Shown here: piece by piece, positions 1 to 64,000 of the stretch
Layout of the letters: every line of letters begins with the position of its first letter
Position numbering within the stretch: position 1 is the stretch's first letter
Origin: Streptomyces sp. HUAS ZL42
GTDB taxonomy: Bacteria; Actinomycetota; Actinomycetes; Streptomycetales; Streptomycetaceae
Length of the DNA stretch: 64,000 bases
Assembly (NCBI RefSeq): GCF_040782645.1
Contig: NZ_CP160403.1
Location: 310,001 to 374,000 of the forward strand
Reading direction: 5' to 3'
Notes under the pieces: generated by a model
What the model saw: only the letters and a program-made list of their open reading frames with translations
What the model was told of the DNA's origin: nothing
Database searches by the model: none
Program-made: the position numbers and the translations under genes

Positions 1-849
1 GAAGCAGGCCAGCACGATCAGTACGACCCCGGAGACCATGGAGACGACCTCGTCGCCCTGACTGCGGCCGCTCATCGCGAACGCGGCCGCATACACGACG
101 GCCGCGGCCGGCTTGTACAGCACGAAGGCGAGCAGCCATCCCACGGACCTGCGGAACCAGACCCGGCCGCCGGCGGTGCCGCTGACCGCCGCCGCCAGGG
201 GCAGCGTGCCGGTGAGGATCACCAGCATGGCCATCCGTACGATCATCAGCGCGATCTGCGCCACGCTCCCGGCGATCACCAGCATGGCCATGATCAGGAC
301 GAGGAACGACGAGTCCGTGCCGCCCAGCGCCAGCATGGCCGAGGTGCGTTTGTCGAACTCGGCGACACAGCTCGCCACCGGCTCGCCGGTGGCGCTGATC
401 TGCTCGCAGCCGGTGGACCTGTCGATGATCCAGACGCTGAACTTGTCGCCCGCCACGGCCAGCAGATTGACCGTGGCGACCCCGGCCGAGGAGACCACCA
501 CCAGGTTGAGCAGCCCCTGGAGCGCCTGGCGGGCGGGCTCGCCGCGGCGCTGCCAGGCGATGTGCCCGGCCGCGACGACCAGGCAGAGTACGGCGGCGAA
601 GGACGTGAACCAGAGCGTGGATCCGCGCAGGAACGCCACCGGGCCACCGGTGTCGTCCAGGTCGGGGGCGCCCAGGTTCATCCAGGCGCTGCCGAGTGCC
701 TTGACGGTGGTGCTCGCCGCCTGTGCGGCGCTCTCGGCGATGTCGTCGAACGCACTGCCGCCAAGGTCCTTCGGGGCCGTGCCCGCCCCGTCCCCCACGC
801 AGTAGCCGCCGATCGTCGGGGCCACCCAGCCGAAGTCGCAACCCGCCAT
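1..849 (-). CDS. VirB6/TrbL-like polytopic membrane protein, module A copy (3' end outside window)
   Basis: The reading frame stays open from an ATG at 849 to the window edge, giving 283 residues of an incomplete protein. It has hydrophobic segments around residues 75-95, 110-125, 190-210 and 225-260, and a conserved stretch around GTLPLAAAVSG followed by WFRRSVGWLLAFVLYKP. The same stretch (GTLPMAAAASI, then IGWMIAWLLYKP) occurs in the protein at 10453-11625, so the two are paralogues. VirB6-like proteins form the inner-membrane channel of type IV secretion systems; that role here is inferred from topology and neighbours. The start overlaps the upstream stop (TGATG), showing translational coupling with the single-pass membrane protein at 849-1610. 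Confidence 0.75.
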   Translation of the reverse strand, partial: MAGCDFGWVAPTIGGYCVGDGAGTAPKDLGGSAFDDIAESAAQAASTTVKALGSAWMNLGAPDLDDTGGPVAFLRGSTLWFTSFAAVLCLVVAAGHIAWQRRGEPARQALQGLLNLVVVSSAGVATVNLLAVAGDKFSVWIIDRSTGCEQISATGEPVASCVAEFDKRTSAMLALGGTDSSFLVLIMAMLVIAGSVAQIALMIVRMAMLVILTGTLPLAAAVSGTAGGRVWFRRSVGWLLAFVLYKPAAAVVYAAAFAMSGRSQGDEVVSMVSGVVLIVLACF

Positions 850-1610
850 CACACTCCTCCCCACTCGGCGTATCCGGCGAGGGAGTCGACCGGGGTGGGG
901 GCGGGCGGGTCGGCCGGGTACTCCAGCCTCCAGTCGCCGTCCCGCCACAGCACGGTGGTGGTGGCGGCCTGCATACGGCCGTCCGGGAACCGCCACACGG
1001 TCTGGATCACCGCCGTCGTGTCGTTGTAGGTGACGAATCTGAACCCGGCGATCTGCCCGTGCGCGGCGCCGCCCCCCTCGTCCGGGGGTGCCGTCCGTTC
1101 CGCCTCGGTCCGGTCGGCGATGTAGGTGTCGCGGCCCTCGCCGACGGTCTGGGTGCGGGTCACCTTCCGCCAGTCGTCGGCGGCCAGGTAACGCACGCTG
1201 ATCTGGCTGGTGGCCAGCAGGGCGCCGACGGGGGTGTGCGCGTAGCAGCGCGCCGCGTCCTCGTCGGCCAGGGCAGGGCCGGCCGCCTTCGAGGAGGGGA
1301 GGGCGACGGCTTCGTACAGGGTCCAGGTCACGCCCGCGGGCGCGGAGGTGGGCACGTCCTGCCGTTCGTCGGCGAGTTCGGGGCACTCGGCGTCGTCGGC
1401 GGCGGGCGGGGACCGCGGCGGGTCGGCGGTGCGGGTGCCGGGTGACGGAGCCGTGGTCGAGCCGTCCTTGCCCGAGGTGTCCGAACCGACGGCGATCGCC
1501 GCTCCGATGACGGCGACGAAGCCGATGAACGCGGCGGCGAGGACGAAGCCGGTACGCAGCCACGGACTGCGCGGCTCGTCGGGCGTCGCGCGGTCGCCGG
1601 GCTCTGCCAT
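849..1610 (-). CDS. Single-pass membrane protein, VirB8/TcpC-like by layout, module A copy
   Basis: This 253-residue protein has one N-terminal membrane helix (about 20-42), a proline/threonine-rich linker, and a soluble extracytoplasmic C-terminal domain. The end of that domain (WRDGDWRLEYP, then YAEWGGV) aligns with WREGDWKVALR and VMWGG in the protein at 9663-10451, so the two are diverged paralogues. The topology, with a conserved W-x-x-GDW strand, resembles NTF2-like domains of VirB8/TcpC type IV secretion subunits; this is inference from shape and context. The ATG at 1610 has a strong GGGGGAGG ribosome binding site. The stop overlaps the start of the VirB6-like gene. Confidence 0.7.
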   Translation of the reverse strand: MAEPGDRATPDEPRSPWLRTGFVLAAAFIGFVAVIGAAIAVGSDTSGKDGSTTAPSPGTRTADPPRSPPAADDAECPELADERQDVPTSAPAGVTWTLYEAVALPSSKAAGPALADEDAARCYAHTPVGALLATSQISVRYLAADDWRKVTRTQTVGEGRDTYIADRTEAERTAPPDEGGGAAHGQIAGFRFVTYNDTTAVIQTVWRFPDGRMQAATTTVLWRDGDWRLEYPADPPAPTPVDSLAGYAEWGGV

Positions 1611-1679
1611 GTTCCTCCCCCATCCTCGTGGGTTGTCAGGAGACGAGACGTCTGACGAGACGTCCTGTGAATCTCGGGA

Positions 1680-2009
1680 CTAGACGAGCGCCCCGACGAT
1701 CCCGGACGCGGAGCCGACGAGCAGGCACGCCCCCAGGACGAAGCCGAGGCCTCGGGCGTGCTCGCGGCCACCGCCCCGGGAGTGGTCGATCGCCATCCTG
1801 GCGGCGACGCCGAAGATGCCCGCGACACACAGGGCGGTGACGCTCCAGGCCACCCACTTCAGCACCGTCAGCAGCCCCTCCGCGCCGGGCGGCGCCTCTC
1901 CCCCGCCGACGTCCGGCACGCCCGAGGGCCCGGCGGACGCCCCGGCGAGGTCGGTGAGAGGGGTTATGTGAGGTGAGGCGTCCAGAGCGGCCGCCATCAG
2001 GCTGGACAA
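1680..2009 (-). CDS. Small two-helix membrane protein (pilin-like position), module A copy
   Basis: This protein of about 109 residues has two predicted membrane helices near its C-terminus, separated by a short basic segment (AIDHSRGGGREHARGLG). The same plan (helix, charged loop with R-GEG or R-G-E, helix ending at a small-residue C-terminus) appears in both small proteins at 8982-9275 and 9332-9634. The TTG at 2009 is chosen because GGGAGGAA lies 7 bases upstream; an ATG at 1997 is the alternative. Small two-helix proteins at this position in type IV secretion loci are usually VirB2/TrbC-like pilin subunits. That assignment is inferred. Confidence 0.62.
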   Translation of the reverse strand: MSSLMAAALDASPHITPLTDLAGASAGPSGVPDVGGGEAPPGAEGLLTVLKWVAWSVTALCVAGIFGVAARMAIDHSRGGGREHARGLGFVLGACLLVGSASGIVGALV

Positions 2010-2038
2010 GGGGGTTCCTCCCTGTTGTGGGGACGGGC

Positions 2039-2644
2039 CTATACGGGCCGGGTGAGTCGGGTCAGGTCGCGGGCCATCGGCGCGCATTCCTTGGGCAGGT
2101 GGGCCATGGGCGACTCACCGAGCCGCCAGGGCTCCACCCACGGGATCTCCCACAGCCGGGGCACCGCGCCGGAGACCAGCCGCACGAGGTTCTGCAGGAC
2201 CTTGGGGCGTCGGCCGGGGGCATCGGCGACGACGACCAGGCCGAGCAGATCGATGCCCGTGACCATGCCCGAGGCCCATTGCTGCGCCGCGTTCTGCGCA
2301 GCCCTGATGCCGTTCGCGCTGGTCCGAGCGACGAGCACGACCGACTGGGAGCCACCGGACACCGGCCAGGCACGGCCCGCGTCCCGGCCACCCGGCACAG
2401 CCCGCTCCAGGGTGCTGACCCCCGCGCCGCCGTGCACCCCCAGCCACCACCAGGCCTGGCCGGCACCCGTCCGAGGCCTGGTGACGGGCAGCGCGCGCTC
2501 GGGCCGCGGCACCCCGGCACCCTGGGGTGCCGCCGGGCCCGTGAGCTCCGCCTCCTGAACCGATCGCCCGGGTTTCCCGTTGAGGCCCCCCGAAGGGCGC
2601 GGCTGCGGCAACCAGGGATTGACATCCGACACATCCCCCGCCAC
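2039..2644 (-). CDS. Degenerate P-loop (MinD-like) protein, module A copy
   Basis: This 201-residue soluble protein starts at GTG 2644 behind GAAGGAG. Residues around 75-90 carry HGGAGVSTLERAV, which looks like a deviant Walker A of the ParA/MinD type in which the catalytic lysine is replaced. It is paralogous to 8380-8985 (shared blocks VVVADAPGR and PWRLGE / AWRLGE). From memory such proteins are labelled DUF6668 in Streptomyces annotations; that label should be checked. It heads the minus-strand module, as its paralogue heads the plus-strand one. Likely a cytoplasmic accessory factor of the secretion system, with nucleotide binding doubtful. Confidence 0.65.
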   Translation of the reverse strand: MAGDVSDVNPWLPQPRPSGGLNGKPGRSVQEAELTGPAAPQGAGVPRPERALPVTRPRTGAGQAWWWLGVHGGAGVSTLERAVPGGRDAGRAWPVSGGSQSVVLVARTSANGIRAAQNAAQQWASGMVTGIDLLGLVVVADAPGRRPKVLQNLVRLVSGAVPRLWEIPWVEPWRLGESPMAHLPKECAPMARDLTRLTRPV

Positions 2645-2802
2645 GGCATCTCCTTCAACTGCTGACGCAACAGCCCAAACTTATACAGAAGTTGCGAACT
2701 GGGCGCAAGTGATGATTTTTCAGAAACAAGGCACACAGGGCGAGTTGCGCCCTTCCTGAGCGCACGGGTCTCCGAAACGCATGGGTTCTTGGGGGGTTGG
2801 AC
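2645..2802. promoter_or_regulatory. Divergent intergenic control region
   Basis: About 158 bases separate the minus-strand module A from the plus-strand wall-hydrolase gene. The stretch around 2675-2745 is clearly more AT-rich than its surroundings, which is typical of promoters in this GC-rich genome. No specific promoter boxes could be assigned with confidence. Confidence 0.4.
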
Positions 2803-3852
2803 ATGAGCGGCCAGGCCACACAGGCGAGATCTGCGGTGCTGGTGACGGGCTGCGCCGTCCTCGGGCTGCTCGGCTCCATGGTCTGCCTGTCGGTGCTGGG
2901 AGCCGCGGAGCAGGAACAGGATGCCGCCCCCGTAGGGTTCGCCACCACGTTCGACTCCGGGCGCGTCCCGACCGAGTTCGTGCCGTGGATCGAGCGCGCC
3001 GCCCGGCAGTGCGCGGAGGTCAGCGCCCCGCTGCTGGCCGCCCAGATCGAGGCGGAGTCCGGCTGGAACCCCTCCGCGGTGAGCCCGGCCGACGCGCGGG
3101 GCCTGAGCCAGTTCGTCCCCGGCACCTGGGCGACGTGGGGCGTGGACGCGGCCGGCAAGGACGGCAGCCCCCGACCGGACGGCGTGGCCGACCCGTTCAC
3201 CCCGGGCGACGCCATCATGACCCAGGCGCGCTACGACTGCTGGCTCGCGGACAAAGTCAAGAAGACGAACGTCGCTGGCGATCCCACACGGCTGATGCTC
3301 GCCGCCTACAACGCGGGGCCCGGCGCGGTCGAGCAGTTCGGCGGCGTTCCTCCCTACCCGGAGACCCAGGCCTACGTCGCCGCGATCATCGAGTCGATGG
3401 CCGACTACACGGACGGCGAACCGGCCGAGACCGGCGGCGCGTTCGGTGAACGGGTGGTGGCGGCCGCCAGGAAATGGCTCGGCACCCCTTACTCGTGGGG
3501 CGGCGGCGGGCCGGAGGGCCCCGGGCGCGGGTACGCGCAGGGCGCGAACACGGTCGGGTTCGACTGCTCCAGCCTCGTCCAGTACGCGGTCTACCAGGCC
3601 AGCGGCGGCGAGGTCCTCGCGCCGCGGGTCTCCCAACTCCAGGTCACTGCGGGCAAGGCGGTGCCCCGCGACAAGATGCGGCCCGGTGACGTGATCGGGT
3701 TCAACCTGCACGGCAGCTACGACCACATCGGCATCTACATCGGCCACGGGCAGTTCATCCACGCCCCCAAGACCGGCGACGTGGTCAAGATCAGCAGCCT
3801 CGACGAGCCCTACTACACCAGCAGGCCCCAGAAGGTGAGGCGCTTCGGATGA
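2803..3852 (+). CDS. Bifunctional lytic transglycosylase / NlpC-P60 endopeptidase
   Basis: This 349-residue protein has an N-terminal membrane helix (about 10-35). Residues 55-210 form an SLT-type lytic transglycosylase domain (catalytic Glu near 84 in the ESGWNP motif, plus GLSQF and AAYNAGPG). Residues 215-349 form an NlpC/P60 peptidase, with Cys near 255 in GFDCSS and His near 308 in YDHIGIYIG. The first domain cuts glycan strands and the second cuts peptide stems, opening the cell wall, as VirB1-like or CwlT-like proteins do for conjugation machines. The ATG at 2803 follows GGGGGG; a TTG at 2797 is possible. The stop overlaps the next start by 4 bp. Confidence 0.88.
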   Translation: MSGQATQARSAVLVTGCAVLGLLGSMVCLSVLGAAEQEQDAAPVGFATTFDSGRVPTEFVPWIERAARQCAEVSAPLLAAQIEAESGWNPSAVSPADARGLSQFVPGTWATWGVDAAGKDGSPRPDGVADPFTPGDAIMTQARYDCWLADKVKKTNVAGDPTRLMLAAYNAGPGAVEQFGGVPPYPETQAYVAAIIESMADYTDGEPAETGGAFGERVVAAARKWLGTPYSWGGGGPEGPGRGYAQGANTVGFDCSSLVQYAVYQASGGEVLAPRVSQLQVTAGKAVPRDKMRPGDVIGFNLHGSYDHIGIYIGHGQFIHAPKTGDVVKISSLDEPYYTSRPQKVRRFG

Positions 3853-4511
3853 CGCTCTCCCGTGCGCGAGGTACACGCGACACCACCGCGGTGGCCGCGG
3901 CGATGCTCGCACTCGTCCTCGCCGTGGGCGGCTGCGGCAGCGGCGGCAAGCAGCGTGACGCGGCTACGACGCCGTCGACTCCCACCGCGACCGGCACCGG
4001 CCCGTATCCGACCCCGTCCGGCCCCCGCGAGGCCTCGCCTCTGCCGACGGGCTCCAAAGGCACCCCCCGGGGAGGCACCACCCGGCCCCGCGACGTCGAC
4101 CAGGAGGACGCCGACGCAGTCGGCCGGAGCACGCTCACGGTGATGTGGACGTTCGACACCGCCATCGACAGCGGCCCCTACGACGCCAGTGTGCGCGCCG
4201 CGGATGCGGGCTGGCTGACCCCGGCGTACGCGAAGCGGCTGCGTACGCACCAGTCCCGCTCCGTCCCCGGCACGCAGTGGCGGGAATGGGCCGGTCACCA
4301 CGCCTCCACCGTCGTCACGCTGGAGAAAGCCGAGGACGCCGCGATACCCCCCGACACCGGCACCCAGGCCTGGCGGCAGTGGGCGGTCACCGCCTCCCCG
4401 CACGGCCGCGACCGGTGGACGGGCGAGCCCACCACCGTCGTCGCGTATGTGCAGCTCATCCGCGCGGCTGCCGGCCAGGCCTGGCGGGTCGCCGACGTCA
4501 CCGTCCGATAG
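3849..4511 (+). CDS. Lipoprotein of the secretion-like cluster, function unknown
   Basis: This 220-residue protein has a signal peptide ending in a lipobox (LAVGGCGS, Cys near 35). A low-complexity Thr/Pro linker follows to about residue 85, then a globular domain (about 85-220) rich in Trp. The domain starts with a helix (VMWTFDTAI) and contains the pattern PGTQWREWAGH, plausible for an NTF2-like fold; this is a guess from pattern only. It is translationally coupled to the wall hydrolase (ATGA overlap), so the two probably act together outside the membrane during assembly of the secretion channel. Confidence 0.7.
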   Translation: MTLSRARGTRDTTAVAAAMLALVLAVGGCGSGGKQRDAATTPSTPTATGTGPYPTPSGPREASPLPTGSKGTPRGGTTRPRDVDQEDADAVGRSTLTVMWTFDTAIDSGPYDASVRAADAGWLTPAYAKRLRTHQSRSVPGTQWREWAGHHASTVVTLEKAEDAAIPPDTGTQAWRQWAVTASPHGRDRWTGEPTTVVAYVQLIRAAAGQAWRVADVTVR

Positions 4512-4546
4512 CCCGGACCTCCCCGTCCGACAGCCAGGAGAAGTTC

Positions 4547-5494
4547 ATGCCGACGACGCACGAGTCCACCGAAGTGCCCGCCTGGCCGGTCTACGCCCTC
4601 GCCGTGCACGACGACGGCCGGGTCGAGGCCTCCGGCCCTCTGGTCCCCATGACCAGGCACCCCAGCCGTACCTCGGCCATCGGCACGGTGGCCGCCGCGG
4701 CCGCCAGGCTCGGCCGTCCGGTGCGGGCCAGGGCTACCGAGCCGGACGGCACCGTATGGCACCTGGCCATATCGCCCGACGGCGCGGTGAGTGAACTCCC
4801 CGGCGGCGGACAGCGTGCGAGGGCGCCGAAGCGAGGCGACGGCAGGCCTCCGGCTCACCCGGCGAGGGCGGCCACCGCCCCGGCGAGAGCACCCGGGGCC
4901 GAACCGGACCCGCGCACGGGGCCCGACGCGTACGCCGAGTCGCTGGCCCTGGTCACCGAACACCTTCAGGCCGGCCGTGTCGACCGGGCCGCGGAGCTCG
5001 CCGCGCTGCTCGACGATCAGGCCGCCGACACTCTCGGCGTCTCCCACCCCGACGCCCTGGGCATCCGCGAGATCCGGGCCCGCGTCGCCGTCCTGGCCGG
5101 GGACGTCGTCGGCGGCGTGCGGCTGTTCCGCGACGTCGCCGAGCGCTGGCACTACCGGGGGGACAGCGAGCGGGCCGAGGCCGCCGCGGCTCGCGCCGAG
5201 ACGGTCTGGCTGCAGATCACCGATCTGGACACGGCGCTGTCGGCCGGGATCGGCGTGGTCCGCCTGCGCAACCAGATCCCGGGTGAGGACGGCAGCGCGC
5301 TCACCGCCGTCCTGGAACACCAGGCATGGCTGGCAGCAGCCCGCGCGGCAGACCGCGAGCCGCTGCCGCGCGCGCACCCCGCGAAACCGCTGCCACGAGC
5401 GCTTCCCGCGGCGGACCGGTCCACCAAGGCGCGGGGACGGCGCCCTATGCCGTCCTGGGAGCGCCCCGCGCAGGACACCAGTGCGGCGAGATGA
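4547..5494 (+). CDS. Cytoplasmic helical-repeat protein of the secretion-like cluster
   Basis: This 315-residue soluble protein starts at ATG 4547 behind AGGAG; upstream in-frame extensions lack a ribosome binding site. The N-terminal 75 residues look like a beta-rich domain, followed by a Pro/Ala-rich linker. Residues about 125-240 form Ala/Leu-rich helical hairpins of TPR-like character (LAALLDDQAADTLGVSHPDAL). The minus-strand protein at 6324-7349 has the same layout, and its helical part (FGPEHPHTLEAHALEAFVA) aligns with this one. Streptomyces TPR proteins often have the related pattern LGxxHPxTL. Probably an adaptor or regulator; no catalytic motif is seen. Confidence 0.65.
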   Translation: MPTTHESTEVPAWPVYALAVHDDGRVEASGPLVPMTRHPSRTSAIGTVAAAAARLGRPVRARATEPDGTVWHLAISPDGAVSELPGGGQRARAPKRGDGRPPAHPARAATAPARAPGAEPDPRTGPDAYAESLALVTEHLQAGRVDRAAELAALLDDQAADTLGVSHPDALGIREIRARVAVLAGDVVGGVRLFRDVAERWHYRGDSERAEAAAARAETVWLQITDLDTALSAGIGVVRLRNQIPGEDGSALTAVLEHQAWLAAARAADREPLPRAHPAKPLPRALPAADRSTKARGRRPMPSWERPAQDTSAAR

Positions 5495-5506
5495 GTCCGC
5501 AGCGCC

Positions 5507-6094
5507 TCACGCCGCGGGCGTGCACCACCACGCGGGCTTCGCGCCGACCTCCTCGTCGGGAGTCGCGACGACGCCCAGGGCCATGCGCAGGGCCCGTACG
5601 GCGTGGTACAGGCGCGATTTGACGGTGCCCGGCGGGATACCGAGCACCAGGGCTGCCTCGCGCGTCGACCTGCCGCAGTAGTAGGTCTCGTACACCACCT
5701 CGCGGTGCTTGGGCGACAGCGCGCTGAACGCGTCCCTGAGGATCATCGAGGAAAGCAGCTGGTCGACGTCGTCGCGCTGCGCCAGCAGTTCGTCCAGCCA
5801 GGCGGTGCCGTCGACCTCCTGGGGACGCGCCATGCGCAGCCGGTACTCGTCGACGACGAGATTGCGGGCCACCCGGAACAGCCACGGCCGCTGGGGCTCG
5901 CCGCTTTCCAGGTCCTGAGTGCGCCAGCAGCGCAGCAGCGTCTCCTGCACCACGTCCTCCGCTCTGTGCCGGTCGCCCCCCAGTAACCGCATCACATACT
6001 TGTACAGATCCCCGGCTTGCTCGTCGAACAACGTGCGCATCGCTCGTTCCCGAGCGGTGACCGCTCCCGTGGAACCCATCACGGTCCAGCTCAA
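5507..6094 (-). CDS. ECF-type RNA polymerase sigma factor
   Basis: This 195-residue sigma-70 family protein has region 2 at about 20-90 (FDEQAGDLYKYVMRLLGGDRHRAEDVVQETL, shown in part; W-R-T-Q and RPWLFRVARNLVVDEYR follow). Region 4 lies at about 120-175 (LSPKHREVV, then the helix-turn-helix STREAALVLGIPPGTVKSRL). There is no region 3, as in ECF sigmas. TTG 6094 is preferred because GAGGGAG lies 7 bases upstream; ATG 6079 is the alternative. No obvious anti-sigma gene is adjacent. Its central place between the two halves of the secretion-like cluster suggests that it controls them. Confidence 0.88.
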   Translation of the reverse strand: MSWTVMGSTGAVTARERAMRTLFDEQAGDLYKYVMRLLGGDRHRAEDVVQETLLRCWRTQDLESGEPQRPWLFRVARNLVVDEYRLRMARPQEVDGTAWLDELLAQRDDVDQLLSSMILRDAFSALSPKHREVVYETYYCGRSTREAALVLGIPPGTVKSRLYHAVRALRMALGVVATPDEEVGAKPAWWCTPAA

Positions 6095-6114
6095 GGTCGC
6101 ACTCCCTCGTCTGT

Positions 6115-6132
6115 GACCTCCTGACGGAGGTC
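6115..6132. promoter_or_regulatory. Perfect palindrome upstream of sigma factor gene
   Basis: GACCTCC-TGAC-GGAGGTC forms a 7-bp perfect inverted repeat with a 4-base centre, ending 21 bases upstream of the TTG start of the ECF sigma gene. On the minus-strand transcript it would form a hairpin just 5' of the ribosome binding site, or it could be an operator in DNA. The function is inferred only from position. Confidence 0.4.
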
Positions 6133-6323
6133 AGGTTTCGAGGCCTTGGTCAGCGGCCTCGATTCGCGGGGAGTCTTGCGAGCGGAGTTCCACGTCGTGT
6201 TGACGAGCGATTGACGGCGCGAGGGGCGGATGGCATCGGAATTCGGGCCGCACAGGGTGGCGGCGGGGCCGCACAAGCCGTGCCGACGCGCCGCCACTGC
6301 CCGGTTGAGCTGCGCTGTCTCTC

Positions 6324-7349
6324 TCAGGCAGCTCCGGTGACGTGGGTGGCCGACGCGGCGGTCAGGGCGTGCATACGGCGATTGACGAGGTGCGGCAATG
6401 CGGCGTCCGTCACTGTCGGCCCGTCCTGTTCCGCGCGCACGGGCCACACCGCGAGCAGCGCGGCAAGCAGTGCCCGGCCGTGGTCGACGGCAAACGGCAC
6501 GTCGTCGATGAGCAGCCATGCCGCGACCGCGCGGATCAGCTCCTCACGGGCTCGGAAGTCGCCCTGCCGGTGGCGGATCCGGGCGAGTTCGAGGCAGGTG
6601 GCCGTGGCGAGGCGGTGGTTTTCGCCCCGGTGGGCGACGAACGCCTCCAGGGCGTGGGCCTCAAGCGTGTGGGGGTGCTCGGGGCCGAAGGCGCGTGCGG
6701 TGTGCTCCCGCAGCCGGAAGGCGAGTGCCGCCGCCCGTTCCAGCGCGCCGGTGTCCAGGGACTGGCGCACGAGCCCGACGAGTTCGGCGAGCTCGGCCGG
6801 GACCGCCTCCGGAACCTGCGCGTCCACGGCGACGGGTCGTGTCCCGGCGGGGTGCGCGGGCTCGGCCGGAGCTGGACCGGTGGGCGAAGAACGTTCGGCT
6901 CCGGCGGCGGACGGCGCGCCGCCCACGGACAGCGGCTCGCCGGCGTGTGACGGCCCCGCCGCAAACGCCGGCCGGGCGGCAGGCGGTGGCCCTGCCGGTG
7001 TCGGTCCGGCGGCGGGACGGGGCTCCGCCTCGGGCATCGCGTCGTGCTGCTCGTGGAGGAGGATCCGGCTCGAACCGTCGGGGGCGACCTCGACTCGGGT
7101 GGCGTAGCCCTCCTGTCGGTCGAGGATCGCCGCCTCTACGGGATCGCCCAGAGCCCGGGCCTGACGGTGCATCGCATCGAGCACGGCGACGTGGACCGGT
7201 TCGCCGTCCGGTACGGGGAAGGGTGCGCCGTTGACCAGCACACTGCCGTCAGGGCGGATCAGAACCTCCACCGCCGTCGAGGAGGACGGTGGCTGCGCTG
7301 CCGTGCCGTGGTGTGCGTCCTGGTCCTGTCGGGTGCGTTTGCCCAACAT
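6324..7349 (-). CDS. Cytoplasmic helical-repeat protein, paralogue of the 4547-5494 gene
   Basis: This 341-residue protein starts at ATG 7349 behind AAGGAG; a longer in-frame start upstream would overlap the neighbouring gene and has no signal. Residues 30-100 form a small domain (VEVLIRPDGSVLVNG), 100-190 are a Pro/Ala linker, and 190-320 are helical hairpins with FGPEHPHTLEAH. Both architecture and sequence match the plus-strand protein at 4547-5494. It follows the lytic transglycosylase gene by 23 bp and is probably co-transcribed with it. The role is inferred as a cytoplasmic accessory of the secretion system. Confidence 0.65.
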   Translation of the reverse strand: MLGKRTRQDQDAHHGTAAQPPSSSTAVEVLIRPDGSVLVNGAPFPVPDGEPVHVAVLDAMHRQARALGDPVEAAILDRQEGYATRVEVAPDGSSRILLHEQHDAMPEAEPRPAAGPTPAGPPPAARPAFAAGPSHAGEPLSVGGAPSAAGAERSSPTGPAPAEPAHPAGTRPVAVDAQVPEAVPAELAELVGLVRQSLDTGALERAAALAFRLREHTARAFGPEHPHTLEAHALEAFVAHRGENHRLATATCLELARIRHRQGDFRAREELIRAVAAWLLIDDVPFAVDHGRALLAALLAVWPVRAEQDGPTVTDAALPHLVNRRMHALTAASATHVTGAA

Positions 7350-7372
7350 GTGCTGGCTCCTTGCTGTGCTGG

Positions 7373-8179
7373 TCACGACGAGGGCGTGGGCCGCGGGCTG
7401 AGGGAGGGGTACGGCGACTCGTACGGCATGTCGACGGAGTTGGAGTACAGGGCGAAGCCCGACCTGACGCCGATGATGTAGCTCTGCGCCCGGTCGTTGT
7501 CCGGTACGCCCTTCGCCTGCTTGACCGCGTCCAGGCCGCTGTCGTACGCCGCCAGGGTCAGGTTCAGGGGATCCCCCTTGACCTCGTTGTTGGCGATCAG
7601 TGTGTCGATCTCCTTGGCCAGTGAGCACATGTACTTGGACTGCGCCTTGATCGAGTCCGCGGCGTCCAGGCCAGAGGTCTTGTCATTGTCGTCCGCGTCC
7701 TCGCCGAACTCCTTGAACTTGTCCGGGGGCACTTGGGAGATGCCCTCTGCCCCGTCGGGGCCGACCAGCTTCTCGTTCCACCCCGACTCCAGCTGGATCT
7801 GCGCGGCGATGACGATGGCGCCGATCTGCGTGCACTCGTTCCCGGCTTCCTCGACGAGCGTGACGTACTGGGAGGGGATGGTGGCGGAGTTCAGCTGGCC
7901 CTTCCCGTCGCTCTCGTATGCGGCAATGACCTGGTCGTTGTCCAGCCCCCCTCCGTCGCTGTCGTCGCCGCAGGGCAAGAGGTTGATCTTGCAGAGAAGC
8001 ATGAGCGGCCAGAACACAAACCCCAGAAGGCACGCGACCAGCGTCCCGATGGCGATGACGATGAGGAGGACGAAGGCGAGGCACCCCAGGATCGGCGCGC
8101 TGGCGAGGCCGGCGAAGAGCACGGTGTTCCTGGTCTTGTCCTTCTGGGCCTGCTCATCCTCACCGGCAGCTGCGCTCAC
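7373..8179 (-). CDS. Membrane-anchored lytic transglycosylase (SLT domain)
   Basis: This 268-residue protein has one long hydrophobic segment (about 22-65, possibly two helices). An extracytoplasmic SLT-like domain follows at 105-255, with Glu in LESGWNEK and the blocks GISQVPPDKF and LAAYDSGLDAV. It parallels the first half of the SLT-NlpC protein at 2803-3852 but lacks the peptidase domain. VirB1-type enzymes of this kind open the peptidoglycan for secretion machinery. It is the first gene of a minus-strand pair with the helical-repeat gene and is divergent from the plus-strand secretion operon. Confidence 0.78.
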   Translation of the reverse strand: MSAAAGEDEQAQKDKTRNTVLFAGLASAPILGCLAFVLLIVIAIGTLVACLLGFVFWPLMLLCKINLLPCGDDSDGGGLDNDQVIAAYESDGKGQLNSATIPSQYVTLVEEAGNECTQIGAIVIAAQIQLESGWNEKLVGPDGAEGISQVPPDKFKEFGEDADDNDKTSGLDAADSIKAQSKYMCSLAKEIDTLIANNEVKGDPLNLTLAAYDSGLDAVKQAKGVPDNDRAQSYIIGVRSGFALYSNSVDMPYESPYPSLSPRPTPSS

Positions 8180-8379
8180 GACCCGTCACACCCCTTGCGT
8201 TCGCCTGCACGACCTGGGTCCCCGACGGCCTTGAACCAGGTCACCCGATTTCCCGTAGTGGCTGCCCGACGGATCACCGCGAGCACCGCATGCCGCAACG
8301 GACACGGCGGTCCATCAGTTCAATCCGGGATCCGTCGCAGTACGCGAACGAGGGGAAACGAGGGAAGGGGTGGACGCGC
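8180..8379. promoter_or_regulatory. Divergent promoter region of the main secretion operon
   Basis: These 200 bases separate the minus-strand transglycosylase gene from the plus-strand operon that starts at 8380. They must hold promoters for both. No confident -35/-10 pair or palindrome was found by eye. Confidence 0.35.
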
Positions 8380-8985
8380 ATGGGCGTCCCTTCGGCGACG
8401 TCCGCCGGCTCGCAGATGTGGGTCCGCGGACCGATCGCACAACAGGCAGCGTCGGCGCGTACGGCACCGGCCGCACCATCGCGCCCCGCAGCCCGGACGG
8501 CGCTGCCCAGGCCCCCCACGCCGGCCGGACGAGCGCCGTCGGCGTCCCGGGGCCACCAGGTCGCCTGGGTCACCGCGCACGGAGGCTCCGGGGCGAGCAC
8601 GCTCGCCCGGGTCCTGGGCGGCGCGGACATCGGCAGCCGGTGGCCCGACCCGGCCAGGGGCGAACCCGGCCGGGTGCTGCTGGTGGCACGCACCCACAAC
8701 GCGGGCATGAGAGCGGCGTCCCAGGCACTGAACGCACTGCGCAAGGGGGAGCACCCCGCGGGAGTGCAGCTCCTGGCCGTCGTGCTCGTCGCCGACGCGC
8801 CGGGACGGCTGCCGCGCCCACTGGGCCGACGTGTGCGCGTGCTGCGTTCGGCAGCCGAGGTCCACCGCGTTCCGTGGATCCCTGCCTGGCGCCTCGGCGA
8901 GGAGGCCGACCAACTTCCAAGGGCGGTGCGCGCGCTGGCCCGGAGCATCGCGGCCCCGGCCGGCCACCCGGGGAGGCCGAGGTGA
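8380..8985 (+). CDS. Degenerate P-loop (MinD-like) protein, module B copy
   Basis: This 201-residue soluble protein is chosen to start at ATG 8380, with AGGGAAGGGG 10-19 bases upstream; a longer frame from 8290 lacks a signal. Around residues 64-80 it has TAHGGSGASTLARVLGG, a Walker A-like loop lacking the usual lysine. LLAVVLVADAPGR and WRLGEEADQLPRAV match the module A paralogue. It is the first gene of the secretion operon, and its stop overlaps the GTG of the next gene. Likely a cytoplasmic partner; the family label DUF6668 is recalled, not verified. Confidence 0.68.
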   Translation: MGVPSATSAGSQMWVRGPIAQQAASARTAPAAPSRPAARTALPRPPTPAGRAPSASRGHQVAWVTAHGGSGASTLARVLGGADIGSRWPDPARGEPGRVLLVARTHNAGMRAASQALNALRKGEHPAGVQLLAVVLVADAPGRLPRPLGRRVRVLRSAAEVHRVPWIPAWRLGEEADQLPRAVRALARSIAAPAGHPGRPR

Positions 8986-9275
8986 AGCTGTCGGCCGACT
9001 GGATCACCAAGGCGGGCATCAACCCGGACGACTTCGGCCCCAAGAAGGGAACCTTCGACCCGCAGCCCCAGGCCGGCGAATTGCTCGGCTACCTCTCCTG
9101 GATCGTGTCGGCCGCCTCCGTGGGGGGCCTGCTCGTCGTGGGCACCCAGATGGCCCTACAGCTGCGCCGCGGCGAAATGGGCGAAGGGTCGACCTATTTC
9201 AGGGGCGGCTTCTTCGTCATCGGCGCCTGCGTCCTCGGCACCACCGCCGCACCGATCGTCAATTTCCTGCTGTAG
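8982..9275 (+). CDS. Small two-helix membrane protein 1 (pilin-like position)
   Basis: This 97-residue protein starts at GTG 8982 (GGGGAGG upstream, 4-bp overlap with the preceding stop). Two helices (about 38-58 and 74-95) are separated by QLRRGEMGEGSTYFRG, and the C-terminus is NFLL. The same pattern recurs in the adjacent gene (SMKRGEGSEHLSRLG, KFLFA). Such pairs fit VirB2/TrbC-like structural subunits of a type IV secretion pilus or channel; this is inferred. Confidence 0.62.
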   Translation: MKLSADWITKAGINPDDFGPKKGTFDPQPQAGELLGYLSWIVSAASVGGLLVVGTQMALQLRRGEMGEGSTYFRGGFFVIGACVLGTTAAPIVNFLL

Positions 9276-9331
9276 CCGGTTCTCAACCAGCCACACAAAC
9301 CCTTACTCGTTTGCAACACCTGGAGAATCTC

Positions 9332-9634
9332 ATGAAGGACACCCTGCACTCCCTCCACCTGGCTGGCGTAAATTATCTGGCCACCGCTGACGTCCCCCAG
9401 CCGGCCAAGAAGGCCCCTGGCGACCTCGCCAACAAGGTCAACCTCGTTCTGGGTATTGCAGCCTGGGCCGGCACCGCCGCCGGTGTGGCGGGCGTCCTCA
9501 TCACGGGAATCATGATGGCCGTGTCCATGAAGCGCGGAGAGGGATCCGAGCACCTCAGCCGCCTCGGCATGGTGGCGGGCGGCTGCGTCCTGGTGGCCAC
9601 CGCGGGGCCCACCGTCAAATTCCTCTTCGCTTAG
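9332..9634 (+). CDS. Small two-helix membrane protein 2 (pilin-like position)
   Basis: This 100-residue protein starts at ATG 9332 with TGGAGA upstream. It has a soluble N-terminus of about 35 residues, then two helices flanking MAVSMKRGEGSEHLSRLG. It is a tandem paralogue of the preceding gene and also resembles the single small protein of module A (1680-2009). Two different small subunits in this module against one visible in module A may mean a heteromeric structure. Confidence 0.62.
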   Translation: MKDTLHSLHLAGVNYLATADVPQPAKKAPGDLANKVNLVLGIAAWAGTAAGVAGVLITGIMMAVSMKRGEGSEHLSRLGMVAGGCVLVATAGPTVKFLFA

Positions 9635-9662
9635 GACCCGACCGCAGGAGAGGTCCATCGAC

Positions 9663-10451
9663 GTGTTCGGCACAAAACGAAAAAGGGGCCCGGTGGACGG
9701 GCCTTTCTACAAAGAGCAAGGCTGGATCAATGCGGCCCTGTTCCTGGGATTCATCGTGGTCATGTCGCTGATGGCCTTCGTGAACGAAACCATGGGTTCG
9801 GACAGCGCCAAGGGTACGGACAGCACGGCCGACAGCCGGGAGACGCTCGCCGGGCTCGGCGGTCCGCTGTCTCCCGGAGACCCGCAGCAGGTCCGGCAGG
9901 GTCCGGGCGGCCGCCCGGAGAAGTGCCGTACCGACGACCGGGACACCGCGCGACCCACCGCCGCGCCAACGGATGTGCGGTGGCAGAAGCTCATCGCCAT
10001 CATGGTGCCCACCTCGCCGTCGGCCGGCCCGCTGCGCACCGAGGCCACGATGTGGTGGTGCTTCGCCCACACGCCCACGGGGGCGGTGCTGGCGGCACAC
10101 GTCATTCCCGTCGAGTTGAGCGGCGCCGCCTGGCGCATGGTCGCGGAGCAGCAGGTCGTGCCCGGCGAGCCGCGCGACGCGTTCGTCACCAGCAAGGCGA
10201 GGGCCGACGAGACGAACCTGGAGGAGAGCGCCATCGGGAGGTTCGTGGGCTTCTCCCTGGCGTCGTACTCGGGCGACTCCGCGACCGTACGGCTGCTCGT
10301 CACCAATCCCACGGGCGGCTACCTGTCGACGTCGGTGTCCGTGCGCTGGCGGGAGGGCGACTGGAAGGTGGCGCTCCGGCACGACGGGTCCCTCTACTCG
10401 TCCGTGAAAAGGACAGCGGATCCCGACGGCTTCGTCATGTGGGGAGGGTGA
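9663..10451 (+). CDS. Single-pass membrane protein, VirB8/TcpC-like by layout, module B copy
   Basis: This 262-residue protein starts at GTG 9663 behind AGGAGAGG. One membrane helix (about 22-40) follows a short basic N-terminus, then a soluble domain to the end with the motif SVSVRWREGDWKVALR. It is paralogous to 849-1610 in module A. One base separates it from the VirB6-like gene, so the two are co-translated. The VirB8-like role (bitopic scaffold of the channel) is inferred from topology and operon position. Confidence 0.7.
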   Translation: MFGTKRKRGPVDGPFYKEQGWINAALFLGFIVVMSLMAFVNETMGSDSAKGTDSTADSRETLAGLGGPLSPGDPQQVRQGPGGRPEKCRTDDRDTARPTAAPTDVRWQKLIAIMVPTSPSAGPLRTEATMWWCFAHTPTGAVLAAHVIPVELSGAAWRMVAEQQVVPGEPRDAFVTSKARADETNLEESAIGRFVGFSLASYSGDSATVRLLVTNPTGGYLSTSVSVRWREGDWKVALRHDGSLYSSVKRTADPDGFVMWGG

Positions 10452-10452
10452 C

Positions 10453-11625
10453 ATGTTCTTGGCTGAACAAGGCGAAGGGTGCGACGGCGGACTCGATCTC
10501 CTCGGGATGTTCGACGATCCCATCGGCGAGATGATCGAAATGGTCGCCAAGATCGTAATCAACGGCGCCATCGGGATCTTCAACGCCGTGGGAGACATCG
10601 ATTCCATCAACAAGGGCGCATCAAACAAGATCGGCGGCGAGACACAGTGGATCGTCGTATACCTCGCGTGCGGCTCGCTCCTCGTCGCCGCCGTCAAGAT
10701 GGCTCTGGAGCGGCGCGGCGAAGCGGGTACGACCGCGCTGAAGGGCATCCTGCGCGTCGTCGTGGTCTCCGCGGCCGCGACCGCTTTGATCGACTCGTTC
10801 GTCGGCCTCACGGAGAGGTACCACGACTACCTGTTCGACAACACCCTCAAGGCCTTGATGGCTGGAGTCAATTGCCCCGGCGCTGAAGTCATTCCGGACA
10901 TGCTGCTGCTGGTCATCGGGTGCCTGCTGATCCTTGCCGGCATCGTCCACGCGATCCTGATGTGGGTCCGGCTCGGCGTGATGATCATGCTGATGGGCAC
11001 GCTCCCCATGGCAGCCGCCGCCTCCATAACGGACTGGGGCGGTACGTGGTGGCGCAAGCACATCGGCTGGATGATCGCCTGGCTGCTGTACAAGCCCACG
11101 GTCGCTCTCATCATGTACTCGGGGGCCGTCATGGTCGACGAGTCGGAGGGCTACAGCAACGCCGACACGCAGCTCGCGGGAATGGCCACCCTGCTGTTGT
11201 CGGCCGTCGCCCTGCCGGCGCTCATGCGACTTGTCGTCCCGGCGACGGCCGCTCTCGGCGGCGACTCGGTCGGGTCCGCGACCATGGGCCTCGCCGGCGC
11301 CCTCGCCTCCGGAGCGGTGGCTCTGGCGGACTCGGGCAGCCGCAAGGGCGGCGCTGGCGCCGACGGTGCCTCCGGATCCCGCGGCCCCTCGGGGGCGAGC
11401 GGCGGTGGCGGCGCACCCGGCGGCTCGGGCGGCCGGGGCGCAAGCGGCGGAACCGAGCCGGCGGGCAAGTCCGGAGGGGCGGGCGCCGCAGGGAACTCCG
11501 CCCTCGCCGCGATGGCCGTGGTGGGGAAGATCGCCAAGGGTGCCGTGAACGTCGCCCAGAGCGGGGTCGAGGGCGCCGACGGGGAACAGGGCAGCGGCGG
11601 CAGCGGCGGCCGCGGCGGCCACTGA
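10453..11625 (+). CDS. VirB6/TrbL-like polytopic membrane protein, module B copy
   Basis: This 390-residue protein has at least five to six membrane helices between residues 70 and 270, including LLLVIGCLLILAGIVHAIL, MGTLPMAAAASITDW and GWMIAWLLYKPTVALIM. A Gly/Ser/Ala-rich, probably disordered C-terminal tail covers about 300-390. The central block matches the incomplete module A protein at 1-849. VirB6-like proteins build the inner-membrane pore of type IV secretion systems. It sits directly after the VirB8-like gene and before the SCO6880/VirB4 genes, the expected order. Confidence 0.75.
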   Translation: MFLAEQGEGCDGGLDLLGMFDDPIGEMIEMVAKIVINGAIGIFNAVGDIDSINKGASNKIGGETQWIVVYLACGSLLVAAVKMALERRGEAGTTALKGILRVVVVSAAATALIDSFVGLTERYHDYLFDNTLKALMAGVNCPGAEVIPDMLLLVIGCLLILAGIVHAILMWVRLGVMIMLMGTLPMAAAASITDWGGTWWRKHIGWMIAWLLYKPTVALIMYSGAVMVDESEGYSNADTQLAGMATLLLSAVALPALMRLVVPATAALGGDSVGSATMGLAGALASGAVALADSGSRKGGAGADGASGSRGPSGASGGGGAPGGSGGRGASGGTEPAGKSGGAGAAGNSALAAMAVVGKIAKGAVNVAQSGVEGADGEQGSGGSGGRGGH

Positions 11626-11773
11626 CCGTCACCGGATCGGGTGCGGCGGGCCTTCCCTCCGCGCCCGGCCCGGTCCGCGGCTGAGGCCGCGCCCCTGTAC
11701 TCGGCGGGGGCACGGCCCGGCCCTCCCCGGCCGTCCCCGCGTTCCATCCAACGGAAGGGAAACACGTACAGCC

Positions 11774-13270
11774 ATGTCCACCGAAACCGCCACCGCAGAC
11801 CCGACGTACGGGAACTGGCGCAGGCCGAGGCGGCCCGGCCTCGGTCCGTTCGGGCTCGTCGGCACCATCGGGCTGTTCGGCGGGCTCGTCCTCGACCTGT
11901 TGGTGTCGCTGATCTCACTGCAGTTCACACTGGTCGTGATCGTCATCCAGTGCACGTTCCTGCTGCCGCTGGCCGTGCGCACACAGGACGGGCGCAACGT
12001 CTACCAGCTCACCGCCCTGCGCATCGGCTGGTTCCGGCGCAAGGCCAAGGGGGTGACCACCTATGTCTCCGGTCCGCTGTCGCAGCGGCCGGGCGGCAAG
12101 TTCCGCCCGCCGGGACTGCTCAGCCGGGTCAGGGTGACGGAGGGCAGGGACGCCTACGACCAGCCGTTCGGCGTGCTGCACCACCCCAGCAGGAACCTGT
12201 ACACCATCGTGCTCGGCTGCGAACCCGACGGCGGGTCCCTGGTCGACCCCGACCAGATCGACAACTGGGTGGCGGCATGGGGCCATTGGCTGGCCCGGCT
12301 GTCCAGCGAGCCGAACCTGCGCGGAGCCTCCGTGATCGTGGAGACCGCCCCGGACACCGGAACCCGGCTGGCCAACGAGGTGCTGCCGCGCATCGACCCG
12401 GGCGCCCCGGCGGCGGCGCGGGCCGTGATGGAGGAGGTGGTGCAGCGCTACCCGACCGCGTCGTCGGAGATGCACACCTACCTCACTCTGACCTACGGGA
12501 TGCCGACCGGGCAGAAACGCAAGAGCGAGGACATCATCGCCGACCTGGCCATCCGCATTCCCGGCCTGCTGGACGGAGTGGTGAGGGCGGGCGGCGGGCC
12601 CGCCGCCCCCTTGTCGGCCGAGAACATCGCCGAAGTCGTCCGGGTGGCCTACGACCCGGCCGTGGCGGCAGACGTCCTCGAAGCCCGTGCCGTCCACGGC
12701 GGCACCGGCCTGGAATGGGACGACGCCGGTCCCGCGGCGGCCATCGAGAAGGTCAACGCGTACCAGCACGACTCGGGGGTGTCGCGGACCTGGATGCTCA
12801 CCCTGGCACCGCGCGGCACGGTGCGCGCCCAGGTGCTGCGCGGCCTGCTGGAGGACGCGCCCGGCACCCGCCGCAAGCGGGTGGCGCTGCTGTACCGGCC
12901 CATCGACCCGGCGACCTCGGCGCGCATCGTCGAGGCCGACCGGCGGGCGGCGCAGTTCATGGCCACGTCCCGGCGCGGCATGGTGCAGGCGCGTGCCGCC
13001 AACGAGGTGCGCGCCGCCGAGCAGACGGCGGTGGAGGAGGCCACCGGGGCCGGCCTGGTGGAGTTCTCACTGATGGTCACGGTGACGGTCGACTCCGACG
13101 CCGAACTGGAGGACGCGAACGTGACGGTGCGCAATCTGCTGGCGGGGGCACGGCTGTTGATGCGGCCGGCCGACCGGATGCAGGCGGCGGCGTTCAGCTG
13201 CACGCTGCCGGTCGGAATCCTGCCGTGGGAGCACACGCTGATGCCGCGCGAGTTGAAGGAAGCACTGTGA
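11774..13270 (+). CDS. SCO6880-family type IV secretion protein (PrgI/VirB3-VirB4 N-terminal-like)
   Basis: This 498-residue protein starts at ATG 11774. Two close membrane helices lie at about 27-70 (GPFGLVGTIGLFGGLVLDLL and the segment after it), and the rest is soluble. It resembles proteins annotated as SCO6880 family in Streptomyces, in which a PrgI/VirB3-like membrane part is joined to a region like the VirB4 N-terminus. No Walker motif is present, and the ATPase domain is supplied by the next gene, which overlaps by 4 bp. Together the two genes correspond to the VirB3-VirB4 unit of other systems. Confidence 0.75.
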   Translation: MSTETATADPTYGNWRRPRRPGLGPFGLVGTIGLFGGLVLDLLVSLISLQFTLVVIVIQCTFLLPLAVRTQDGRNVYQLTALRIGWFRRKAKGVTTYVSGPLSQRPGGKFRPPGLLSRVRVTEGRDAYDQPFGVLHHPSRNLYTIVLGCEPDGGSLVDPDQIDNWVAAWGHWLARLSSEPNLRGASVIVETAPDTGTRLANEVLPRIDPGAPAAARAVMEEVVQRYPTASSEMHTYLTLTYGMPTGQKRKSEDIIADLAIRIPGLLDGVVRAGGGPAAPLSAENIAEVVRVAYDPAVAADVLEARAVHGGTGLEWDDAGPAAAIEKVNAYQHDSGVSRTWMLTLAPRGTVRAQVLRGLLEDAPGTRRKRVALLYRPIDPATSARIVEADRRAAQFMATSRRGMVQARAANEVRAAEQTAVEEATGAGLVEFSLMVTVTVDSDAELEDANVTVRNLLAGARLLMRPADRMQAAAFSCTLPVGILPWEHTLMPRELKEAL

Positions 13271-14883
13271 GGACCAAGGACAAACGCGGTAAGGGCCAGG
13301 GCGAGTACCAGGACGACCTCGCCCCGATCAGGTACAAGGACGAGGACCCGGACTACAGGCCCCCGAAGGACAAGAAGAGGAGCAAGAGCGGTCCCGACCG
13401 ACCGTCCAGGGAGCCGCTCGCTCCCGCCCGCGGCTGGTCCGGCCCCGGCGGCGGACAGGTCGCCAATCTGGACCCGCCGTCGATGTGGCGGGCCACCACC
13501 GTGCAGGCATGCGGGCTGTGGCCGTTCGCGGCGGGTTCCGGCGCGCCCATGACAGGCGTCCCGCTGGGACAGCACCTGTACACCGGAGCCACCGTGTGCG
13601 GTGACCCGATGTCGTGGTTCACCCGCGCCCACTACATCTCCAACCCCTCGATGTTCATGCTCGGCATGCCGGGCCTGGGCAAGTCCACCCTGGTCAACCG
13701 CATGCTCATCGGTCTGGCCGCCACCGGCGTGGTGCCGCTGGTGCTGGGCGACCTGAAGCCCGACTACGCCGACACCGTGCGGGCTCTGGGCGGCCAGGTC
13801 ATCTCCATCGGACGCGGCGTGGGCGGCGTCAACGTCCTGGATCCCGGCGCCATGGGTGCGGCCGCCCGGAAGATCGGCGGCGAGGCGGGACGCGTGCTGT
13901 CCGCAGAGACCCACGGCCGCGTCCTCAACATGGTCGCCGCACTCGTCACCATCGTGCGCGACCGCGCCATGGACGACCACGAGCAGTCCGTGCTGTCCGC
14001 GGCCCTGCACCATCTGCGCGAACGCACACCCCCCGGCCGCGCGCCGCTGCTGCCCGACCTGGTGCGGGTCATCGCCGAAGGACCCGAACGGGTGCGGGCG
14101 GTGACCCTGGACCGCGGGGAGGAGACCCGCTACCGCGACGCGGTGGATCCGCTGCACCGCTCGCTGCTCGGCATCCTGGACGGGCCGTTGGGCGACACGT
14201 TCGCCTCCGAGACCTCCACCCGCATCGACCTCGGCTCGCCGGCGGTGTGCATGGACATCTCCCGGATCGGGGAGGCGGACACCCAGCTGACCGCGGCGGC
14301 GATGCTGGCGGCCTGGTCCGACGGCCTGGGCACGGTGGCCGCCTCCCACGCGCTGGCGGACGCCGGACTCACGCCCCGGCGCTGGTTCTTCACCGTGCTC
14401 GACGAGCTGTGGCGGCCGCTGCGCGCGGCCTCCGGCATCGTGGACCGCATCGACGCACTGACTCGCCTCAACCGCACCCTGGGCCTCGGCGACGCCAAGA
14501 TCACACACACCTTGAAGGACGCCGAGGCGCTGGGCACCGACGCCGACCGGGTCAAGGCGCGCGGCTTCGTCGAGCGCGCCGGCATGGTGGTGTGCGCGGG
14601 GCTGCCCCGCCAGGAGATGGAGGAGCTGGGGCACATCGTGGGCCTGTCCCGCCGGGAGATCGAACTGGTCTCCTCCTGGTCCTCGCCGCCGGGCTGGGCC
14701 GCGCAGGGGGACCGCGAGGAACCGCCCGGCCGCGGCCGCTTCCTGATCAAGGTCGGTGGCCGGCCCGGCATCCCGATCCAGGTCGCCATCACCGACACCG
14801 AGCGACATCTGCACGACACGAACAAGCGGTGGGCGGCGAACAAGCCCGCCGACGGCTCCCGACACGTCGGCTTCTCCGAGTAA
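13267..14883 (+). CDS. VirB4/TraC-like secretion ATPase
   Basis: This 538-residue protein starts at GTG 13267, overlapping the previous stop. A charged N-terminal tail (KDKRGKGQGEYQDDLAPIRY) precedes an ATPase domain with Walker A GMPGLGKST near residues 132-140 and Walker B WFFTVLDELW near 375-384. A C-terminal helical lid with a QEMEELGHIVGLS motif follows. VirB4 ATPases power assembly of type IV secretion channels on the cytoplasmic face. The lack of an N-terminal domain is explained by the preceding SCO6880-type gene, so the function is split over two polypeptides. Confidence 0.85.
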   Translation: MRTKDKRGKGQGEYQDDLAPIRYKDEDPDYRPPKDKKRSKSGPDRPSREPLAPARGWSGPGGGQVANLDPPSMWRATTVQACGLWPFAAGSGAPMTGVPLGQHLYTGATVCGDPMSWFTRAHYISNPSMFMLGMPGLGKSTLVNRMLIGLAATGVVPLVLGDLKPDYADTVRALGGQVISIGRGVGGVNVLDPGAMGAAARKIGGEAGRVLSAETHGRVLNMVAALVTIVRDRAMDDHEQSVLSAALHHLRERTPPGRAPLLPDLVRVIAEGPERVRAVTLDRGEETRYRDAVDPLHRSLLGILDGPLGDTFASETSTRIDLGSPAVCMDISRIGEADTQLTAAAMLAAWSDGLGTVAASHALADAGLTPRRWFFTVLDELWRPLRAASGIVDRIDALTRLNRTLGLGDAKITHTLKDAEALGTDADRVKARGFVERAGMVVCAGLPRQEMEELGHIVGLSRREIELVSSWSSPPGWAAQGDREEPPGRGRFLIKVGGRPGIPIQVAITDTERHLHDTNKRWAANKPADGSRHVGFSE

Positions 14884-14909
14884 CCGGCGGACGACAGAAG
14901 GACAACCAC

Positions 14910-14951
14910 ATGAACGGCAGCGCAACCGACGCCAGGAAGCGCACCCCATGA
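14910..14951 (+). CDS. Possible 13-residue leader peptide before the coupling protein
   Basis: ATG 14910 follows AGAAGGAC and opens a 13-codon frame (MNGSATDARKRTP) that ends at TGA 14949-14951, overlapping the ATG (14948) of the coupling-protein gene. Arrangement and ribosome binding site suggest that ribosomes load here and pass on to the next gene, a translational-coupling leader. It may instead be a relic with no product. Confidence 0.35.
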   Translation: MNGSATDARKRTP

Positions 14952-16780
14952 GCGGCAACGCGGCCAAGGGCCGCATGTACGGCAGCGAACTCATGCCGTG
15001 GGCGATCCTGCTGGTATGCGGCGGATTCCTCCTGCTCTTCGCCGGCGTATGGCTGGGCGGGACGCTGGGTGCCGCGGTGACCGGCTCGGGCTGGCACCCG
15101 CCGGAGTTCAGCCTGGCGTCGTTCGGCACCCTGCTGACCGAGGGCCCGGCCACACTGTGGCCAGGCGCGTCACCGGTCGGCGTGGTGGCCGGGATCGTCC
15201 TGCTCTTCGCCACCGTCATCGCACTCTGTGTCGTGACCGTGCTCAAGGTGATGAGCTACATCTCGCGGCCCAAGGGACTCGCCGGCCGCCGTGAGCTGGC
15301 CGCCCTCGCCCCGGCCGGCATCGCGGCCCGCGCACGCGAACTGCGCCCCTCGCTCAAGGGCCGGCAGGAGCTCCACCCCGACGAGACCGGCAATCTCCTC
15401 GGCGACCTCTCACCCCACGGCCCCGAACTGCGCTCCTCCTTCGAGGACGTGGAGCTCGACCTGATGGCCCCGCGGGCCGGCAAGTCCACCGGCATCGCCG
15501 TCCCCCGCGTGCTGCGCGCGCAGGGCGCGGTGCTGCTGACCTCCAACAAGTCCGACGTGTACGCCGTGACCCGCGCCGAACGCGCGAAGGCCGGCCGGGT
15601 GTGGACGTTCGACCCGCAGGGCATCGCCCACGCCCCGCGTGAGATGTGGTGGGACCTCCTCGCCGACTGCCACACCATCGAGGGCGCCCGCCGGCTGGCC
15701 GGGCACTTCGTGGCGTCCGTCAACGACGACCAGTCGAAGAAGGACTTCTGGATCTCCGCGGCCCAGAACACCCTCACCGCGCTGTTCCTCGCCGCCGCCC
15801 GCGGCAAGGCGTCCGTGCTCGACCTGCTCGCCTGGCTCGCCGACCCCGCTGACCGCACGCCGGTCGATCTACTGCGGGACGTCAACATGGTCGCCATGGC
15901 CGAGCAGTTGCAGGGCACGGTGCGCGGTGCGGTGGAGACCCGCGACGGCATCTACGAGACAGCCCGGCAGTGCGTGGCCTGTCTGCTCGACCCGGAGATC
16001 GTGGCCTGGGTGACGCCGGACCCGCGTCTGCCGCAGTTCAAGCCGCACGAGCACGTGCTCGGCCGGGACACCCTCTATCTGCTGTCCAAGGACGGCGGCG
16101 GCTCGGCCGCGGGCGTGATCGCGGGCCTCGCCGACGCGACCATGAGGGCGGGCGTGGTCGCCGCCGAGCGCATGGGCGGCCGGCTCGATCCGCCGATGAC
16201 CGCGGTCCTCGACGAGGCCGCCAACGTCTGCCGCATCTCCGACCTGCCCGACCTGTACAGCCACTTCGGCTCACGCGGCATCAACGTCGTCACGCTGCTG
16301 CAGAGTTACCGCCAGGGCAGCCGCGTGTGGGGCGAGGCGGGCATGGACGCGATGTGGAGCGCGGCCACGGTCAAACTGCTCGGCGCGGGCCTGGACGACG
16401 CGGACTTCGTGGAGAAGATCTCCAAGCTCGTCGGCAACCACGACGTGCGCACCCCGTCGATCTCCAAGAGCAAGGAGGGCACGTCACGGTCGTACTCCTA
16501 CCGCCTGGACCCGGTCCTGCCCGCGGATCGCATCCGCGCCCTGCCCAAGGGCACGGCCCTGCTGCTGGTCACCGGTGTGCGCCCCGCCCTGATCCAACTG
16601 CGGCCCTGGTACAAGGAGCCGGACGCCGGCACGATCTCGGCGGCGGCCAAGGCGGAGACGGCCGCCATCACCGAACGGGCCGCACGCTCCTGGTCCGGCG
16701 GCCCGCATCCGGCGGCCGAGGGCTCGGCGAGCAGATGGCAGCGGGAAGCGGTCACCCTACGCAAGCCGTACGGCGGGTAG
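14948..16780 (+). CDS. VirD4/TraG-like type IV coupling ATPase
   Basis: This 610-residue protein has two N-terminal membrane helices (about 17-40 and 75-100). Walker A APRAGKST lies near residues 174-181, Walker B MTAVLDEAANV near 416-426, followed by a TraM-recognition-type region with NVVTLLQSYRQGSRVWG. It belongs to the VirD4/TraG/TraD coupling proteins that deliver substrates (relaxase-bound DNA or proteins) to the secretion channel. ATG 14948 is used because the longer upstream frame has no signal. It is the last gene of the operon; the next gene is convergent only 15 bp away. No relaxase gene accompanies it. Confidence 0.87.
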   Translation: MSGNAAKGRMYGSELMPWAILLVCGGFLLLFAGVWLGGTLGAAVTGSGWHPPEFSLASFGTLLTEGPATLWPGASPVGVVAGIVLLFATVIALCVVTVLKVMSYISRPKGLAGRRELAALAPAGIAARARELRPSLKGRQELHPDETGNLLGDLSPHGPELRSSFEDVELDLMAPRAGKSTGIAVPRVLRAQGAVLLTSNKSDVYAVTRAERAKAGRVWTFDPQGIAHAPREMWWDLLADCHTIEGARRLAGHFVASVNDDQSKKDFWISAAQNTLTALFLAAARGKASVLDLLAWLADPADRTPVDLLRDVNMVAMAEQLQGTVRGAVETRDGIYETARQCVACLLDPEIVAWVTPDPRLPQFKPHEHVLGRDTLYLLSKDGGGSAAGVIAGLADATMRAGVVAAERMGGRLDPPMTAVLDEAANVCRISDLPDLYSHFGSRGINVVTLLQSYRQGSRVWGEAGMDAMWSAATVKLLGAGLDDADFVEKISKLVGNHDVRTPSISKSKEGTSRSYSYRLDPVLPADRIRALPKGTALLLVTGVRPALIQLRPWYKEPDAGTISAAAKAETAAITERAARSWSGGPHPAAEGSASRWQREAVTLRKPYGG

Positions 16781-16795
16781 GGGCGTGGTGCGGCT

Positions 16796-17989
16796 TCAGG
16801 GCCGCCTCGCCAGCGTCGCCGTACGCAGCAGCCATTCGGCCGGGCCGTATCGTAGGTGGCGCAGCAGGCGGTTGCTGACCGTGAGTTGCGCCACGTACAG
16901 GACGACGGCCCCGGCCAGGACCGCCGCCGTGCCGTGGCGGCCGTAACACGCAAGGCCGTAGCCCGTGAAGACGAACGCCGCCACCAGTGACTGGGTGAGG
17001 TAGTTGGTCAGGGCCATCCGCCCGGCGGGAGCCAAAACATGACCCAGCCGCCGGCCGGGGCCGGTGCCCAGCAGGAGCAGCAGGCCACAGACGTATGCGG
17101 CGGTCAGGGCCGGGGCGGTGAGGACGCCGACGGCGGATCCCACGTCGTACCAGCGGGCGTCGAGCGGGCCGTTACGGCACACCGCCATGAAGACGCTGCC
17201 GGCCAGCCCGGCCGGCAGGCCGCAGACGAGGATCTGCGTCATCCACGCGCGGTACCGGTCCGTCTCGGCGAGCACCCTGCGGCGGCCCGCGGCCAGTCCG
17301 GCGAGGAACGCGGCCAGCATGTCGGCGCCGTAGAGGATGTTCCAGCCCAACGTATCGCGCAGCGACCGCAGACGGGCCTCGACGACCGCGCCGGGCTCGC
17401 CCCGGTAGGCCGTCACCCACTCGTGCACCACGGCCGTGACGTCCTGCGGACGCAGCGGCTGAGCGAAGGCGACCGTGAGCCAGCCCCAGGCCAGCAGGCA
17501 GGCCGCGGTACCGGCGACGAGCCAGGCCGCGGTCCGCAGCAGGGTGGGCGACGCGGTGTCCCGGACGGCGAACAGTACGAGGCTCAGCACCGCGTACACC
17601 ATCAGGACGTCGCCGGAGAACAGCAGCACGCCGTGGGCGAGGCCCAACAGGAACAGACAGCTCAGCCGACGCAGATGTCGGGGCGCGAAGGGGGCGCCGG
17701 CGTGCTCGGCCGCGACCCGTTGCAGGGTGAAGCTGTACCCGAACAGGAACGAGAACAGCAGGTAGAACTTGGCCGAGACCAGAGCCGTGACCAGCCACGC
17801 GGCCACCTGGTCGACCCGCGACACGACCAGCTCTCCGCCCGCCCCCACCCGCGGCCCGGCCATCGTCTGCACATTGACCAGCAGGATGCCCAGCAGCGCG
17901 AACCCTCGCAGGACGTCGATCTCCCGGACACGGCTCGGCGGCGGCGCTGCGGCTGGGAAACGGGGCGGTGTGCGGGACGAGAAGAGCAA
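16796..17989 (-). CDS. DUF418 domain membrane protein
   Basis: This 397-residue protein has about ten hydrophobic segments. The opening motif REIDVLRGFALLGILLVNVQ and the C-terminal block GRMALTNYLTQS are hallmarks of DUF418/YeiB-like proteins. Members are predicted acyltransferase-like membrane proteins with no settled function. The start is TTG 17989, with GGAGG 6-7 bases upstream; an overlapping ATG in another frame is not used. It stands alone, convergent with the secretion operon and divergent from the gene at 18192. Confidence 0.88.
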   Translation of the reverse strand: MLFSSRTPPRFPAAAPPPSRVREIDVLRGFALLGILLVNVQTMAGPRVGAGGELVVSRVDQVAAWLVTALVSAKFYLLFSFLFGYSFTLQRVAAEHAGAPFAPRHLRRLSCLFLLGLAHGVLLFSGDVLMVYAVLSLVLFAVRDTASPTLLRTAAWLVAGTAACLLAWGWLTVAFAQPLRPQDVTAVVHEWVTAYRGEPGAVVEARLRSLRDTLGWNILYGADMLAAFLAGLAAGRRRVLAETDRYRAWMTQILVCGLPAGLAGSVFMAVCRNGPLDARWYDVGSAVGVLTAPALTAAYVCGLLLLLGTGPGRRLGHVLAPAGRMALTNYLTQSLVAAFVFTGYGLACYGRHGTAAVLAGAVVLYVAQLTVSNRLLRHLRYGPAEWLLRTATLARRP

Positions 17990-18191
17990 TTCGGGCCTCC
18001 ATGACCGGTGACTGCGGCTCAGGGGTCACGACGTCACGCACCCGGGGACGGTTCAGTCGTATGCGGGGCGTCCGGGCTCCCGGTGCCGCGTGACGGAACT
18101 GAACCCTCTCGCCGCTCCGCACGTTGCGTCCTGGCAGCAGGGACCGAATCACGCCGTCGATCCGACCGGATCCGACCGGAAAGGCTGCCGT

Positions 18192-19082
18192 ATGTGGATC
18201 TTCCACCGTCCGCCGGGGCGTGCCCGGCACGACGCCCCCCACGACACCGACACCGTCCACGCGGCCGGGGTGAGCGTCTGCACGGAAGACCACACCGGCC
18301 TGGACCGTGCCGTGGCGATCCGTGACAGCGACGCACGCGGACGCAGAACGTGGTCACGTGCGATCCGCGATCACGTCGGCCGGGTGCCGCAGGCGGTGGA
18401 CGCACCGCCCCGAGCGGAGTTCCTCTCCGCCGAGCAGCTCCTCGCCCGGCTGCGTCCCTGGGTGGTCACGCGGGACAGCATCGAGCCCGACACCCGCTGG
18501 TACACCCACGCCCGTGTCGTCGCACCCGGCCTGTGCGAGGTCCTCGCCCTGGATCTGGACGACAGTGTGCTCACGCTGACCGATGACGCGCTGGCCCCCC
18601 TGGGCGGCGTGGTCGATCTGCGGACGTATGCGCTGGACAACCTCCGCGCGCTTCCGGTGGACAGCCACACGGCCGTGCACGGCCCGGAGGGCCTGCGCTT
18701 CCACGTGATGACGGGCGACTCCTTCTTCACCTCCAGCCGGGTCCTGACGGCAAACGAACTCGCCCACCACCTCACCGGGCGCGACCTCGGTCCGGACGGT
18801 GCCCTCGTGGCCATGCCGAACCGTCACCAACTGGCCCTCTGTCCCGTAGACACCGTCCGCGGCACCGACCTGCTTCCGACACTCCGCTGCATGACCGCCT
18901 TCACCGCCGACCACTTCGAGGACGCCGTCGGCCAGGTCAGCCCGGACGTCTACTGGTGGCACCGGGATACCCTCACCCGACTCGTCCGGCAGGACGGCGT
19001 GGAGGCGGAGTTCACGCGGAACGTGGAGTTCGAAGTGCTGCTGATGCGGCTTGCCGGCAACGGTGCCGCGGGGCGCTTCTGA
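18192..19082 (+). CDS. Hypothetical protein, soluble
   Basis: This 296-residue soluble protein starts at ATG 18192 with GGAAAGG upstream. Its composition and third-position GC are those of a real gene. No signal peptide or membrane helix is seen. Features include FLSAEQLLARLRPWVVTRDS around residue 80 and VAMPNRHQLALCPV and YWWHRDTLTRL towards the end. The latter resemble proteins that predict or evaluate scalar responses, but I do not recognise the family. It has no operon partner. Confidence 0.6.
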   Translation: MWIFHRPPGRARHDAPHDTDTVHAAGVSVCTEDHTGLDRAVAIRDSDARGRRTWSRAIRDHVGRVPQAVDAPPRAEFLSAEQLLARLRPWVVTRDSIEPDTRWYTHARVVAPGLCEVLALDLDDSVLTLTDDALAPLGGVVDLRTYALDNLRALPVDSHTAVHGPEGLRFHVMTGDSFFTSSRVLTANELAHHLTGRDLGPDGALVAMPNRHQLALCPVDTVRGTDLLPTLRCMTAFTADHFEDAVGQVSPDVYWWHRDTLTRLVRQDGVEAEFTRNVEFEVLLMRLAGNGAAGRF

Positions 19083-19489
19083 TGCCGTTTGCCTCCAACG
19101 AGCCGAACAGCACTGTCCCGGTGTCGCGCGGCCCCACGCGCCGCTTCAGATGGAACAACCACCGTAGCCGGCAACGGGCGTGTGTGCCGGGCGGTGCACC
19201 ACGAACCAGTGTGGTTCCTGACGACGCTGCCTCCGCCGCATCCGCGCGCTCACGTGCCGCAGGTCAAGCTCGCATCGTCCGCGAGGTCCTTGACGAACAA
19301 GGCGCGGATCGCGCACTCCACGCCCCTGTCCCTGGTCTGCCTGCACGGTCCCTCCCCTCAACGGGGGTCGATCTTCCCTGGCTATCAGGGACTTCACCAC
19401 TGATGGCATGAAGTGACGCTGACTCAGCAATCCTGTCGTGGCGTGGCTCCCTGACGAACCGGTGTGTGCACTCGTGACGCGGCATCTGA
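19083..19489. other. Intergenic stretch without a supported gene
   Basis: Between the hypothetical gene and the GerMN lipoprotein (convergent) there are 407 bases. Short open frames exist on both strands but lack ribosome binding sites or recognisable products. Nothing further is supported. Confidence 0.5.
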
Positions 19490-20068
19490 TCAAGGCAGGC
19501 GAGTCGAGCCTGGCGTTGTGGACCCCTGACTCGTGACAGGCACGGGAACGACGTTTCCCGCCTCGTTGCAGCGGACGGTCCAGGGCGACCCGAAGCCCTC
19601 CTCGTAGACCCGTACGTCCACGTCGGAAAGTTGTTTGCCGTCGGCCGCCCGGGCGTTGGCCGCGGTGCAGATGATCTGGCTGAGCCCGAGGCCGCCACCG
19701 CCGGTCATGTTCGCCACAGACACAGGAAGGTGCAGATCCACGGCGCCGTCTGCGGCTGCCCGCGCGACCAGCCGCCCGTCCATCAGGGGAACCTCGGTGA
19801 TCAGGCCGCGGGCGCGTTCGGCGGCGTCGGGGCCCTTGATGAGCAGGTCGAGTGCCTGTTGCGGAGTCGCGGGGGCGTCGACCTCGCGGCTGGCGGGCTG
19901 GATGCCCGACGAGCTGACGAAGTAGAGCTGGGCATAGTGGGTCGCGGATCCCGGTTCGCGAAGACCGTACGCCGGGCCGCCGGCTCGGACGGGGCCGGTG
20001 GAGCCAATGCCGCAGCCTGCCGACAGCAGACCCAAAAAGGCTATGAGACAGGTGAGTCGGCGCCTCAT
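19490..20068 (-). CDS. GerMN-domain lipoprotein accompanying a two-component system
   Basis: This 192-residue protein has a lipoprotein signal (LLSAGCGIG, Cys about 19). A domain of about 130 residues follows, with YFVSSSGIQP, TPQQALDLLIKGPD and LIICTAANA-like blocks typical of GerMN domains, as also found in LpqB and CseA-type proteins. The start overlaps the histidine kinase stop by 4 bp. In Streptomyces such lipoproteins (for example CseA and AfsQ3) tune the partner kinase at the membrane surface; that is the likely role here. Confidence 0.75.
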   Translation of the reverse strand: MRRRLTCLIAFLGLLSAGCGIGSTGPVRAGGPAYGLREPGSATHYAQLYFVSSSGIQPASREVDAPATPQQALDLLIKGPDAAERARGLITEVPLMDGRLVARAAADGAVDLHLPVSVANMTGGGGLGLSQIICTAANARAADGKQLSDVDVRVYEEGFGSPWTVRCNEAGNVVPVPVTSQGSTTPGSTRLP

Positions 20069-21516
20069 GGCTGGTCCTCCCGCCGGAGCGTGCGTGGGAG
20101 TGTGATGGTGAACACCGCGCCGCTGTAGGGGAGGTTGGCGGCGGTGAGAGTGCCGCGGTGCAGTCGTACGTTCTCCATCGCGATGGCAAGTCCGAGGCCG
20201 CTGCCCTCGGATCGGGCCCGCGCGGCGTCCGCCTTGTAGAAGCGGTCGAAGACATGCGGCAGGACCTCGTCGGGGATGCCGGGGCCGTCGTCGGCGACAT
20301 CGATCACAAGGGACTCCTGCGTGGCAGTCGCCCGGAGAGTGACGGGAGCGGAGCCGTGGCGCAGCGCGTTGCCGATCAGGTTGGCGAGGACGACGTCGAT
20401 GCGCCGCGCGTCGACCCGGATACGCGGATCGTCCTCGGGAAGTTCGGTGATCACCTCGTCCGGCTCGCGCCAGCCCCGCAGGTGAAGCGTCTTGTGGACG
20501 ACGGTGCGCAGACTCACGTCGTCCAGGTGCAATACCGCCGCCCCCGCGTCGAAGCGGGAGATTTCCATCAAGTCCTCGACCATTCCGGCCAGCTTGCGGG
20601 TCTCGTCGCTGACGAGGAGGACCGCGTCGGCGGTGTCCGCAGGCAGTGTGCCGGAGCGGGCGTCCTCGTCGAGGGCGTCGGCGACGGCGGCCATCGCGGC
20701 GAGCGGGGTCCGCAGTTCGTGCGACACGTCTGCGGCGAACCGGCGGGCGTTGGCCTCCATGCGTCGCAGCTTGGCGTCGTCCCGCTCCAGTGCCGCCGCC
20801 ATGGTGTTGAACGCGCCGGTCAGCGCGGTGAGTTCGTCCTTGCCGACGACGTCCAGGCGCGTGTCCAAGGCGCCCGAGGTGATCTTCTCGGCGGCCGTCC
20901 GCAGCTGCCGTACGGGACGCAGCACCCGGCGGGCGGCGAACAGGGCGGACACGACGGCGAAGGCGAGCGCCGGGACGGCTCCCGCCCAGGCCGCGTTGAT
21001 CAGAGCGGAGATGTCGGCCCGTTCACCGTCCAGCGGCAGAACGGCGTAGACGACGAGCCCCGACGGTTGCCCCGCCTCCTTGCCCCGGCCGGTGTAACTG
21101 ACCGGCATGCCGATGCGCAGTCGGTACCCGCCGGCATGCTCCACGCGCTCGTAGTAGGTGGTGTCGCCGCGCTTTGTCGCGTCGCGCAGGGCGTTGCTGA
21201 CGTCGCCCGCGGTGCCGATGAGTGGCCCGCCATCGCGGGAGACGCCCGTGTGCCAGCCCCGCGAGCCCGAGGCCCGGTCCAGCTGGCGGGCGAAGATGCG
21301 CAGGTCGGTGTCGGTGGGGTTGTTCGGGAGGTTGGGGGCGAGCGAGTCGATCTGGAGGCGCAGATCGTGGACGGCGCCATTCTGGGTGCGGTCCAGGATC
21401 GCGTTGCGGGCCTGCCGGAAGGTGAGCGTGGCGGTGATCAGCTCGCTGAGCGCGGCGACGAGGACAAAGGCGACGACCAGGCGTGGGCGCAGGCTGCGGG
21501 GCAAGGCGGGCTTCAT
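20065..21516 (-). CDS. OmpR-partner sensor histidine kinase
   Basis: This 483-residue kinase has a membrane helix at about 12-32, an extracytoplasmic sensor at 35-170 and a second helix at 175-197. A HAMP domain (200-255) and a HisKA domain follow, with the phospho-acceptor His near 266 in VSHELRTPL. The HATPase domain has NLIGNALRHG, DDGPGIP and GSGLGLAIA. All catalytic boxes look intact. It sits between the response regulator and the lipoprotein, with 4-bp overlaps on both sides. The gene order regulator-kinase-lipoprotein resembles afsQ1-Q2-Q3 of Streptomyces, but identity is not claimed. Confidence 0.9.
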   Translation of the reverse strand: MKPALPRSLRPRLVVAFVLVAALSELITATLTFRQARNAILDRTQNGAVHDLRLQIDSLAPNLPNNPTDTDLRIFARQLDRASGSRGWHTGVSRDGGPLIGTAGDVSNALRDATKRGDTTYYERVEHAGGYRLRIGMPVSYTGRGKEAGQPSGLVVYAVLPLDGERADISALINAAWAGAVPALAFAVVSALFAARRVLRPVRQLRTAAEKITSGALDTRLDVVGKDELTALTGAFNTMAAALERDDAKLRRMEANARRFAADVSHELRTPLAAMAAVADALDEDARSGTLPADTADAVLLVSDETRKLAGMVEDLMEISRFDAGAAVLHLDDVSLRTVVHKTLHLRGWREPDEVITELPEDDPRIRVDARRIDVVLANLIGNALRHGSAPVTLRATATQESLVIDVADDGPGIPDEVLPHVFDRFYKADAARARSEGSGLGLAIAMENVRLHRGTLTAANLPYSGAVFTITLPRTLRREDQP

Positions 21517-22211
21517 GCGGGCAGCGGGCCGAAGCGGTAACCGAAGCCGCGCACGGTCTGGACGTACGCCGGGCGGCGCGGGTCCTCTTCGATCTTGGCG
21601 CGCAGCCGCATCACGCAGGCGTCGACCAGGCGGGCATCCCCGTAGTAGCTGTGCTCCCAGACGTCCTCGAGCAGCTGCTGGCGGCTGAACGTCCGCTCCG
21701 GGGCGGCACTGAGAAACAGCAGCAACTTCAACTCGGAGGGAGCAAGTGGGAGTTCTTCGCCGTGCTTGCGGACGATCAGCGCGTCCCGGTCGATCTCAAG
21801 ATCGCCCACCTGGGTCGGCCCGACACCTGTGTCGGTGCCGACCTGGACGGGGGCGAGGCGGCGCAGTACCGCGCGCATCCGGGCCTCGATGACGGCGGCG
21901 CCGGCGGGTTTGACGACGTAGTCGTCGGCGCCCGCCTCAAGGCCGATCACAACGTCGATGTCGTCGCCGCGTGCGGAAAGTATCACGATGGGAACCCGGC
22001 TGGACTCACGGATGCGGCGGCATACTTCCAGCCCGCTCATGCTGGGGAGCATCAGATCGAGTAGCACGAGGTCGGGCTTGAAGGCAATGAGGGCATCGAG
22101 GCCGTCCTCGCCGGTGCCGACCGCCTCGGTCTCGTGCCCATTGCGGGACAAGCCCAGGACGACACCGCGGCGCACAGCGGGATCGTCCTCGATCAGCAGG
22201 ACACGGGGCAT
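21513..22211 (-). CDS. OmpR-family response regulator (CseB/AfsQ1-like)
   Basis: This 232-residue protein has a receiver domain (1-120) with acidic DD near 9-10, phospho-acceptor Asp 52 (VLLDLMLPS) and Lys in DDYVVKP. A winged-helix DNA-binding domain covers 135-230 (LAPSELKLLLFL, DARLVDACVMRLRAKIEED, TVRGFGYRFG). It resembles CseB and AfsQ1 of Streptomyces. As first gene of a three-gene operon it probably autoregulates it. Its leader holds a tandem duplication. Confidence 0.9.
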   Translation of the reverse strand: MPRVLLIEDDPAVRRGVVLGLSRNGHETEAVGTGEDGLDALIAFKPDLVLLDLMLPSMSGLEVCRRIRESSRVPIVILSARGDDIDVVIGLEAGADDYVVKPAGAAVIEARMRAVLRRLAPVQVGTDTGVGPTQVGDLEIDRDALIVRKHGEELPLAPSELKLLLFLSAAPERTFSRQQLLEDVWEHSYYGDARLVDACVMRLRAKIEEDPRRPAYVQTVRGFGYRFGPLPA

Positions 22212-22217
22212 GCATGG

Positions 22218-22261
22218 GTCCTTTCCACGGTGAGCGTGTTGTCCTTTCCACGGTGAGCGTG
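22218..22261. repeat. Tandem 23-bp duplication in the response-regulator leader
   Basis: A 21-base segment (GTCCTTTCCACGGTGAGCGTG, here split by position: 22218-22238 and 22241-22261) is repeated exactly with a 2-base spacer. On the coding (minus) strand each copy contains GGAAAGGA, the ribosome binding site, so the leader carries two such sites, the nearer one next to the ATG at 22211. It looks like a recent duplication. Confidence 0.85.
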
Positions 22262-22347
22262 ATGTTCCGGCGCTACGTGAGCTGTCGAGTGGGTTGCCTA
22301 CTGTACGGGCGAGCAGGAGGGGTGGTGCGCGCTGCTTGTCCTGAGGG

Positions 22348-23598
22348 TCACCTCAACTGGTCGACGTCGACCGTGCCCTCCCCCGCGGCCGGTTCGGGCA
22401 CCGCAGCCCAAAGGACGGCTCCCGCCAGGGCCAGCGCGACGACCGCGATCAAACCACGGCTGCCACGCGCCCAGCCCACCCGGAACCGCACCGGGTCCTC
22501 GACGAACCGCTTCGTCACCGCAGCGGCCACCAGCGAGATCCCGATCGCGACGACGGTCCGGCCCCAGTCCCCGAGCGCCGACAGCCGCGGCAACAGCAGG
22601 TACACCGGCCAGTGCCACAGATACAGGCTGTACGACAGCTTTCCAAGGCCACGCGGCAGGCGGCTGCCCGCAATCCGTGCTGCCCAGGTGCCCGGCACAT
22701 GGGCCATCAGGACGATCAGCACGGCCGCGGTCAGGGAGTGGACGAGGAGCCCGCCCTGGAAGAGCAGGGGCGCCTTCTCGCCCCCGGTCACCGCCCACGC
22801 CACCGCCAGCCCGCACCCCAGGACCAGGCACACCAGGTCGGCCGCGCGGCGCGGCACCCGGCGCACGAGGTTCCGCACCGGCGCGGTCGCCGTGAGCGCC
22901 CCGAGCAGCAGGGCGGCGCCACGGGTGTCGGTGCCCTCGTAGGCGCGGGTGGTGTCCACGGCGGCACCGAGCGAGACGGTCAGAGCGAGAGAGACCAGGG
23001 CACCCACCACGGCGAGCGAGGCCACGACACGCTCACCACGCCGCCCCCGGGCGGCCACTGCCACCACCAGCGGCCAGGCCAAGTAGAACTGCCACTCCAC
23101 GCCAATGCTCCACAGGTGGGCGAAGACGCGGGTGTCGGAGGCGTTCCAGTAGCCGATCTGCTCCGTGATGTAGTGCCAGTTGACCGCCTGGGCCCCGACC
23201 CAGGGCATGTCGTCGAGCGCGAAGCGCAGATGCTCCGTGCTCCCCCACACCCACGTGGCCGATACGGTCACGACAACCACACAGACGAGAGCGGGCAGCA
23301 GGCGGCGGGCACGGCGGCCCCAGAACGCAGCCAGGCCGATCCGGCCGCGCCCCGTCGCCTCGCCGAGCAGCAGCCCGGTGATCAGGAACCCGGACAGTAC
23401 GAAGAACAGGTCGACGCCGAGAAACCCGCCGCGTAGATGCCCGGCGTGGAAGAGCAGCACGCCAGCGACCGCGAACCCGCGCAGCCCATCGAGGGCGGCT
23501 ATGTGCGCGCGGCCCACCCCGCTGGGGCGCGCCGCCCGGTGCCGGGCCGGCACCGCGCGGCCGCCCACAGGCGCGGGCAACGGAAGATGCGACGGCAT
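22348..23598 (-). CDS. Acyltransferase-3 (OafA/YrhL-like) membrane protein
   Basis: This 416-residue protein has about ten membrane helices. Acyltransferase-3 motifs are present: IAALDGLRGFAVAGVLLFHA, the R-x-x-R-loop (FWGRRARRLLPAL), LWSIGVEWQFYLAWP and LYLWHWPVYLLLP. Such proteins move acetyl or other acyl groups across the membrane onto sugars. ATG 23598 is used; the frame extends upstream but would overlap the SGNH gene. It is translated just after the SGNH lipoprotein (16-bp gap). In other bacteria AT3 and SGNH domains are fused and act together, so this pair probably O-acylates a surface polysaccharide. Confidence 0.87.
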   Translation of the reverse strand: MPSHLPLPAPVGGRAVPARHRAARPSGVGRAHIAALDGLRGFAVAGVLLFHAGHLRGGFLGVDLFFVLSGFLITGLLLGEATGRGRIGLAAFWGRRARRLLPALVCVVVVTVSATWVWGSTEHLRFALDDMPWVGAQAVNWHYITEQIGYWNASDTRVFAHLWSIGVEWQFYLAWPLVVAVAARGRRGERVVASLAVVGALVSLALTVSLGAAVDTTRAYEGTDTRGAALLLGALTATAPVRNLVRRVPRRAADLVCLVLGCGLAVAWAVTGGEKAPLLFQGGLLVHSLTAAVLIVLMAHVPGTWAARIAGSRLPRGLGKLSYSLYLWHWPVYLLLPRLSALGDWGRTVVAIGISLVAAAVTKRFVEDPVRFRVGWARGSRGLIAVVALALAGAVLWAAVPEPAAGEGTVDVDQLR

Positions 23599-23614
23599 GA
23601 AGTCGGCCGTTTCC

Positions 23615-24439
23615 TCACCCGGCACAGCGGAGCTTGCCGTATCGCTCGTCGCCGGTCCAGGACTTCTGGGCCCAGGAGTCCACCGACGCCGGCGTGAAGC
23701 TCTCCTGCTTGCCGAGCTTCTCGGTGAACCACTTGGCGAAGGCGGCCGCTCCCTGCTGGCAGTTGTGGACTCCGTCCGGGGCGCGCTGCGCCTTCTGAAC
23801 CGAGGCATCCGTGCCCCACAACTGCGAGGCGTCGAAGAACGTCACCGTGCCACCGCTCTTGCCGGCGACTTCCGCGGCTGCCCTGGGAGCGGTACGCATC
23901 TGCGCCTCGTGCTGCTTGTAGAACCCGTCGATCTTGATGGGCGGGGACGAAACGAGCACCACCTTGGCCCCGGCGTCCTTGGCCGTGTCTACGACCTTCT
24001 CGTAGGCAGCCCGCTGCTGATCCTTGCTTCCCCAGTCGTACGTCGTGACTTGGTAGGCGATCACGGTGGGACGGAACGACTCGATGTCCTTGCCCAGTTG
24101 CTTCCACGTAGCGCCGGAGATCATCTGCGTAATCTCCTCGCCGCTATTGACGATCGTGCCCCCACCGTCCGAAGAGGAGTCCTTGAACTCCACACCACTG
24201 GCCTTCAGGGCCGCGTTCAGCGCGGGAGCCTCGGCCCCCGCGATGGAGTCGCCCAGCCACAGCACCTTCACACCGGTGCTCGTCGTCTCCTTGCTCATCC
24301 CCTCGTCCCTGACGCCGAGGCCCTTCTCGCCGCATCCGACCAAGGTGAGGCCGAGCGCAACGGCTGCGGCGACCGCAATCAGGGCGGGACGGGCCATGCG
24401 GTGAGGAGCACGGGAACGGGACTTGTAGTTGCTGTTCAT
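23615..24439 (-). CDS. SGNH/GDSL-family lipoprotein, partner of the acyltransferase
   Basis: This 274-residue protein has a lipobox (LTLVGCGEK). An SGNH fold follows with block I VLWLGDSIAG (Ser nucleophile), the region VIAYQVTTYDWG replacing the usual G-x-N-D, and block V PDGVHNCQQG (Asp-His). ATG 24439 is favoured because it puts the signal peptide at the N-terminus; upstream in-frame starts give an odd leader. It probably completes acyl transfer (or removes acyl groups) outside the membrane together with the AT3 protein. Confidence 0.82.
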   Translation of the reverse strand: MNSNYKSRSRAPHRMARPALIAVAAAVALGLTLVGCGEKGLGVRDEGMSKETTSTGVKVLWLGDSIAGAEAPALNAALKASGVEFKDSSSDGGGTIVNSGEEITQMISGATWKQLGKDIESFRPTVIAYQVTTYDWGSKDQQRAAYEKVVDTAKDAGAKVVLVSSPPIKIDGFYKQHEAQMRTAPRAAAEVAGKSGGTVTFFDASQLWGTDASVQKAQRAPDGVHNCQQGAAAFAKWFTEKLGKQESFTPASVDSWAQKSWTGDERYGKLRCAG

Positions 24440-25130
24440 GCCCCCAGCACAACAGCCCCCAAGCGCCCAACCGCCCGCCGTCATCGTTTGCTCATGGTTC
24501 GGGCAAGGAGCGCTCATGAAGGCCACCGCCCATGATGCGCTACCCGAGCGGACTCTCAAGTTCCCGGTGGTGCGGCACCGCCCGGAGAAGATCGCCATGG
24601 GCCCGACGGTTCACGCCTCGTCTGTCGTTCCTCTCAAGGTCGTCATGCCGGCGGCCGTGACGGCGCTGACGCCGGCGGCCCTCACAACGGGCAAGGCGAG
24701 CGTCGGCCGTTCCGAGGAGCCGCGACCATCGGCCTTGCAGCGGAAACGGGCGTCACCCAAGCTCTGTGCACGCGCGAGGGTCTTCCCCAACTCGACGTCC
24801 GGCCGAGCCCGGCCCATGCCCGTCCGCGCATGCGCTCTCGCCCGCCGGTCCTCCCGCGCCCCGCGCCCCGTGCCCAGAGCGTGCCCATAAGAGCGGACGA
24901 CCAGGGTCAACAGCGGTGCGATTCGACCCTCACGACCACCCAAACACAGGCTATCTGCGCACGTCGGAGCCATACGGCCAGCCCAAGCGCCGTCGCTTTC
25001 CAAGCTGAGAGCGCGAGTTCGACTCTCGTGCACGCCTCGCCTGCCATCTGCGCGGGGCGGACCTCATGGCCCAGGCGTGGCGACTGCCCGGCCCAGTTGG
25101 TGAGCAGCTTCCCGCAGGTGCTGCCGAGGC
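24440..25130. other. Intergenic region with tRNA-like remnant
   Basis: These 691 bases hold no convincing gene. Overlapping open frames on both strands lack homology signals. The 3' half contains a tRNA-like segment, described separately. Confidence 0.5.
24994..25037 (+). other. tRNA-Gly(TCC)-like 3' half, probable relic
   Basis: From about 24994 the sequence reads like the anticodon loop (TTTCCAA, anticodon TCC) to the acceptor end of a glycine tRNA. A complete T-arm is present: stem GCGAG (25013-25017), loop TTCGACT (25018-25024), stem CTCGT (25025-25029), with an acceptor-like GCACGCC after it. The 5' half does not pair: no matching acceptor strand or D-arm was found upstream. It looks like the 3' tRNA fragment left by integrated elements, or a tRNA relic. 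It is not proposed as a working tRNA. Confidence 0.4.
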
Positions 25131-25445
25131 TCAGGACGCGGGATCCGGCCCGTCGCCGCGGCGCAGGGCGCGGGCGCACCATCCGATGACCGCGGCGTTG
25201 ACCTCCGCCCCGATGGCGACGGCAGTGATGAACCACACGGGGTCGTCGGGCAGCGCGAGGAGGACGAGGCTGGCCGGGGCGGTGGCGAGCAGCGGGATGA
25301 CGCCGGCCATGGACTCGCCCGAGTCGTCGCTCACGGTCACCACGAGGGCCCACACGAGCAGGACGGCACAGATCGCCAGATAGACGAGGACGGCGACCTC
25401 GCTGTGAGTGCGGCGTAGGCTGCGGGTGAAGGATCGGTCGGTCAT
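25131..25445 (-). CDS. Small membrane protein (SCO4225-like)
   Basis: This 104-residue protein has three membrane helices (about 17-40, 47-65 and 68-90): EVAVLVYLAICAVLLVWAL, GVIPLLATAPASLVLLAL and WFITAVAIGAEVNAAVIGW. It resembles proteins labelled SCO4225 family in Streptomyces; this is from memory. The function is unknown. It lies 32 bp downstream of the NarL-type regulator and may share its operon. Confidence 0.62.
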   Translation of the reverse strand: MTDRSFTRSLRRTHSEVAVLVYLAICAVLLVWALVVTVSDDSGESMAGVIPLLATAPASLVLLALPDDPVWFITAVAIGAEVNAAVIGWCARALRRGDGPDPAS

Positions 25446-25477
25446 GGGGAGGGGCTCCTTGGCTGCGTTCGTGGTGG

Positions 25478-26158
25478 TCAGAGGTGGGTGCCGGGTGGGT
25501 TCGGCCGGGCCAGGCCGAGGTCGTAGGCGAGGATCGTGGCCTGTACGCGGTCGCGCAGGCCGAGTTTGCGGAGCACCGCGTTCACGTGGGACTTCACGGT
25601 GCCTACTGTGATGCTGAGTTGCTCGGCGATCTCCGCGTTGGTGAGGCCGGTTGCGACGAGGATGAGGACCGTGCGCTGGCTGCTGGTCAGGGTGTCCAGT
25701 TCAGGGGTGCTCCCGGCCGGGGCCGTGGTGCCCGGTCCGGAGGCGTAGTGGCCGATGAGGCGGCGGGTCGCGGACGGGGCGAGCACGCTCTCGCCGGCCG
25801 CCACCACCCGGATGCCCTGGAGCAGTTCGGAGGGGTGCACGTCCTTGAGGAGGAAGCCCGAGGCTCCGGCACGCAGTGCGTCGAAGACGTAGGCGTCCAG
25901 GTCGAAGGTGGTCAGGACGAGGACCCGGGGTGCGTCCTGGCGGCCGGTGATGATGCGGGTGGCGGCGATGCCGTCCAGTTCGGGCATGCGTACGTCCATG
26001 ACGACCACGTCAGGTGCCAGCTCCTCGGCGAGCCGTACCGCGGCGGCGCCGTCGGCGACCTCGCCGACGACCGTCATGTCCTCCTCGGCGTCGATCACGG
26101 CGGCGAACCCCGCCCGTACGATGCCCTGGTCGTCGACGACCAGCACCTTGAGGCTCAT
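25478..26158 (-). CDS. NarL/FixJ-family response regulator
   Basis: This 226-residue protein has a receiver domain (1-120) with phospho-acceptor Asp near 55 (VVVMDVRMPELDG) and Lys in GFLLKDVHPSEL. A LuxR-type helix-turn-helix covers 155-215 (LTSSQRTVLILVATGLTN, then TVGTVKSHVNAVLRKLGLRDR). The start overlaps the kinase stop by 4 bp, so the two are a cognate pair. Targets are unknown; the small membrane protein downstream is a candidate. Confidence 0.92.
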   Translation of the reverse strand: MSLKVLVVDDQGIVRAGFAAVIDAEEDMTVVGEVADGAAAVRLAEELAPDVVVMDVRMPELDGIAATRIITGRQDAPRVLVLTTFDLDAYVFDALRAGASGFLLKDVHPSELLQGIRVVAAGESVLAPSATRRLIGHYASGPGTTAPAGSTPELDTLTSSQRTVLILVATGLTNAEIAEQLSITVGTVKSHVNAVLRKLGLRDRVQATILAYDLGLARPNPPGTHL

Positions 26159-28518
26159 CGTTCTCTCTCCTCGTTGTCCGGGATATGCGGGTTGTCCGGC
26201 GCGAGCGCGAGTGGCAGCCGGAGGCGGACCGCGCCCTGCGGGCCCGTGGTCAGGGTGCCGCCGAGTGCCGAGACCCGCATGGTCAGCCGCTCCCGTACGA
26301 CGGGGTCGGCGGCGCGGGGCACCCCGGTGGCGGTGAGCGTCAACGTACCGTCCTCCGCGTCGAGTTCGAGCACCGCCGACTCTTCGCCGCTGGCCGCGAG
26401 CACCGTCTCGGCAGCATGGTAGGCGGCCAGGTCGACGGCGGTGGGCAGTCGTTCCGGTACGCGGTCGGTCAGCCGTATCTCGATGTCACGGCCGGTGGCC
26501 CGGAGTTGCTGGCCGAGCAGGTCGAGCGCCTGGAGGGTGGGCTGCGGCCGCAGCTCTGGCCCGTTCTCGCCGTCCCGGACCGCATCGAGCAGAGCGCGCA
26601 TCGCGGCCAGGGCCTCGCGGGCGCGTTCGGCGGTCACGTCGAGCCGGCCCGCCTCCGCCTCCGCGACCATGTCGGCGGTGCGTGAGAGCACAGTGCTCTC
26701 CAGTCCGGCGGCGATCCTGCGTCGCTCGGCCCACGCGTCCCGGACGGCCTCCTCGGTGAAGGCGGCGAGGCGTTCGTCCCGCGCGCCCCAGTCGGCCCGG
26801 TCGCCCCGCCCGCGCAGGGCACCGGCCCAGCGGGCCGCACCGACCGCGAGGCACGCCGCGCCCGTCGCCGACGCTGCGACGACCCAGACGGGAACCGTCG
26901 TGCCGTGGTCCAGCACGGCTGCCGACGCGGCTGCCGCGTGCGCCGCCACGGCGGCGATCGGGAGGAACGACCGGGGCCTGAACGGGCGAGCCGGCAGGGA
27001 CACGCGCGGGCGCCTTGCGGCAGGGGACGGACCGGCGGCCGTGCGGGCCGCGTCCGCCGCGAGCGCCGCGCAGGTCGCAAGCAGGCTCAGCGCGGGCGGC
27101 AGGATCACCGGACCGGTGTACTCGCCCGTGGCCATCGCCACCGGCCACAGCGGGGCCAGACCCAACAGGACCCCGTGGGCCGCACGGGGTGCCCGGCGCA
27201 GCCACAGCAGTGCGATGGCCTGTGCCGCAGCCAGCAGCGCGAAGAGCACGCCCGCGGACACCCGCGTCCCGCTCGACGCGTCCTGCGCCCGGATGACCAG
27301 CGCCGGGAGCAGCGGCTGTACGACCAGGCCGACGGCGACCGTCAGCTGCGCCAGGCGGTGGCTCCGCGGAACGCACCGCTCCACCGGGCCTGCGGTCCGG
27401 CCCGGCAGGACCGCGCGGACCTCCCAACCGCCCTCCGCCGTCGGGCCGGTGGTCAGGGTGCCGCCCGCCTCCCGGGCCCGGGACCGCAGGAAGCCCTGAC
27501 CGCGACCGCCGCCGAGCCCCGCCCCGTACGCCACCGCACCGGCCGGCGGTGCCGCGCTCGTGACCACGACGTCGGTGCGGGTGTCGCCGTACCCGACCCG
27601 CACCCTGGTGTGCGCACCGGGTGCGTGCCGTGCCACGTTGGTCAGCGCCTCGCGCACGATGCCGTACGCCGCGTCCGCGACGGTGCCGTCCGGCAGGGGA
27701 TCGATCTCACAGTCGACCTGCTGGTCCAGGCGCCGGAATCCCGCGACAAGGTCCCGCAGCCGTTCCTCCGGTGACGGGAGGTCCTCGCGGGGGGGCGCCG
27801 GGGCCCGTACCGCGCCCAGCGCGCGGGTGACCTCGCGGCCGGCCTCGACGGCGAACTCCAGCGCCTCCTGGGCCATTTCGGGACGATGTTCACGCAGCCC
27901 GAGAGCAGCCCCCGCCGTGACCACCACGGCCGTCAGATGGTGGGCGCTGACGTCGTGCAACTCCCTCTCCATACGCCGCCGTTCCGCCGCAGGGAGCCGG
28001 TGACGCTCGGACTCGGCCCGCTTCAGCAGTTGTTCGGCCGCTTGCCGCGCGCGACTGCGACGACGTACGAGGAGACCGGCGCCGCACGTGCCGGCGTACA
28101 GCACCGCGGTCAGGACGAGATCGAGTCCGTTGCGGTCGCTGAGCCCGTGCAGGTTGATGTCCTGCAGGAGCTGCCAGGCCGCGAGCGCCACCACGCACAA
28201 CACTGCCGTGAAGGCGTGGCGTTCGGTCCCCACGGTGAACAGGGCCAGCGCGACACCCGCGGTGCCGAGCACCGCCGTCGCCCCCGCGGGCAGCGGCCCG
28301 GCACCCAGCGCGCACGCGGCGGCGACCACGACGAGCGTGGCCACCGGGCGAACGCGGCGCAGGACGAGCGCGGCCGTCACCACGCTGACGACCAGGGCCG
28401 CCAACAACAGGGCGGACGCGGGCGGAACCGCCCCACGCACCAGCGCTGCCCCGGGCCACACCACGGCCTGGGCGCAGATCAGCAGGACCGGGAGCAGCCG
28501 GTCATCGGTTCGATTCAT
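26155..28518 (-). CDS. Tandem sensor histidine kinase with a degenerate second kinase unit
   Basis: This 787-residue protein has two halves. The first (1-380) has about six membrane helices, a HisKA_3 box with His 188 (RRMERELHDVSAHHL) and a HATPase (IVREALTNVARHAPG). The second (390-787) again has several helices, then a kinase-like region. There the box reads AERRRIAAGLESTVLSR (about 597-613), without the H-D pair, and the ATPase part (AAYHAAETVLAASGEES) lacks the N-box Asn. Only the first half should autophosphorylate. The second may be a sensor or regulatory pseudokinase. It is paired with the NarL regulator through an ATGA overlap. Confidence 0.88.
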   Translation of the reverse strand: MNRTDDRLLPVLLICAQAVVWPGAALVRGAVPPASALLLAALVVSVVTAALVLRRVRPVATLVVVAAACALGAGPLPAGATAVLGTAGVALALFTVGTERHAFTAVLCVVALAAWQLLQDINLHGLSDRNGLDLVLTAVLYAGTCGAGLLVRRRSRARQAAEQLLKRAESERHRLPAAERRRMERELHDVSAHHLTAVVVTAGAALGLREHRPEMAQEALEFAVEAGREVTRALGAVRAPAPPREDLPSPEERLRDLVAGFRRLDQQVDCEIDPLPDGTVADAAYGIVREALTNVARHAPGAHTRVRVGYGDTRTDVVVTSAAPPAGAVAYGAGLGGGRGQGFLRSRAREAGGTLTTGPTAEGGWEVRAVLPGRTAGPVERCVPRSHRLAQLTVAVGLVVQPLLPALVIRAQDASSGTRVSAGVLFALLAAAQAIALLWLRRAPRAAHGVLLGLAPLWPVAMATGEYTGPVILPPALSLLATCAALAADAARTAAGPSPAARRPRVSLPARPFRPRSFLPIAAVAAHAAAASAAVLDHGTTVPVWVVAASATGAACLAVGAARWAGALRGRGDRADWGARDERLAAFTEEAVRDAWAERRRIAAGLESTVLSRTADMVAEAEAGRLDVTAERAREALAAMRALLDAVRDGENGPELRPQPTLQALDLLGQQLRATGRDIEIRLTDRVPERLPTAVDLAAYHAAETVLAASGEESAVLELDAEDGTLTLTATGVPRAADPVVRERLTMRVSALGGTLTTGPQGAVRLRLPLALAPDNPHIPDNEERER

Positions 28519-28803
28519 AACGGATCAAGGCTAGGCCGCAGGTGAGCGGCCCGGCTCCAGCTGGAGGCGGATTCCGGTCTCTTACCTGGGTTGCAGAGCC
28601 TCTAGCCGCGGTTGGAGGCGCCAATCGTCCCGCAGCGGGAGGACGGCGCCACACTGCGGCCATAGGCTCGATCACATCAAGAGCGCGGTCGGCCACGGCT
28701 TCTACGACCAACTCCAAGACCGGTTTTACCAGCGGTTCTTCCGCGCCTTCAGCGCGCCTTTTCCGCGCTTCCGACTCTCCAACGAACCCGAGGGGGACCC
28801 CCC
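28519..28803. promoter_or_regulatory. Divergent upstream region
   Basis: These 285 bases separate the tandem kinase gene from the secreted protein gene at 28804. They should hold both promoters. AT content rises around 28680-28740. No box is assigned. Confidence 0.35.
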
Positions 28804-29262
28804 ATGTCCAAGCGCATTCTCTTCTCGTCACTCATCAGTGCCGCAGCCCTCGCCGGAGTGACCGCCTGCGGCTCCGCCCTGGCCTCGGGCCCGACTGAGC
28901 CGACCATGGAGAACAGCTCGGCCCGCTACGTGGCTCCGTCCGACGGCAACGCGGGCTCGTTCACCTACACCGTGGACGTCAGCGACGACTCGAACATCAG
29001 GGACCTCAAGGTCCTCGCCTGGCCCGCGAGTTCGAAGCTCGAGCCGACCGAGGCGGAGCTGCGCTCAGCGGAGAGCGCCAAGTGCCAGAGCTCCTCGGAC
29101 GAGACGACCCACTGCACCTACACGCCCTACGCGCTGAAGGTCACGGAGCGGGAGGCGGCCGAACTGGCCAAAGGCACCTGGTACGTCTCGGCTCTGGCGG
29201 TGGCCGCGGACGGGAACTCGACGTTCGTGCCCCGCGCCGCCACCTTCGATGTCGCACACTGA
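28804..29262 (+). CDS. Secreted protein, DUF5707-like
   Basis: This 152-residue protein starts at ATG 28804 (GAGGGGGACC upstream). It has a signal peptide (ISAAALAGVTACGSALASG; the Cys could be a lipobox) and a single small beta-rich domain (FTYTVDVSDDSNIRDLKVLAWPASSKL). Two cysteines (CQSSSDETTHC) may form a disulfide. It matches what I remember as DUF5707, common in Streptomyces, with no known function. Confidence 0.65.
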   Translation: MSKRILFSSLISAAALAGVTACGSALASGPTEPTMENSSARYVAPSDGNAGSFTYTVDVSDDSNIRDLKVLAWPASSKLEPTEAELRSAESAKCQSSSDETTHCTYTPYALKVTEREAAELAKGTWYVSALAVAADGNSTFVPRAATFDVAH

Positions 29263-29405
29263 GCCCTCGATCGAACGTCCGCACGACGCATGTGGCAGGG
29301 CGCGTGCCGGTCAGGTAGACGGACAAGACAGGGGACCTTTGACCGGGCAGCACTGACCCGCAGGGCTCCTTGACAGCGCGCCGCCGCCAACCAGCAGCCG
29401 CGCGG

Positions 29406-29494
29406 TGTGGCTCCGCCCGGACGACCGACAAATCCACTGAAGGACAGCCGAAGCGCCCGTGAGTCCTGGGGTCAGATCTCCGGGCGGAGCCACA
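29406..29494. repeat. Perfect 16-bp inverted repeat, 57 bp apart
   Basis: TGTGGCTCCGCCCGGA at 29406-29421 is exactly complementary to TCCGGGCGGAGCCACA at 29479-29494. The 57-base interior shows no obvious gene. It could be the ends of a tiny mobile element relic, a structured RNA, or a terminator-like stem downstream of the 28804 gene. Confidence 0.7.
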
Positions 29495-29714
29495 ACAATC
29501 ATCACTGTCAGTCCTGTGGGGCGTCAGAAGCCTGCTGGGTGCTCCGGTAGCCGAATGATCCGCCGTTGCGCGGCGGCTTCACCGGGGCCGGGGGCACCAC
29601 GAATACGGCCCCGACCACTTTCACCCTGAGCGGCGGGACCTGCACGACGGCCTGACCGCCAGACCCGGTTGACCGGGCCGGGCACCTCCGTCTGCCGGGA
29701 CGAGCCCATGGCGG

Positions 29715-29758
29715 CTTTGCCATCTCTTTGCAACCCGCTTCGCAGCCGCCTCGTCTCT
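29715..29758 (+). promoter_or_regulatory. ECF-sigma-type promoter of the sortase/sigma operon
   Basis: GCAACC (-35, 29730-29735) and CGTCTCT (-10, 29752-29758) are separated by 16 bases, the spacing of ECF promoters. The segment CTTTGC-ATCTCTTTGCAACC at 29715-29735 recurs, with one internal difference, at 32156-32176 ahead of the M28 peptidase. Transcription would start about 65 bases before the ATG at 29830. The operon encodes an ECF sigma factor, so autoregulation is likely (inference). Confidence 0.6.
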
Positions 29759-29829
29759 CCGCTCGATCCGTCAGTCAGTCCGCCGCGTACTTCAGGTACC
29801 GGGCGAACCGAAGAAGAGAGAGCGATCCG

Positions 29830-30189
29830 ATGCGCCGAACTGTCCTCAGTGCCCTTCCACTTGTCTGCACCGCCGTACTGGCGAGCACCGCGCCCGCGTT
29901 CGCGGACGGGCCGTCGCCCATCCCGACCGCCACGGTCGCCCCGAGTCCGAGCGCTGAACCGACCCGAACGCCGACGCCCGCCCCCTCGGCTCCCGGTACC
30001 GAGCTGACCCGAGAGCCGGTCTCGGGCCAGGTCTCCGTGGTCCCGAGCGGCGCGCCCGACACCGGAGTGACGAAAGCGTCGTCGGAGTCCGGGACCAACG
30101 GCGCGTTGGTCGGCGGGGGCGCCGGCGCGGTGCTCGCCGCGGGCACGGCGTTCTACGTCGTACGGCGTCGGCGGGCTTCCGGGGCATGA
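29830..30189 (+). CDS. Small surface protein, likely sortase substrate
   Basis: This 119-residue protein starts at ATG 29830. It has a signal peptide (LSALPLVCTAVLASTAPAFA), a Pro/Thr/Ser-rich stalk, the motif APDTGV near residues 77-82, a hydrophobic helix (ALVGGGAGAVLAAGTAFYVV) and a basic tail RRRRASGA. The motif-helix-basic-tail order is that of sortase-anchored proteins, but the motif is not a canonical LPxTG or LAxTG. The gene overlaps the class F sortase gene by 4 bp, which makes it the natural substrate candidate. Confidence 0.7.
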   Translation: MRRTVLSALPLVCTAVLASTAPAFADGPSPIPTATVAPSPSAEPTRTPTPAPSAPGTELTREPVSGQVSVVPSGAPDTGVTKASSESGTNGALVGGGAGAVLAAGTAFYVVRRRRASGA

Positions 30190-30797
30190 CCCCGCTTTCC
30201 AGGCGCGCGTTCACCACGGCGGCGCTGGGCTCCCTGCTCGTGGGATGCCGCGGTCACGGGAATGTTGGCGAGGACGCGACCGCAGGCTCCAGCGGTTCTC
30301 GACGGCATCGGCGCTCCGCGAACTCGGGCCAGTCCCTGCGGCCTTCGGTGCCGGTCGGGCTGCGCATCCCCGCCATCGACGTCGACACCCCGGTCATCCG
30401 GCTGGGTTTGGCGGCCGACGGCAGCGTGGAGGTGCCCCCGATCACGGCACACGACCGGGCGGGCTGGTACCGGCACTCGCCGACACCGGGGCAGATCGGT
30501 CCGTCGGTGATCCTCGGCCATGTCACCGTCGGCACGTTCGGGGACGGCGTCTTCCGCCACCTGTCCCGCCTGCACCAGGGCGACCGGATCGAGGCGCGTC
30601 TGGAGAACCGCACGGCGGCGGTGTTCGCCGTCAGCGCCGTACGGACGGTCGCCAAGGCGGACTTCCCGGCGCACGACGTCTATGGGGACGTGAACCAACC
30701 GGAGTTGCGGCTGATCACGTGCGGCGGCCCCCGCACCGGCAACGAGTACCGCGACAACGTCATCGTTTTCGCCGAACTCAGCGCCACGACCCCCTGA
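30186..30797 (+). CDS. Class F sortase
   Basis: This 203-residue protein has an N-terminal signal/anchor (RRAFTTAALGSLLVGC) and a sortase domain at about 58-200. The catalytic His lies in ILGHVT, the Cys in LRLITCGG (TLTC-like motif) and the Arg in NEYRDNVIVFA. Class F sortases are typical of actinobacteria. It is coupled to the preceding small surface protein by an ATGA overlap, suggesting a dedicated enzyme-substrate pair. Confidence 0.88.
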   Translation: MTPLSRRAFTTAALGSLLVGCRGHGNVGEDATAGSSGSRRHRRSANSGQSLRPSVPVGLRIPAIDVDTPVIRLGLAADGSVEVPPITAHDRAGWYRHSPTPGQIGPSVILGHVTVGTFGDGVFRHLSRLHQGDRIEARLENRTAAVFAVSAVRTVAKADFPAHDVYGDVNQPELRLITCGGPRTGNEYRDNVIVFAELSATTP

Positions 30798-30887
30798 CCC
30801 GCCCGTAGAAGGAATCCCGGGCCCGAGGAACGTACGCCGACGGCCCGGCACTCTCTTCTCCGACCGCCCCCACGACCCTGGAGAGCG

Positions 30888-31379
30888 TTGAAACGGTCCC
30901 GCGACAAGGCAGCGTCCGAGCTGTTCGCCGCCCTCTACCCGCGCCTCGCCGGCTGGTGCCGCCGCCTCGTCGACGACGACGAGACGGCTCACGAGATCGC
31001 CTCGGAAGCGTTCACCCGGCTTTGGGCCCGATGGACGAAGGTGGAGGAACCCCGCGGCTTCCTCTACGTCACCGCGGCCAACCTCGTCCGGGACCACTGG
31101 CGCAAGCTGGAGCGCGAGCGCAAGGCCATGCACCGCGTGACGACGGAGATCGCCGTCCGCCCCCACCCCGAACAGGCCGACCCGTCGGTACGCCTGCTGG
31201 TGCAGTCGCTGCCGGAACGACTCCGCATCCCGATCCTCCTTCACTACTACGCTGACATGCCGATCCGCGAGGTGTCCGTGCTGACCGGACGCAAGGAAGG
31301 AACCGTCAAGGCCGACCTCCACGCGGCCCGCGAACTGCTCCGCGTCCACCTGAGGAGAAGCCTTGACCGCACCCTTTGA
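30888..31379 (+). CDS. ECF-type RNA polymerase sigma factor (SigE-like family)
   Basis: This 163-residue sigma factor has region 2 (LYPRLAGWCRRLVDDDETAHEI, shown across 15-37) and WRKLERER. Region 4 carries LPERLRIPILLHYYADMPI and the helix-turn-helix VSVLTGRKEGTVKADLHAA. The start is TTG 30888 with CTGGAGAG upstream. Its gene overlaps that of a membrane protein, which may act as the anti-sigma factor. It probably reads the two GCAACC/CGTCTCT promoters in this region (inference). Confidence 0.88.
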   Translation: MKRSRDKAASELFAALYPRLAGWCRRLVDDDETAHEIASEAFTRLWARWTKVEEPRGFLYVTAANLVRDHWRKLERERKAMHRVTTEIAVRPHPEQADPSVRLLVQSLPERLRIPILLHYYADMPIREVSVLTGRKEGTVKADLHAARELLRVHLRRSLDRTL

Positions 31380-31830
31380 CGACCGCCCGGGTCACAGCCC
31401 CGACGACCCCCTCGCGGTAATCCTCCGGCCCACCTCCGACTATCTCGCTCCGCCCCCCGGCCGCTACAAGACCATCCGCCGCACCGCGACCCGCCGCCGA
31501 GTGCTCCGCGCAGCGGTCGGCGTCGGCCTGGCCTCCGCTGTCGCCGCCCTCATCGCCCTGCCGCTCCATCTGACAGCCCCCAGCACACCTACCTCGCCGA
31601 CGGTCCCGCTGGCCCCGCCGCCTGCGAGCAGCCCGCCGCCGCCCGCGACCCCGCCGGCGTCCCCGAGCCCGTCCGTACCGGCACCCCCGGGGACCGACGA
31701 GTCCCGCAACCCGAGCAACTCGACGGTCCGCCCCACCCACGAACCTACGGCGGAACCGACCCCGTCACAGGAATACACATCGCCACCGACACCGACCTCG
31801 GCGCGAGTCGAGCCGTCAGCGAGCCAATAG
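31363..31830 (+). CDS. Single-pass membrane protein, possible anti-sigma or sigma partner
   Basis: This 155-residue protein starts at TTG 31363 with GAGGAGAAG just upstream, overlapping the sigma gene by 17 bp. A cytoplasmic segment of about 47 residues, a helix (AAVGVGLASAVAALIALPL) and a long Pro/Ser/Thr-rich extracytoplasmic tail are seen. No known anti-sigma domain (such as a zinc-binding HxxxCxxC) is present. Position and topology fit a regulator of the adjacent sigma factor, but the evidence is only contextual. Confidence 0.6.
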   Translation: MTAPFDDRPGHSPDDPLAVILRPTSDYLAPPPGRYKTIRRTATRRRVLRAAVGVGLASAVAALIALPLHLTAPSTPTSPTVPLAPPPASSPPPPATPPASPSPSVPAPPGTDESRNPSNSTVRPTHEPTAEPTPSQEYTSPPTPTSARVEPSASQ

Positions 31831-32339
31831 GAGAACGCCGAGCCCTTGGCCTGTCGCTCGTCCCACGTGCCAGTCCCAAGAAGCCGTACGCGGCGTTGCC
31901 CTGCCTCAATTTCACAACGGCGTACCACCGCACCAGGCTCCGCAAGCACCCCGGGTTTCAGGTACCTCACCCCACTGGAAACCCGAGCCATGCTGCGGCA
32001 CGACTTCGCCCCCGCAGCGTAGGTCAACGACCTCATCGCCAACACCCTCGGCGGAATGGCCGGTTACTGGCTGTCCCACGCGCCGGTATCCACACCCTCC
32101 GGTGACCGGGCTCACCACCAAGTGGCCGTGTGCGACAGGAAAACAACCCAAGGCACTTTGCGATCTCTTTGCAACCGGTCTCACTGCCCCACGTCTCTCT
32201 GTCCGGGGCCCGGGGCCCGGGGCACCGCAATCGCCCTATCCCGCACGTCACCGCCCGACCGGCCGACATCCCTCGTGATCCACCGCGCCCGGCGCCCGGG
32301 CGCACCCGCCATCACCTCACCCCGGAGAGAGCCGAACCG
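31831..32339. other. Intergenic region upstream of M28 peptidase
   Basis: These 509 bases contain the ECF-type promoter at 32156-32198. Apart from short open frames without signals, nothing else is supported. Confidence 0.5.
32156..32198 (+). promoter_or_regulatory. ECF-sigma-type promoter of the M28 peptidase gene
   Basis: GCAACC (32171-32176) and CGTCTCT (32192-32198) are spaced by 15 bases. The 21-base stretch CTTTGCGATCTCTTTGCAACC (32156-32176, in two parts CTTTGCGATC and TCTTTGCAACC) is nearly identical to that at 29715-29735. The predicted 5' leader is about 130 bases. Probably read by the sigma factor at 30888. Confidence 0.58.
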
Positions 32340-33302
32340 ATGCACTCGATCAGCACGCCAGGCCGCCGTGCCGCCGGCCGTCGCACATCCGCCCCCCGCA
32401 CACCCCGGTCCCGCACGTCGTCCCGCCTCCGCCGCGCGGCCGCGGTCCTCGGCCTGCACGCCGTCCTCGTGGGTCTCACCGTGGGCGTCCCCGTCGCCGC
32501 CGCCGAACCCAGCGCGGACCTCACCCCGCCCGTTGTCACCGCGGACGAGGTCATGCCGCACCTCGACGCCCTGCAACGAATCGCGGACCGCTCCGGGGGC
32601 AACCGTGCCCACGGAACCCGCGGCTATCGCGACTCGGTCGCCTATGTGAAGGCCGTACTGGACACGGCCGGCTTCCGCACCACACTGCACCGCTTTACGC
32701 ACGACGGCACCACCGGCTACAACCTCATCGCGGACTGGCCCGGGGGCGATCCCGAGCGTGTGGTGCTCTCCGGAGCGCATCTCGACAGCGTGGAGTCCGG
32801 CCCCGGCATCAACGACAACGGCTCCGGCTCCGCTGCCCTGCTCGCCACCGCCCTCAAGGTGTCCAAGGCGGGCCTCACGCCCGTCCGCCATCTGCGTTTC
32901 GCCTGGTGGGGTGCTGAGGAGGCCGGCATGGTGGGATCACGTGCCTATGTGCGGGACCTGACCGCCGCCCACCGCGACCGGATCGACGTCTACCTGAACA
33001 TGGACATGGCCGGCACGAAGGGCAACCGGCGGTGGCTCGTCGTCCGCGACGACCCGGCGGCGGCCGACGCGTTCGAGGGGTACTTCACGGCCCGGGACCT
33101 GACCACGATCGGAATCGGCATCGGCGGCAGCGACCACGTGTCGTTCGGCGACGCCGGCATCCCGGTGGGCGGCTTCTCCACGGGGATCGACGACTGCTAC
33201 CACGCCGCGTGCGACCGCGTCGAGAACGTGGACCCGCAGACCGAGACCATCAGCACCAACGCCTTCATCAGCACCGTCTGGCAGCTCGCCGCACGCCGCT
33301 GA
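32340..33302 (+). CDS. Secreted M28 zinc aminopeptidase (S. griseus SGAP-like)
   Basis: This 320-residue protein starts at ATG 32340 (GGAGAG upstream). It has a twin-arginine-rich N-terminus with a signal helix (LGLHAVLVGLTVGVPVAAA) and an M28 domain from about 65. Zinc ligands are visible: His 147 (GAHLDS), Asp 159 (INDNGSGS), catalytic/ligand Glu 193-194 (WGAEEAG), Asp 222 (NMDMAG) and the terminal His in DCYHAACD. It removes N-terminal hydrophobic residues from peptides. The M1 peptidase gene follows by 105 bp and may be co-transcribed. Confidence 0.9.
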   Translation: MHSISTPGRRAAGRRTSAPRTPRSRTSSRLRRAAAVLGLHAVLVGLTVGVPVAAAEPSADLTPPVVTADEVMPHLDALQRIADRSGGNRAHGTRGYRDSVAYVKAVLDTAGFRTTLHRFTHDGTTGYNLIADWPGGDPERVVLSGAHLDSVESGPGINDNGSGSAALLATALKVSKAGLTPVRHLRFAWWGAEEAGMVGSRAYVRDLTAAHRDRIDVYLNMDMAGTKGNRRWLVVRDDPAAADAFEGYFTARDLTTIGIGIGGSDHVSFGDAGIPVGGFSTGIDDCYHAACDRVENVDPQTETISTNAFISTVWQLAARR

Positions 33303-33328
33303 CCCCGCCCGGCGCCTCGACACCTCCG

Positions 33329-33382
33329 CCCCGCACGCCCCGCACGCGCACGCCCCGCACGCCCCGCACGCCCCGCACGCCC
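33329..33382. repeat. Short GC-rich tandem repeat (CCCCGCACG units)
   Basis: Six roughly 9-bp units of CCCCGCACG (one variant, CGCG) fill the gap between the M28 and M1 peptidase genes. It is a simple-sequence tract; no function is apparent. Confidence 0.8.
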
Positions 33383-33407
33383 CCGAGCGTCCCGAAGGAG
33401 CAGTTGC

Positions 33408-34841
33408 ATGCCCACCCGCCGGAAACAGCACCGCCGCACCACCGCCCTGGCCACGGCCGTGGCCGTCGGCATCGTGCTCACCGCCCTGCCCGCCTCCGCC
33501 GACCCCGGCGGCCCGGGCGCCGGAGACCCGTACTACCCCGACGACGGCAACTCCGGCTATGACGCCACCCAGTACGACGTACACGTGAACTACGACCCGG
33601 CCCGCCCCCGACATCTGGAGGGCGACACCACGGTGCAGGCCGTCGCGAAGCAGGACCTGGACCGGTTCCACCTCGACCTGGACGGCTTCCAGGTCACCTC
33701 CGTCACGGTGAACGGCGTACCCGCCCGCGCCGTCTCCCGCGAGGGCGCGCACGAAATCGTCATCACCCCCGCCCGGCCGCTCGCGCAGAACGCGCGCTTC
33801 TCGGTACGCGTCCGCTACTCCGGCGAACCGGTCGGCGAGGGTTGGCACACCCTCGCCGACGGCGGCGCCAACGTGACGGGCGAGCCGCACTCCGCCACAG
33901 CCTGGTACCCGGCCAACGACCACCCTTCGGACAAGGCGACCTTCCGGCTCACGGCCACGGTCCCCGACGGCTGGACGGTGGTCGGCAACGGGAGGCCGGG
34001 CGCCACCACCACCGGCCGGGGCACGACCACGTTCCGCTGGTACGAGGACCGGCCAATGGCCACATTCCTCAGCACCATCGCCATCGACAAGTTCACGGTG
34101 CGCACCTCGGAACTCTCCGACGGCACCCCCGTCATCCACGCCTACAGCCCCGGGGCCACCGTCGACCCAGGGACGGAGGCACTGCTGCCGGAGGTCATCG
34201 ACTTCCTGGCCTCGAAGTTCGGCCCATACCCCTTCTCCTCGGCCGGCGGGATCGTCATCGCCGGCGACGACGGCAGCGGTCCCCTCGCCCTGGAGACACA
34301 GAGCCGCCCGACGTATCACAGGAAATTCTTCGAGGTCTCCATGGTCCACGAGAACGCACACCAGTGGTTCGGCAACAGCGTCTCCCTCTCCGACTGGCGC
34401 GACGGTTGCCTGGCCGAGTGCTTCGCCCAGTACGCCGTCCAGCTGTGGTACGAGAAATTTGGAGACGACCTGGACAACGGCTTCTACCGCGCCATGGTCG
34501 AGCAGAGCACAGCCGACCCCGCCTTCTGGACGACGAAGCTGTACGACCCCGGCCAGGGCCGCGAACTGGACGGCGCCCTCTACGACAAGGGCTCCATGAT
34601 GGTGCACGCCCTGCGCCGCACGGTCGGCGACCCGGCGTTCTTCGCCACCCTCAATCGGTGGTCGCGCGAACACCGCTACGGCAACGCGTCCTGGCCGCAG
34701 TTCGAGGCGCTCGCCGAGGAAGTCTCCGGCAAGGACCTCACGGGCTTCTTCGATGCATGGGCCCACAGCACCACCGCCCCGGAGAAGAAGTACCTCTTCC
34801 CAGGCTCCCTCGCCCCGCTCGACCCGGTTCATCAGCCGTGA
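33408..34841 (+). CDS. Secreted M1-family zinc metallopeptidase
   Basis: This 477-residue protein has a signal peptide (ALATAVAVGIVLTALPASA). An N-terminal beta domain (about 45-240) and a catalytic domain follow, with HENAH near residue 314 (MVHENAHQWFG) and a downstream Glu ligand in LAECFAQY. The usual GAMEN exopeptidase motif is not obvious; in its place is GPLALETQS. M1 enzymes release N-terminal amino acids from peptides. It partners the M28 aminopeptidase in extracellular peptide use. Confidence 0.9.
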   Translation: MPTRRKQHRRTTALATAVAVGIVLTALPASADPGGPGAGDPYYPDDGNSGYDATQYDVHVNYDPARPRHLEGDTTVQAVAKQDLDRFHLDLDGFQVTSVTVNGVPARAVSREGAHEIVITPARPLAQNARFSVRVRYSGEPVGEGWHTLADGGANVTGEPHSATAWYPANDHPSDKATFRLTATVPDGWTVVGNGRPGATTTGRGTTTFRWYEDRPMATFLSTIAIDKFTVRTSELSDGTPVIHAYSPGATVDPGTEALLPEVIDFLASKFGPYPFSSAGGIVIAGDDGSGPLALETQSRPTYHRKFFEVSMVHENAHQWFGNSVSLSDWRDGCLAECFAQYAVQLWYEKFGDDLDNGFYRAMVEQSTADPAFWTTKLYDPGQGRELDGALYDKGSMMVHALRRTVGDPAFFATLNRWSREHRYGNASWPQFEALAEEVSGKDLTGFFDAWAHSTTAPEKKYLFPGSLAPLDPVHQP

Positions 34842-35196
34842 CCGGCCGGCGATCAGGCGATCGACGATGAGGCCGGTTTCTTGTCCGGCATCCGACTGCT
34901 GACCACAGTGAACGGGGCCCAGCGGGTATCTCGGCGGCGGCGCAGAAGGCGTCGGCAAGGCACGCGTCAGTCCTCCCTACCTTGTTGATCTGGATGAGCG
35001 AGCCATTCGTAGGGTCCTCCCTTCTTGCTCGGGTTGATCAAGGCCACTTGTAGGGTCTGGAGGCCCAGAGACACCGGGTATGACTTTTGTAGGGTCGCCC
35101 TTGATGGCTCCCCCAACCTGGCCGCCCGGTGTCTCACGACGGCCTGACCGCTGATGAGGAGCCGCGAGTACCGCGTCGTACATCGCTGAGTAGGAC
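34842..35196. other. Non-coding flank of a decayed IS110 element
   Basis: These 355 bases end at the IS110-type fragment. A 10-base sequence T(C/T)GTAGGGTC occurs three times (35007-35016, 35048-35057 and 35087-35096) at 39-41 base spacing. In IS110 elements the non-coding end before the transposase holds the bridge RNA; this stretch may be such a relic. No gene is supported. Confidence 0.45.
35007..35096. repeat. Three iterated TTGTAGGGTC motifs, about 40 bp apart
   Basis: TCGTAGGGTC (35007), TTGTAGGGTC (35048) and TTGTAGGGTC (35087) are spaced by 41 and 39 bases. They lie directly before the IS110-type fragment and are probably element-derived. Confidence 0.6.
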
Positions 35197-35640
35197 ATGG
35201 CCTTCAACCGTGCCTCGGCCGGCTACCGAGGCACGGGGAAAACCGATGCCAAGGACGCCACCGTTGTCGCGGATCAGGCCCGGATGCGACGGGACTTGAC
35301 GGATCTGCGGCCGGACGACGAGCACGCCGTCGAGCTGCGGGTCCGTACCGGCCTCCGGTCCAATCTGGTGGCCGACCGCACCCGGACTCTCAACCGCCTG
35401 CGCACTTCGCTGACCAGCATCTTCCCAGCCCTGGAACGGGCCTTGGAACTGAGCAACCTCGGGCCGCTGGTGCTGCTGACGGGGTACCAGACACCCGCTG
35501 CACTGCGTCGCGTCGGCACCCGGCGACTGACCACCTGGCTGGGCAACAGCAAGGTCCGAGGCGTCCGGGCCCTGGCCGAAGCCGCCATCGACGCCGCCGA
35601 ACGCCAGCACACGGCCCTGCCCGGCGAGCTCTGTGTGAAA
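35170..35640 (+). pseudogene. IS110-family transposase fragment
   Basis: From 35197 the frame encodes NRASAGYRGTGKTDAKDA, RMRRDLTDLRPDD and LLTGYQTPAALRR, the second half of the IS110 DEDD nuclease domain plus the following region. Directly upstream an in-frame stop (35191-35193 region, reading YIAE-stop) and frameshifts remove the N-terminus. After about 35630 (TALPGE) similarity ends and the C-terminal transposase_20 domain with its catalytic Ser is missing. It is a dead relic of an insertion. Confidence 0.8.
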
Positions 35641-35787
35641 CGGGGACCCGCGGACTGCCGGTCTCGACGCCAGAGCCCTCCAGCAGCCGAGAGTCGGCTC
35701 GGGCGGGCCACCCGCTGCGACAAGACGCCCCATGTCGCCGAATCTCGAAGCTGGTGTTTGGTGGTCCTGTTGGCGTCACCTGGGCCG

Positions 35788-36633
35788 CTAGGGGCCGGTT
35801 GCCGTGCTTCGTGGTGATGCCGGGCACTCGCCCAGGTCCGTCCACCCGTCCTTTTGCTCGGCGAATTCCTGTCCCCATCGGGGCAACGGCTCATCCGGCA
35901 CCACCAGATCATGACCGAGTTTCTGTCCTTCGTATGTCTCGAATGCACCGTCACCGGTCGTCTGGTGAATCAGCAGCCGTGCGGAGGCGTGGTTGGCGCC
36001 GGCGCCGTACCGGTTGCCCGCCACCGCACGCAAACCGTCGATGTAGTAGCCGTGACTCATCCGGATCGAACCCCGGCTCTTGCCCTTGAGGTCACGGCCC
36101 AGCGGCCCCCAGCGCACTTCGTGCATACTCATCGAGTCGACTGGATCGTCGCCCTTGTCTCGTGCGGTATACGTGACAGCCATGTCCACGCGGGCGTCGT
36201 TGTCGAAATCTCCGAACGCCGCCCGGAATCCCTCCTCGGGCGACGCATGGGCCTTCCTGCGCCCCGCCGCCGTGGTGACGATCGACCACACGGAGTGCCG
36301 GACCTGCTTGTTGCCCGGTCCCTCGAACGTGACGACCGTGCGCCCGTCACGGTCCTTGCTGTCGTGCACCTCGTCCACCATGCCGTCGCCGTCCACGTCT
36401 GCATACAGCGTCCGCCCGTCCGACGAGGCGCAGATCGGCTGTTCCTTGCCCGGGTTACGCACGTGGGGGTCGGCACTCAGCTCCTGGCTGGTCGGCCACG
36501 CGTACCAGCCCACCCCCACCGCTACGATCACGGCGATTGAACAGCTCACCAGCCATCTGCGACGCCGCGCCGCATCGGCGCTGGGCGCGTCTACGAAGGT
36601 GCTCTTGCGCTCGGATATGTCGTCACCACGCAT
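35788..36633 (-). CDS. Membrane-anchored FG-GAP/EF-like repeat protein
   Basis: This 281-residue protein has a cytoplasmic N-terminus of about 27 residues, a membrane helix (WLVSCSIAVIVAVGVGWYAW) and an extracytoplasmic domain. That domain carries two Asp-rich calcium-loop-like motifs: DVDGDGMVDEV (about 80-90) and GDFDNDARVDMAV (about 140-152). Such D-x-D-x-D-G loops occur in FG-GAP/VCBS beta-propeller repeats. No enzyme motif is seen. It lies between transposon fragments and may be a cargo gene. Confidence 0.65.
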   Translation of the reverse strand: MRGDDISERKSTFVDAPSADAARRRRWLVSCSIAVIVAVGVGWYAWPTSQELSADPHVRNPGKEQPICASSDGRTLYADVDGDGMVDEVHDSKDRDGRTVVTFEGPGNKQVRHSVWSIVTTAAGRRKAHASPEEGFRAAFGDFDNDARVDMAVTYTARDKGDDPVDSMSMHEVRWGPLGRDLKGKSRGSIRMSHGYYIDGLRAVAGNRYGAGANHASARLLIHQTTGDGAFETYEGQKLGHDLVVPDEPLPRWGQEFAEQKDGWTDLGECPASPRSTATGP

Positions 36634-36659
36634 TTGAGGACCCTAGACGACCCGAGACG

Positions 36660-36992
36660 AATAGTTCCAATGTGGCTCAGTGATCGTAGGCGATCGTTGA
36701 CCTTGTTATGGGTGGCCGTGTGCCCGATCGCGCAGGTCATCGCCAGGATCCGCTCGGCCACTCGGACGCCGATGCCTTCGATGGTGCGGCCGCCGTGTTG
36801 TTCGAGGTCGAGCTGACCCCTGACCGACTCGATCAGCTGGCGGACCGTTTTGAGCAGGGTCCCCCCGGGGCAGGGGGTGCCGCGGTTGCGGTAAGAGGGC
36901 CGCAGCAGGCTGGTGCCGTGGGCGACGAGGAAGCGGTCGAGGTCGGCCGCGATGTGGCCCTTGTCGGCCAGGATCAGCAGGGCCTGGCCCAT
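36660..36992 (-). pseudogene. IS982-type transposase C-terminal fragment
   Basis: The minus-strand frame encodes ILADKGHIAADLDRFL, SLLRPSYRNRG, LLKTVRQLIESV and LDLEQHGGRTIEGIGVRVA, the C-terminal part of IS982/IS4-like DDE transposases as commonly seen in Streptomyces. The N-terminal half is absent: the frame opens at 36992, next to unrelated sequence. It is an inactive fragment. Confidence 0.72.
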
Positions 36993-37177
36993 CGTCCGCC
37001 AGGTTCCGCAATCGGAATTATTCCCCTGCCCTCAAGAAGCGCACTGGACCTCGTCGTCGGTGTCCTCGACGGCTTGGGGCGCGCAGTGAGCGCAGGCTCT
37101 GGCAGGGCCGCTGGTGGTGAGGTTGAGCAGGTAGCGGCCCAGGAAGTCTCGTAAGAGATCCGTGTCAGGAGGTCTCG

Positions 37178-37300
37178 GACCCTGCCGAGCCGTCCGGCCC
37201 GGAAGTCGTCGAGCATCTGCAGGAGTTCGCCGCAGGTGTTCATGGCGAAGGGACCGTTCCAGGCGACGGGCTGCCGCATCTGCAGGCCGCTGACAATCAC
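37178..37300 (-). pseudogene. Pirin-like C-terminal fragment
   Basis: The minus-strand frame reads PVAWNGPFAMNT, then ELLQMLDDFRAGRLGRV, which is the signature of the C-terminal end of pirin-family cupins (usual form P-V-x-x-x-GPFVMNT ... DFQAGRLG). The rest of the pirin is not visible upstream. It lies among transposon fragments, so it is probably a truncated gene. Confidence 0.5.
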
Positions 37301-37597
37301 ATCCCGGATGGCGTCGTGCGCCGCCCGGGTGGATTCGGTGCGGCGCTGGGCCGGGTGCCGGGCCCGTGGGGGACGGGGTCCGGCACCCGGGAAGCTCCCG
37401 CGGCGGCGTTACGGGGGGAGTGCCCCGCGGGAGCGGCTCGGCGGTGGACGGGTCAGTCGCTCTTGGAGTCAGCGGCGGACGGCTTGCCCACCGGCGTGGC
37501 GAACGGCATGTCCAGCGCCCGTGGACCTCGTAGAGGTGTACCGAAAACCGAGGCGGCGCCGGAGTTCGAGGTTCTCGCTCTGGACGACACCGAATGA

Positions 37598-37700
37598 GCA
37601 GGCCGCCTCACCGACGAAAACCGCCGCGCGCTCATCCCACTGTTCTGGACGCGCCTTCGGCCCTACAGCGAGATGAGGCTGAACATGAGTAGTCGCCTCC
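37598..37700 (+). pseudogene. Tn3-like transposase C-terminal fragment
   Basis: After a stop at 37595-37597 the frame reads LTDENRRALIPLFWTRLRPY and then MRLNMSSRL. It resembles the extreme C-terminus of Tn3-family transposases (pattern L-x-PLFW-x-x-x-x-PYG, then LDM-x-x-RL). Only about 35 codons remain. The assignment is from pattern memory. Confidence 0.45.
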
Positions 37701-37778
37701 GATTCTCCGCCCGGCGGCAGGCAACTGCCGTTGCCTGAACCGGCTCAGCCCACCTCGCGCCGGCGAAGTGCGGCCAGG

Positions 37779-38822
37779 TCACGCTTTTACGGGTTCCTTC
37801 CTGATCAGGCTCTCGGCGGTTGCGAGGATGGCGGCCTCGGGACTGTTGCGGGGCTGCCATCCCAGCACGTGGTGGGCTTTTGCGCTGGTCGTCTTCCTGG
37901 CGAAGCCGAGGTCGGGGACGAGCGTACGGAGCTCCTTGTTGAAGAGGGAAACCATGCGGATCACGGCGCTGGGGATGGACCGGGCGGGTACGTGCTTGGC
38001 TGCGTCTCCGAGGTTGGCTGTGAGGATGGCACCGATCTGTTTCATCGAGATCGCTGGTTCGCCGGCGGTGAGGAAGCGCTGACCGGCAGCTTCAGGGGTG
38101 GTCATGGCCAGCAGGTGCGCGCTTGCCACATCGCGTACGTCGACGATCGGGATCCACAGATCGGGATAGCCGGGCATCGCCCCCTCGAGGATGCGCTGGA
38201 TGAGGTGGTTCGATCCGGAGATTGCCTGGCCCATCACGGGTCCCATGACGGCGACGGGAAGGATCGTGGCGAGTTCCGTCGAACCGCCCTCGGCGTCGAT
38301 GAAATCCCACGCGGCGCGCTCGGAGAGCGTCTTGCTCTTGGTGTACGCGGTGGCGCCTGGCCCGTCGAGGACGCTCCAGTCCTCCTCGGTGAACTGGTGG
38401 TCGGTGCGCGGGTATCCGTAGGCGACCGCATGGAAGGCAGAGGTGAGGACAACTCGTTTGACACCGGCATCGCGTGCTGCACGCAGCACACGCAGAGTGC
38501 CCTCACGCGCCGGAACGATGACATCGTCCTCGTTTTCGACATGCTCCACGTGCACGGGAGAGGCCACATGCAGCACAAAGTCGCACCCGGCGACGGCATC
38601 GGCCCACCCTGCGTCACTCATGAGGTCCGCCGACACGAAACTCAACGCGCCGCCGTTCACCATCCCGGCGTCGCTGAGCTGCGCCCGGACCTCGGACTCG
38701 CGCCCGAGGCTGCGCACAGTCGTGCGCACCGGGTATCCCTGCTCCAGCAGTTGGAGAATGCAGTGTCCGGCGATGAAGCCGGACCCGCCGGTGACCAGGA
38801 CGCGAGGCTGCGATGCGGTCAT
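37779..38822 (-). CDS. NAD(P)-dependent extended SDR (dihydroflavonol-reductase-like)
   Basis: This 347-residue enzyme has a Rossmann motif VLVTGGSGFIAGH at 8-20, an active-site Ser in LTSAFHAV and the pair Y-x-x-x-K in AYTKSKTLSE (about 160). The substrate region has DLWIPIVDVRDVASAHLLAM. It matches the 4-dihydromethyltrisporate/dihydroflavonol-reductase type of extended SDRs, which reduce ketones or aldehydes. It is a separate unit 141 bp downstream of the hydrolase gene on the same strand. Confidence 0.88.
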   Translation of the reverse strand: MTASQPRVLVTGGSGFIAGHCILQLLEQGYPVRTTVRSLGRESEVRAQLSDAGMVNGGALSFVSADLMSDAGWADAVAGCDFVLHVASPVHVEHVENEDDVIVPAREGTLRVLRAARDAGVKRVVLTSAFHAVAYGYPRTDHQFTEEDWSVLDGPGATAYTKSKTLSERAAWDFIDAEGGSTELATILPVAVMGPVMGQAISGSNHLIQRILEGAMPGYPDLWIPIVDVRDVASAHLLAMTTPEAAGQRFLTAGEPAISMKQIGAILTANLGDAAKHVPARSIPSAVIRMVSLFNKELRTLVPDLGFARKTTSAKAHHVLGWQPRNSPEAAILATAESLIRKEPVKA

Positions 38823-38963
38823 GCCTGCACCCCTGAGGGCGGTGTGGTGGTCATCTGTCTTCCTTCCTTGCTCGCCCAGCTCCCTGGGCCATTGACAACG
38901 GTTCGGGCCTTCAATCGGCCCGGACCGGAGCTCGCCCGCTGGAGGGCCGGGCGGCTCCGGGCC

Positions 38964-39902
38964 TTACCACGCCGGCACGGCCGCCGGTTCGGTGCTGCGG
39001 ACGTGCTGGGTAAGAAAGAGGGCTGCGCGCTCCAGTGCCTCGTCTGCCTCGTCGAGAACGCCGGCGAAGGACTGGAAGACGTGGGGCACGTCGGCGGTGA
39101 TGTCGAGGATCACACTCACGCCGGCGGCGCGGGCGCGGGCGGCCATGCGGGTCGAGTCGTCCAGGAGGACCTCGTTCGTGCCCGCTTGGAGGAGCATCGG
39201 TGGGAAGCCGGTCGGGTCGGCGGACAGGGCCGGGCTCACCAGCGGCTGGCGTGGGTCCTGACCCGCGAGGTACAGGGGCGCGATGGTTTCCTTGAGATAA
39301 TCGCGGGTGAAGATCGGGTCGATACCCGCCTTGGTGTCCATGCTCTCGCCCGACCCGGTGGCGTCCAGGGAGGGCGAGAAGGCCACGATCGCGGCGGGCA
39401 GCGGGAGCCCTGTGTCGCGGGCGGCGAGGCAGGTGGTGACGGTGAGGGCGCCGCCGGCGGAGTCCCCGGCGAACGCGATGGCCGAAGGGTCCTGTCCGCT
39501 GTCGAGGAGGGCGCGGTAGGCGCTCAGCGCGTCGTCGATCGCGGCCGGGAACGGGTGCTCGGGGGCAAGCCGGTAGTCCAGCGAGTACGACGTGAACCCG
39601 GTTTTGGCCACGAGGTGTCCGGTCATCGACAGCGCGGTCTGAGGGGAGCCTGCCACCCAGCCGCCGCCGTGGAAGTACAGGATCGTCCCGCGGCGCGGGT
39701 GGTTGTCGCGGTGCTGGTCCGGGGCGACGTGCAGTGCGGGTCGGCCTGCGAGCGTCGTCCGCGTGGTGCGGATGCCGCCCGGCACGATCATCTGTGCCAT
39801 CGTCGACCTGAATCGGTCTCTGAACGCCTCGACCGACTGCGGGCCCCCGCGGCGGGGCCGCCTCAGCATCGCGTCGACCCGAACGCGCTGTTCCCTGCTC
39901 AT
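38964..39902 (-). CDS. HSL-type alpha/beta-hydrolase (esterase)
   Basis: This 312-residue enzyme has the oxyanion motif YFHGGGWVAG (about 75-84), nucleophile Ser in FAGDSAGGA (about 147), an Asp in the LLQAGTNEVLLDDS region, and His in DVPHVFQSF (about 275). It belongs to the hormone-sensitive-lipase family and hydrolyses small esters. ATG 39902 overlaps the stop of the SnoaL-like gene by 4 bp, so the two are coupled; longer frames were rejected for lack of signal. Confidence 0.9.
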   Translation of the reverse strand: MSREQRVRVDAMLRRPRRGGPQSVEAFRDRFRSTMAQMIVPGGIRTTRTTLAGRPALHVAPDQHRDNHPRRGTILYFHGGGWVAGSPQTALSMTGHLVAKTGFTSYSLDYRLAPEHPFPAAIDDALSAYRALLDSGQDPSAIAFAGDSAGGALTVTTCLAARDTGLPLPAAIVAFSPSLDATGSGESMDTKAGIDPIFTRDYLKETIAPLYLAGQDPRQPLVSPALSADPTGFPPMLLQAGTNEVLLDDSTRMAARARAAGVSVILDITADVPHVFQSFAGVLDEADEALERAALFLTQHVRSTEPAAVPAW

Positions 39903-40528
39903 GCGGATCGGCCCTTTCGGCCGCCGGTCGTGGTGGCCGGGGTGCGGCATGCGTGGAGCCAGGTCATTTCTTCCCGGTACTGGGCCTGGACGGCCTCGGG
40001 CCGGTCGTCGCCGAGGTGGTCGTCGCCGACCTGGTAGCCCTTGCGGTTCAGGTCCCAGGCCAGGCACCGGTAGGAGGGTCGGTAAGTGGCCAGGGCCTGC
40101 GGGTCGATGTCCAGGCGGGTGTGGGGCAGGGCCGGGGTGAGGGAGTCCTTCTCGTAGACCGACGTGATCCGCACGATGCGCCACACCCCGTCAGTGCCGT
40201 ACTGGGCGCGGTACTGCGAGCGGCAGGCGGAAGCAATGTCGGCCTCGACCCCGTCGACGTCGATACGCCGCTCGATGACCAGCGGCAGCTCCACCAGCGC
40301 GCGGTCCTGATGGATGCGCACGGTCGGCGGGCCCAGGCGGTGGACCGCAAGGTCGCCGCGGTCGGCCATGTCTCGGGTCGCCCGGACGAAGCCGGCGCCG
40401 CTGCCGGAGAACCAGCTCATCTTTACGACCGAGTCCTCGGCGAAGCAGGCCGCCATCTCCTCGTACCAGCCGCGATCCCGGCTCTGCCGCTCACGCAGCA
40501 CCAGCTGCGCGACGTCTTCTGCGCTCAT
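39899..40528 (-). CDS. SnoaL-like (NTF2 fold) protein
   Basis: This 209-residue protein has an opening helix VLRERQSRDRGWYEEMAACF, then DSVVKMSWFSG and a beta-sheet with W-R-I-V-R-I-T-S. This is the cone-shaped NTF2/SnoaL-like fold common in polyketide cyclases, dehydratases and unknown small-molecule enzymes. No catalytic set can be named. It is co-translated with the hydrolase and lies 45 bp after the hydroxyisobutyrate dehydrogenase-like gene. Confidence 0.78.
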   Translation of the reverse strand: MSAEDVAQLVLRERQSRDRGWYEEMAACFAEDSVVKMSWFSGSGAGFVRATRDMADRGDLAVHRLGPPTVRIHQDRALVELPLVIERRIDVDGVEADIASACRSQYRAQYGTDGVWRIVRITSVYEKDSLTPALPHTRLDIDPQALATYRPSYRCLAWDLNRKGYQVGDDHLGDDRPEAVQAQYREEMTWLHACRTPATTTGGRKGRSA

Positions 40529-40573
40529 GACGGGCCTTTTGTCCTTTGTCGACGTGTGAGGTGAAGAGGAATG

Positions 40574-41419
40574 TCAGGGGTTGAGCCGACCCAAGAGGCC
40601 GGGCAGCCCGCGGGCACCGGTGAGTCCCCGTGCGGTGACAGGGGCGCAGTCGATGCCCGCCTCACCCATGGCCTGATCGAACAGCTCCATGTCCAGCGCC
40701 TCGACGGCGGAGAGGTGCTGGACGGTGTCCGGGGTGACCATGGTGTTCAGCAGGGTCAGGGCGGCGCTGGAGGCGCTGCCCAGTTTCAGCACCTCGACCA
40801 GCTGGGGCACGTTCAGCTTCAGCTGGGTGGCCAGGTCGACGATGTCCCCGATGGCGGCCTGGTTCAGCATCAGCAGCGCGTTGTTGAACAGCTTCGCCGT
40901 CTGCCCGGCCCCTGCGGCACCGAGGTGGACAACGTGGCGGGAGAAGGAGGTGAAGACCTTCTCGCACCGCTCGGCCACCGGCTGCGGTCCGCCGACCATG
41001 GTGGTCAGCCGGTGCTCTTCAGCAGCTGGCCGGCCGCCGCTGACCGGGGCGTCCAGGACCTCGACGCCAGCCGTGCCGCACATCTCGGTGAGCTGCACGG
41101 CGACGCTGGGCAGACCCGTGCCGTGATTGACGACGACCGCCCCCGGACGCAGCCCGTCCAGCAACTGCTCGGCCACCCGCAGAACGTCATCGTCCGTGCC
41201 GACGCACAGCGCGACGATGTCGCTCGCGGCGGCCAGGTCCTTGATGTCGTTGTGGCGGACGTGCGGCACACCGCTCAGCCCATCCAGGGAAACGGGCCGC
41301 CGGGCCCAGGTGTGCAGGGGGAAACCGGCTTCGGCGATGGCCCTCGCCATCGGCAGGCCCAGGTCGCCCAGTCCGATCCAGCCCACCGCGGGGGCGGCAG
41401 ATGTTCCTCTCGCTGTCAT
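40574..41419 (-). CDS. 3-hydroxyisobutyrate dehydrogenase-like NAD(P) oxidoreductase
   Basis: This protein of about 281 residues has an N-terminal Rossmann motif VGWIGLGDLGLPMARAI, the substrate motif DAPVSGGRPAAEEH, and the catalytic Lys in GAGQTAKLFNNALLM (the G-x-x-G-x-x-x-K-x-x-N signature). It oxidises beta-hydroxy acids or reduces the corresponding semialdehydes. ATG 41419 is adopted, although GGAGGG sits very close; TTG 41437 is the alternative. It is the first gene of a three-gene unit (dehydrogenase, SnoaL-like, hydrolase) and divergent from the XRE regulator, which may control it. Confidence 0.86.
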   Translation of the reverse strand: MTARGTSAAPAVGWIGLGDLGLPMARAIAEAGFPLHTWARRPVSLDGLSGVPHVRHNDIKDLAAASDIVALCVGTDDDVLRVAEQLLDGLRPGAVVVNHGTGLPSVAVQLTEMCGTAGVEVLDAPVSGGRPAAEEHRLTTMVGGPQPVAERCEKVFTSFSRHVVHLGAAGAGQTAKLFNNALLMLNQAAIGDIVDLATQLKLNVPQLVEVLKLGSASSAALTLLNTMVTPDTVQHLSAVEALDMELFDQAMGEAGIDCAPVTARGLTGARGLPGLLGRLNP

Positions 41420-41523
41420 GCCCTCCACGATGGGCAAAGAACACAGGAACAGGCAGTAGACCCGTCTTCATAGGACTGCCAGTACCAGGCGCGCCTTGCA
41501 GCACGTAAGCCAGACTGTCCGGT

Positions 41524-42354
41524 ATGGCAACGACAGAACTCGGCGCAGCCCTGCGGCGCTGGCGTGATCAGGTCTCGCCCGAGACGGCGGGCCTTCCGGC
41601 AGGCGGCCACCGGCGCGCCGCGGGGTTGCGGCGCGAAGAGCTGGCCCAGCTGGCCGGTATCTCCGTCGACTACGTCACCCGTCTCGAACAGGGCCGGGCC
41701 ACCAGCCCCTCCGCGCAGGTCGTCGAAGCCCTCGCCCGGGCCCTGCGGCTCACCAGCGGCGGGCGCGCCCATCTCTTCCAGCTCGCCGGTCTCGCTCCCC
41801 CGGGCCCGGAGAAGGTCCCGGCGTACATCACGCCCAGCGTCCAGCGGATGCTGGACCGGCTCACCGGCACACCCGTCGTGGTCTTCGACGCCGCATGGAC
41901 CCAGCTGCTCGCCAACCCGCTGTACACGGCGCTGATGGGGGAATGGCACGGCAACGACCTCAACGCCGTGTGGCGCAATTTCCTCGGCACCGGCACTCGC
42001 GTACGTCACACCCCCGAATCCCGGGGCGCACTACGTGCCGCGCAGGTCGCCGACCTGCGCCGAACAACAGGCCGATACCCGGCCGATCAGCGACTGCAAC
42101 ACCTCATCTCCCAACTGCGCCTCAAAAGCGCCGAGTTCGACGATCTCTGGGAATCCGGTGCCGTCGGCCAGCACCAGTCGGCCCGCAAGACCATCGACCA
42201 CCCCCACGTCGGCGCTCTCACGCTGGACTGCGACGTACTCTTCGTCGCCGGCAACGACCTGCGCATCATGATCTACACAGCCGAACCCGGCAGCCAGGAC
42301 GCCGAACGCCTCGCGCTCCTCGCCGTCATAGGAACCCAGGCACTCACCGGATAG
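41524..42354 (+). CDS. XRE-type regulator with MmyB-like ligand domain
   Basis: This 276-residue protein has a helix-turn-helix at about 10-85 (LRREELAQLAGIS, VTRLEQGRATSPS). A C-terminal MmyB-like domain (110-276) follows with PVVVFDAAWTQLLANPLYTAL, NAVWRNFLG and LRIMIYTAEPGS. MmyB-type domains bind hydrophobic ligands. Position 104 bp from the divergent dehydrogenase gene suggests it represses that operon. Confidence 0.88.
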   Translation: MATTELGAALRRWRDQVSPETAGLPAGGHRRAAGLRREELAQLAGISVDYVTRLEQGRATSPSAQVVEALARALRLTSGGRAHLFQLAGLAPPGPEKVPAYITPSVQRMLDRLTGTPVVVFDAAWTQLLANPLYTALMGEWHGNDLNAVWRNFLGTGTRVRHTPESRGALRAAQVADLRRTTGRYPADQRLQHLISQLRLKSAEFDDLWESGAVGQHQSARKTIDHPHVGALTLDCDVLFVAGNDLRIMIYTAEPGSQDAERLALLAVIGTQALTG

Positions 42355-42722
42355 CCGACAATCCGTCGGCCCATACTCGTGCTCCCGACCTTCGTCACGC
42401 TCGCGCCGAAAGATCCGCGTGGTCCACCGCAACGCACCGTTCCTAGAGACTGAGCGGGCCTGAGTCCTGCTTCCAGGACCCGTGCTCAGCCGTGTGCCCC
42501 GAACGGTGTTGGGCACACTGGTTCCCCGTTTCGGGTAGCCACAAGCGAGGGGGAGGCTGGACGGGTGAACGCGAGTGAACGCGAGTGAACGCACGAGACG
42601 TAGGCCGCGTCACTTCCCGGCAAGGCAGGGGTCTGCAGACCAGCGGTCCGTAGCCGAGCCGAACAGGCCGCCCGCGACACCGCGAGCGGCCTGCTGCTCA
42701 GGTTCGATCTACTGACTGTCCG
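42355..42722. other. Convergent intergenic region
   Basis: These 368 bases lie between the XRE regulator and the SGNH hydrolase (convergent). They hold a small tandem repeat (GTGAACGCGA units at 42565-42592) and a hairpin (42664-42693). No gene is supported. Confidence 0.55.
42664..42693. terminator. Hairpin terminator
   Basis: CAGGCCGC (42664-42671) pairs with GCGGCCTG (42686-42693), with further pairing inside. It lies between convergent genes, just past the 3' end of the SGNH hydrolase gene, and is probably bidirectional. Confidence 0.5.
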
Positions 42723-43859
42723 TCAGCTCTCCTCGCCCGTACGGCGCCTGCGCGCGAAGTAGATCGCGGTGGTGCCGACCGCCACGACCGCGAGACCGGC
42801 ACCCGCAAGGACGGGAGTGCTGCTCGACGCGCCGGTCTCGGCGAGATCTCCGTTCGTGGTCGGGTCGTTCGCCCCCGTGTCCGTGCCGGGCTCGGACGTG
42901 GCCGACTCGCTGGGGCTCGGGGACTCACCCGCACCGGGTATGGCCGACTCACTGGGGGACGGGGACTCCCCCGTACCGGGCGCATCGTTGTCGGCGAGCT
43001 CCGCCGCGAAGGCGCCTGCGATCACATTGTGGCCGTCGGCGTTGGGGTGCGGGTCCTTCTTCGTGCACGCCCAGGTCAGCTGGCAGATCTTGGCCACGTT
43101 CACCGGCACCTCGCCCGCCCCGGGCACGTTCACCTGGGTGGTGAAGTCGTCCGAGGAGAACGCCCCGGCCACGTCCGCCACCTTGAAGCCGGTGGACTGG
43201 TACACCTGGGTGATCCCCGTATTGGCGGCCTTGACCAGGGGTGCCGACTCCTTGGCGGCCTGCTGCCCCGGGGCGCCCTGCAGCCAGGCCCCCAGGAACG
43301 GGTTGTGGTACGTCGAGCCCACGAACTGTGTGTTGTTCGCGCCCGCCTTGCGGAGCGCGCCCGCGATCTGGGCGAGGTTCTTTGCCATGGTCTGGCTCGC
43401 GCTGTTCAGGCACGCCCCGTCGAGGGTGCCGGCCGGGCTGACGCAGTTGAGGAGGATGTCGTTCGCGCCCACGCTGAGGGTCACGTAGGCGACCTTGCCC
43501 TGGTGCTGGGCCATGGCCTGCAGGGCGGCGTCCAGTTGGGACTTGGCGTTCGGGTAGTCGCACTTTCCGCCGCTGATCAGAGACTCGGTGGTCTCAGCGG
43601 TGCAGCCGAGGCGTATGTGCTTCAGCCCGGGGGTGCGCTGCTTGAGCTGCGCGTAGAGCTGGTCGGTGTAGGCGACGTCGGTGTCCTTGTCGACGTCCGG
43701 CTGGTAGCCGGTGGCCAGGGAGTCACCGAGCGAGATGTAGTACGTGGTGTCCTTGGCGCCGGTCGGCTGGTCGGCGGTGGCCAGTCCGGGCGTAGTCAGC
43801 ACGACCGTCATGGCAGAGATGGCCAGTGGAGGGCCGAATCGCTGAAGGGATCTCATCAC
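42723..43859 (-). CDS. Sortase-anchored SGNH/GDSL hydrolase
   Basis: This 378-residue protein has a signal peptide (AISAMTVVLTTPGLATA) and an SGNH domain at 35-290. Block I is YISLGDSLATGYQ (Ser nucleophile), block III is TLSVGANDILLN, and block V is DPHPNADGHNVIAG (Asp-His). A Pro/Ser-rich spacer, the sorting motif LAETGA, a helix and RRRR tail complete it. LAxTG motifs are recognised by class E sortases in Streptomyces, so the enzyme is wall-linked. It probably cleaves ester groups from lipids or polysaccharides. The start is GTG 43859 or the adjacent ATG 43856. Confidence 0.9.
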   Translation of the reverse strand: MMRSLQRFGPPLAISAMTVVLTTPGLATADQPTGAKDTTYYISLGDSLATGYQPDVDKDTDVAYTDQLYAQLKQRTPGLKHIRLGCTAETTESLISGGKCDYPNAKSQLDAALQAMAQHQGKVAYVTLSVGANDILLNCVSPAGTLDGACLNSASQTMAKNLAQIAGALRKAGANNTQFVGSTYHNPFLGAWLQGAPGQQAAKESAPLVKAANTGITQVYQSTGFKVADVAGAFSSDDFTTQVNVPGAGEVPVNVAKICQLTWACTKKDPHPNADGHNVIAGAFAAELADNDAPGTGESPSPSESAIPGAGESPSPSESATSEPGTDTGANDPTTNGDLAETGASSSTPVLAGAGLAVVAVGTTAIYFARRRRTGEES

Positions 43860-44263
43860 TTGCGTGCGCTTTCCAGTGTGTTGGGGGTTTGGATACCGAA
43901 AGGCATTGGCGTGAAGCGTGGCTGGAAACAGCGAAACTCAGCCGCAACTGTTTTCAGGCACCCAAAGAAGGCCTTGATGAAGGCATAAGGGAAAATTCCG
44001 CCTCCGTGAGCTGCGGAACCTGCCCGACTTCGTCTCGGAGGTGCAGGCATCAATCTAGCAAGGCTGACACCGACTTGGACATAGGAAGCCGACTACGTAA
44101 CGATCTCCACGACACGTGTAATCATCAGAAAGGCTCGAGCGGGCGGGAGTTGGTCACCAGACTCACCGGTAACCACTCGTTGAGTGATCAACTAGACGGT
44201 GAATCTCCTCGCGGGCAGCCCGCCCACCTGCACGAACTGAACCGCTCCGGGACGAGTAGAGGC
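43860..44263. other. Intergenic region upstream of SGNH hydrolase
   Basis: These 404 bases of somewhat lower GC contain no supported gene. They run up to the IS3 relic and should include the promoter of the SGNH hydrolase. Confidence 0.5.
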
Positions 44264-44480
44264 TCTAGGAGTTGGGTCCGGCTACCGGTTGGGGCTGACG
44301 TTGAGCGTAGTAGTCGACCTCGCGTTCGGCGGACGGAACGGCACCGATCGGTGGAATACAGATTCTGGAGGTTAAACCGATCCACCCATTCCGCGGAGCT
44401 GGACAGCACACGGCAGATCGGCTCGACTCCGAACACCTTCTTGAACTCGTCGATGAACGCTATGAGCGTTTTGACGGCCG
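44264..44480 (-). pseudogene. IS3-family transposase (OrfB) relic with internal deletion
   Basis: The minus strand reads KTLIAFIDEFKKVFGVEPIC, the N-terminal start of IS3-type OrfB, directly followed by AEWVDRFNLQNLYS from near the C-terminus. After a frameshift comes IGAVPSAEREVDYYAQRQPQ and the stop at 44264-44266. The whole integrase core is missing. It lies directly before the truncated RICIN gene and probably marks the event that broke it. Confidence 0.72.
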
Positions 44481-44481
44481 G

Positions 44482-44847
44482 TCGAGCTCGGTCGCGAGCA
44501 AGGCCGACGCCGCCTTCAAAAGACCGCACGGCTGCCGTCAGACGTGGAGCTGCGGCGACAGTGCCAACCAGTACTGGTCCGCCTACACCGACGGCACTCT
44601 GCGCTCCCTGGGCAAGTGCCTCGACGCGGCCGGCTGGGGCACCGCCAACGGCACCGAGGTGCAGATCTGGGCCTGCCACGGTGGCCCCAACCAGGTCTGG
44701 CAGCCCTACAACGGCGGCTACCGCAACCCCGCCTCCGGCCGCTGCCTCGATGTTCCGGGCTCCTCCACGACCGACGGCACACAGCTCGTGCTGTGGGACT
44801 GCAACGGCGGCGCCAACCAGAAGTGGACCACTCTGACCGCCGGATGA
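44482..44847 (+). pseudogene. RICIN (beta-trefoil lectin) domain remnant
   Basis: The frame encodes one to one and a half trefoil repeats: YTDGTLRSLGKCLDAAG, then GTEVQIWACHGGPNQVWQPY, then GRCLDVPGSSTTDGTQLVLW and NGGANQKW before the stop. These are the Q-x-W repeats of CBM13/RICIN modules. There is no start codon or signal peptide and no catalytic domain; the 5' side is IS3 debris. It is the C-terminal end of a destroyed secreted carbohydrase. Confidence 0.8.
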
Positions 44848-44853
44848 CACCGG

Positions 44854-44894
44854 CTCCCGGGATCTGGGCCCTCTCCGGGCTCAGATCCCGGGAG
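44854..44894. terminator. Strong hairpin terminator
   Basis: CTCCCGGGATCTG (44854-44866) is exactly complementary to CAGATCCCGGGAG (44882-44894), with extra GGCCC/GGGCT pairing inside. It lies between the RICIN remnant (plus) and the GH43 gene (minus), in position to terminate both. Confidence 0.72.
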
Positions 44895-44960
44895 AACATC
44901 GGTGGCAGGCACCTGTGGGGCTGCAACGCCCCGATGCTCAAACCGGGTTGGCGGCACAGG

Positions 44961-46319
44961 TCAGGCCCAGGGGCTGACCACCGTGAAGGAGCTGTCGGCG
45001 CGGAACGTGTCGGTGTTCTGGTAGGGGTCCACGCGCAGTGCGTAGTTGTAGTGGCGGATATAGCGGCCGGGGTAGTTGTACGACTCCAGGCGGACGGAAC
45101 CGGAGGCTGCGCCCGGGCGGGCGCAGTAGGTGGCGTCCTTCTTGAAGGTGTCGGTGCCGTTGCTGCTGTCGAAGCGGATCCGGAAGTCCCAGTGGCGCAT
45201 ATAGCGGCCGGAGGAGTCGCGGAAGGAGTAGCAGTTGGCGTCGGCGAGGCCGGGTACGACGGTGAAGGTGGCGCTCTGCTTGACGGCGGTGCTGCTGGAG
45301 GTGCTCACCGGGTCGATGTAGCCGAGGCTGTCGGAGCGCACCACGGCGTACCGGTCGGGGTAGTTGACCGACCGCAGTGACCTGGTGGTGCCGGTGGGCA
45401 GGGTGACACCGCCGGGGACCGTCTCCTTCAGCACGGTGGCGTGGCGGATGAAGCCGGACAGCCCGGGCACCTCGGTGGGCGTGGACCAGGTGGCGAAGTT
45501 GTCGTAGCTGTCGCTGTACCAGTACTTCCCGGCACGGTAGCCGTCGTAGTAGATACGCCAGCCGCCGTTGTCGAGCTGGACCAGGGCCGGGCCCTCGACC
45601 CAGCTGCCGAATCCGGCCCAGTCGCCCGTCTTCCGCAGGGTGTAGGGGCCGGTGAGGCTGGAGGCCGTGGCGTATTCGATGTACTTCGTCGTCTCGTTCT
45701 TGGTGAACGCGTGGTAGGTGGAGCCGACCTTGACGATGAAGGTGTCGATGTAGTTCGGGCCGATACCGGACAGCTGGGTGGGCGCGGACCAAGTGGTCAG
45801 CGCGGAGTTGGTCGCCGTGATCTTGTAGGGGGTGAAGGCGGTGGCGGTGCTCGCCGTCGTCAGGGACACGATGATGTTGACGCTGCCGTCGGTGTCGATG
45901 AACCACTCGGGCGCCCAGGTGCGGGTCAGCCCGCTGATCGGGATCGTGTAGTTGTACAGGAACGTCCAGTTCACCCGGTCGGCGCTGCGGGCGAAGCCGA
46001 TCGTGTTCCCGGTCCAGTTGGTGGTGTAAGTGAGGTAGTAGAAGCCGTCGGTGTGCTTGAAGATGCTGGGGTCCCGGATCAGACCGGACGGCGGGGTGTA
46101 GGCGGGGCCCTTCTGCAGCGTGAATCCGGTGGCGTCCGGCGAGTCGTACACGTACAGGTTCGACTCACTGCTGTTGGTGAACGCGGTCATCGTGTACCGC
46201 GTGGCCTGCCCGGCCGGCGGGGCGGCGGCGGAGGCGGTGCTCTGAAAGAGGGCGCCACCCAGCAGGACCAGCAGCAGCGGGCCCAGCAGGGCGAGCAGCG
46301 TTCTTACGGCTCTGTTCAA
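44961..46319 (-). CDS. Secreted GH43-like arabinosidase with AbfB (CBM42) module
   Basis: This 452-residue protein starts at TTG 46319 with GGAGGAAG upstream. It has a signal peptide (LLALLGPLLLVLLGGALFQ), a five-bladed-propeller-like GH43 region at 40-310 (LIRDPSIFKHTDGFYYLTYT, TWAPEWFIDTDG, WVEGPALVQLDNGGWRIYYD), and a C-terminal AbfB beta-trefoil at 315-450 (SVNYPDRYAV, YMRHWDFRIRFD, YNYPGRYIRHYNYALRVD). AbfB modules bind arabinofuranose side chains. The enzyme should release L-arabinose from arabinoxylan or arabinan; exact specificity is unknown. Confidence 0.86.
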   Translation of the reverse strand: MNRAVRTLLALLGPLLLVLLGGALFQSTASAAAPPAGQATRYTMTAFTNSSESNLYVYDSPDATGFTLQKGPAYTPPSGLIRDPSIFKHTDGFYYLTYTTNWTGNTIGFARSADRVNWTFLYNYTIPISGLTRTWAPEWFIDTDGSVNIIVSLTTASTATAFTPYKITATNSALTTWSAPTQLSGIGPNYIDTFIVKVGSTYHAFTKNETTKYIEYATASSLTGPYTLRKTGDWAGFGSWVEGPALVQLDNGGWRIYYDGYRAGKYWYSDSYDNFATWSTPTEVPGLSGFIRHATVLKETVPGGVTLPTGTTRSLRSVNYPDRYAVVRSDSLGYIDPVSTSSSTAVKQSATFTVVPGLADANCYSFRDSSGRYMRHWDFRIRFDSSNGTDTFKKDATYCARPGAASGSVRLESYNYPGRYIRHYNYALRVDPYQNTDTFRADSSFTVVSPWA

Positions 46320-46764
46320 CTCTTCCTCCCGGCCCGGCCAGTCCGCTCGGCCGATCGCCGTGACAAGGGATGCGATTGTTCGAAATGCCGACCAGCGTGC
46401 GGAACTTCGAGCAGAAGATAGGTTAGAGCCGTGGCTCCGTCAATGTTTCCGACGAGTTCCGTTCCGGCGCATTTCGCGCCGCCCGGATAACGAAGAAGCC
46501 GTACTGACACACACATTGACTTCCGTACGGGGAACCCTTTACGTTCGGCGCCGACCCTGTCCGGCAATTCGACCTACGTTCGGAATATCGGTCATTCGCG
46601 GTGCGAGAGCGGTCCCGCCTCCGGAAGGAACTCCCCCCATGCCCCGAACCGCGCGTTTTCCAGGCGCAAGACGTCTGTGCAGAGATGCCCCGGTCCGTGC
46701 CGGGCTGCTGATGACCGCCCCCCGCCGACCTCATCGGCATCCAGAGCCGGGAGCCCGCCGACCG

Positions 46765-46960
46765 GTTCGTGGATCACGCCCGGCACCGTCTCGGTCGAGC
46801 TCTCCCTGGCCGACGGATCATCGAACACCCTGTCGTTCTCCAACTCCGCGCCTGGGCACCGAACTTCGCCGGCCATCGCGTTCCGCTCGCCGCCCGGCGC
46901 GAACGGCGCCCAGGTCGCCGGACAGCAGCCGAACCGCTGCCTCGACATCATCACCAAAAA
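46765..46960 (+). pseudogene. Decayed CBM35/CBM6-like to RICIN junction
   Basis: One frame reads TPGTVSVELSLADGSSNTL and SFSNS, a second reads AWAPNFAG, and the first resumes with IAFRSPPGANGAQVAGQQ and NRCLDI. Read together across two frameshifts this is the end of a CBM35/CBM6-type module (pattern GTVSV-x-L-x-L-x-x-G-x-NTLTFSNS-x-x-APDFD) joined to the start of a RICIN module. No catalytic part is present. Confidence 0.45.
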
Positions 46961-46984
46961 ACGGCTCCGACGCACACCTGTTGG

Positions 46985-47055
46985 TTGTCGCAAAACCCCG
47001 GTTCAGGGGGTGATGGGCTTCGAGACCCGGCGGGACAGGATCCCTCAGGGCCCGA
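46985..47055. repeat. Segment repeated at 58574-58645
   Basis: About 70 bases (starting GTTGTCGCAAAACCCCGG and ending GATCCCTCAGGG) match 58574-58645 in the same orientation at roughly 80% identity by eye. Both copies lie in gene debris of this carbohydrase locus. Confidence 0.7.
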
Positions 47056-47319
47056 AAAGCCGAGTCGGGAGCGGGAGGCGTACTCCCGGTTCATGCGGCA
47101 GGGATAGAGCAATCCGGAAGCGTGCCGGATCGCCGGCACAGGCGCCCGCAGGGGCAGGAGGTGGCTTTACGGTCGTGAGCCCACTGGCTCACCCAGGAAG
47201 GCACCGGGACCGCCTGGCACGGTGACGGCGCTTTCCGGACCGTCCCGGTGTCTGTGCGAGGCCGTGTTTCGCGCGAAGAGCCGCCTATACATGCGACGCC
47301 TCTGAACAAAGGACAGATC

Positions 47320-49371
47320 GTGGACATCACCAGACGACAGCTCGGTCGCCTCGCCGTGGTGGGCACCGGGGCGCTCATGCTGCCGGGTCTGCTGCCGTCG
47401 AGCAAGGCGGCGGCAGCCGCGCTTTCGGCCGGTAAGTGGGGCGACCAGGGCGACGGCACCTACGTCAACCCCATCCTCCCGGGCGACTTCAGCGACTGGG
47501 ACTGCATCCGGGTCGGCGCCGACTACTACGGCATCACCAGCACGTTCGGGTACTCCCCCGGCGTGGCCGTGCTGCACTCCAAGGACCTGGTCAACTGGCG
47601 CACGCTCGGCGGCGCGGTCGACGATCTCACCAGCATCGGACCGCTGCTGAACTGGGACCGGATGAACCGCTACGGCCGTGGCGTGTGGGCCGGGGCCCTC
47701 CGCTACCACGCGGGGCGGTACTGGGTGTACTTCAACACCCCCGACGAGGGCTTCTTCATGACGTCGGCCCCCTCGCCGTCCGGGCCGTGGGATCCGCTGA
47801 CGGCGGTGTGGCGGACCTCCGGCTGGGACGACCCGTGCCCGTTCTGGGACGACGACGGACAGGGCTACCTGGTCACCACGCACTACGCGGACAGCTACAA
47901 GATCCACCTGTTCAAGCTGTCCGCGGACGGCACGTCGCTGGTCGGTCCGTCCACGGTCATCCACCAGTCGCCGGGCAGCGAGGCCAACAAGCTGTACAAG
48001 ATCAACGCCCTGTACTACCACCTCTACAGCGAGGTGAAGTCCGAGGGCCGGGTGCTCATGATGAACCGCGGCTCCAGCCTCTACGGCCCCTACGAGACCC
48101 GCCAGCTGGAGCACGTCAACGCCTCGGTGGACCGCGAGCCCAACCAGGGCGGCCTGGTGCAGACTCCGGACGGCGCCTGGTACTTCGTGACCCATCACGG
48201 CCACGGCGACTGGGAGGGCCGGCCGCTGTCCCTGCTGCCGGTGACCTGGGTCGACGGCTGGCCCATCCTGGGCCAGGTGGGCGCGGACGGCATCGGCACC
48301 ATGGTCTGGACCGGCCAGGTCCCCGCCGGCGGCACACCCGGGCTGCCGCTGGACGCGCTGCCCCCCGTGGTGACCAGCGACCTGTTCACCGACACCCGCC
48401 TCAAGCCGCAGTGGGAATGGCACTACCAGCCGCGCGCGGACCACTGGTCGCTGACCGAACGCCCCGGCTTCCTGCGGTTGAAGGCGTTCGCCCCGCTGGC
48501 CACCGACAACCTGACCAAGGCCGGCAACACCCTCACCCAACGGGTGCTGCGCACCGCGGGCGGCGCGACGGTCACCGTCCGCCTGGAACTGGCCGGCCTC
48601 GCCGACGGCCAGCACGCCGGACTGTGCCACTACGCCGCCACCTACGCGGGGCTGGGCGTCCGCCGCACCGGCACCACCACCACGATCGCGCACAACGCCG
48701 GCGGCACCCTGACCAACGGCCCGGCGATCACGCAGAACGCCGTGTGGCTGCGCACCACCTGGGACGTGGGCGGGGTCAGCCGGTTCTCCTACAGCCTCGA
48801 CGGAAACACGTTCACCTCGTTCGGCGGCACCTACCAGCTCACCTGGGGCGGCTACCGCGGCGACCGGGTCGGCCTCTACACCTACAACCCCAACAACGCC
48901 GGCTACGTCGACGTCGACTCGGTGCAGTACACCATCGCACCCACCAGGGCCTACAAGTGCGTCAGCGTGCGCAGCGGCAAGGTCGCCGACGTCTCCGGCG
49001 CCTCGAAGGCGGACGGCGCCGCCGTGATCCAGTGGCCCGACAACGGCAAACCGAACCAGCAGTGGGCCTTCCAGTCCACCGGGGACGGCTACCACACCAT
49101 CACCTGCGTCAACAGCGGCAAGGTGCTCGACGTAACAGGGTCCTCCACCGCGGACGGCGCGGCGGTCGTGCAGATGACCGCCGACGGCCGCACGAGCCAG
49201 CAATGGCAGCTGCGCCCGCAGACCGGCGGCGAGTTCGCCCTGGTCAACCGCAACAGCGGCAAGGTCCTCGACGTCAAGGGAGGCAGCACGGCCGACGGTG
49301 TCGCACTGATCCAGTACCGCGACGTCGGCAGCTCCAACCAGCGCTGGACCTTCCACCGCGTCACCAACTAG
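47320..49371 (+). CDS. Secreted GH43 enzyme with C-terminal beta-sandwich and RICIN module
   Basis: This 683-residue protein starts at GTG 47320 (AAAGGA upstream). The N-terminus TRRQLGRLAVVGTGALMLPG is a Tat-type signal. GH43 catalytic domain at 45-330: NPILPGDFSDWDCIRVGADY, WAGALRYHAGRYWVYFN, DPCPFWDDDGQGYLVT and REPNQGGLVQTPDGAWYF. A GH43_C2-like sandwich at 345-545 and a RICIN trefoil at 550-683 follow. The layout is that of beta-xylosidase/alpha-L-arabinofuranosidase enzymes. It heads a plus-strand run of four carbohydrase genes. Confidence 0.88.
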   Translation: MDITRRQLGRLAVVGTGALMLPGLLPSSKAAAAALSAGKWGDQGDGTYVNPILPGDFSDWDCIRVGADYYGITSTFGYSPGVAVLHSKDLVNWRTLGGAVDDLTSIGPLLNWDRMNRYGRGVWAGALRYHAGRYWVYFNTPDEGFFMTSAPSPSGPWDPLTAVWRTSGWDDPCPFWDDDGQGYLVTTHYADSYKIHLFKLSADGTSLVGPSTVIHQSPGSEANKLYKINALYYHLYSEVKSEGRVLMMNRGSSLYGPYETRQLEHVNASVDREPNQGGLVQTPDGAWYFVTHHGHGDWEGRPLSLLPVTWVDGWPILGQVGADGIGTMVWTGQVPAGGTPGLPLDALPPVVTSDLFTDTRLKPQWEWHYQPRADHWSLTERPGFLRLKAFAPLATDNLTKAGNTLTQRVLRTAGGATVTVRLELAGLADGQHAGLCHYAATYAGLGVRRTGTTTTIAHNAGGTLTNGPAITQNAVWLRTTWDVGGVSRFSYSLDGNTFTSFGGTYQLTWGGYRGDRVGLYTYNPNNAGYVDVDSVQYTIAPTRAYKCVSVRSGKVADVSGASKADGAAVIQWPDNGKPNQQWAFQSTGDGYHTITCVNSGKVLDVTGSSTADGAAVVQMTADGRTSQQWQLRPQTGGEFALVNRNSGKVLDVKGGSTADGVALIQYRDVGSSNQRWTFHRVTN

Positions 49372-49525
49372 GGCCTCTGAAGGGGGCCTTGCACGCTCGA
49401 GCAAGGGCGCCGATCGCCGCGCCACATCGGCAGCACACAAGCCGGTGACGGCTGCACCCGACCGCAGAACATGTGAGCCGACACACCAACGACCAAGCAG
49501 CGCTCTCGTCACCGAAAGGTGCAAG

Positions 49526-53405
<3,880 letters not shown>

Positions 53406-53427
53406 CCCGCGGGCACACGACCAGAAG

Positions 53428-53460
53428 CTTGTGACCGTGCCTGTCAGGCACGGTCACAAG
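53428..53460. terminator. Perfect 16-bp hairpin between GH62 and GH27 genes
   Basis: CTTGTGACCGTGCCTG (53428-53443) and CAGGCACGGTCACAAG (53445-53460) are exact complements around one central base. It lies 22 bases after the GH62 stop and only 35 bases before the GH27 start, so it may act as an intrinsic terminator or an intercistronic processing/stability stem. Confidence 0.78.
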
Positions 53461-53495
53461 CCGCGTCCGCCTTGTCTCCCAGGAAGGAACCTTCC

Positions 53496-55142
53496 ATGGT
53501 TCGCGTACACAGACGACTGCTGCGTCTCCTCACAGCCACCGCACTGACGCTCACCGCCTGCGTCACCGCCTCCGCCGGCACGACCGCCGAGGCCGCACCG
53601 GGCAGCCCCGCGCTCACCCCGCCGCTGGGGTGGAACAGTTGGAACAGCTTCGGGTGCGGGATCACCGAGGCGCAGGTCCGCCAGGCCGCCGACGTGATGG
53701 TGTCCTCGGGCATGAAGGACGCGGGCTACCAGTACGTGGTGGTCGACGACTGCTGGTTCGACCCGCAGCGCGACGCGGCAGGCAACCTGCGGGCCAACCC
53801 GACCAAGTTCCCCAGCGGGATGAAGGCGCTCGGAGACTACATCCACGGCAAGGGCCTGAAGTTCGGCATCTACCAGGCGCCGGGCGAGCGCACGTGCGCG
53901 CAGGGCGTGGGCACCTACCCCGGCTCCACCGGCAGCAAGGGCCACGAGACCCAGGACGCCGCCACATTCGCCTCATGGGGCGTGGACTACCTCAAGTACG
54001 ACTGGTGTTCCGGCAGCGGCACCCTGAGCGAGCAGATCGCGCAGTTCACGATCATGCGCGACGCCCTGCGCGCCACCGGGCGGCCGATCGTCTACAGCAT
54101 CAACCCGAACAGCTTCCACGCCCCCACCGGCGCCAGCTACAACTGGGGCGAGGTCGCCGACCTGTGGCGGACGACCGAGGACCTGCTCGACATCTGGCAG
54201 AACGGCAACACCAACAGCTACCCGATGGGCGTCGGCAACGTCCTGGACGTCACCGCGCCCCTGGCGGCTCAGTCGGGCCCCGGACACTGGAACGACCCCG
54301 ACATGCTGGTCGTCGGCCGCCCCGGCCTGTCACTGACCGAGTCCCGCTCCCACTTCGCCCTGTGGGCACTGATGGGCGCACCGCTCATGGCCGGCAACGA
54401 CATCCGCACCATGTCCGCCGACGTGAGCGCCATCCTGCGCAACCCGCGCCTGCTGGCGGTCAACCAGGACTCGCTGGGCGCGGGCGGACGCAGGGTGCGC
54501 GACGACGGCAGCACCGAGGTGTTCGCCAAGCCCCTGTCCGACGGCTCGGTCGCCGTCGGCCTGTTCAACCGCGGAGAGGGCACCGCGACCCTCACCACCA
54601 CGGCCGCGCAAGTCGGCCTGTCCGGCGGCTCGTTCACCCTCACCGACCTATGGACCGGCGGCACGTCGAACACGGCCGGCCAGATCTCGGCCAGCGTCCC
54701 CGCGCACGGCGTCGCCGTGTTCAAGGTGACCGGCGGCAGCCCCCTGGCCGCCACCACCGCACGCCTGCGCGGTAGCGGGTCCGGCCGCTGCCTCGACGTG
54801 GACAACGCCTCCACCGCAGCCGGGACGAAGACGCTGATCTGGGACTGCCACACCGCCGCGAACCAGCTGTGGACCACCTGGGCCGGCGGCGAGATCCGCG
54901 TCTACGGCGACAAGTGCCTGGACGCCTCCAACCAGGGCACCACCAACGGCACGCCGGTCATCATCTGGCCCTGCAACGGCCAGAACAACCAGAAGTGGAC
55001 CGTCGGCTCCGACGGGTCGATCCGCAACGTCCACGCCGGGCTGTGCCTCGACGCCAACGGGGCCGGCACCGCCAACGGCACCGCGGTCATCCTGTGGACC
55101 TGCAACGGCCAGAACAACCAGAAGTGGACCACGCTCCCGTAA
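53496..55142 (+). CDS. Secreted GH27 enzyme (alpha-galactosidase or beta-L-arabinopyranosidase) with RICIN module
   Basis: This 548-residue protein starts at ATG 53496 (AGGAAGGA upstream) with a signal peptide. The GH27 barrel covers 38-330: PPLGWNSWNSFGCG, nucleophile Asp near 169 in YLKYDWC, and the acid/base motif GHWNDPDM near 263-270. A beta domain (330-420) and a RICIN trefoil (425-548) with three QNNQKW-type repeats follow. The loop that is IYxDxG in alpha-galactosidases reads FGIYQAPGERTC here, without the substrate-binding Asp. Given the arabinosidase neighbours, beta-L-arabinopyranosidase activity is plausible. Confidence 0.9.
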   Translation: MVRVHRRLLRLLTATALTLTACVTASAGTTAEAAPGSPALTPPLGWNSWNSFGCGITEAQVRQAADVMVSSGMKDAGYQYVVVDDCWFDPQRDAAGNLRANPTKFPSGMKALGDYIHGKGLKFGIYQAPGERTCAQGVGTYPGSTGSKGHETQDAATFASWGVDYLKYDWCSGSGTLSEQIAQFTIMRDALRATGRPIVYSINPNSFHAPTGASYNWGEVADLWRTTEDLLDIWQNGNTNSYPMGVGNVLDVTAPLAAQSGPGHWNDPDMLVVGRPGLSLTESRSHFALWALMGAPLMAGNDIRTMSADVSAILRNPRLLAVNQDSLGAGGRRVRDDGSTEVFAKPLSDGSVAVGLFNRGEGTATLTTTAAQVGLSGGSFTLTDLWTGGTSNTAGQISASVPAHGVAVFKVTGGSPLAATTARLRGSGSGRCLDVDNASTAAGTKTLIWDCHTAANQLWTTWAGGEIRVYGDKCLDASNQGTTNGTPVIIWPCNGQNNQKWTVGSDGSIRNVHAGLCLDANGAGTANGTAVILWTCNGQNNQKWTTLP

Positions 55143-55671
55143 CCTGCCATCCTGCCGCGCAGGCAGATGTCCGATCGGAAGAGGGCAGTCCCACGACAGC
55201 AGACCAAGCTGCGGGGACTGCCCCTCCTGCACCGGGGACCGGGGCTTCGAACGCCTCGCCGCAGTCACCGGCGAGGCGCTCCAGTGGCAGGTCACATCCG
55301 CCGAGGTGGTCTATCGACTCGACTCGTCGGTTCCCACCGCGCTCAAACTGAAGAAGCGGCTCACGCGCTTCGCGCTGGACGACCAACTCGACCGCCTGCC
55401 CATCGGCGACATGGTCTCAGTCACTCTGGCGCAGCTGAGCACGGGCACCGGATCACCGCGGCCGTCGCCTGCCAGGCGGCCGACACGCCCGCAACATCGC
55501 CCTGCGGTTCTCGCCGCGCTGCCGGATCGCATCGAGACCACGCCCTGGGGCGAGGAACGGGGACGCACCACGCCGGCGAACGGCAGACCGCGGAGGAAGC
55601 GGGCATTTTCACGGTCCGTACGAAAGCCGGCCGACGGGCGTCGGTGAAGGCGTCGCCCGTCGTCGGGATCG
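55143..55671. other. Convergent intergenic region with an unassigned open-frame fragment
   Basis: These 529 bases separate the GH27 and GH29 genes. From about 55238 a plus-strand frame without a start reads GFERLAAVTGEALQW and AEVVYRLDSSVPTALKL-like sequence through about 55440, then degrades. It looks protein-like but I do not recognise it. Probably a relic. Confidence 0.4.
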
Positions 55672-57627
55672 TCAGACGGCGATGATCTGCCACTGCTGCC
55701 GCGTCAGTGACGCGTACGGCTGCTGCTCGATGTTGGCTCCGTCGGCGGTGCTGCCCTCGTCCACGGCGAGGCAGAGCCCGCTGTAGCGGTTGACGAGGAA
55801 GTAGTAGCCGTCACCGGTGGGCGTGACGGCCCAGTGCTGCTGGGGGGCGTTGGCGTCCGACCAGATGCCGACGTTGCCACCGTCGGTGCGGGAGAGACCC
55901 GCGACCTCCATGAGCTTGCCGCTGCCCACACCCTTGATCTTGTAGTAGCCATCGCCGGTCTTGGCGAAGGTCCATTTCTGATTGGCCTTGTTGAGCCATG
56001 GCCACTGCAGGACGTTGGTGTTGTTGGCGGTGCCCCCGCCCTCCACGTCGGCGACCTTGCCGCTGTGCCGGGCGACCAGCCGGTAGACCGTGCCGTCGCC
56101 GGGCAGCGTGGTGGACACCAGGGCAGGCTTGGCCGTCCGGCCGCCGATCCTGACGCCGCCCATGTTGGCGTAGCCGCCTGTGGCCGCGTTGGCCCGGATT
56201 CGTACGAAGCCCACGTTCCGGGCGGGCCATTCGGCCACCTTGGTGGCGCGGTCGCCGGCCCAGGTACCGGTGGCGACCTGGGTGAAGTTCGTGCCGTCGG
56301 TGCTGGTGGAGATCGTGTACGAAGTGATGTCGCCGTCGGTGGTGTTGCTGCGGTTCCACTGCTTGGGCAGGTATTCCAGGGTGGAGACATTGCTCCACAC
56401 CCCGCCCAGATCGATCGTGATCGAGTGAGGCAGGGCCGAGGGCAGTCCCCACGTCGACCAGCAGGTCTCGTAGCCCCTGTCGCTCAGCCCGTCGATGGCG
56501 TTGAGCGGTCCCTCGCCGGTGCGGAATCCGGTGGCGTAGGCGCTGACGGGCGTCACGGGGTGCTCGGCGCGCAGCATCTGCGTCGGCAGTGGTGGCCGGG
56601 AGGTGTTGGGGCTCCAGGCCGCCCCGACTTCGGCGAGCCGGTTGACGATGTTGGTGTCCAGCCTGCCGTCGCGGTTGGGCGGGCAGTTGAGGATGAACGA
56701 GGTGTACTTCGGTTCCAGGTCGGCCAGATGGGACAGGATCGCGTCCTTGCTCATCAGGCTCTCGGTCGGCGTGGTCGGATGCCAGAACCAGCCGTTGCTG
56801 ATCGTCTGTCCCTGCGTGGCGGCGTAGGTGTTCCCGGCCGGCGCGGTGACGCCCAGCGGCTCCTCGAAGTAGATCGCGTCACCGAGGAACGGTACCGACA
56901 GCGCACCGTGGTCGATCATGACGATGTCGGGCTGGAGCGACTTCACATGCTCGCGGATGCGCTGGTAGGAGACGGCCTGCTGGCCCATCTGCCAGGCGTA
57001 GCCGTCGGTGACGAACATGTCGATGGTGCCGTAGTTGGTGAGCAGCTCGGTGATCTGACCGAGGATGAAGGTCATGTCGCCGGGCTGGATGGCATCGGTG
57101 ATCTCGAGGCCGGACACCTTGTGCCGGCTCTCCCACGCCTCGACGCCGAAGGTGCGGTCCCAAATCGAGTAGTAGAACCCGACCCTCAGCCCCTTCGCCC
57201 GGAAGGCGTCGCAGTACGCCTGCACCACGTCCTGCTTGTAGGAGCTGTTCGCGACGTTCTGGGTGCCGTAGGCGCTCGGCCACAGGGCAAAGCCGTCGTG
57301 GTGCTTGGTGGTCAGGATGCCGTAACCCATCTTCGCCGCCGCGGCGGCGGCCGCCCACTGGGCACAGTCCACGGCCGTGGGCGCGAACAGGGCGGGGTCC
57401 TGGTTCGGGGCGGCCCACTCCTGGTTGGTGAACGTGCCCAGGCTGAAGTGGTTGAACATGCCGAACCGCATGTTCACCAGTTTCTCCAGGTTGGTCTGGG
57501 GGTCCGCGGCGGCCGCCTCCGCCACCAGAGGCGACAACGCGGGGATCACTGGCACCGCGGTCGCGGCCACAGCGGCACCCGCGGCGCCCAGCAACGTGCG
57601 ACGGGACAGTCTTCTTTCTGACGACAT
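55672..57627 (-). CDS. Secreted GH29 alpha-L-fucosidase with CBM32-like and RICIN modules
   Basis: This 651-residue protein has a Tat signal SRRTLLGAAGAAVAATAVP. The GH29 domain covers 45-345: MRFGMFNHFSLGTFTNQEW, TTKHHDGFALWPS, and nucleophile Asp near 206 in IDMFVTDGYAW. An F5/8-type (CBM32-like) domain covers 350-500 (HSITIDLGGVWSNVSTLEYL), and a RICIN module 510-651 (YRLVARHSGKVADVEGGG). GH29 enzymes release alpha-L-fucose (some act on related sugars) from plant or host glycans. It is the only minus-strand enzyme in this stretch until the GH97 gene. Confidence 0.9.
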   Translation of the reverse strand: MSSERRLSRRTLLGAAGAAVAATAVPVIPALSPLVAEAAAADPQTNLEKLVNMRFGMFNHFSLGTFTNQEWAAPNQDPALFAPTAVDCAQWAAAAAAAKMGYGILTTKHHDGFALWPSAYGTQNVANSSYKQDVVQAYCDAFRAKGLRVGFYYSIWDRTFGVEAWESRHKVSGLEITDAIQPGDMTFILGQITELLTNYGTIDMFVTDGYAWQMGQQAVSYQRIREHVKSLQPDIVMIDHGALSVPFLGDAIYFEEPLGVTAPAGNTYAATQGQTISNGWFWHPTTPTESLMSKDAILSHLADLEPKYTSFILNCPPNRDGRLDTNIVNRLAEVGAAWSPNTSRPPLPTQMLRAEHPVTPVSAYATGFRTGEGPLNAIDGLSDRGYETCWSTWGLPSALPHSITIDLGGVWSNVSTLEYLPKQWNRSNTTDGDITSYTISTSTDGTNFTQVATGTWAGDRATKVAEWPARNVGFVRIRANAATGGYANMGGVRIGGRTAKPALVSTTLPGDGTVYRLVARHSGKVADVEGGGTANNTNVLQWPWLNKANQKWTFAKTGDGYYKIKGVGSGKLMEVAGLSRTDGGNVGIWSDANAPQQHWAVTPTGDGYYFLVNRYSGLCLAVDEGSTADGANIEQQPYASLTRQQWQIIAV

Positions 57628-58179
57628 GGGTCTACTCCCGGTTTCGGGTGGATTTGAGGTCTCGAGGGAGGGGCGGCAGCCCGAGTGCCCGCGATCCCAA
57701 GTGCTTCAGGCGCGGCCCTCCTTGTGGGCTCCCGCCTGTACGACGCCGGCCCCGAGACAGCCGCCCTGCCGCCGCTACACATGTGGCGGCGTTACGCATG
57801 AAGTTCGACCATGTGACGCCCTGATGTCAACGGGTGTGCAGGGATGAAAGCTCCTTCTTGGCTCACGTTCTTGTACCAAATGATTGCTATCACCCCATTG
57901 TTCAGCGCCAGACATGCAATGTTTCGGGGCTGCGCGAAGGGTGCGCCGCCACTCGAGAGGTCCGCAGGCAAGCAAACAGCGCCTCCCGAATACGCATTAC
58001 TGGTGGGATCGATTCAGCCCCCGGGCAACCGCTGCGAGCTCCAACACCCATCTCCTTTCCAGCGTTTTCTCCCGACGTCGCAGGTCCACTGCCTTACCAA
58101 TTCGGGCATTTCGTTGCGGCCGGGCCCAGGTGGCCAGCCCTCAACTCCTCGGCCGGCAGACGCCCGTGGGCGCTGAGGT
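57628..58179. other. Upstream region of the GH29 gene
   Basis: These 552 bases lie upstream of the minus-strand GH29 gene. An AT-richer segment at 57835-57990 is the likely promoter area. No operator could be assigned and no gene is supported. Confidence 0.45.
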
Positions 58180-58312
58180 CGACCACACCCGAACATGGGC
58201 TCCGGCGGCCTGCGCGAGGGCGATGATGATGCCGACGGGTCCGCCGTCGACCACGCCGGCCTTCTCGCCGTCGCGGACCTGGGCTCGGCCGACGTTGTGC
58301 ACAGCAGGTACT
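58180..58312 (-). pseudogene. Zinc-type sugar/alcohol dehydrogenase fragment
   Basis: The minus-strand frame reads AVHNVGRAQVRDGEKAGVV and then DGGPVGIIIALAQAAGAHVR, clearly the nucleotide-binding stretch of medium-chain zinc dehydrogenases (usual GGGPVGLL-x-ALVA-x-AAGA). Nothing of the catalytic zinc domain or C-terminus remains. In carbohydrate loci such enzymes oxidise sugar acids or polyols. Confidence 0.55.
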
Positions 58313-58333
58313 CAACACGATGGCGCCCATGGC

Positions 58334-58570
58334 GGGCTGACCTTCGGCTCCGGGACGGTCCTCACGCCCGAGCAGGTGAGCCGTGCCGTGGCGGTCGGGG
58401 CCCGTTTCGTCGTCTTCGCCGGCTTCGACGAGGCCTCCGCCACCAAACTGATGCGCGCCCCGCGGGCCGGCCTCGACCCCGTCAATCTCTTCCCGGCCGA
58501 ACCGCTCGGCGGCATCCCGCTGCTGCGCGCCCTCCCAGCACCCTCCCCGATCCGCAACCTTGGGTTCTGA
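58334..58570 (+). pseudogene. KDPG/KDPGal aldolase (Eda-like) fragment with internal deletion
   Basis: The frame reads FGSGTVLTPEQVSRAVAVGA, RFVVFAGFDEA, then jumps to GLDPVNLFPAEPLGG and IPLLRALPAPSP. These are the start (GAGTVL), middle (FVVSPGF) and Schiff-base-lysine regions of 2-dehydro-3-deoxy-phosphogluconate aldolase. The Lys in VKLFPAE is replaced by Asn (VNLFPAE). A central segment is missing and the C-terminus is lost. The enzyme split sugar-acid phosphates; it is dead here. Confidence 0.7.
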
Positions 58571-58573
58571 TGG

Positions 58574-58645
58574 CTGTCGCAGCACCCCGGTTCCAGGTGG
58601 CGATGGACTTCGAGATCCGGCGGGGGGATCCCTCAGGGAACTCGT
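58574..58645. repeat. Segment repeated at 46985-47055
   Basis: GCTGTCGCAGCACCCCGG to GATCCCTCAGGGAACTCG is the second copy of the roughly 70-base segment found at 46985-47055, in direct orientation 11.6 kb away. In this copy one frame reads DFEIRRGGSLRELVPDKPWF with a stop soon after, so it may be the end of an old gene. Confidence 0.7.
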
Positions 58646-58840
58646 CCCCGACAAGCCCTGGTTCCGGCTGGAAGACTCCGGCCGCTGACGGTCGGCGGGT
58701 CCGACGGCGCGGTGACCGTGGCCATCACCGCCGCACCGCCGGCGTCACCGGGGCCGTGGCCCTCGACCACGGCCCCGGCCAGGGGGCGCAGGGGTCTGAC
58801 CCAGTGATGCACTGCTGAGTGGCTGTCTCATTCAGCGGCG

Positions 58841-61108
58841 TCAGGACACGGTGAACATCTGGTGGTCGGCGCCGTCGAACGGGCGTTGCTCCAACTGGTC
58901 GCCCTGGGCGCCGCCCGCGGTGAGGTAGAGACCGCTGTGGCGGTTGAGCAGCCGGATACGGCCGTTGCCCGCGTCTTCCGCCAGCCATTCGTCGTTGGTG
59001 TTCACGTTGGCTTCGTACGGGTACTGGATGGCCTTCGCGCCCGCGTCGCGGGAGGCCGACCTGATGACGACGTCCTTGCCGCTCGCCTGGCCGACGATCC
59101 GCGTGTATCCGTCGCCGAGGGGCACGAACGCGAAGCGCTGGTTGGTGCCGCCGGTGCTGGGCCAGCGGATGATCGCGGCGTCGTTCGCGAGGCTCGCGCC
59201 CTTCACGTCGAGTACGTGGCTGCTGCCGGCGATGGTGACCGTGCGGTTCCCGGTCGGGATGACCGGGACCTTGGTCAGCCTGACCACATGGCCGCCGCCC
59301 GCGACCACCGGGACGCTCAGTGTGTCACCGGCCTGGATGACCTTGCTGGTGCGGGTCAGGCCGTTGGCGCCGTCGGTGATGATTTCCGCGTGCCAGGTTC
59401 CGGAGCCGAGGAACGTGGTCGGGTAGCTGATGGTGGTGGCGCCGCCGCGCCTGAAAGCCCCGACGAACCACCGGTCGCCGTTGCGGCGCGCGATGACCCC
59501 TCCGGTGAGTGGGTCGCCAGAGACGTACTTCGTCTCGTCCCACACGGTGGGCAGCATGCGCAGCCACCGCTGTGCCTCGGGCCGGGCCTGATAGTCCGAG
59601 ATTCGGCTGCCGGGCAGCATGATGCCGCTGTCCAGGAGTACGCCGAGGGCGAGTTCGGCGGCGTCGCTGTTCGGGTTGCCCTGCTGGAAGCTCAACGGCG
59701 AGTAGTCGGCCGGGCCCAGTACGCCGCGAGTGAACGGGAGCGCGGCCACGTGCCCGATGTCCCGGCCGCCGGCGTATTCCTCGCCCCGGACGGCCTCATT
59801 GGTCAGCACGTGCGGCCAGGTGCGGTGGACACCGACGGACAGGCGCGAGCCGTGCAGGTCGACCATCAGCTTGTACCGGGCGGTGTCGGCCAGGGCCGCG
59901 TCGTACCACTGCTGACGGGCCCGGGTCTCGGAACCCATGAAGTCCATCTTTACGCCGACGACACCCCACCCGGTGATCTTGGTGAACTCGGCGTCCCGCT
60001 CGGCGGCGGTGTCCAGGTCCTGCCAGTGGTACCAGAGCATGATCCGCACACCGCGCTCACGGGCGTAGGTCACGAGCTCGGGAATGATCGCCTGGTTGGC
60101 CTTCCACCCGTCGTCCACCAGAAGGTAGGGCCAGCCCTGCGAGGAGGCGTAGTCGGCCCACTGCTTGAGCTTGGTCAGGTCGCGCTGGGTGTCCCACATG
60201 CCGTCCAGCCACGGCCACGCGGCGACACCCGGCTTGATCCACGAGGTGTCGGAGATCTTCGACGCGGGCGCGACGTCGTCGACCAGCGTGGACTCCACGA
60301 TCGTCGCCGTGCTGCCGATGGCGGCGGTGCGCCACGCTGTGGTGAACGCGCCGGATTGCACGATCTGCGCGTCGGCGAGCGCGACGGTGAACCGGCCGGT
60401 GCCCTGGGTGTGGGTGAACTGGCCACCCGAGTAGTTGCCGTCCACGCCGGACTCGGCGAGCAACACCCGCGCACCGTTGGTCTGCTGGGCGAACATGCCC
60501 ATGTCATACGAGCCCGTCGGGACGTCGGCGACCGCAGAGGTCGCATAACCCCTCTCGTGATCGGGACTGAACACCTGCCGGGACAGCTGGGCGTCCGTCG
60601 GCAGCTCGAACGACGTCGCCTCTCTCAGCACCGTCGCACCCGACGGCAGCTCGTAGCGCAGCGCCATACCATCCGCGGACGTGCGGACATGCACGGTCAT
60701 CTGCGCGGAGCCCTTCGCGAACACCAGTCTCGTCTCGGTCGCGGACCGCGTCCGGATGCGGGACTTTCCCGCCATGACCTCGTAGTTGTACGAGATGGGC
60801 GTGTCCGTGCGTCTGACGAACTCCAGTCCGGCGGTGAAGTCGGCCTGACTGGTCACCAGCCCGATCGGAGCGGGCATCAGGGCTTGGCGGCAGTTCCAGG
60901 TCGCGCCGAGCGAGAGGGCGCCGTTCGCGTCCAGCGCCACGGTGGCGCGCACGCCGTCACAGCCGGTCTGAGCGACACCGGGCTGAACCGAGGTCCAGCT
61001 CCCCGGCGTGACGGCGGACGCGGGCACCGCACTGACCGAGCCCATGCCGGCGAGCACGGCGGCGGCCGTACCGGCGACTCGAATCCCGCTTCGCTGTAGG
61101 AGTTTCAT
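58841..61108 (-). CDS. Secreted GH97 alpha-glycosidase with RICIN-like module
   Basis: This 755-residue protein starts at ATG 61108 (GTAGGAG upstream); a longer frame from TTG 61216 is rejected because the signal peptide would be internal. Signal peptide GTAAAVLAGMGSVSAVPASA. A GH97 N-terminal sandwich lies at 35-290, the barrel at 290-560 (YLLVDDGWK, IMLWYHWQD, Asp near 388 in VGVKMDFMGSE, MVDLHGS) and a C-terminal sandwich at 565-625. A trefoil module (630-755) follows. GH97 members are alpha-galactosidases or alpha-glucosidases. With this neighbourhood an alpha-galactosidase or beta-L-arabinopyranosidase role is likely. Confidence 0.9.
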   Translation of the reverse strand: MKLLQRSGIRVAGTAAAVLAGMGSVSAVPASAVTPGSWTSVQPGVAQTGCDGVRATVALDANGALSLGATWNCRQALMPAPIGLVTSQADFTAGLEFVRRTDTPISYNYEVMAGKSRIRTRSATETRLVFAKGSAQMTVHVRTSADGMALRYELPSGATVLREATSFELPTDAQLSRQVFSPDHERGYATSAVADVPTGSYDMGMFAQQTNGARVLLAESGVDGNYSGGQFTHTQGTGRFTVALADAQIVQSGAFTTAWRTAAIGSTATIVESTLVDDVAPASKISDTSWIKPGVAAWPWLDGMWDTQRDLTKLKQWADYASSQGWPYLLVDDGWKANQAIIPELVTYARERGVRIMLWYHWQDLDTAAERDAEFTKITGWGVVGVKMDFMGSETRARQQWYDAALADTARYKLMVDLHGSRLSVGVHRTWPHVLTNEAVRGEEYAGGRDIGHVAALPFTRGVLGPADYSPLSFQQGNPNSDAAELALGVLLDSGIMLPGSRISDYQARPEAQRWLRMLPTVWDETKYVSGDPLTGGVIARRNGDRWFVGAFRRGGATTISYPTTFLGSGTWHAEIITDGANGLTRTSKVIQAGDTLSVPVVAGGGHVVRLTKVPVIPTGNRTVTIAGSSHVLDVKGASLANDAAIIRWPSTGGTNQRFAFVPLGDGYTRIVGQASGKDVVIRSASRDAGAKAIQYPYEANVNTNDEWLAEDAGNGRIRLLNRHSGLYLTAGGAQGDQLEQRPFDGADHQMFTVS

Positions 61109-61881
61109 GCGGTGGCCTTCCGGGTGGTCGCAGGTGGTCCGTCGCGCATCGCTCGCGCCGGGGGTCGGAGGGAGATTGCCTTTACATCCCATCACTGTCA
61201 AGGGATCAGTCCTCAACTCCTGGGAGTTACCGTGCAGTTAAGGCTTGCAGTTCGCCCTTTTATGGGATGTCTGGCGTCGACCGGGTGCAGTCGACCGCCA
61301 TGCGGAGCAGCCCGTTCACAGGTTGCGCAAGCGAGCTCGACGCACCTGCGACGGCGCCACGAACCAGATGCTCACGCGCAACCCCGCCATCGCGGGCCGG
61401 GACACCACACTTCGTCACCACGATTACGGGACAGAGCTGTTGGGCGGACAGGCCTGTTCGACGAGGGACTACGGATGTCGGATGTATTGACGCCGCCCAC
61501 TTCCCTCACTTACTGTCAGCCGACTTTACGAACACCGTTCGATATATCGCACACCTGGCTGGTCGGACACCGAGTTGGGTACGGCGCTTCCCTGCGCAAC
61601 GCGGGGAGGGAACGCCGCCGGGCGACCCACAGCCCGTCTCACCGCGCCGCCCCCAACGCGCGCTCCGATCGCCAACCGTTCGTCCGGCCCGCACCACGAC
61701 CGCTCCACCCGGGCGACAGCCGTGACTCAGCCGCACACGGCAGGCGCACCGTTGCCCGGATCCGCCCCCTTCCAGATCGTGCAGTAACCGGTCCAGCCCT
61801 GCCCCCACCGAGACCGAGCTTCACCCGCCATCTCGCTTTCCCCCTTCGCGACGGTGGCAGCTGCACCCGACAGGAGATCCG
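61109..61881. promoter_or_regulatory. Divergent control region of the GH97 and GH43 genes
   Basis: This 773-base gap separates divergent carbohydrase genes. AT-rich stretches near 61170-61200 and 61520-61560 are likely promoters. The latter contains CGATATATCG, a 10-base perfect palindrome (61542-61551). No gene is supported. Confidence 0.45.
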
Positions 61882-63309
61882 ATGTCTGTGCTCCGCGCCC
61901 GGCTGACGGTGATGTTGCTCGCCGTCTGCCTCCTCTTCACGGGCCAAGCCCTCACCACAGCCCAGCGGGCGGCCGCCGCCGACCCCGGCTACCTGATGGT
62001 GCACTTCACCGGCGACTCCGCGACCGGTCAGATGCTGTACCTCGCGCACAGCACGGACGGCCTGCACTGGAGTGACCTCAACGGCGGAGCGCCGGTCCTG
62101 AACTCCAAGATCGGCACGAAGGGGGTGCGCGACCCCGCACTGGTGCGCTCTCCCGACGGCAGCAAGTACTGGATCATCGCGACCGATCTGTGCGTCCGAT
62201 GCGGCTCGACGTACACCAACGGCAGCCCCAACTTCGTGGTGTGGGAGTCGACCGACCTGGTGACCTGGTCGAAGCCGTGGCTGCTCGGCGCCGCCGGACT
62301 GATCCCCGGCGGAAAGAACGCGTGGGCGCCGGAGGCGATCTTCAACCCCGAGACCAACGACTACGTCCTGTACTGGGCGACGAACGCCTCGGTGAACGGC
62401 ATCTTCAAATACCGCATCTACGCCGCCCGCACCAAGGACTTCCGCACCATCACCACCCCGCAGATCTGGATCGACCCGCCCGGCAGCACCCCGGTCGTCG
62501 ACACCCAGATGACCGAGGTGCCCGCAGGCACCGGCCCCTACCGCTACCTGCGGGTCTCCGGCGACGGCCAGAACAACGTCGAGGGCAGCAACTCGATCCT
62601 CGGGACGTGGACCAACCTCGGCAACCTCTCCAGCATCGGCCTCACCGGCAACGTGGTCGAAGGCCCGGTCTGGATGAAGTTCAGGGACCGCGACGAGTGG
62701 GCCCTCTACATCGACTACAACAACCCCCAAGGCGTACGCGAGTACAGGCCGATCCTGACGACCAACCCGTTCGACGTCAGCACCTACCGGCCGCAGGATG
62801 CGACCAGCTACGACATGGGCGGCACCCCCAAGCGCCACGGCGCGATCATGACCCTCACGGCCGCCGAGGAGAGCCGCGTGCTCGCCCGCTGGCCCAACAC
62901 CCCGGCGCAGCGGCTCCAGTCGTTCAACTTCCAGGACCGGTACGTGCGCCACATCGACTTCGACGTGCGCATCGACCCGAACGTCAGCCCCGTCGAGGAC
63001 TCCCAGTTCCGGATCAGGCCCGGCCTGGCGGGCACCGGCACCGTCTCCTTCGAGTCGGTGAACTACCCCGGCTACTTCCTGCGCCACGCCAGGTACGACT
63101 TCCAGCTCGCCCTCTACGACGGCAGCAGCCAGTTCGCCGCGGACGCCACCTTCCGGAAGGCCGACGGCCTCGCCGACGCCACCTGGTCGTCGTTCCAGTC
63201 GTACAACTTCCCCGACCGCTACATCCGCCACTACGCCTACCAGCTGCGCCTCGACCCGATCACCACCGCGACAGCCCGCAGTGACGCCACCTTCCGTGTG
63301 ACCAACTGA
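61882..63309 (+). CDS. Secreted GH43 enzyme with AbfB (CBM42) module
   Basis: This 475-residue protein starts at ATG 61882 (CAGGAGA upstream) with a signal peptide (VMLLAVCLLFTGQALTTA). The GH43 propeller covers 35-335: LMVHFTGDSATGQMLYLAHS, VRDPALVRSPDGSKYWIIAT, AWAPEAIFNPETNDYVLYW and VVEGPVWMKFRDRDEW. An AbfB trefoil covers 340-475 (RYVRHIDFDVRIDPN, YFLRHARYDFQLALYD, YIRHYAYQLRLD). Likely an exo- or endo-arabinosidase. The GH54 gene follows on the same strand by 234 bp. Confidence 0.88.
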   Translation: MSVLRARLTVMLLAVCLLFTGQALTTAQRAAAADPGYLMVHFTGDSATGQMLYLAHSTDGLHWSDLNGGAPVLNSKIGTKGVRDPALVRSPDGSKYWIIATDLCVRCGSTYTNGSPNFVVWESTDLVTWSKPWLLGAAGLIPGGKNAWAPEAIFNPETNDYVLYWATNASVNGIFKYRIYAARTKDFRTITTPQIWIDPPGSTPVVDTQMTEVPAGTGPYRYLRVSGDGQNNVEGSNSILGTWTNLGNLSSIGLTGNVVEGPVWMKFRDRDEWALYIDYNNPQGVREYRPILTTNPFDVSTYRPQDATSYDMGGTPKRHGAIMTLTAAEESRVLARWPNTPAQRLQSFNFQDRYVRHIDFDVRIDPNVSPVEDSQFRIRPGLAGTGTVSFESVNYPGYFLRHARYDFQLALYDGSSQFAADATFRKADGLADATWSSFQSYNFPDRYIRHYAYQLRLDPITTATARSDATFRVTN

Positions 63310-63543
63310 CCCGCACCGACAGGGGTGCCGGCGCCTGTGACACCACCTCACTGTGGCGCCAGGACACCAGCCGGCTCGCCGCCGCCCCTCGGAGCTGACA
63401 AGCACCCCGCCCCGAATCCGGTGCCGAAAACGGCCGAAGCCGCACCGGCACGGAGGTGTCAACGCAACCCGCGCCGTCCGCACAGCCGGGCACCGGGGGT
63501 TCGTCGACGCTCACATCACACCACACCTGGTGAAGGAGTTCTT

Positions 63544-64000
63544 CATGATCAAGCCATCGTGGTCACGCAGCGTCAGACGCGCGCTGCTCGCGGCGGGTGC
63601 CACCGCCGCGCTCGCCGCCGGCCTGCTCACCGCCACGGCCACCACCTCGCAGGCCGCCACCCAGGGGCCGTGCGACATCTACGCCGCCGGCGGCACCCCC
63701 TGCGTTGCGGCGCACAGCACCACCCGCGCCCTGTACGGAGCGTACAACGGCCCGCTGTACCAGGTCAGGCGCGCCTCCGACAACGCGACCAAGGACATCG
63801 GCCTGCTGAGCGCCGGCGGATACGCCGACGCCGCCGCGCAGGATTCCTTCTGCGCCGGCACCAGCTGCATCATCACCGTCATCTACGACCAGTCCCCCAA
63901 GGGCAACAACCTCACCCAGGCACCCGGGGGCGGAGCGGCTGGCGGGCCGGACAACCTCGCCAACGCATTCGAGGCGCCCGTCACCGTCGGCGGACACAAG
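63544..64000 (+). CDS. Secreted GH54 alpha-L-arabinofuranosidase (3' end outside window)
   Basis: The 152 visible residues start at ATG 63544 with GAAGGAG upstream. A signal peptide (ALLAAGATAALAAGLLTATATTSQA) is followed by the GH54 opening: GPCDIYAAGGTPCVAAHSTT, RALYGAYNGPLYQVRRASD, DSFCAGTSCIITVIYDQSP and GNNLTQAPGGG. The paired cysteines at the start are typical. The nucleophile region and any AbfB module lie beyond the window. The enzyme releases arabinofuranose from arabinan and arabinoxylan. Confidence 0.9.

What the first reader, a model, noticed from the sequence alone, without database searches (positions are those of the whole stretch)
1..11625. Two diverged, inverted copies of a four-part type IV secretion module
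The minus-strand genes at 1-2644 (P-loop-like, small two-helix, single-pass, VirB6-like) and the plus-strand genes at 8380-11625 (same order, with one extra small protein) are paralogous gene by gene, as shown by shared blocks such as VVVADAPGR, W-R-x-GDW and GTLP-AAA. Only one VirB4 and one VirD4 are visible. The system may build two alternative or mixed membrane complexes on a common motor, which I do not recall being described.
Basis: partly seen in the sequence, partly recalled or inferred. Interest (0 to 1): 0.72.

Follow-up and report, generated by a model that had tools for sequence, protein, structure and literature searches.

The report
Paired secretion systems, one coupling motor
A Streptomyces chromosome carries two complete but distantly related type IV secretion (DNA/protein-export) gene sets side by side in opposite directions; each has its own assembly motor, but only one has the gate-keeping motor that loads cargo, and the two sets travel together in related species, which hints that they work as a pair.

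The parts
2039..2644 (-). A1: DUF6668 protein, degenerate P-loop (HGGAGVSTL)
   Evidence: PF20373 E 6.6e-13; pairs with B1
1680..2087 (-). A2: small two-helix membrane protein (start may be 1997)
   Evidence: pairs with B2 and B2'
849..1610 (-). A3: single-pass protein, aligned with B3
   Evidence: pairs with B3 34%; alignment A3
1..849 (-). A4: polytopic (VirB6-like by position) protein, cut by the window edge; full gene L003:14578-15849
   Evidence: VirB6 label not tested. A5 (SCO6880 family) and A6 (VirB4 ATPase) follow outside the window at G000:C1:308092-309585 and 306573-308042
2803..3852 (+). A_SLT: SLT transglycosylase + NlpC/P60 endopeptidase (VirB1-like)
   Evidence: PF01464 E 1.8e-12, PF00877 E 4e-24
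3849..4511 (+). A_LIPO: putative lipoprotein, only in module A
   Evidence: no family above cut-off; hit in 14 of 15 named core-A loci (not L113; only a cut piece in L118)
4547..5494 (+). A_TPR: companion protein of module A (TPR-like by recall)
   Evidence: pairs with B_TPR, z 8.3; no Pfam family above cut-off
5507..6094 (-). B_SIG: ECF-type sigma factor beside module B
   Evidence: PF08281, PF04542
6324..7349 (-). B_TPR: companion protein of module B
   Evidence: no Pfam family above cut-off
7373..8179 (-). B_SLT: SLT transglycosylase of module B
   Evidence: PF01464 E 4.7e-10; pairs with A_SLT
8380..8985 (+). B1: DUF6668 protein
   Evidence: PF20373 E 2.3e-9
8982..9275 (+). B2: small two-helix protein
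9332..9634 (+). B2': second small two-helix protein, weak TrbC/VirB2 similarity
   Evidence: PF04956 E 0.0095, below cut-off; 41% to B2
9663..10451 (+). B3: single-pass protein with NTF2-like domain
10453..11625 (+). B4: polytopic (VirB6-like by position) protein
11774..13270 (+). B5: SCO6880 family = helix hairpin + VirB4 N-terminal-type domain
13267..14883 (+). B6: VirB4 C-terminal ATPase
   Evidence: NF045975 E 2.6e-9, below its cut-off; alignment profile matches solved VirB4 4ag5 E 8.9e-4
14948..16780 (+). B7: VirD4 coupling protein, the only PF02534 match in the genome
   Evidence: PF12696 E 2.5e-31, PF02534 E 2.6e-23

Best explanation
The locus encodes two actinobacterial SCO6880-type type IV secretion systems. 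Each builds its own membrane complex from two-helix (VirB2-like), NTF2-like (VirB8-like) and polytopic (VirB6-like) subunits, a VirB3 plus VirB4-N-domain protein (SCO6880) and a separate VirB4 C-terminal ATPase, and each has its own wall-cutting transglycosylase. Only system B has a VirD4 coupling protein. Core A lacks the VirD4 that most of its more distant relatives carry, and it is inherited together with B. The mechanism I think most likely is that both channels are loaded through B's VirD4: one substrate-selecting gate, two alternative exits. Shown: homology, gene content, absence of VirD4 next to A, one VirD4 in the genome, co-occurrence, fold match of B5. Inferred: subunit names other than VirB4/VirD4, docking of VirD4 on A, the substrate, and any transfer activity.
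For: Own VirB4 and SCO6880 in A. One PF02534 match in G000, G105 and G032. VirD4 directly after VirB4 in 0 of 12 core A loci against 30 of 36 other A loci (the sequences are related, so Fisher p 2.7e-7 overstates); none near A in G000, G105, G088 or G138 when A-type VirD4 queries were added, B7 being the only one there. A and B are separate starred clades; the five paired B form one subclade, core A one clade. 14 of 15 named core-A genomes carry both VirB4s. A/B distance matrices r = 0.90, 0 of 10,000 permutations. dN/dS 0.11-0.12 (A6) and 0.16-0.27 (B7), four comparisons each. The one core A without B (S. fuscigenes, L113) has no A1, SLT, LIPO or TPR in its locus.
Against: Solo A modules without VirD4 exist, so its absence need not mean borrowing: the second A module of G105 (its genome has only B's VirD4, 4 Mb away), the NBC_00148 plasmid module (none in the 30.8 of 54.3 kb read), Nonomuraea (4 of 4 loci; 3 of 4 genomes without any PF02534 match) and Actinomadura (2 of 2 loci). 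The first two are among the closest outgroups of core A, so the loss may be older than the pairing. In 10 of the 15 named core-A genomes PF02534 matches at further places too, so A could use another VirD4 there. Co-inheritance may only reflect linkage and descent; no species-tree control was run. No interaction evidence.
Confidence: 0.38

Rival explanations
1. A is a VirD4-independent machine (adhesion, pilus or protein exporter), in the way proposed for Bartonella Trw, and sits beside a complete B system without using its VirD4.
For: VirD4-less solo A modules in G105, on the NBC_00148 plasmid, in Nonomuraea and Actinomadura; precedent in PMC12857230 (passages).
Against: Coupling of core A to B in 14 of 15 named genomes, and gene loss at A in the one genome without B.
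Confidence: 0.35
2. The two gene sets make one mixed complex (heteromeric rings of A and B subunits).
For: The core subunits are paired and co-inherited; duplicated subunits are known in Rickettsia rvh (PMC2653234 passages).
Against: Each set is complete including its own VirB4 halves; solo B modules and solo outgroup A modules are common, so each type presumably works alone elsewhere. A and B split long ago.
Confidence: 0.12
3. The locus is a relic of two conjugative elements side by side with no joint function, on its way to decay.
For: No PF03432 or PF08751 relaxase match in G000; relatives on plasmids; transposase-like genes nearby, judged by eye.
Against: dN/dS below 1 for nearly all comparisons (31 of 32; the exception is A3 against L106, 1.21, with dS only 0.03), open reading frames in both modules, VirB4 motifs kept in 15 of 15.
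Confidence: 0.13

Closest known systems
cmdABCDEF (SCO4126-4131) of Streptomyces coelicolor, PMC2782261
   Same: Same architecture: VirD4-like, VirB4, SCO6880-type, polytopic, single-pass and two-helix genes, read from the cmd-type cluster of this genome at 5.13-5.14 Mb (orthology inferred from order and sequence). The paper suggests a possible type IV-like channel and names SCO6878/6880/6881 as relatives.
   Different: A single cluster affecting sporulation; the CmdA-like protein here has lost the P-loop; far in sequence (B5 to CmdC-like 24%).
SLP2 conjugation genes SLP2.19-23, and SCO6880-type modules on actinobacterial plasmids
   Same: SLP2.21-23 resemble SCO4127-4129 and the cluster is needed for transfer (PMC2782261). 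B5 is 71-82% identical to ten Streptomyces plasmid proteins; A5 is 60-66% identical to eight on Streptomyces/Kitasatospora plasmids.
   Different: In the three plasmid stretches read there is one module. SLP2 itself was not compared here; another paper treats SLP2.19 as a terminal-protein gene (PMC3572947 passages).
Bartonella VirB/D4 plus Trw
   Same: Two T4SS in one cell, one with and one without VirD4 (PMC12857230 passages).
   Different: Gram-negative; not adjacent inverted paralogues and with unsplit VirB4 (both from recall).
Rickettsia rvh T4SS
   Same: Duplicated virB4, virB8, virB9 and virB6 (PMC2653234 passages).
   Different: Scattered genes; only one copy of virB4, virB8 and virB9 keeps the conserved features; not two complete modules.
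TraB/Spd conjugation of Streptomyces
   Same: DNA transfer machinery of the same genus (PMC12857230 passages).
   Different: FtsK-like translocase described as working without other known T4SS subunits.

Membership tests
Type IV secretion system | VirB4 ATPase (signature subunit) | tested here: met
   [not shown]
Type IV secretion system | VirD4 coupling protein | tested here: met
   B7, PF12696 and PF02534 above cut-off; absent from module A
Type IV secretion system | VirB8-like NTF2 subunit | tested here: inconclusive
   [not shown]
Type IV secretion system | VirB6-like polytopic subunit | not tested
   A4/B4 homologous to the CmdD-like protein; no Pfam or NCBIfam match above cut-off; label from order and hydrophobicity
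Type IV secretion system | peptidoglycan hydrolase (VirB1-like) | tested here: met
   SLT in both, NlpC/P60 in A
SCO6880 family (NF042935) | score above curated cut-off of 60 bits | tested here: met
   548 and 513 bits
Conjugative element (ICE or plasmid) | relaxase | tested here: not met
   PF03432 and PF08751 give 0 matches in G000; other relaxase families not searched
Conjugative element (ICE or plasmid) | integrase and attachment sites | not tested
   none noticed by eye among called genes, no family search
cmd cluster | groups with the cmd-locus protein rather than with each other | tested here: not met
   A and B group apart from the cmd-locus protein, itself on a long branch; A/B pairs far closer than either to cmd

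The most novel reading that the evidence does not exclude
An obligate two-channel type IV secretion apparatus: two anciently diverged, complete T4SS modules with split VirB4 motors share a single VirD4 gate and work without a known relaxase, perhaps delivering proteins or protein-capped DNA between hyphae, the choice of exit being set by which VirB4 docks.
Probability: 0.27. Interest if true: 0.75.

Novelty: new variant of a known kind. Interest (0 to 1): 0.5.

Why it matters
VirB4-type secretion in Streptomyces gets little attention: the Streptomyces passages of a recent T4SS review that I read cover only TraB/Spd (PMC12857230), although VirD4, TraC and VirB4 genes have been annotated in S. 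mirabilis (PMC9195940, passage) and the cmd cluster was linked to VirB4 in 2009. This locus shows two complete T4SS modules side by side in a Streptomyces chromosome, with VirB4 divided into two genes, and one module without its own coupling protein. That makes a basic question testable by single gene deletions: can one VirD4 serve two different T4SS channels in the same cell?

Tried and rejected
Recent local inverted duplication: rejected. A5/B5 are 43% identical and fall in separate clades; A's includes other orders and plasmids.

Integrated ICE: not supported. No PF03432 or PF08751 match in G000, G105 or G032; no integrase noticed by eye. The block order is swapped between G000/G105/G032 and G088/G138, as a circular permutation would give, but neighbours (AfsR-type regulator, ricin-lectin, thaumatin-glycosidase, DUF418 genes) recur near the pair in several species, which fits a rearranged chromosomal locus as well.

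The 5.32-Mb DNA hit (74% over about 80 bases) was fetched; the genes shown there look unrelated, but the output was cut and part of that list was not seen. The 3.04-Mb weak SCO6880 match is an EccE protein.

PDB sequence searches: the SCO6880 and NTF2-like alignments gave 0 matches, DUF6668 one at E 0.93. Literature (open-licence PMC only): SCO-number search gave 2 papers, PMC2782261 and a terminal-protein paper; DUF6668 / 'SCO6880 family' 0; end-first transfer 0; shared-coupling search 2, not read. PMC3218068 was read in passages only.

Rows dropped: two Kribbella rows fell out of the tree at my length filter (13 of 15 named or plasmid loci entered); G106 fell out of the tree and was counted as B by its hits. 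One search listed only part of its matches; all 41 listed at 480 bits or more were examined, below that 21 and the cmd locus of G000. Six core-A VirB4 matches (G203, G205, G208, G210, G211, G212) show one stop inside the aligned stretch; since A6 frames of 484 aa or more are open in all 15 genomes, I take these stops to be the gene ends.

Full report
What is there. The window is G000:C1:310001-374000 of a 9,866,886-base single-contig genome, Streptomyces by its relatives. Module A runs leftwards from 2644: A1 (DUF6668), A2, A3, A4, and then, outside the window, A5 (SCO6880 family, E 2e-164) and A6 (VirB4-like ATPase). Module B runs rightwards from 8380: B1, B2, B2', B3, B4, B5, B6 and B7 = VirD4. 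Between them lie A_SLT, A_LIPO and A_TPR on the plus strand, and B_SIG, B_TPR and B_SLT on the minus strand. Transglycosylase and companion genes are paired too, so eight gene pairs match.

Motors. Genome-wide, the SCO6880 model has three matches over cut-off (A, B, cmd) and PF02534 has one, B7. PF02534 does not report the degenerate CmdA-like protein, so strongly altered coupling proteins could escape it. Both VirB4 ATPases keep Walker A (GRPGLGKS in A, GMPGLGKS in B) and a DE box in 15 of 15 genomes. VirD4 keeps APRAGKST in 15 of 15. DUF6668 of module A keeps HGGAGV[ST][ST]L, without the usual lysine, in 14 of 15; the fifteenth row is a fragment.

Distribution. In 199 Streptomyces genomes every genome has an SCO6880 match over cut-off. 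I examined all 41 listed matches of 480 bits or more, and 21 of the lower ones besides the cmd locus of G000, with their neighbourhoods; matches below 480 bits, fragments included, were not all examined. Among these, core A occurs in 6 genomes, the B clade in 22, both in 5 (0.66 expected, hypergeometric p 6e-5 without correction for kinship). In the tree A and B are separate clades (99/92 and 100/99); the five paired B form one subclade (98/94), and core A is one clade of six rows (100/100), the unpaired G112 among them. In named genomes, 15 loci have core A (84-96% identity; one is Kitasatospora aureofaciens); three are the same genomes as, judged by contig coordinates (L110 = G032, L112 = G138, L113 = G112). 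Fourteen of the 15 also have B's VirB4: nine on the same contig, two with B genes on A's contig before a break (L110, L111), three unresolved at contig ends (L108, L114, L118). In these 11 resolved cases A and B are inverted to each other, head-to-head or tail-to-tail.

History. Other A modules carry VirD4 directly after VirB4 in 30 of 36 loci; core A in 0 of 12 with 2 kb of flank, three more having too little flank. The six exceptions are Nonomuraea (4) and Actinomadura (2); in three of the four Nonomuraea genomes PF02534 finds nothing. Two of core A's closest outgroups, the second A module of G105 and the module of the NBC_00148 plasmid, also show no VirD4 (30.8 of the plasmid's 54.3 kb read), while L122, in the same group, has one. 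So VirD4 was lost more than once, or lost before the pairing in part of this group. Of the 15 named core-A genomes PF02534 has a single match in 3, two pieces of one gene in 1 more, none in S. fuscigenes, and matches at further places in 10. A/B distances correlate at r 0.90 over 15 genomes, which linked vertical descent would also give. dN/dS against four relatives is 0.11-0.12 for A6, 0.15-0.27 for B6, 0.16-0.27 for B7, and higher for A3 (0.39-1.21).

How it most likely works. Two envelope channels, each with its own split VirB4, its own two-helix subunits and its own wall hydrolase. One VirD4 beside B selects cargo. Because core A has none and is kept with B, I think A is loaded through B7. 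That A is a VirD4-free machine is nearly as likely. No PF03432 or PF08751 relaxase was found in G000, so ordinary relaxase-led conjugation by this locus is unlikely; protein export or an unusual DNA substrate is open.

What is known. cmdABCDEF was described as a membrane-protein cluster for differentiation, with VirB4 similarity for CmdB. The paper names SCO6878/6880/6881 as relatives in a 14-gene cluster; null mutants of SCO6878 or SCO6881 showed no sporulation or pigment phenotype (authors' unpublished data) (PMC2782261). VirD4, TraC and VirB4 genes were annotated in S. mirabilis (PMC9195940, passage). A VirD4-less T4SS in a cell with a VirD4-bearing one is known from Bartonella, and duplicated subunits from Rickettsia. 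I saw no description of the paired locus in the listings of searches, which cover open-licence papers only.

Noticed in passing
[not shown]
   Followed up: partly
L012:5880-7634 (G000:C1:5132880-5134634): The CmdA-like protein is a degenerate VirD4: 30% identical to B7, TraG-D_C E 4e-5, but where B7 has APRAGKST it reads PPAARQAT (aligned by eye). In S. coelicolor the cmdA deletion showed no apparent sporulation difference (PMC2782261).
   Followed up: partly
L113: S. fuscigenes has core A without B; A1, SLT, LIPO and TPR are missing from the locus, and transposase-like genes (by eye) lie upstream of A2.
   Followed up: partly
L004:9499-12366 and L003:2142-3647: An AfsR-type regulator (BTAD, NB-ARC, TPR) and a ricin-lectin protein similar to B_TPR over about 130 residues (48%) lie left of A; relatives recur beside the pair in other species.
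   Followed up: partly
G105:C1:1342757-1351615 (L060): A second, solo A-type module without VirD4 in the same genome as an A/B pair.
   Followed up: partly
G080:C1:5073166-5102551 (L053, L054): Another inverted pair of SCO6880 modules of different clades about 25 kb apart, each with its own VirD4-like gene.
   Followed up: no
window 52903-52979: A tRNA-Asp call lies inside a plus-strand reading frame picked by composition at 51990-53405; not examined.
   Followed up: no
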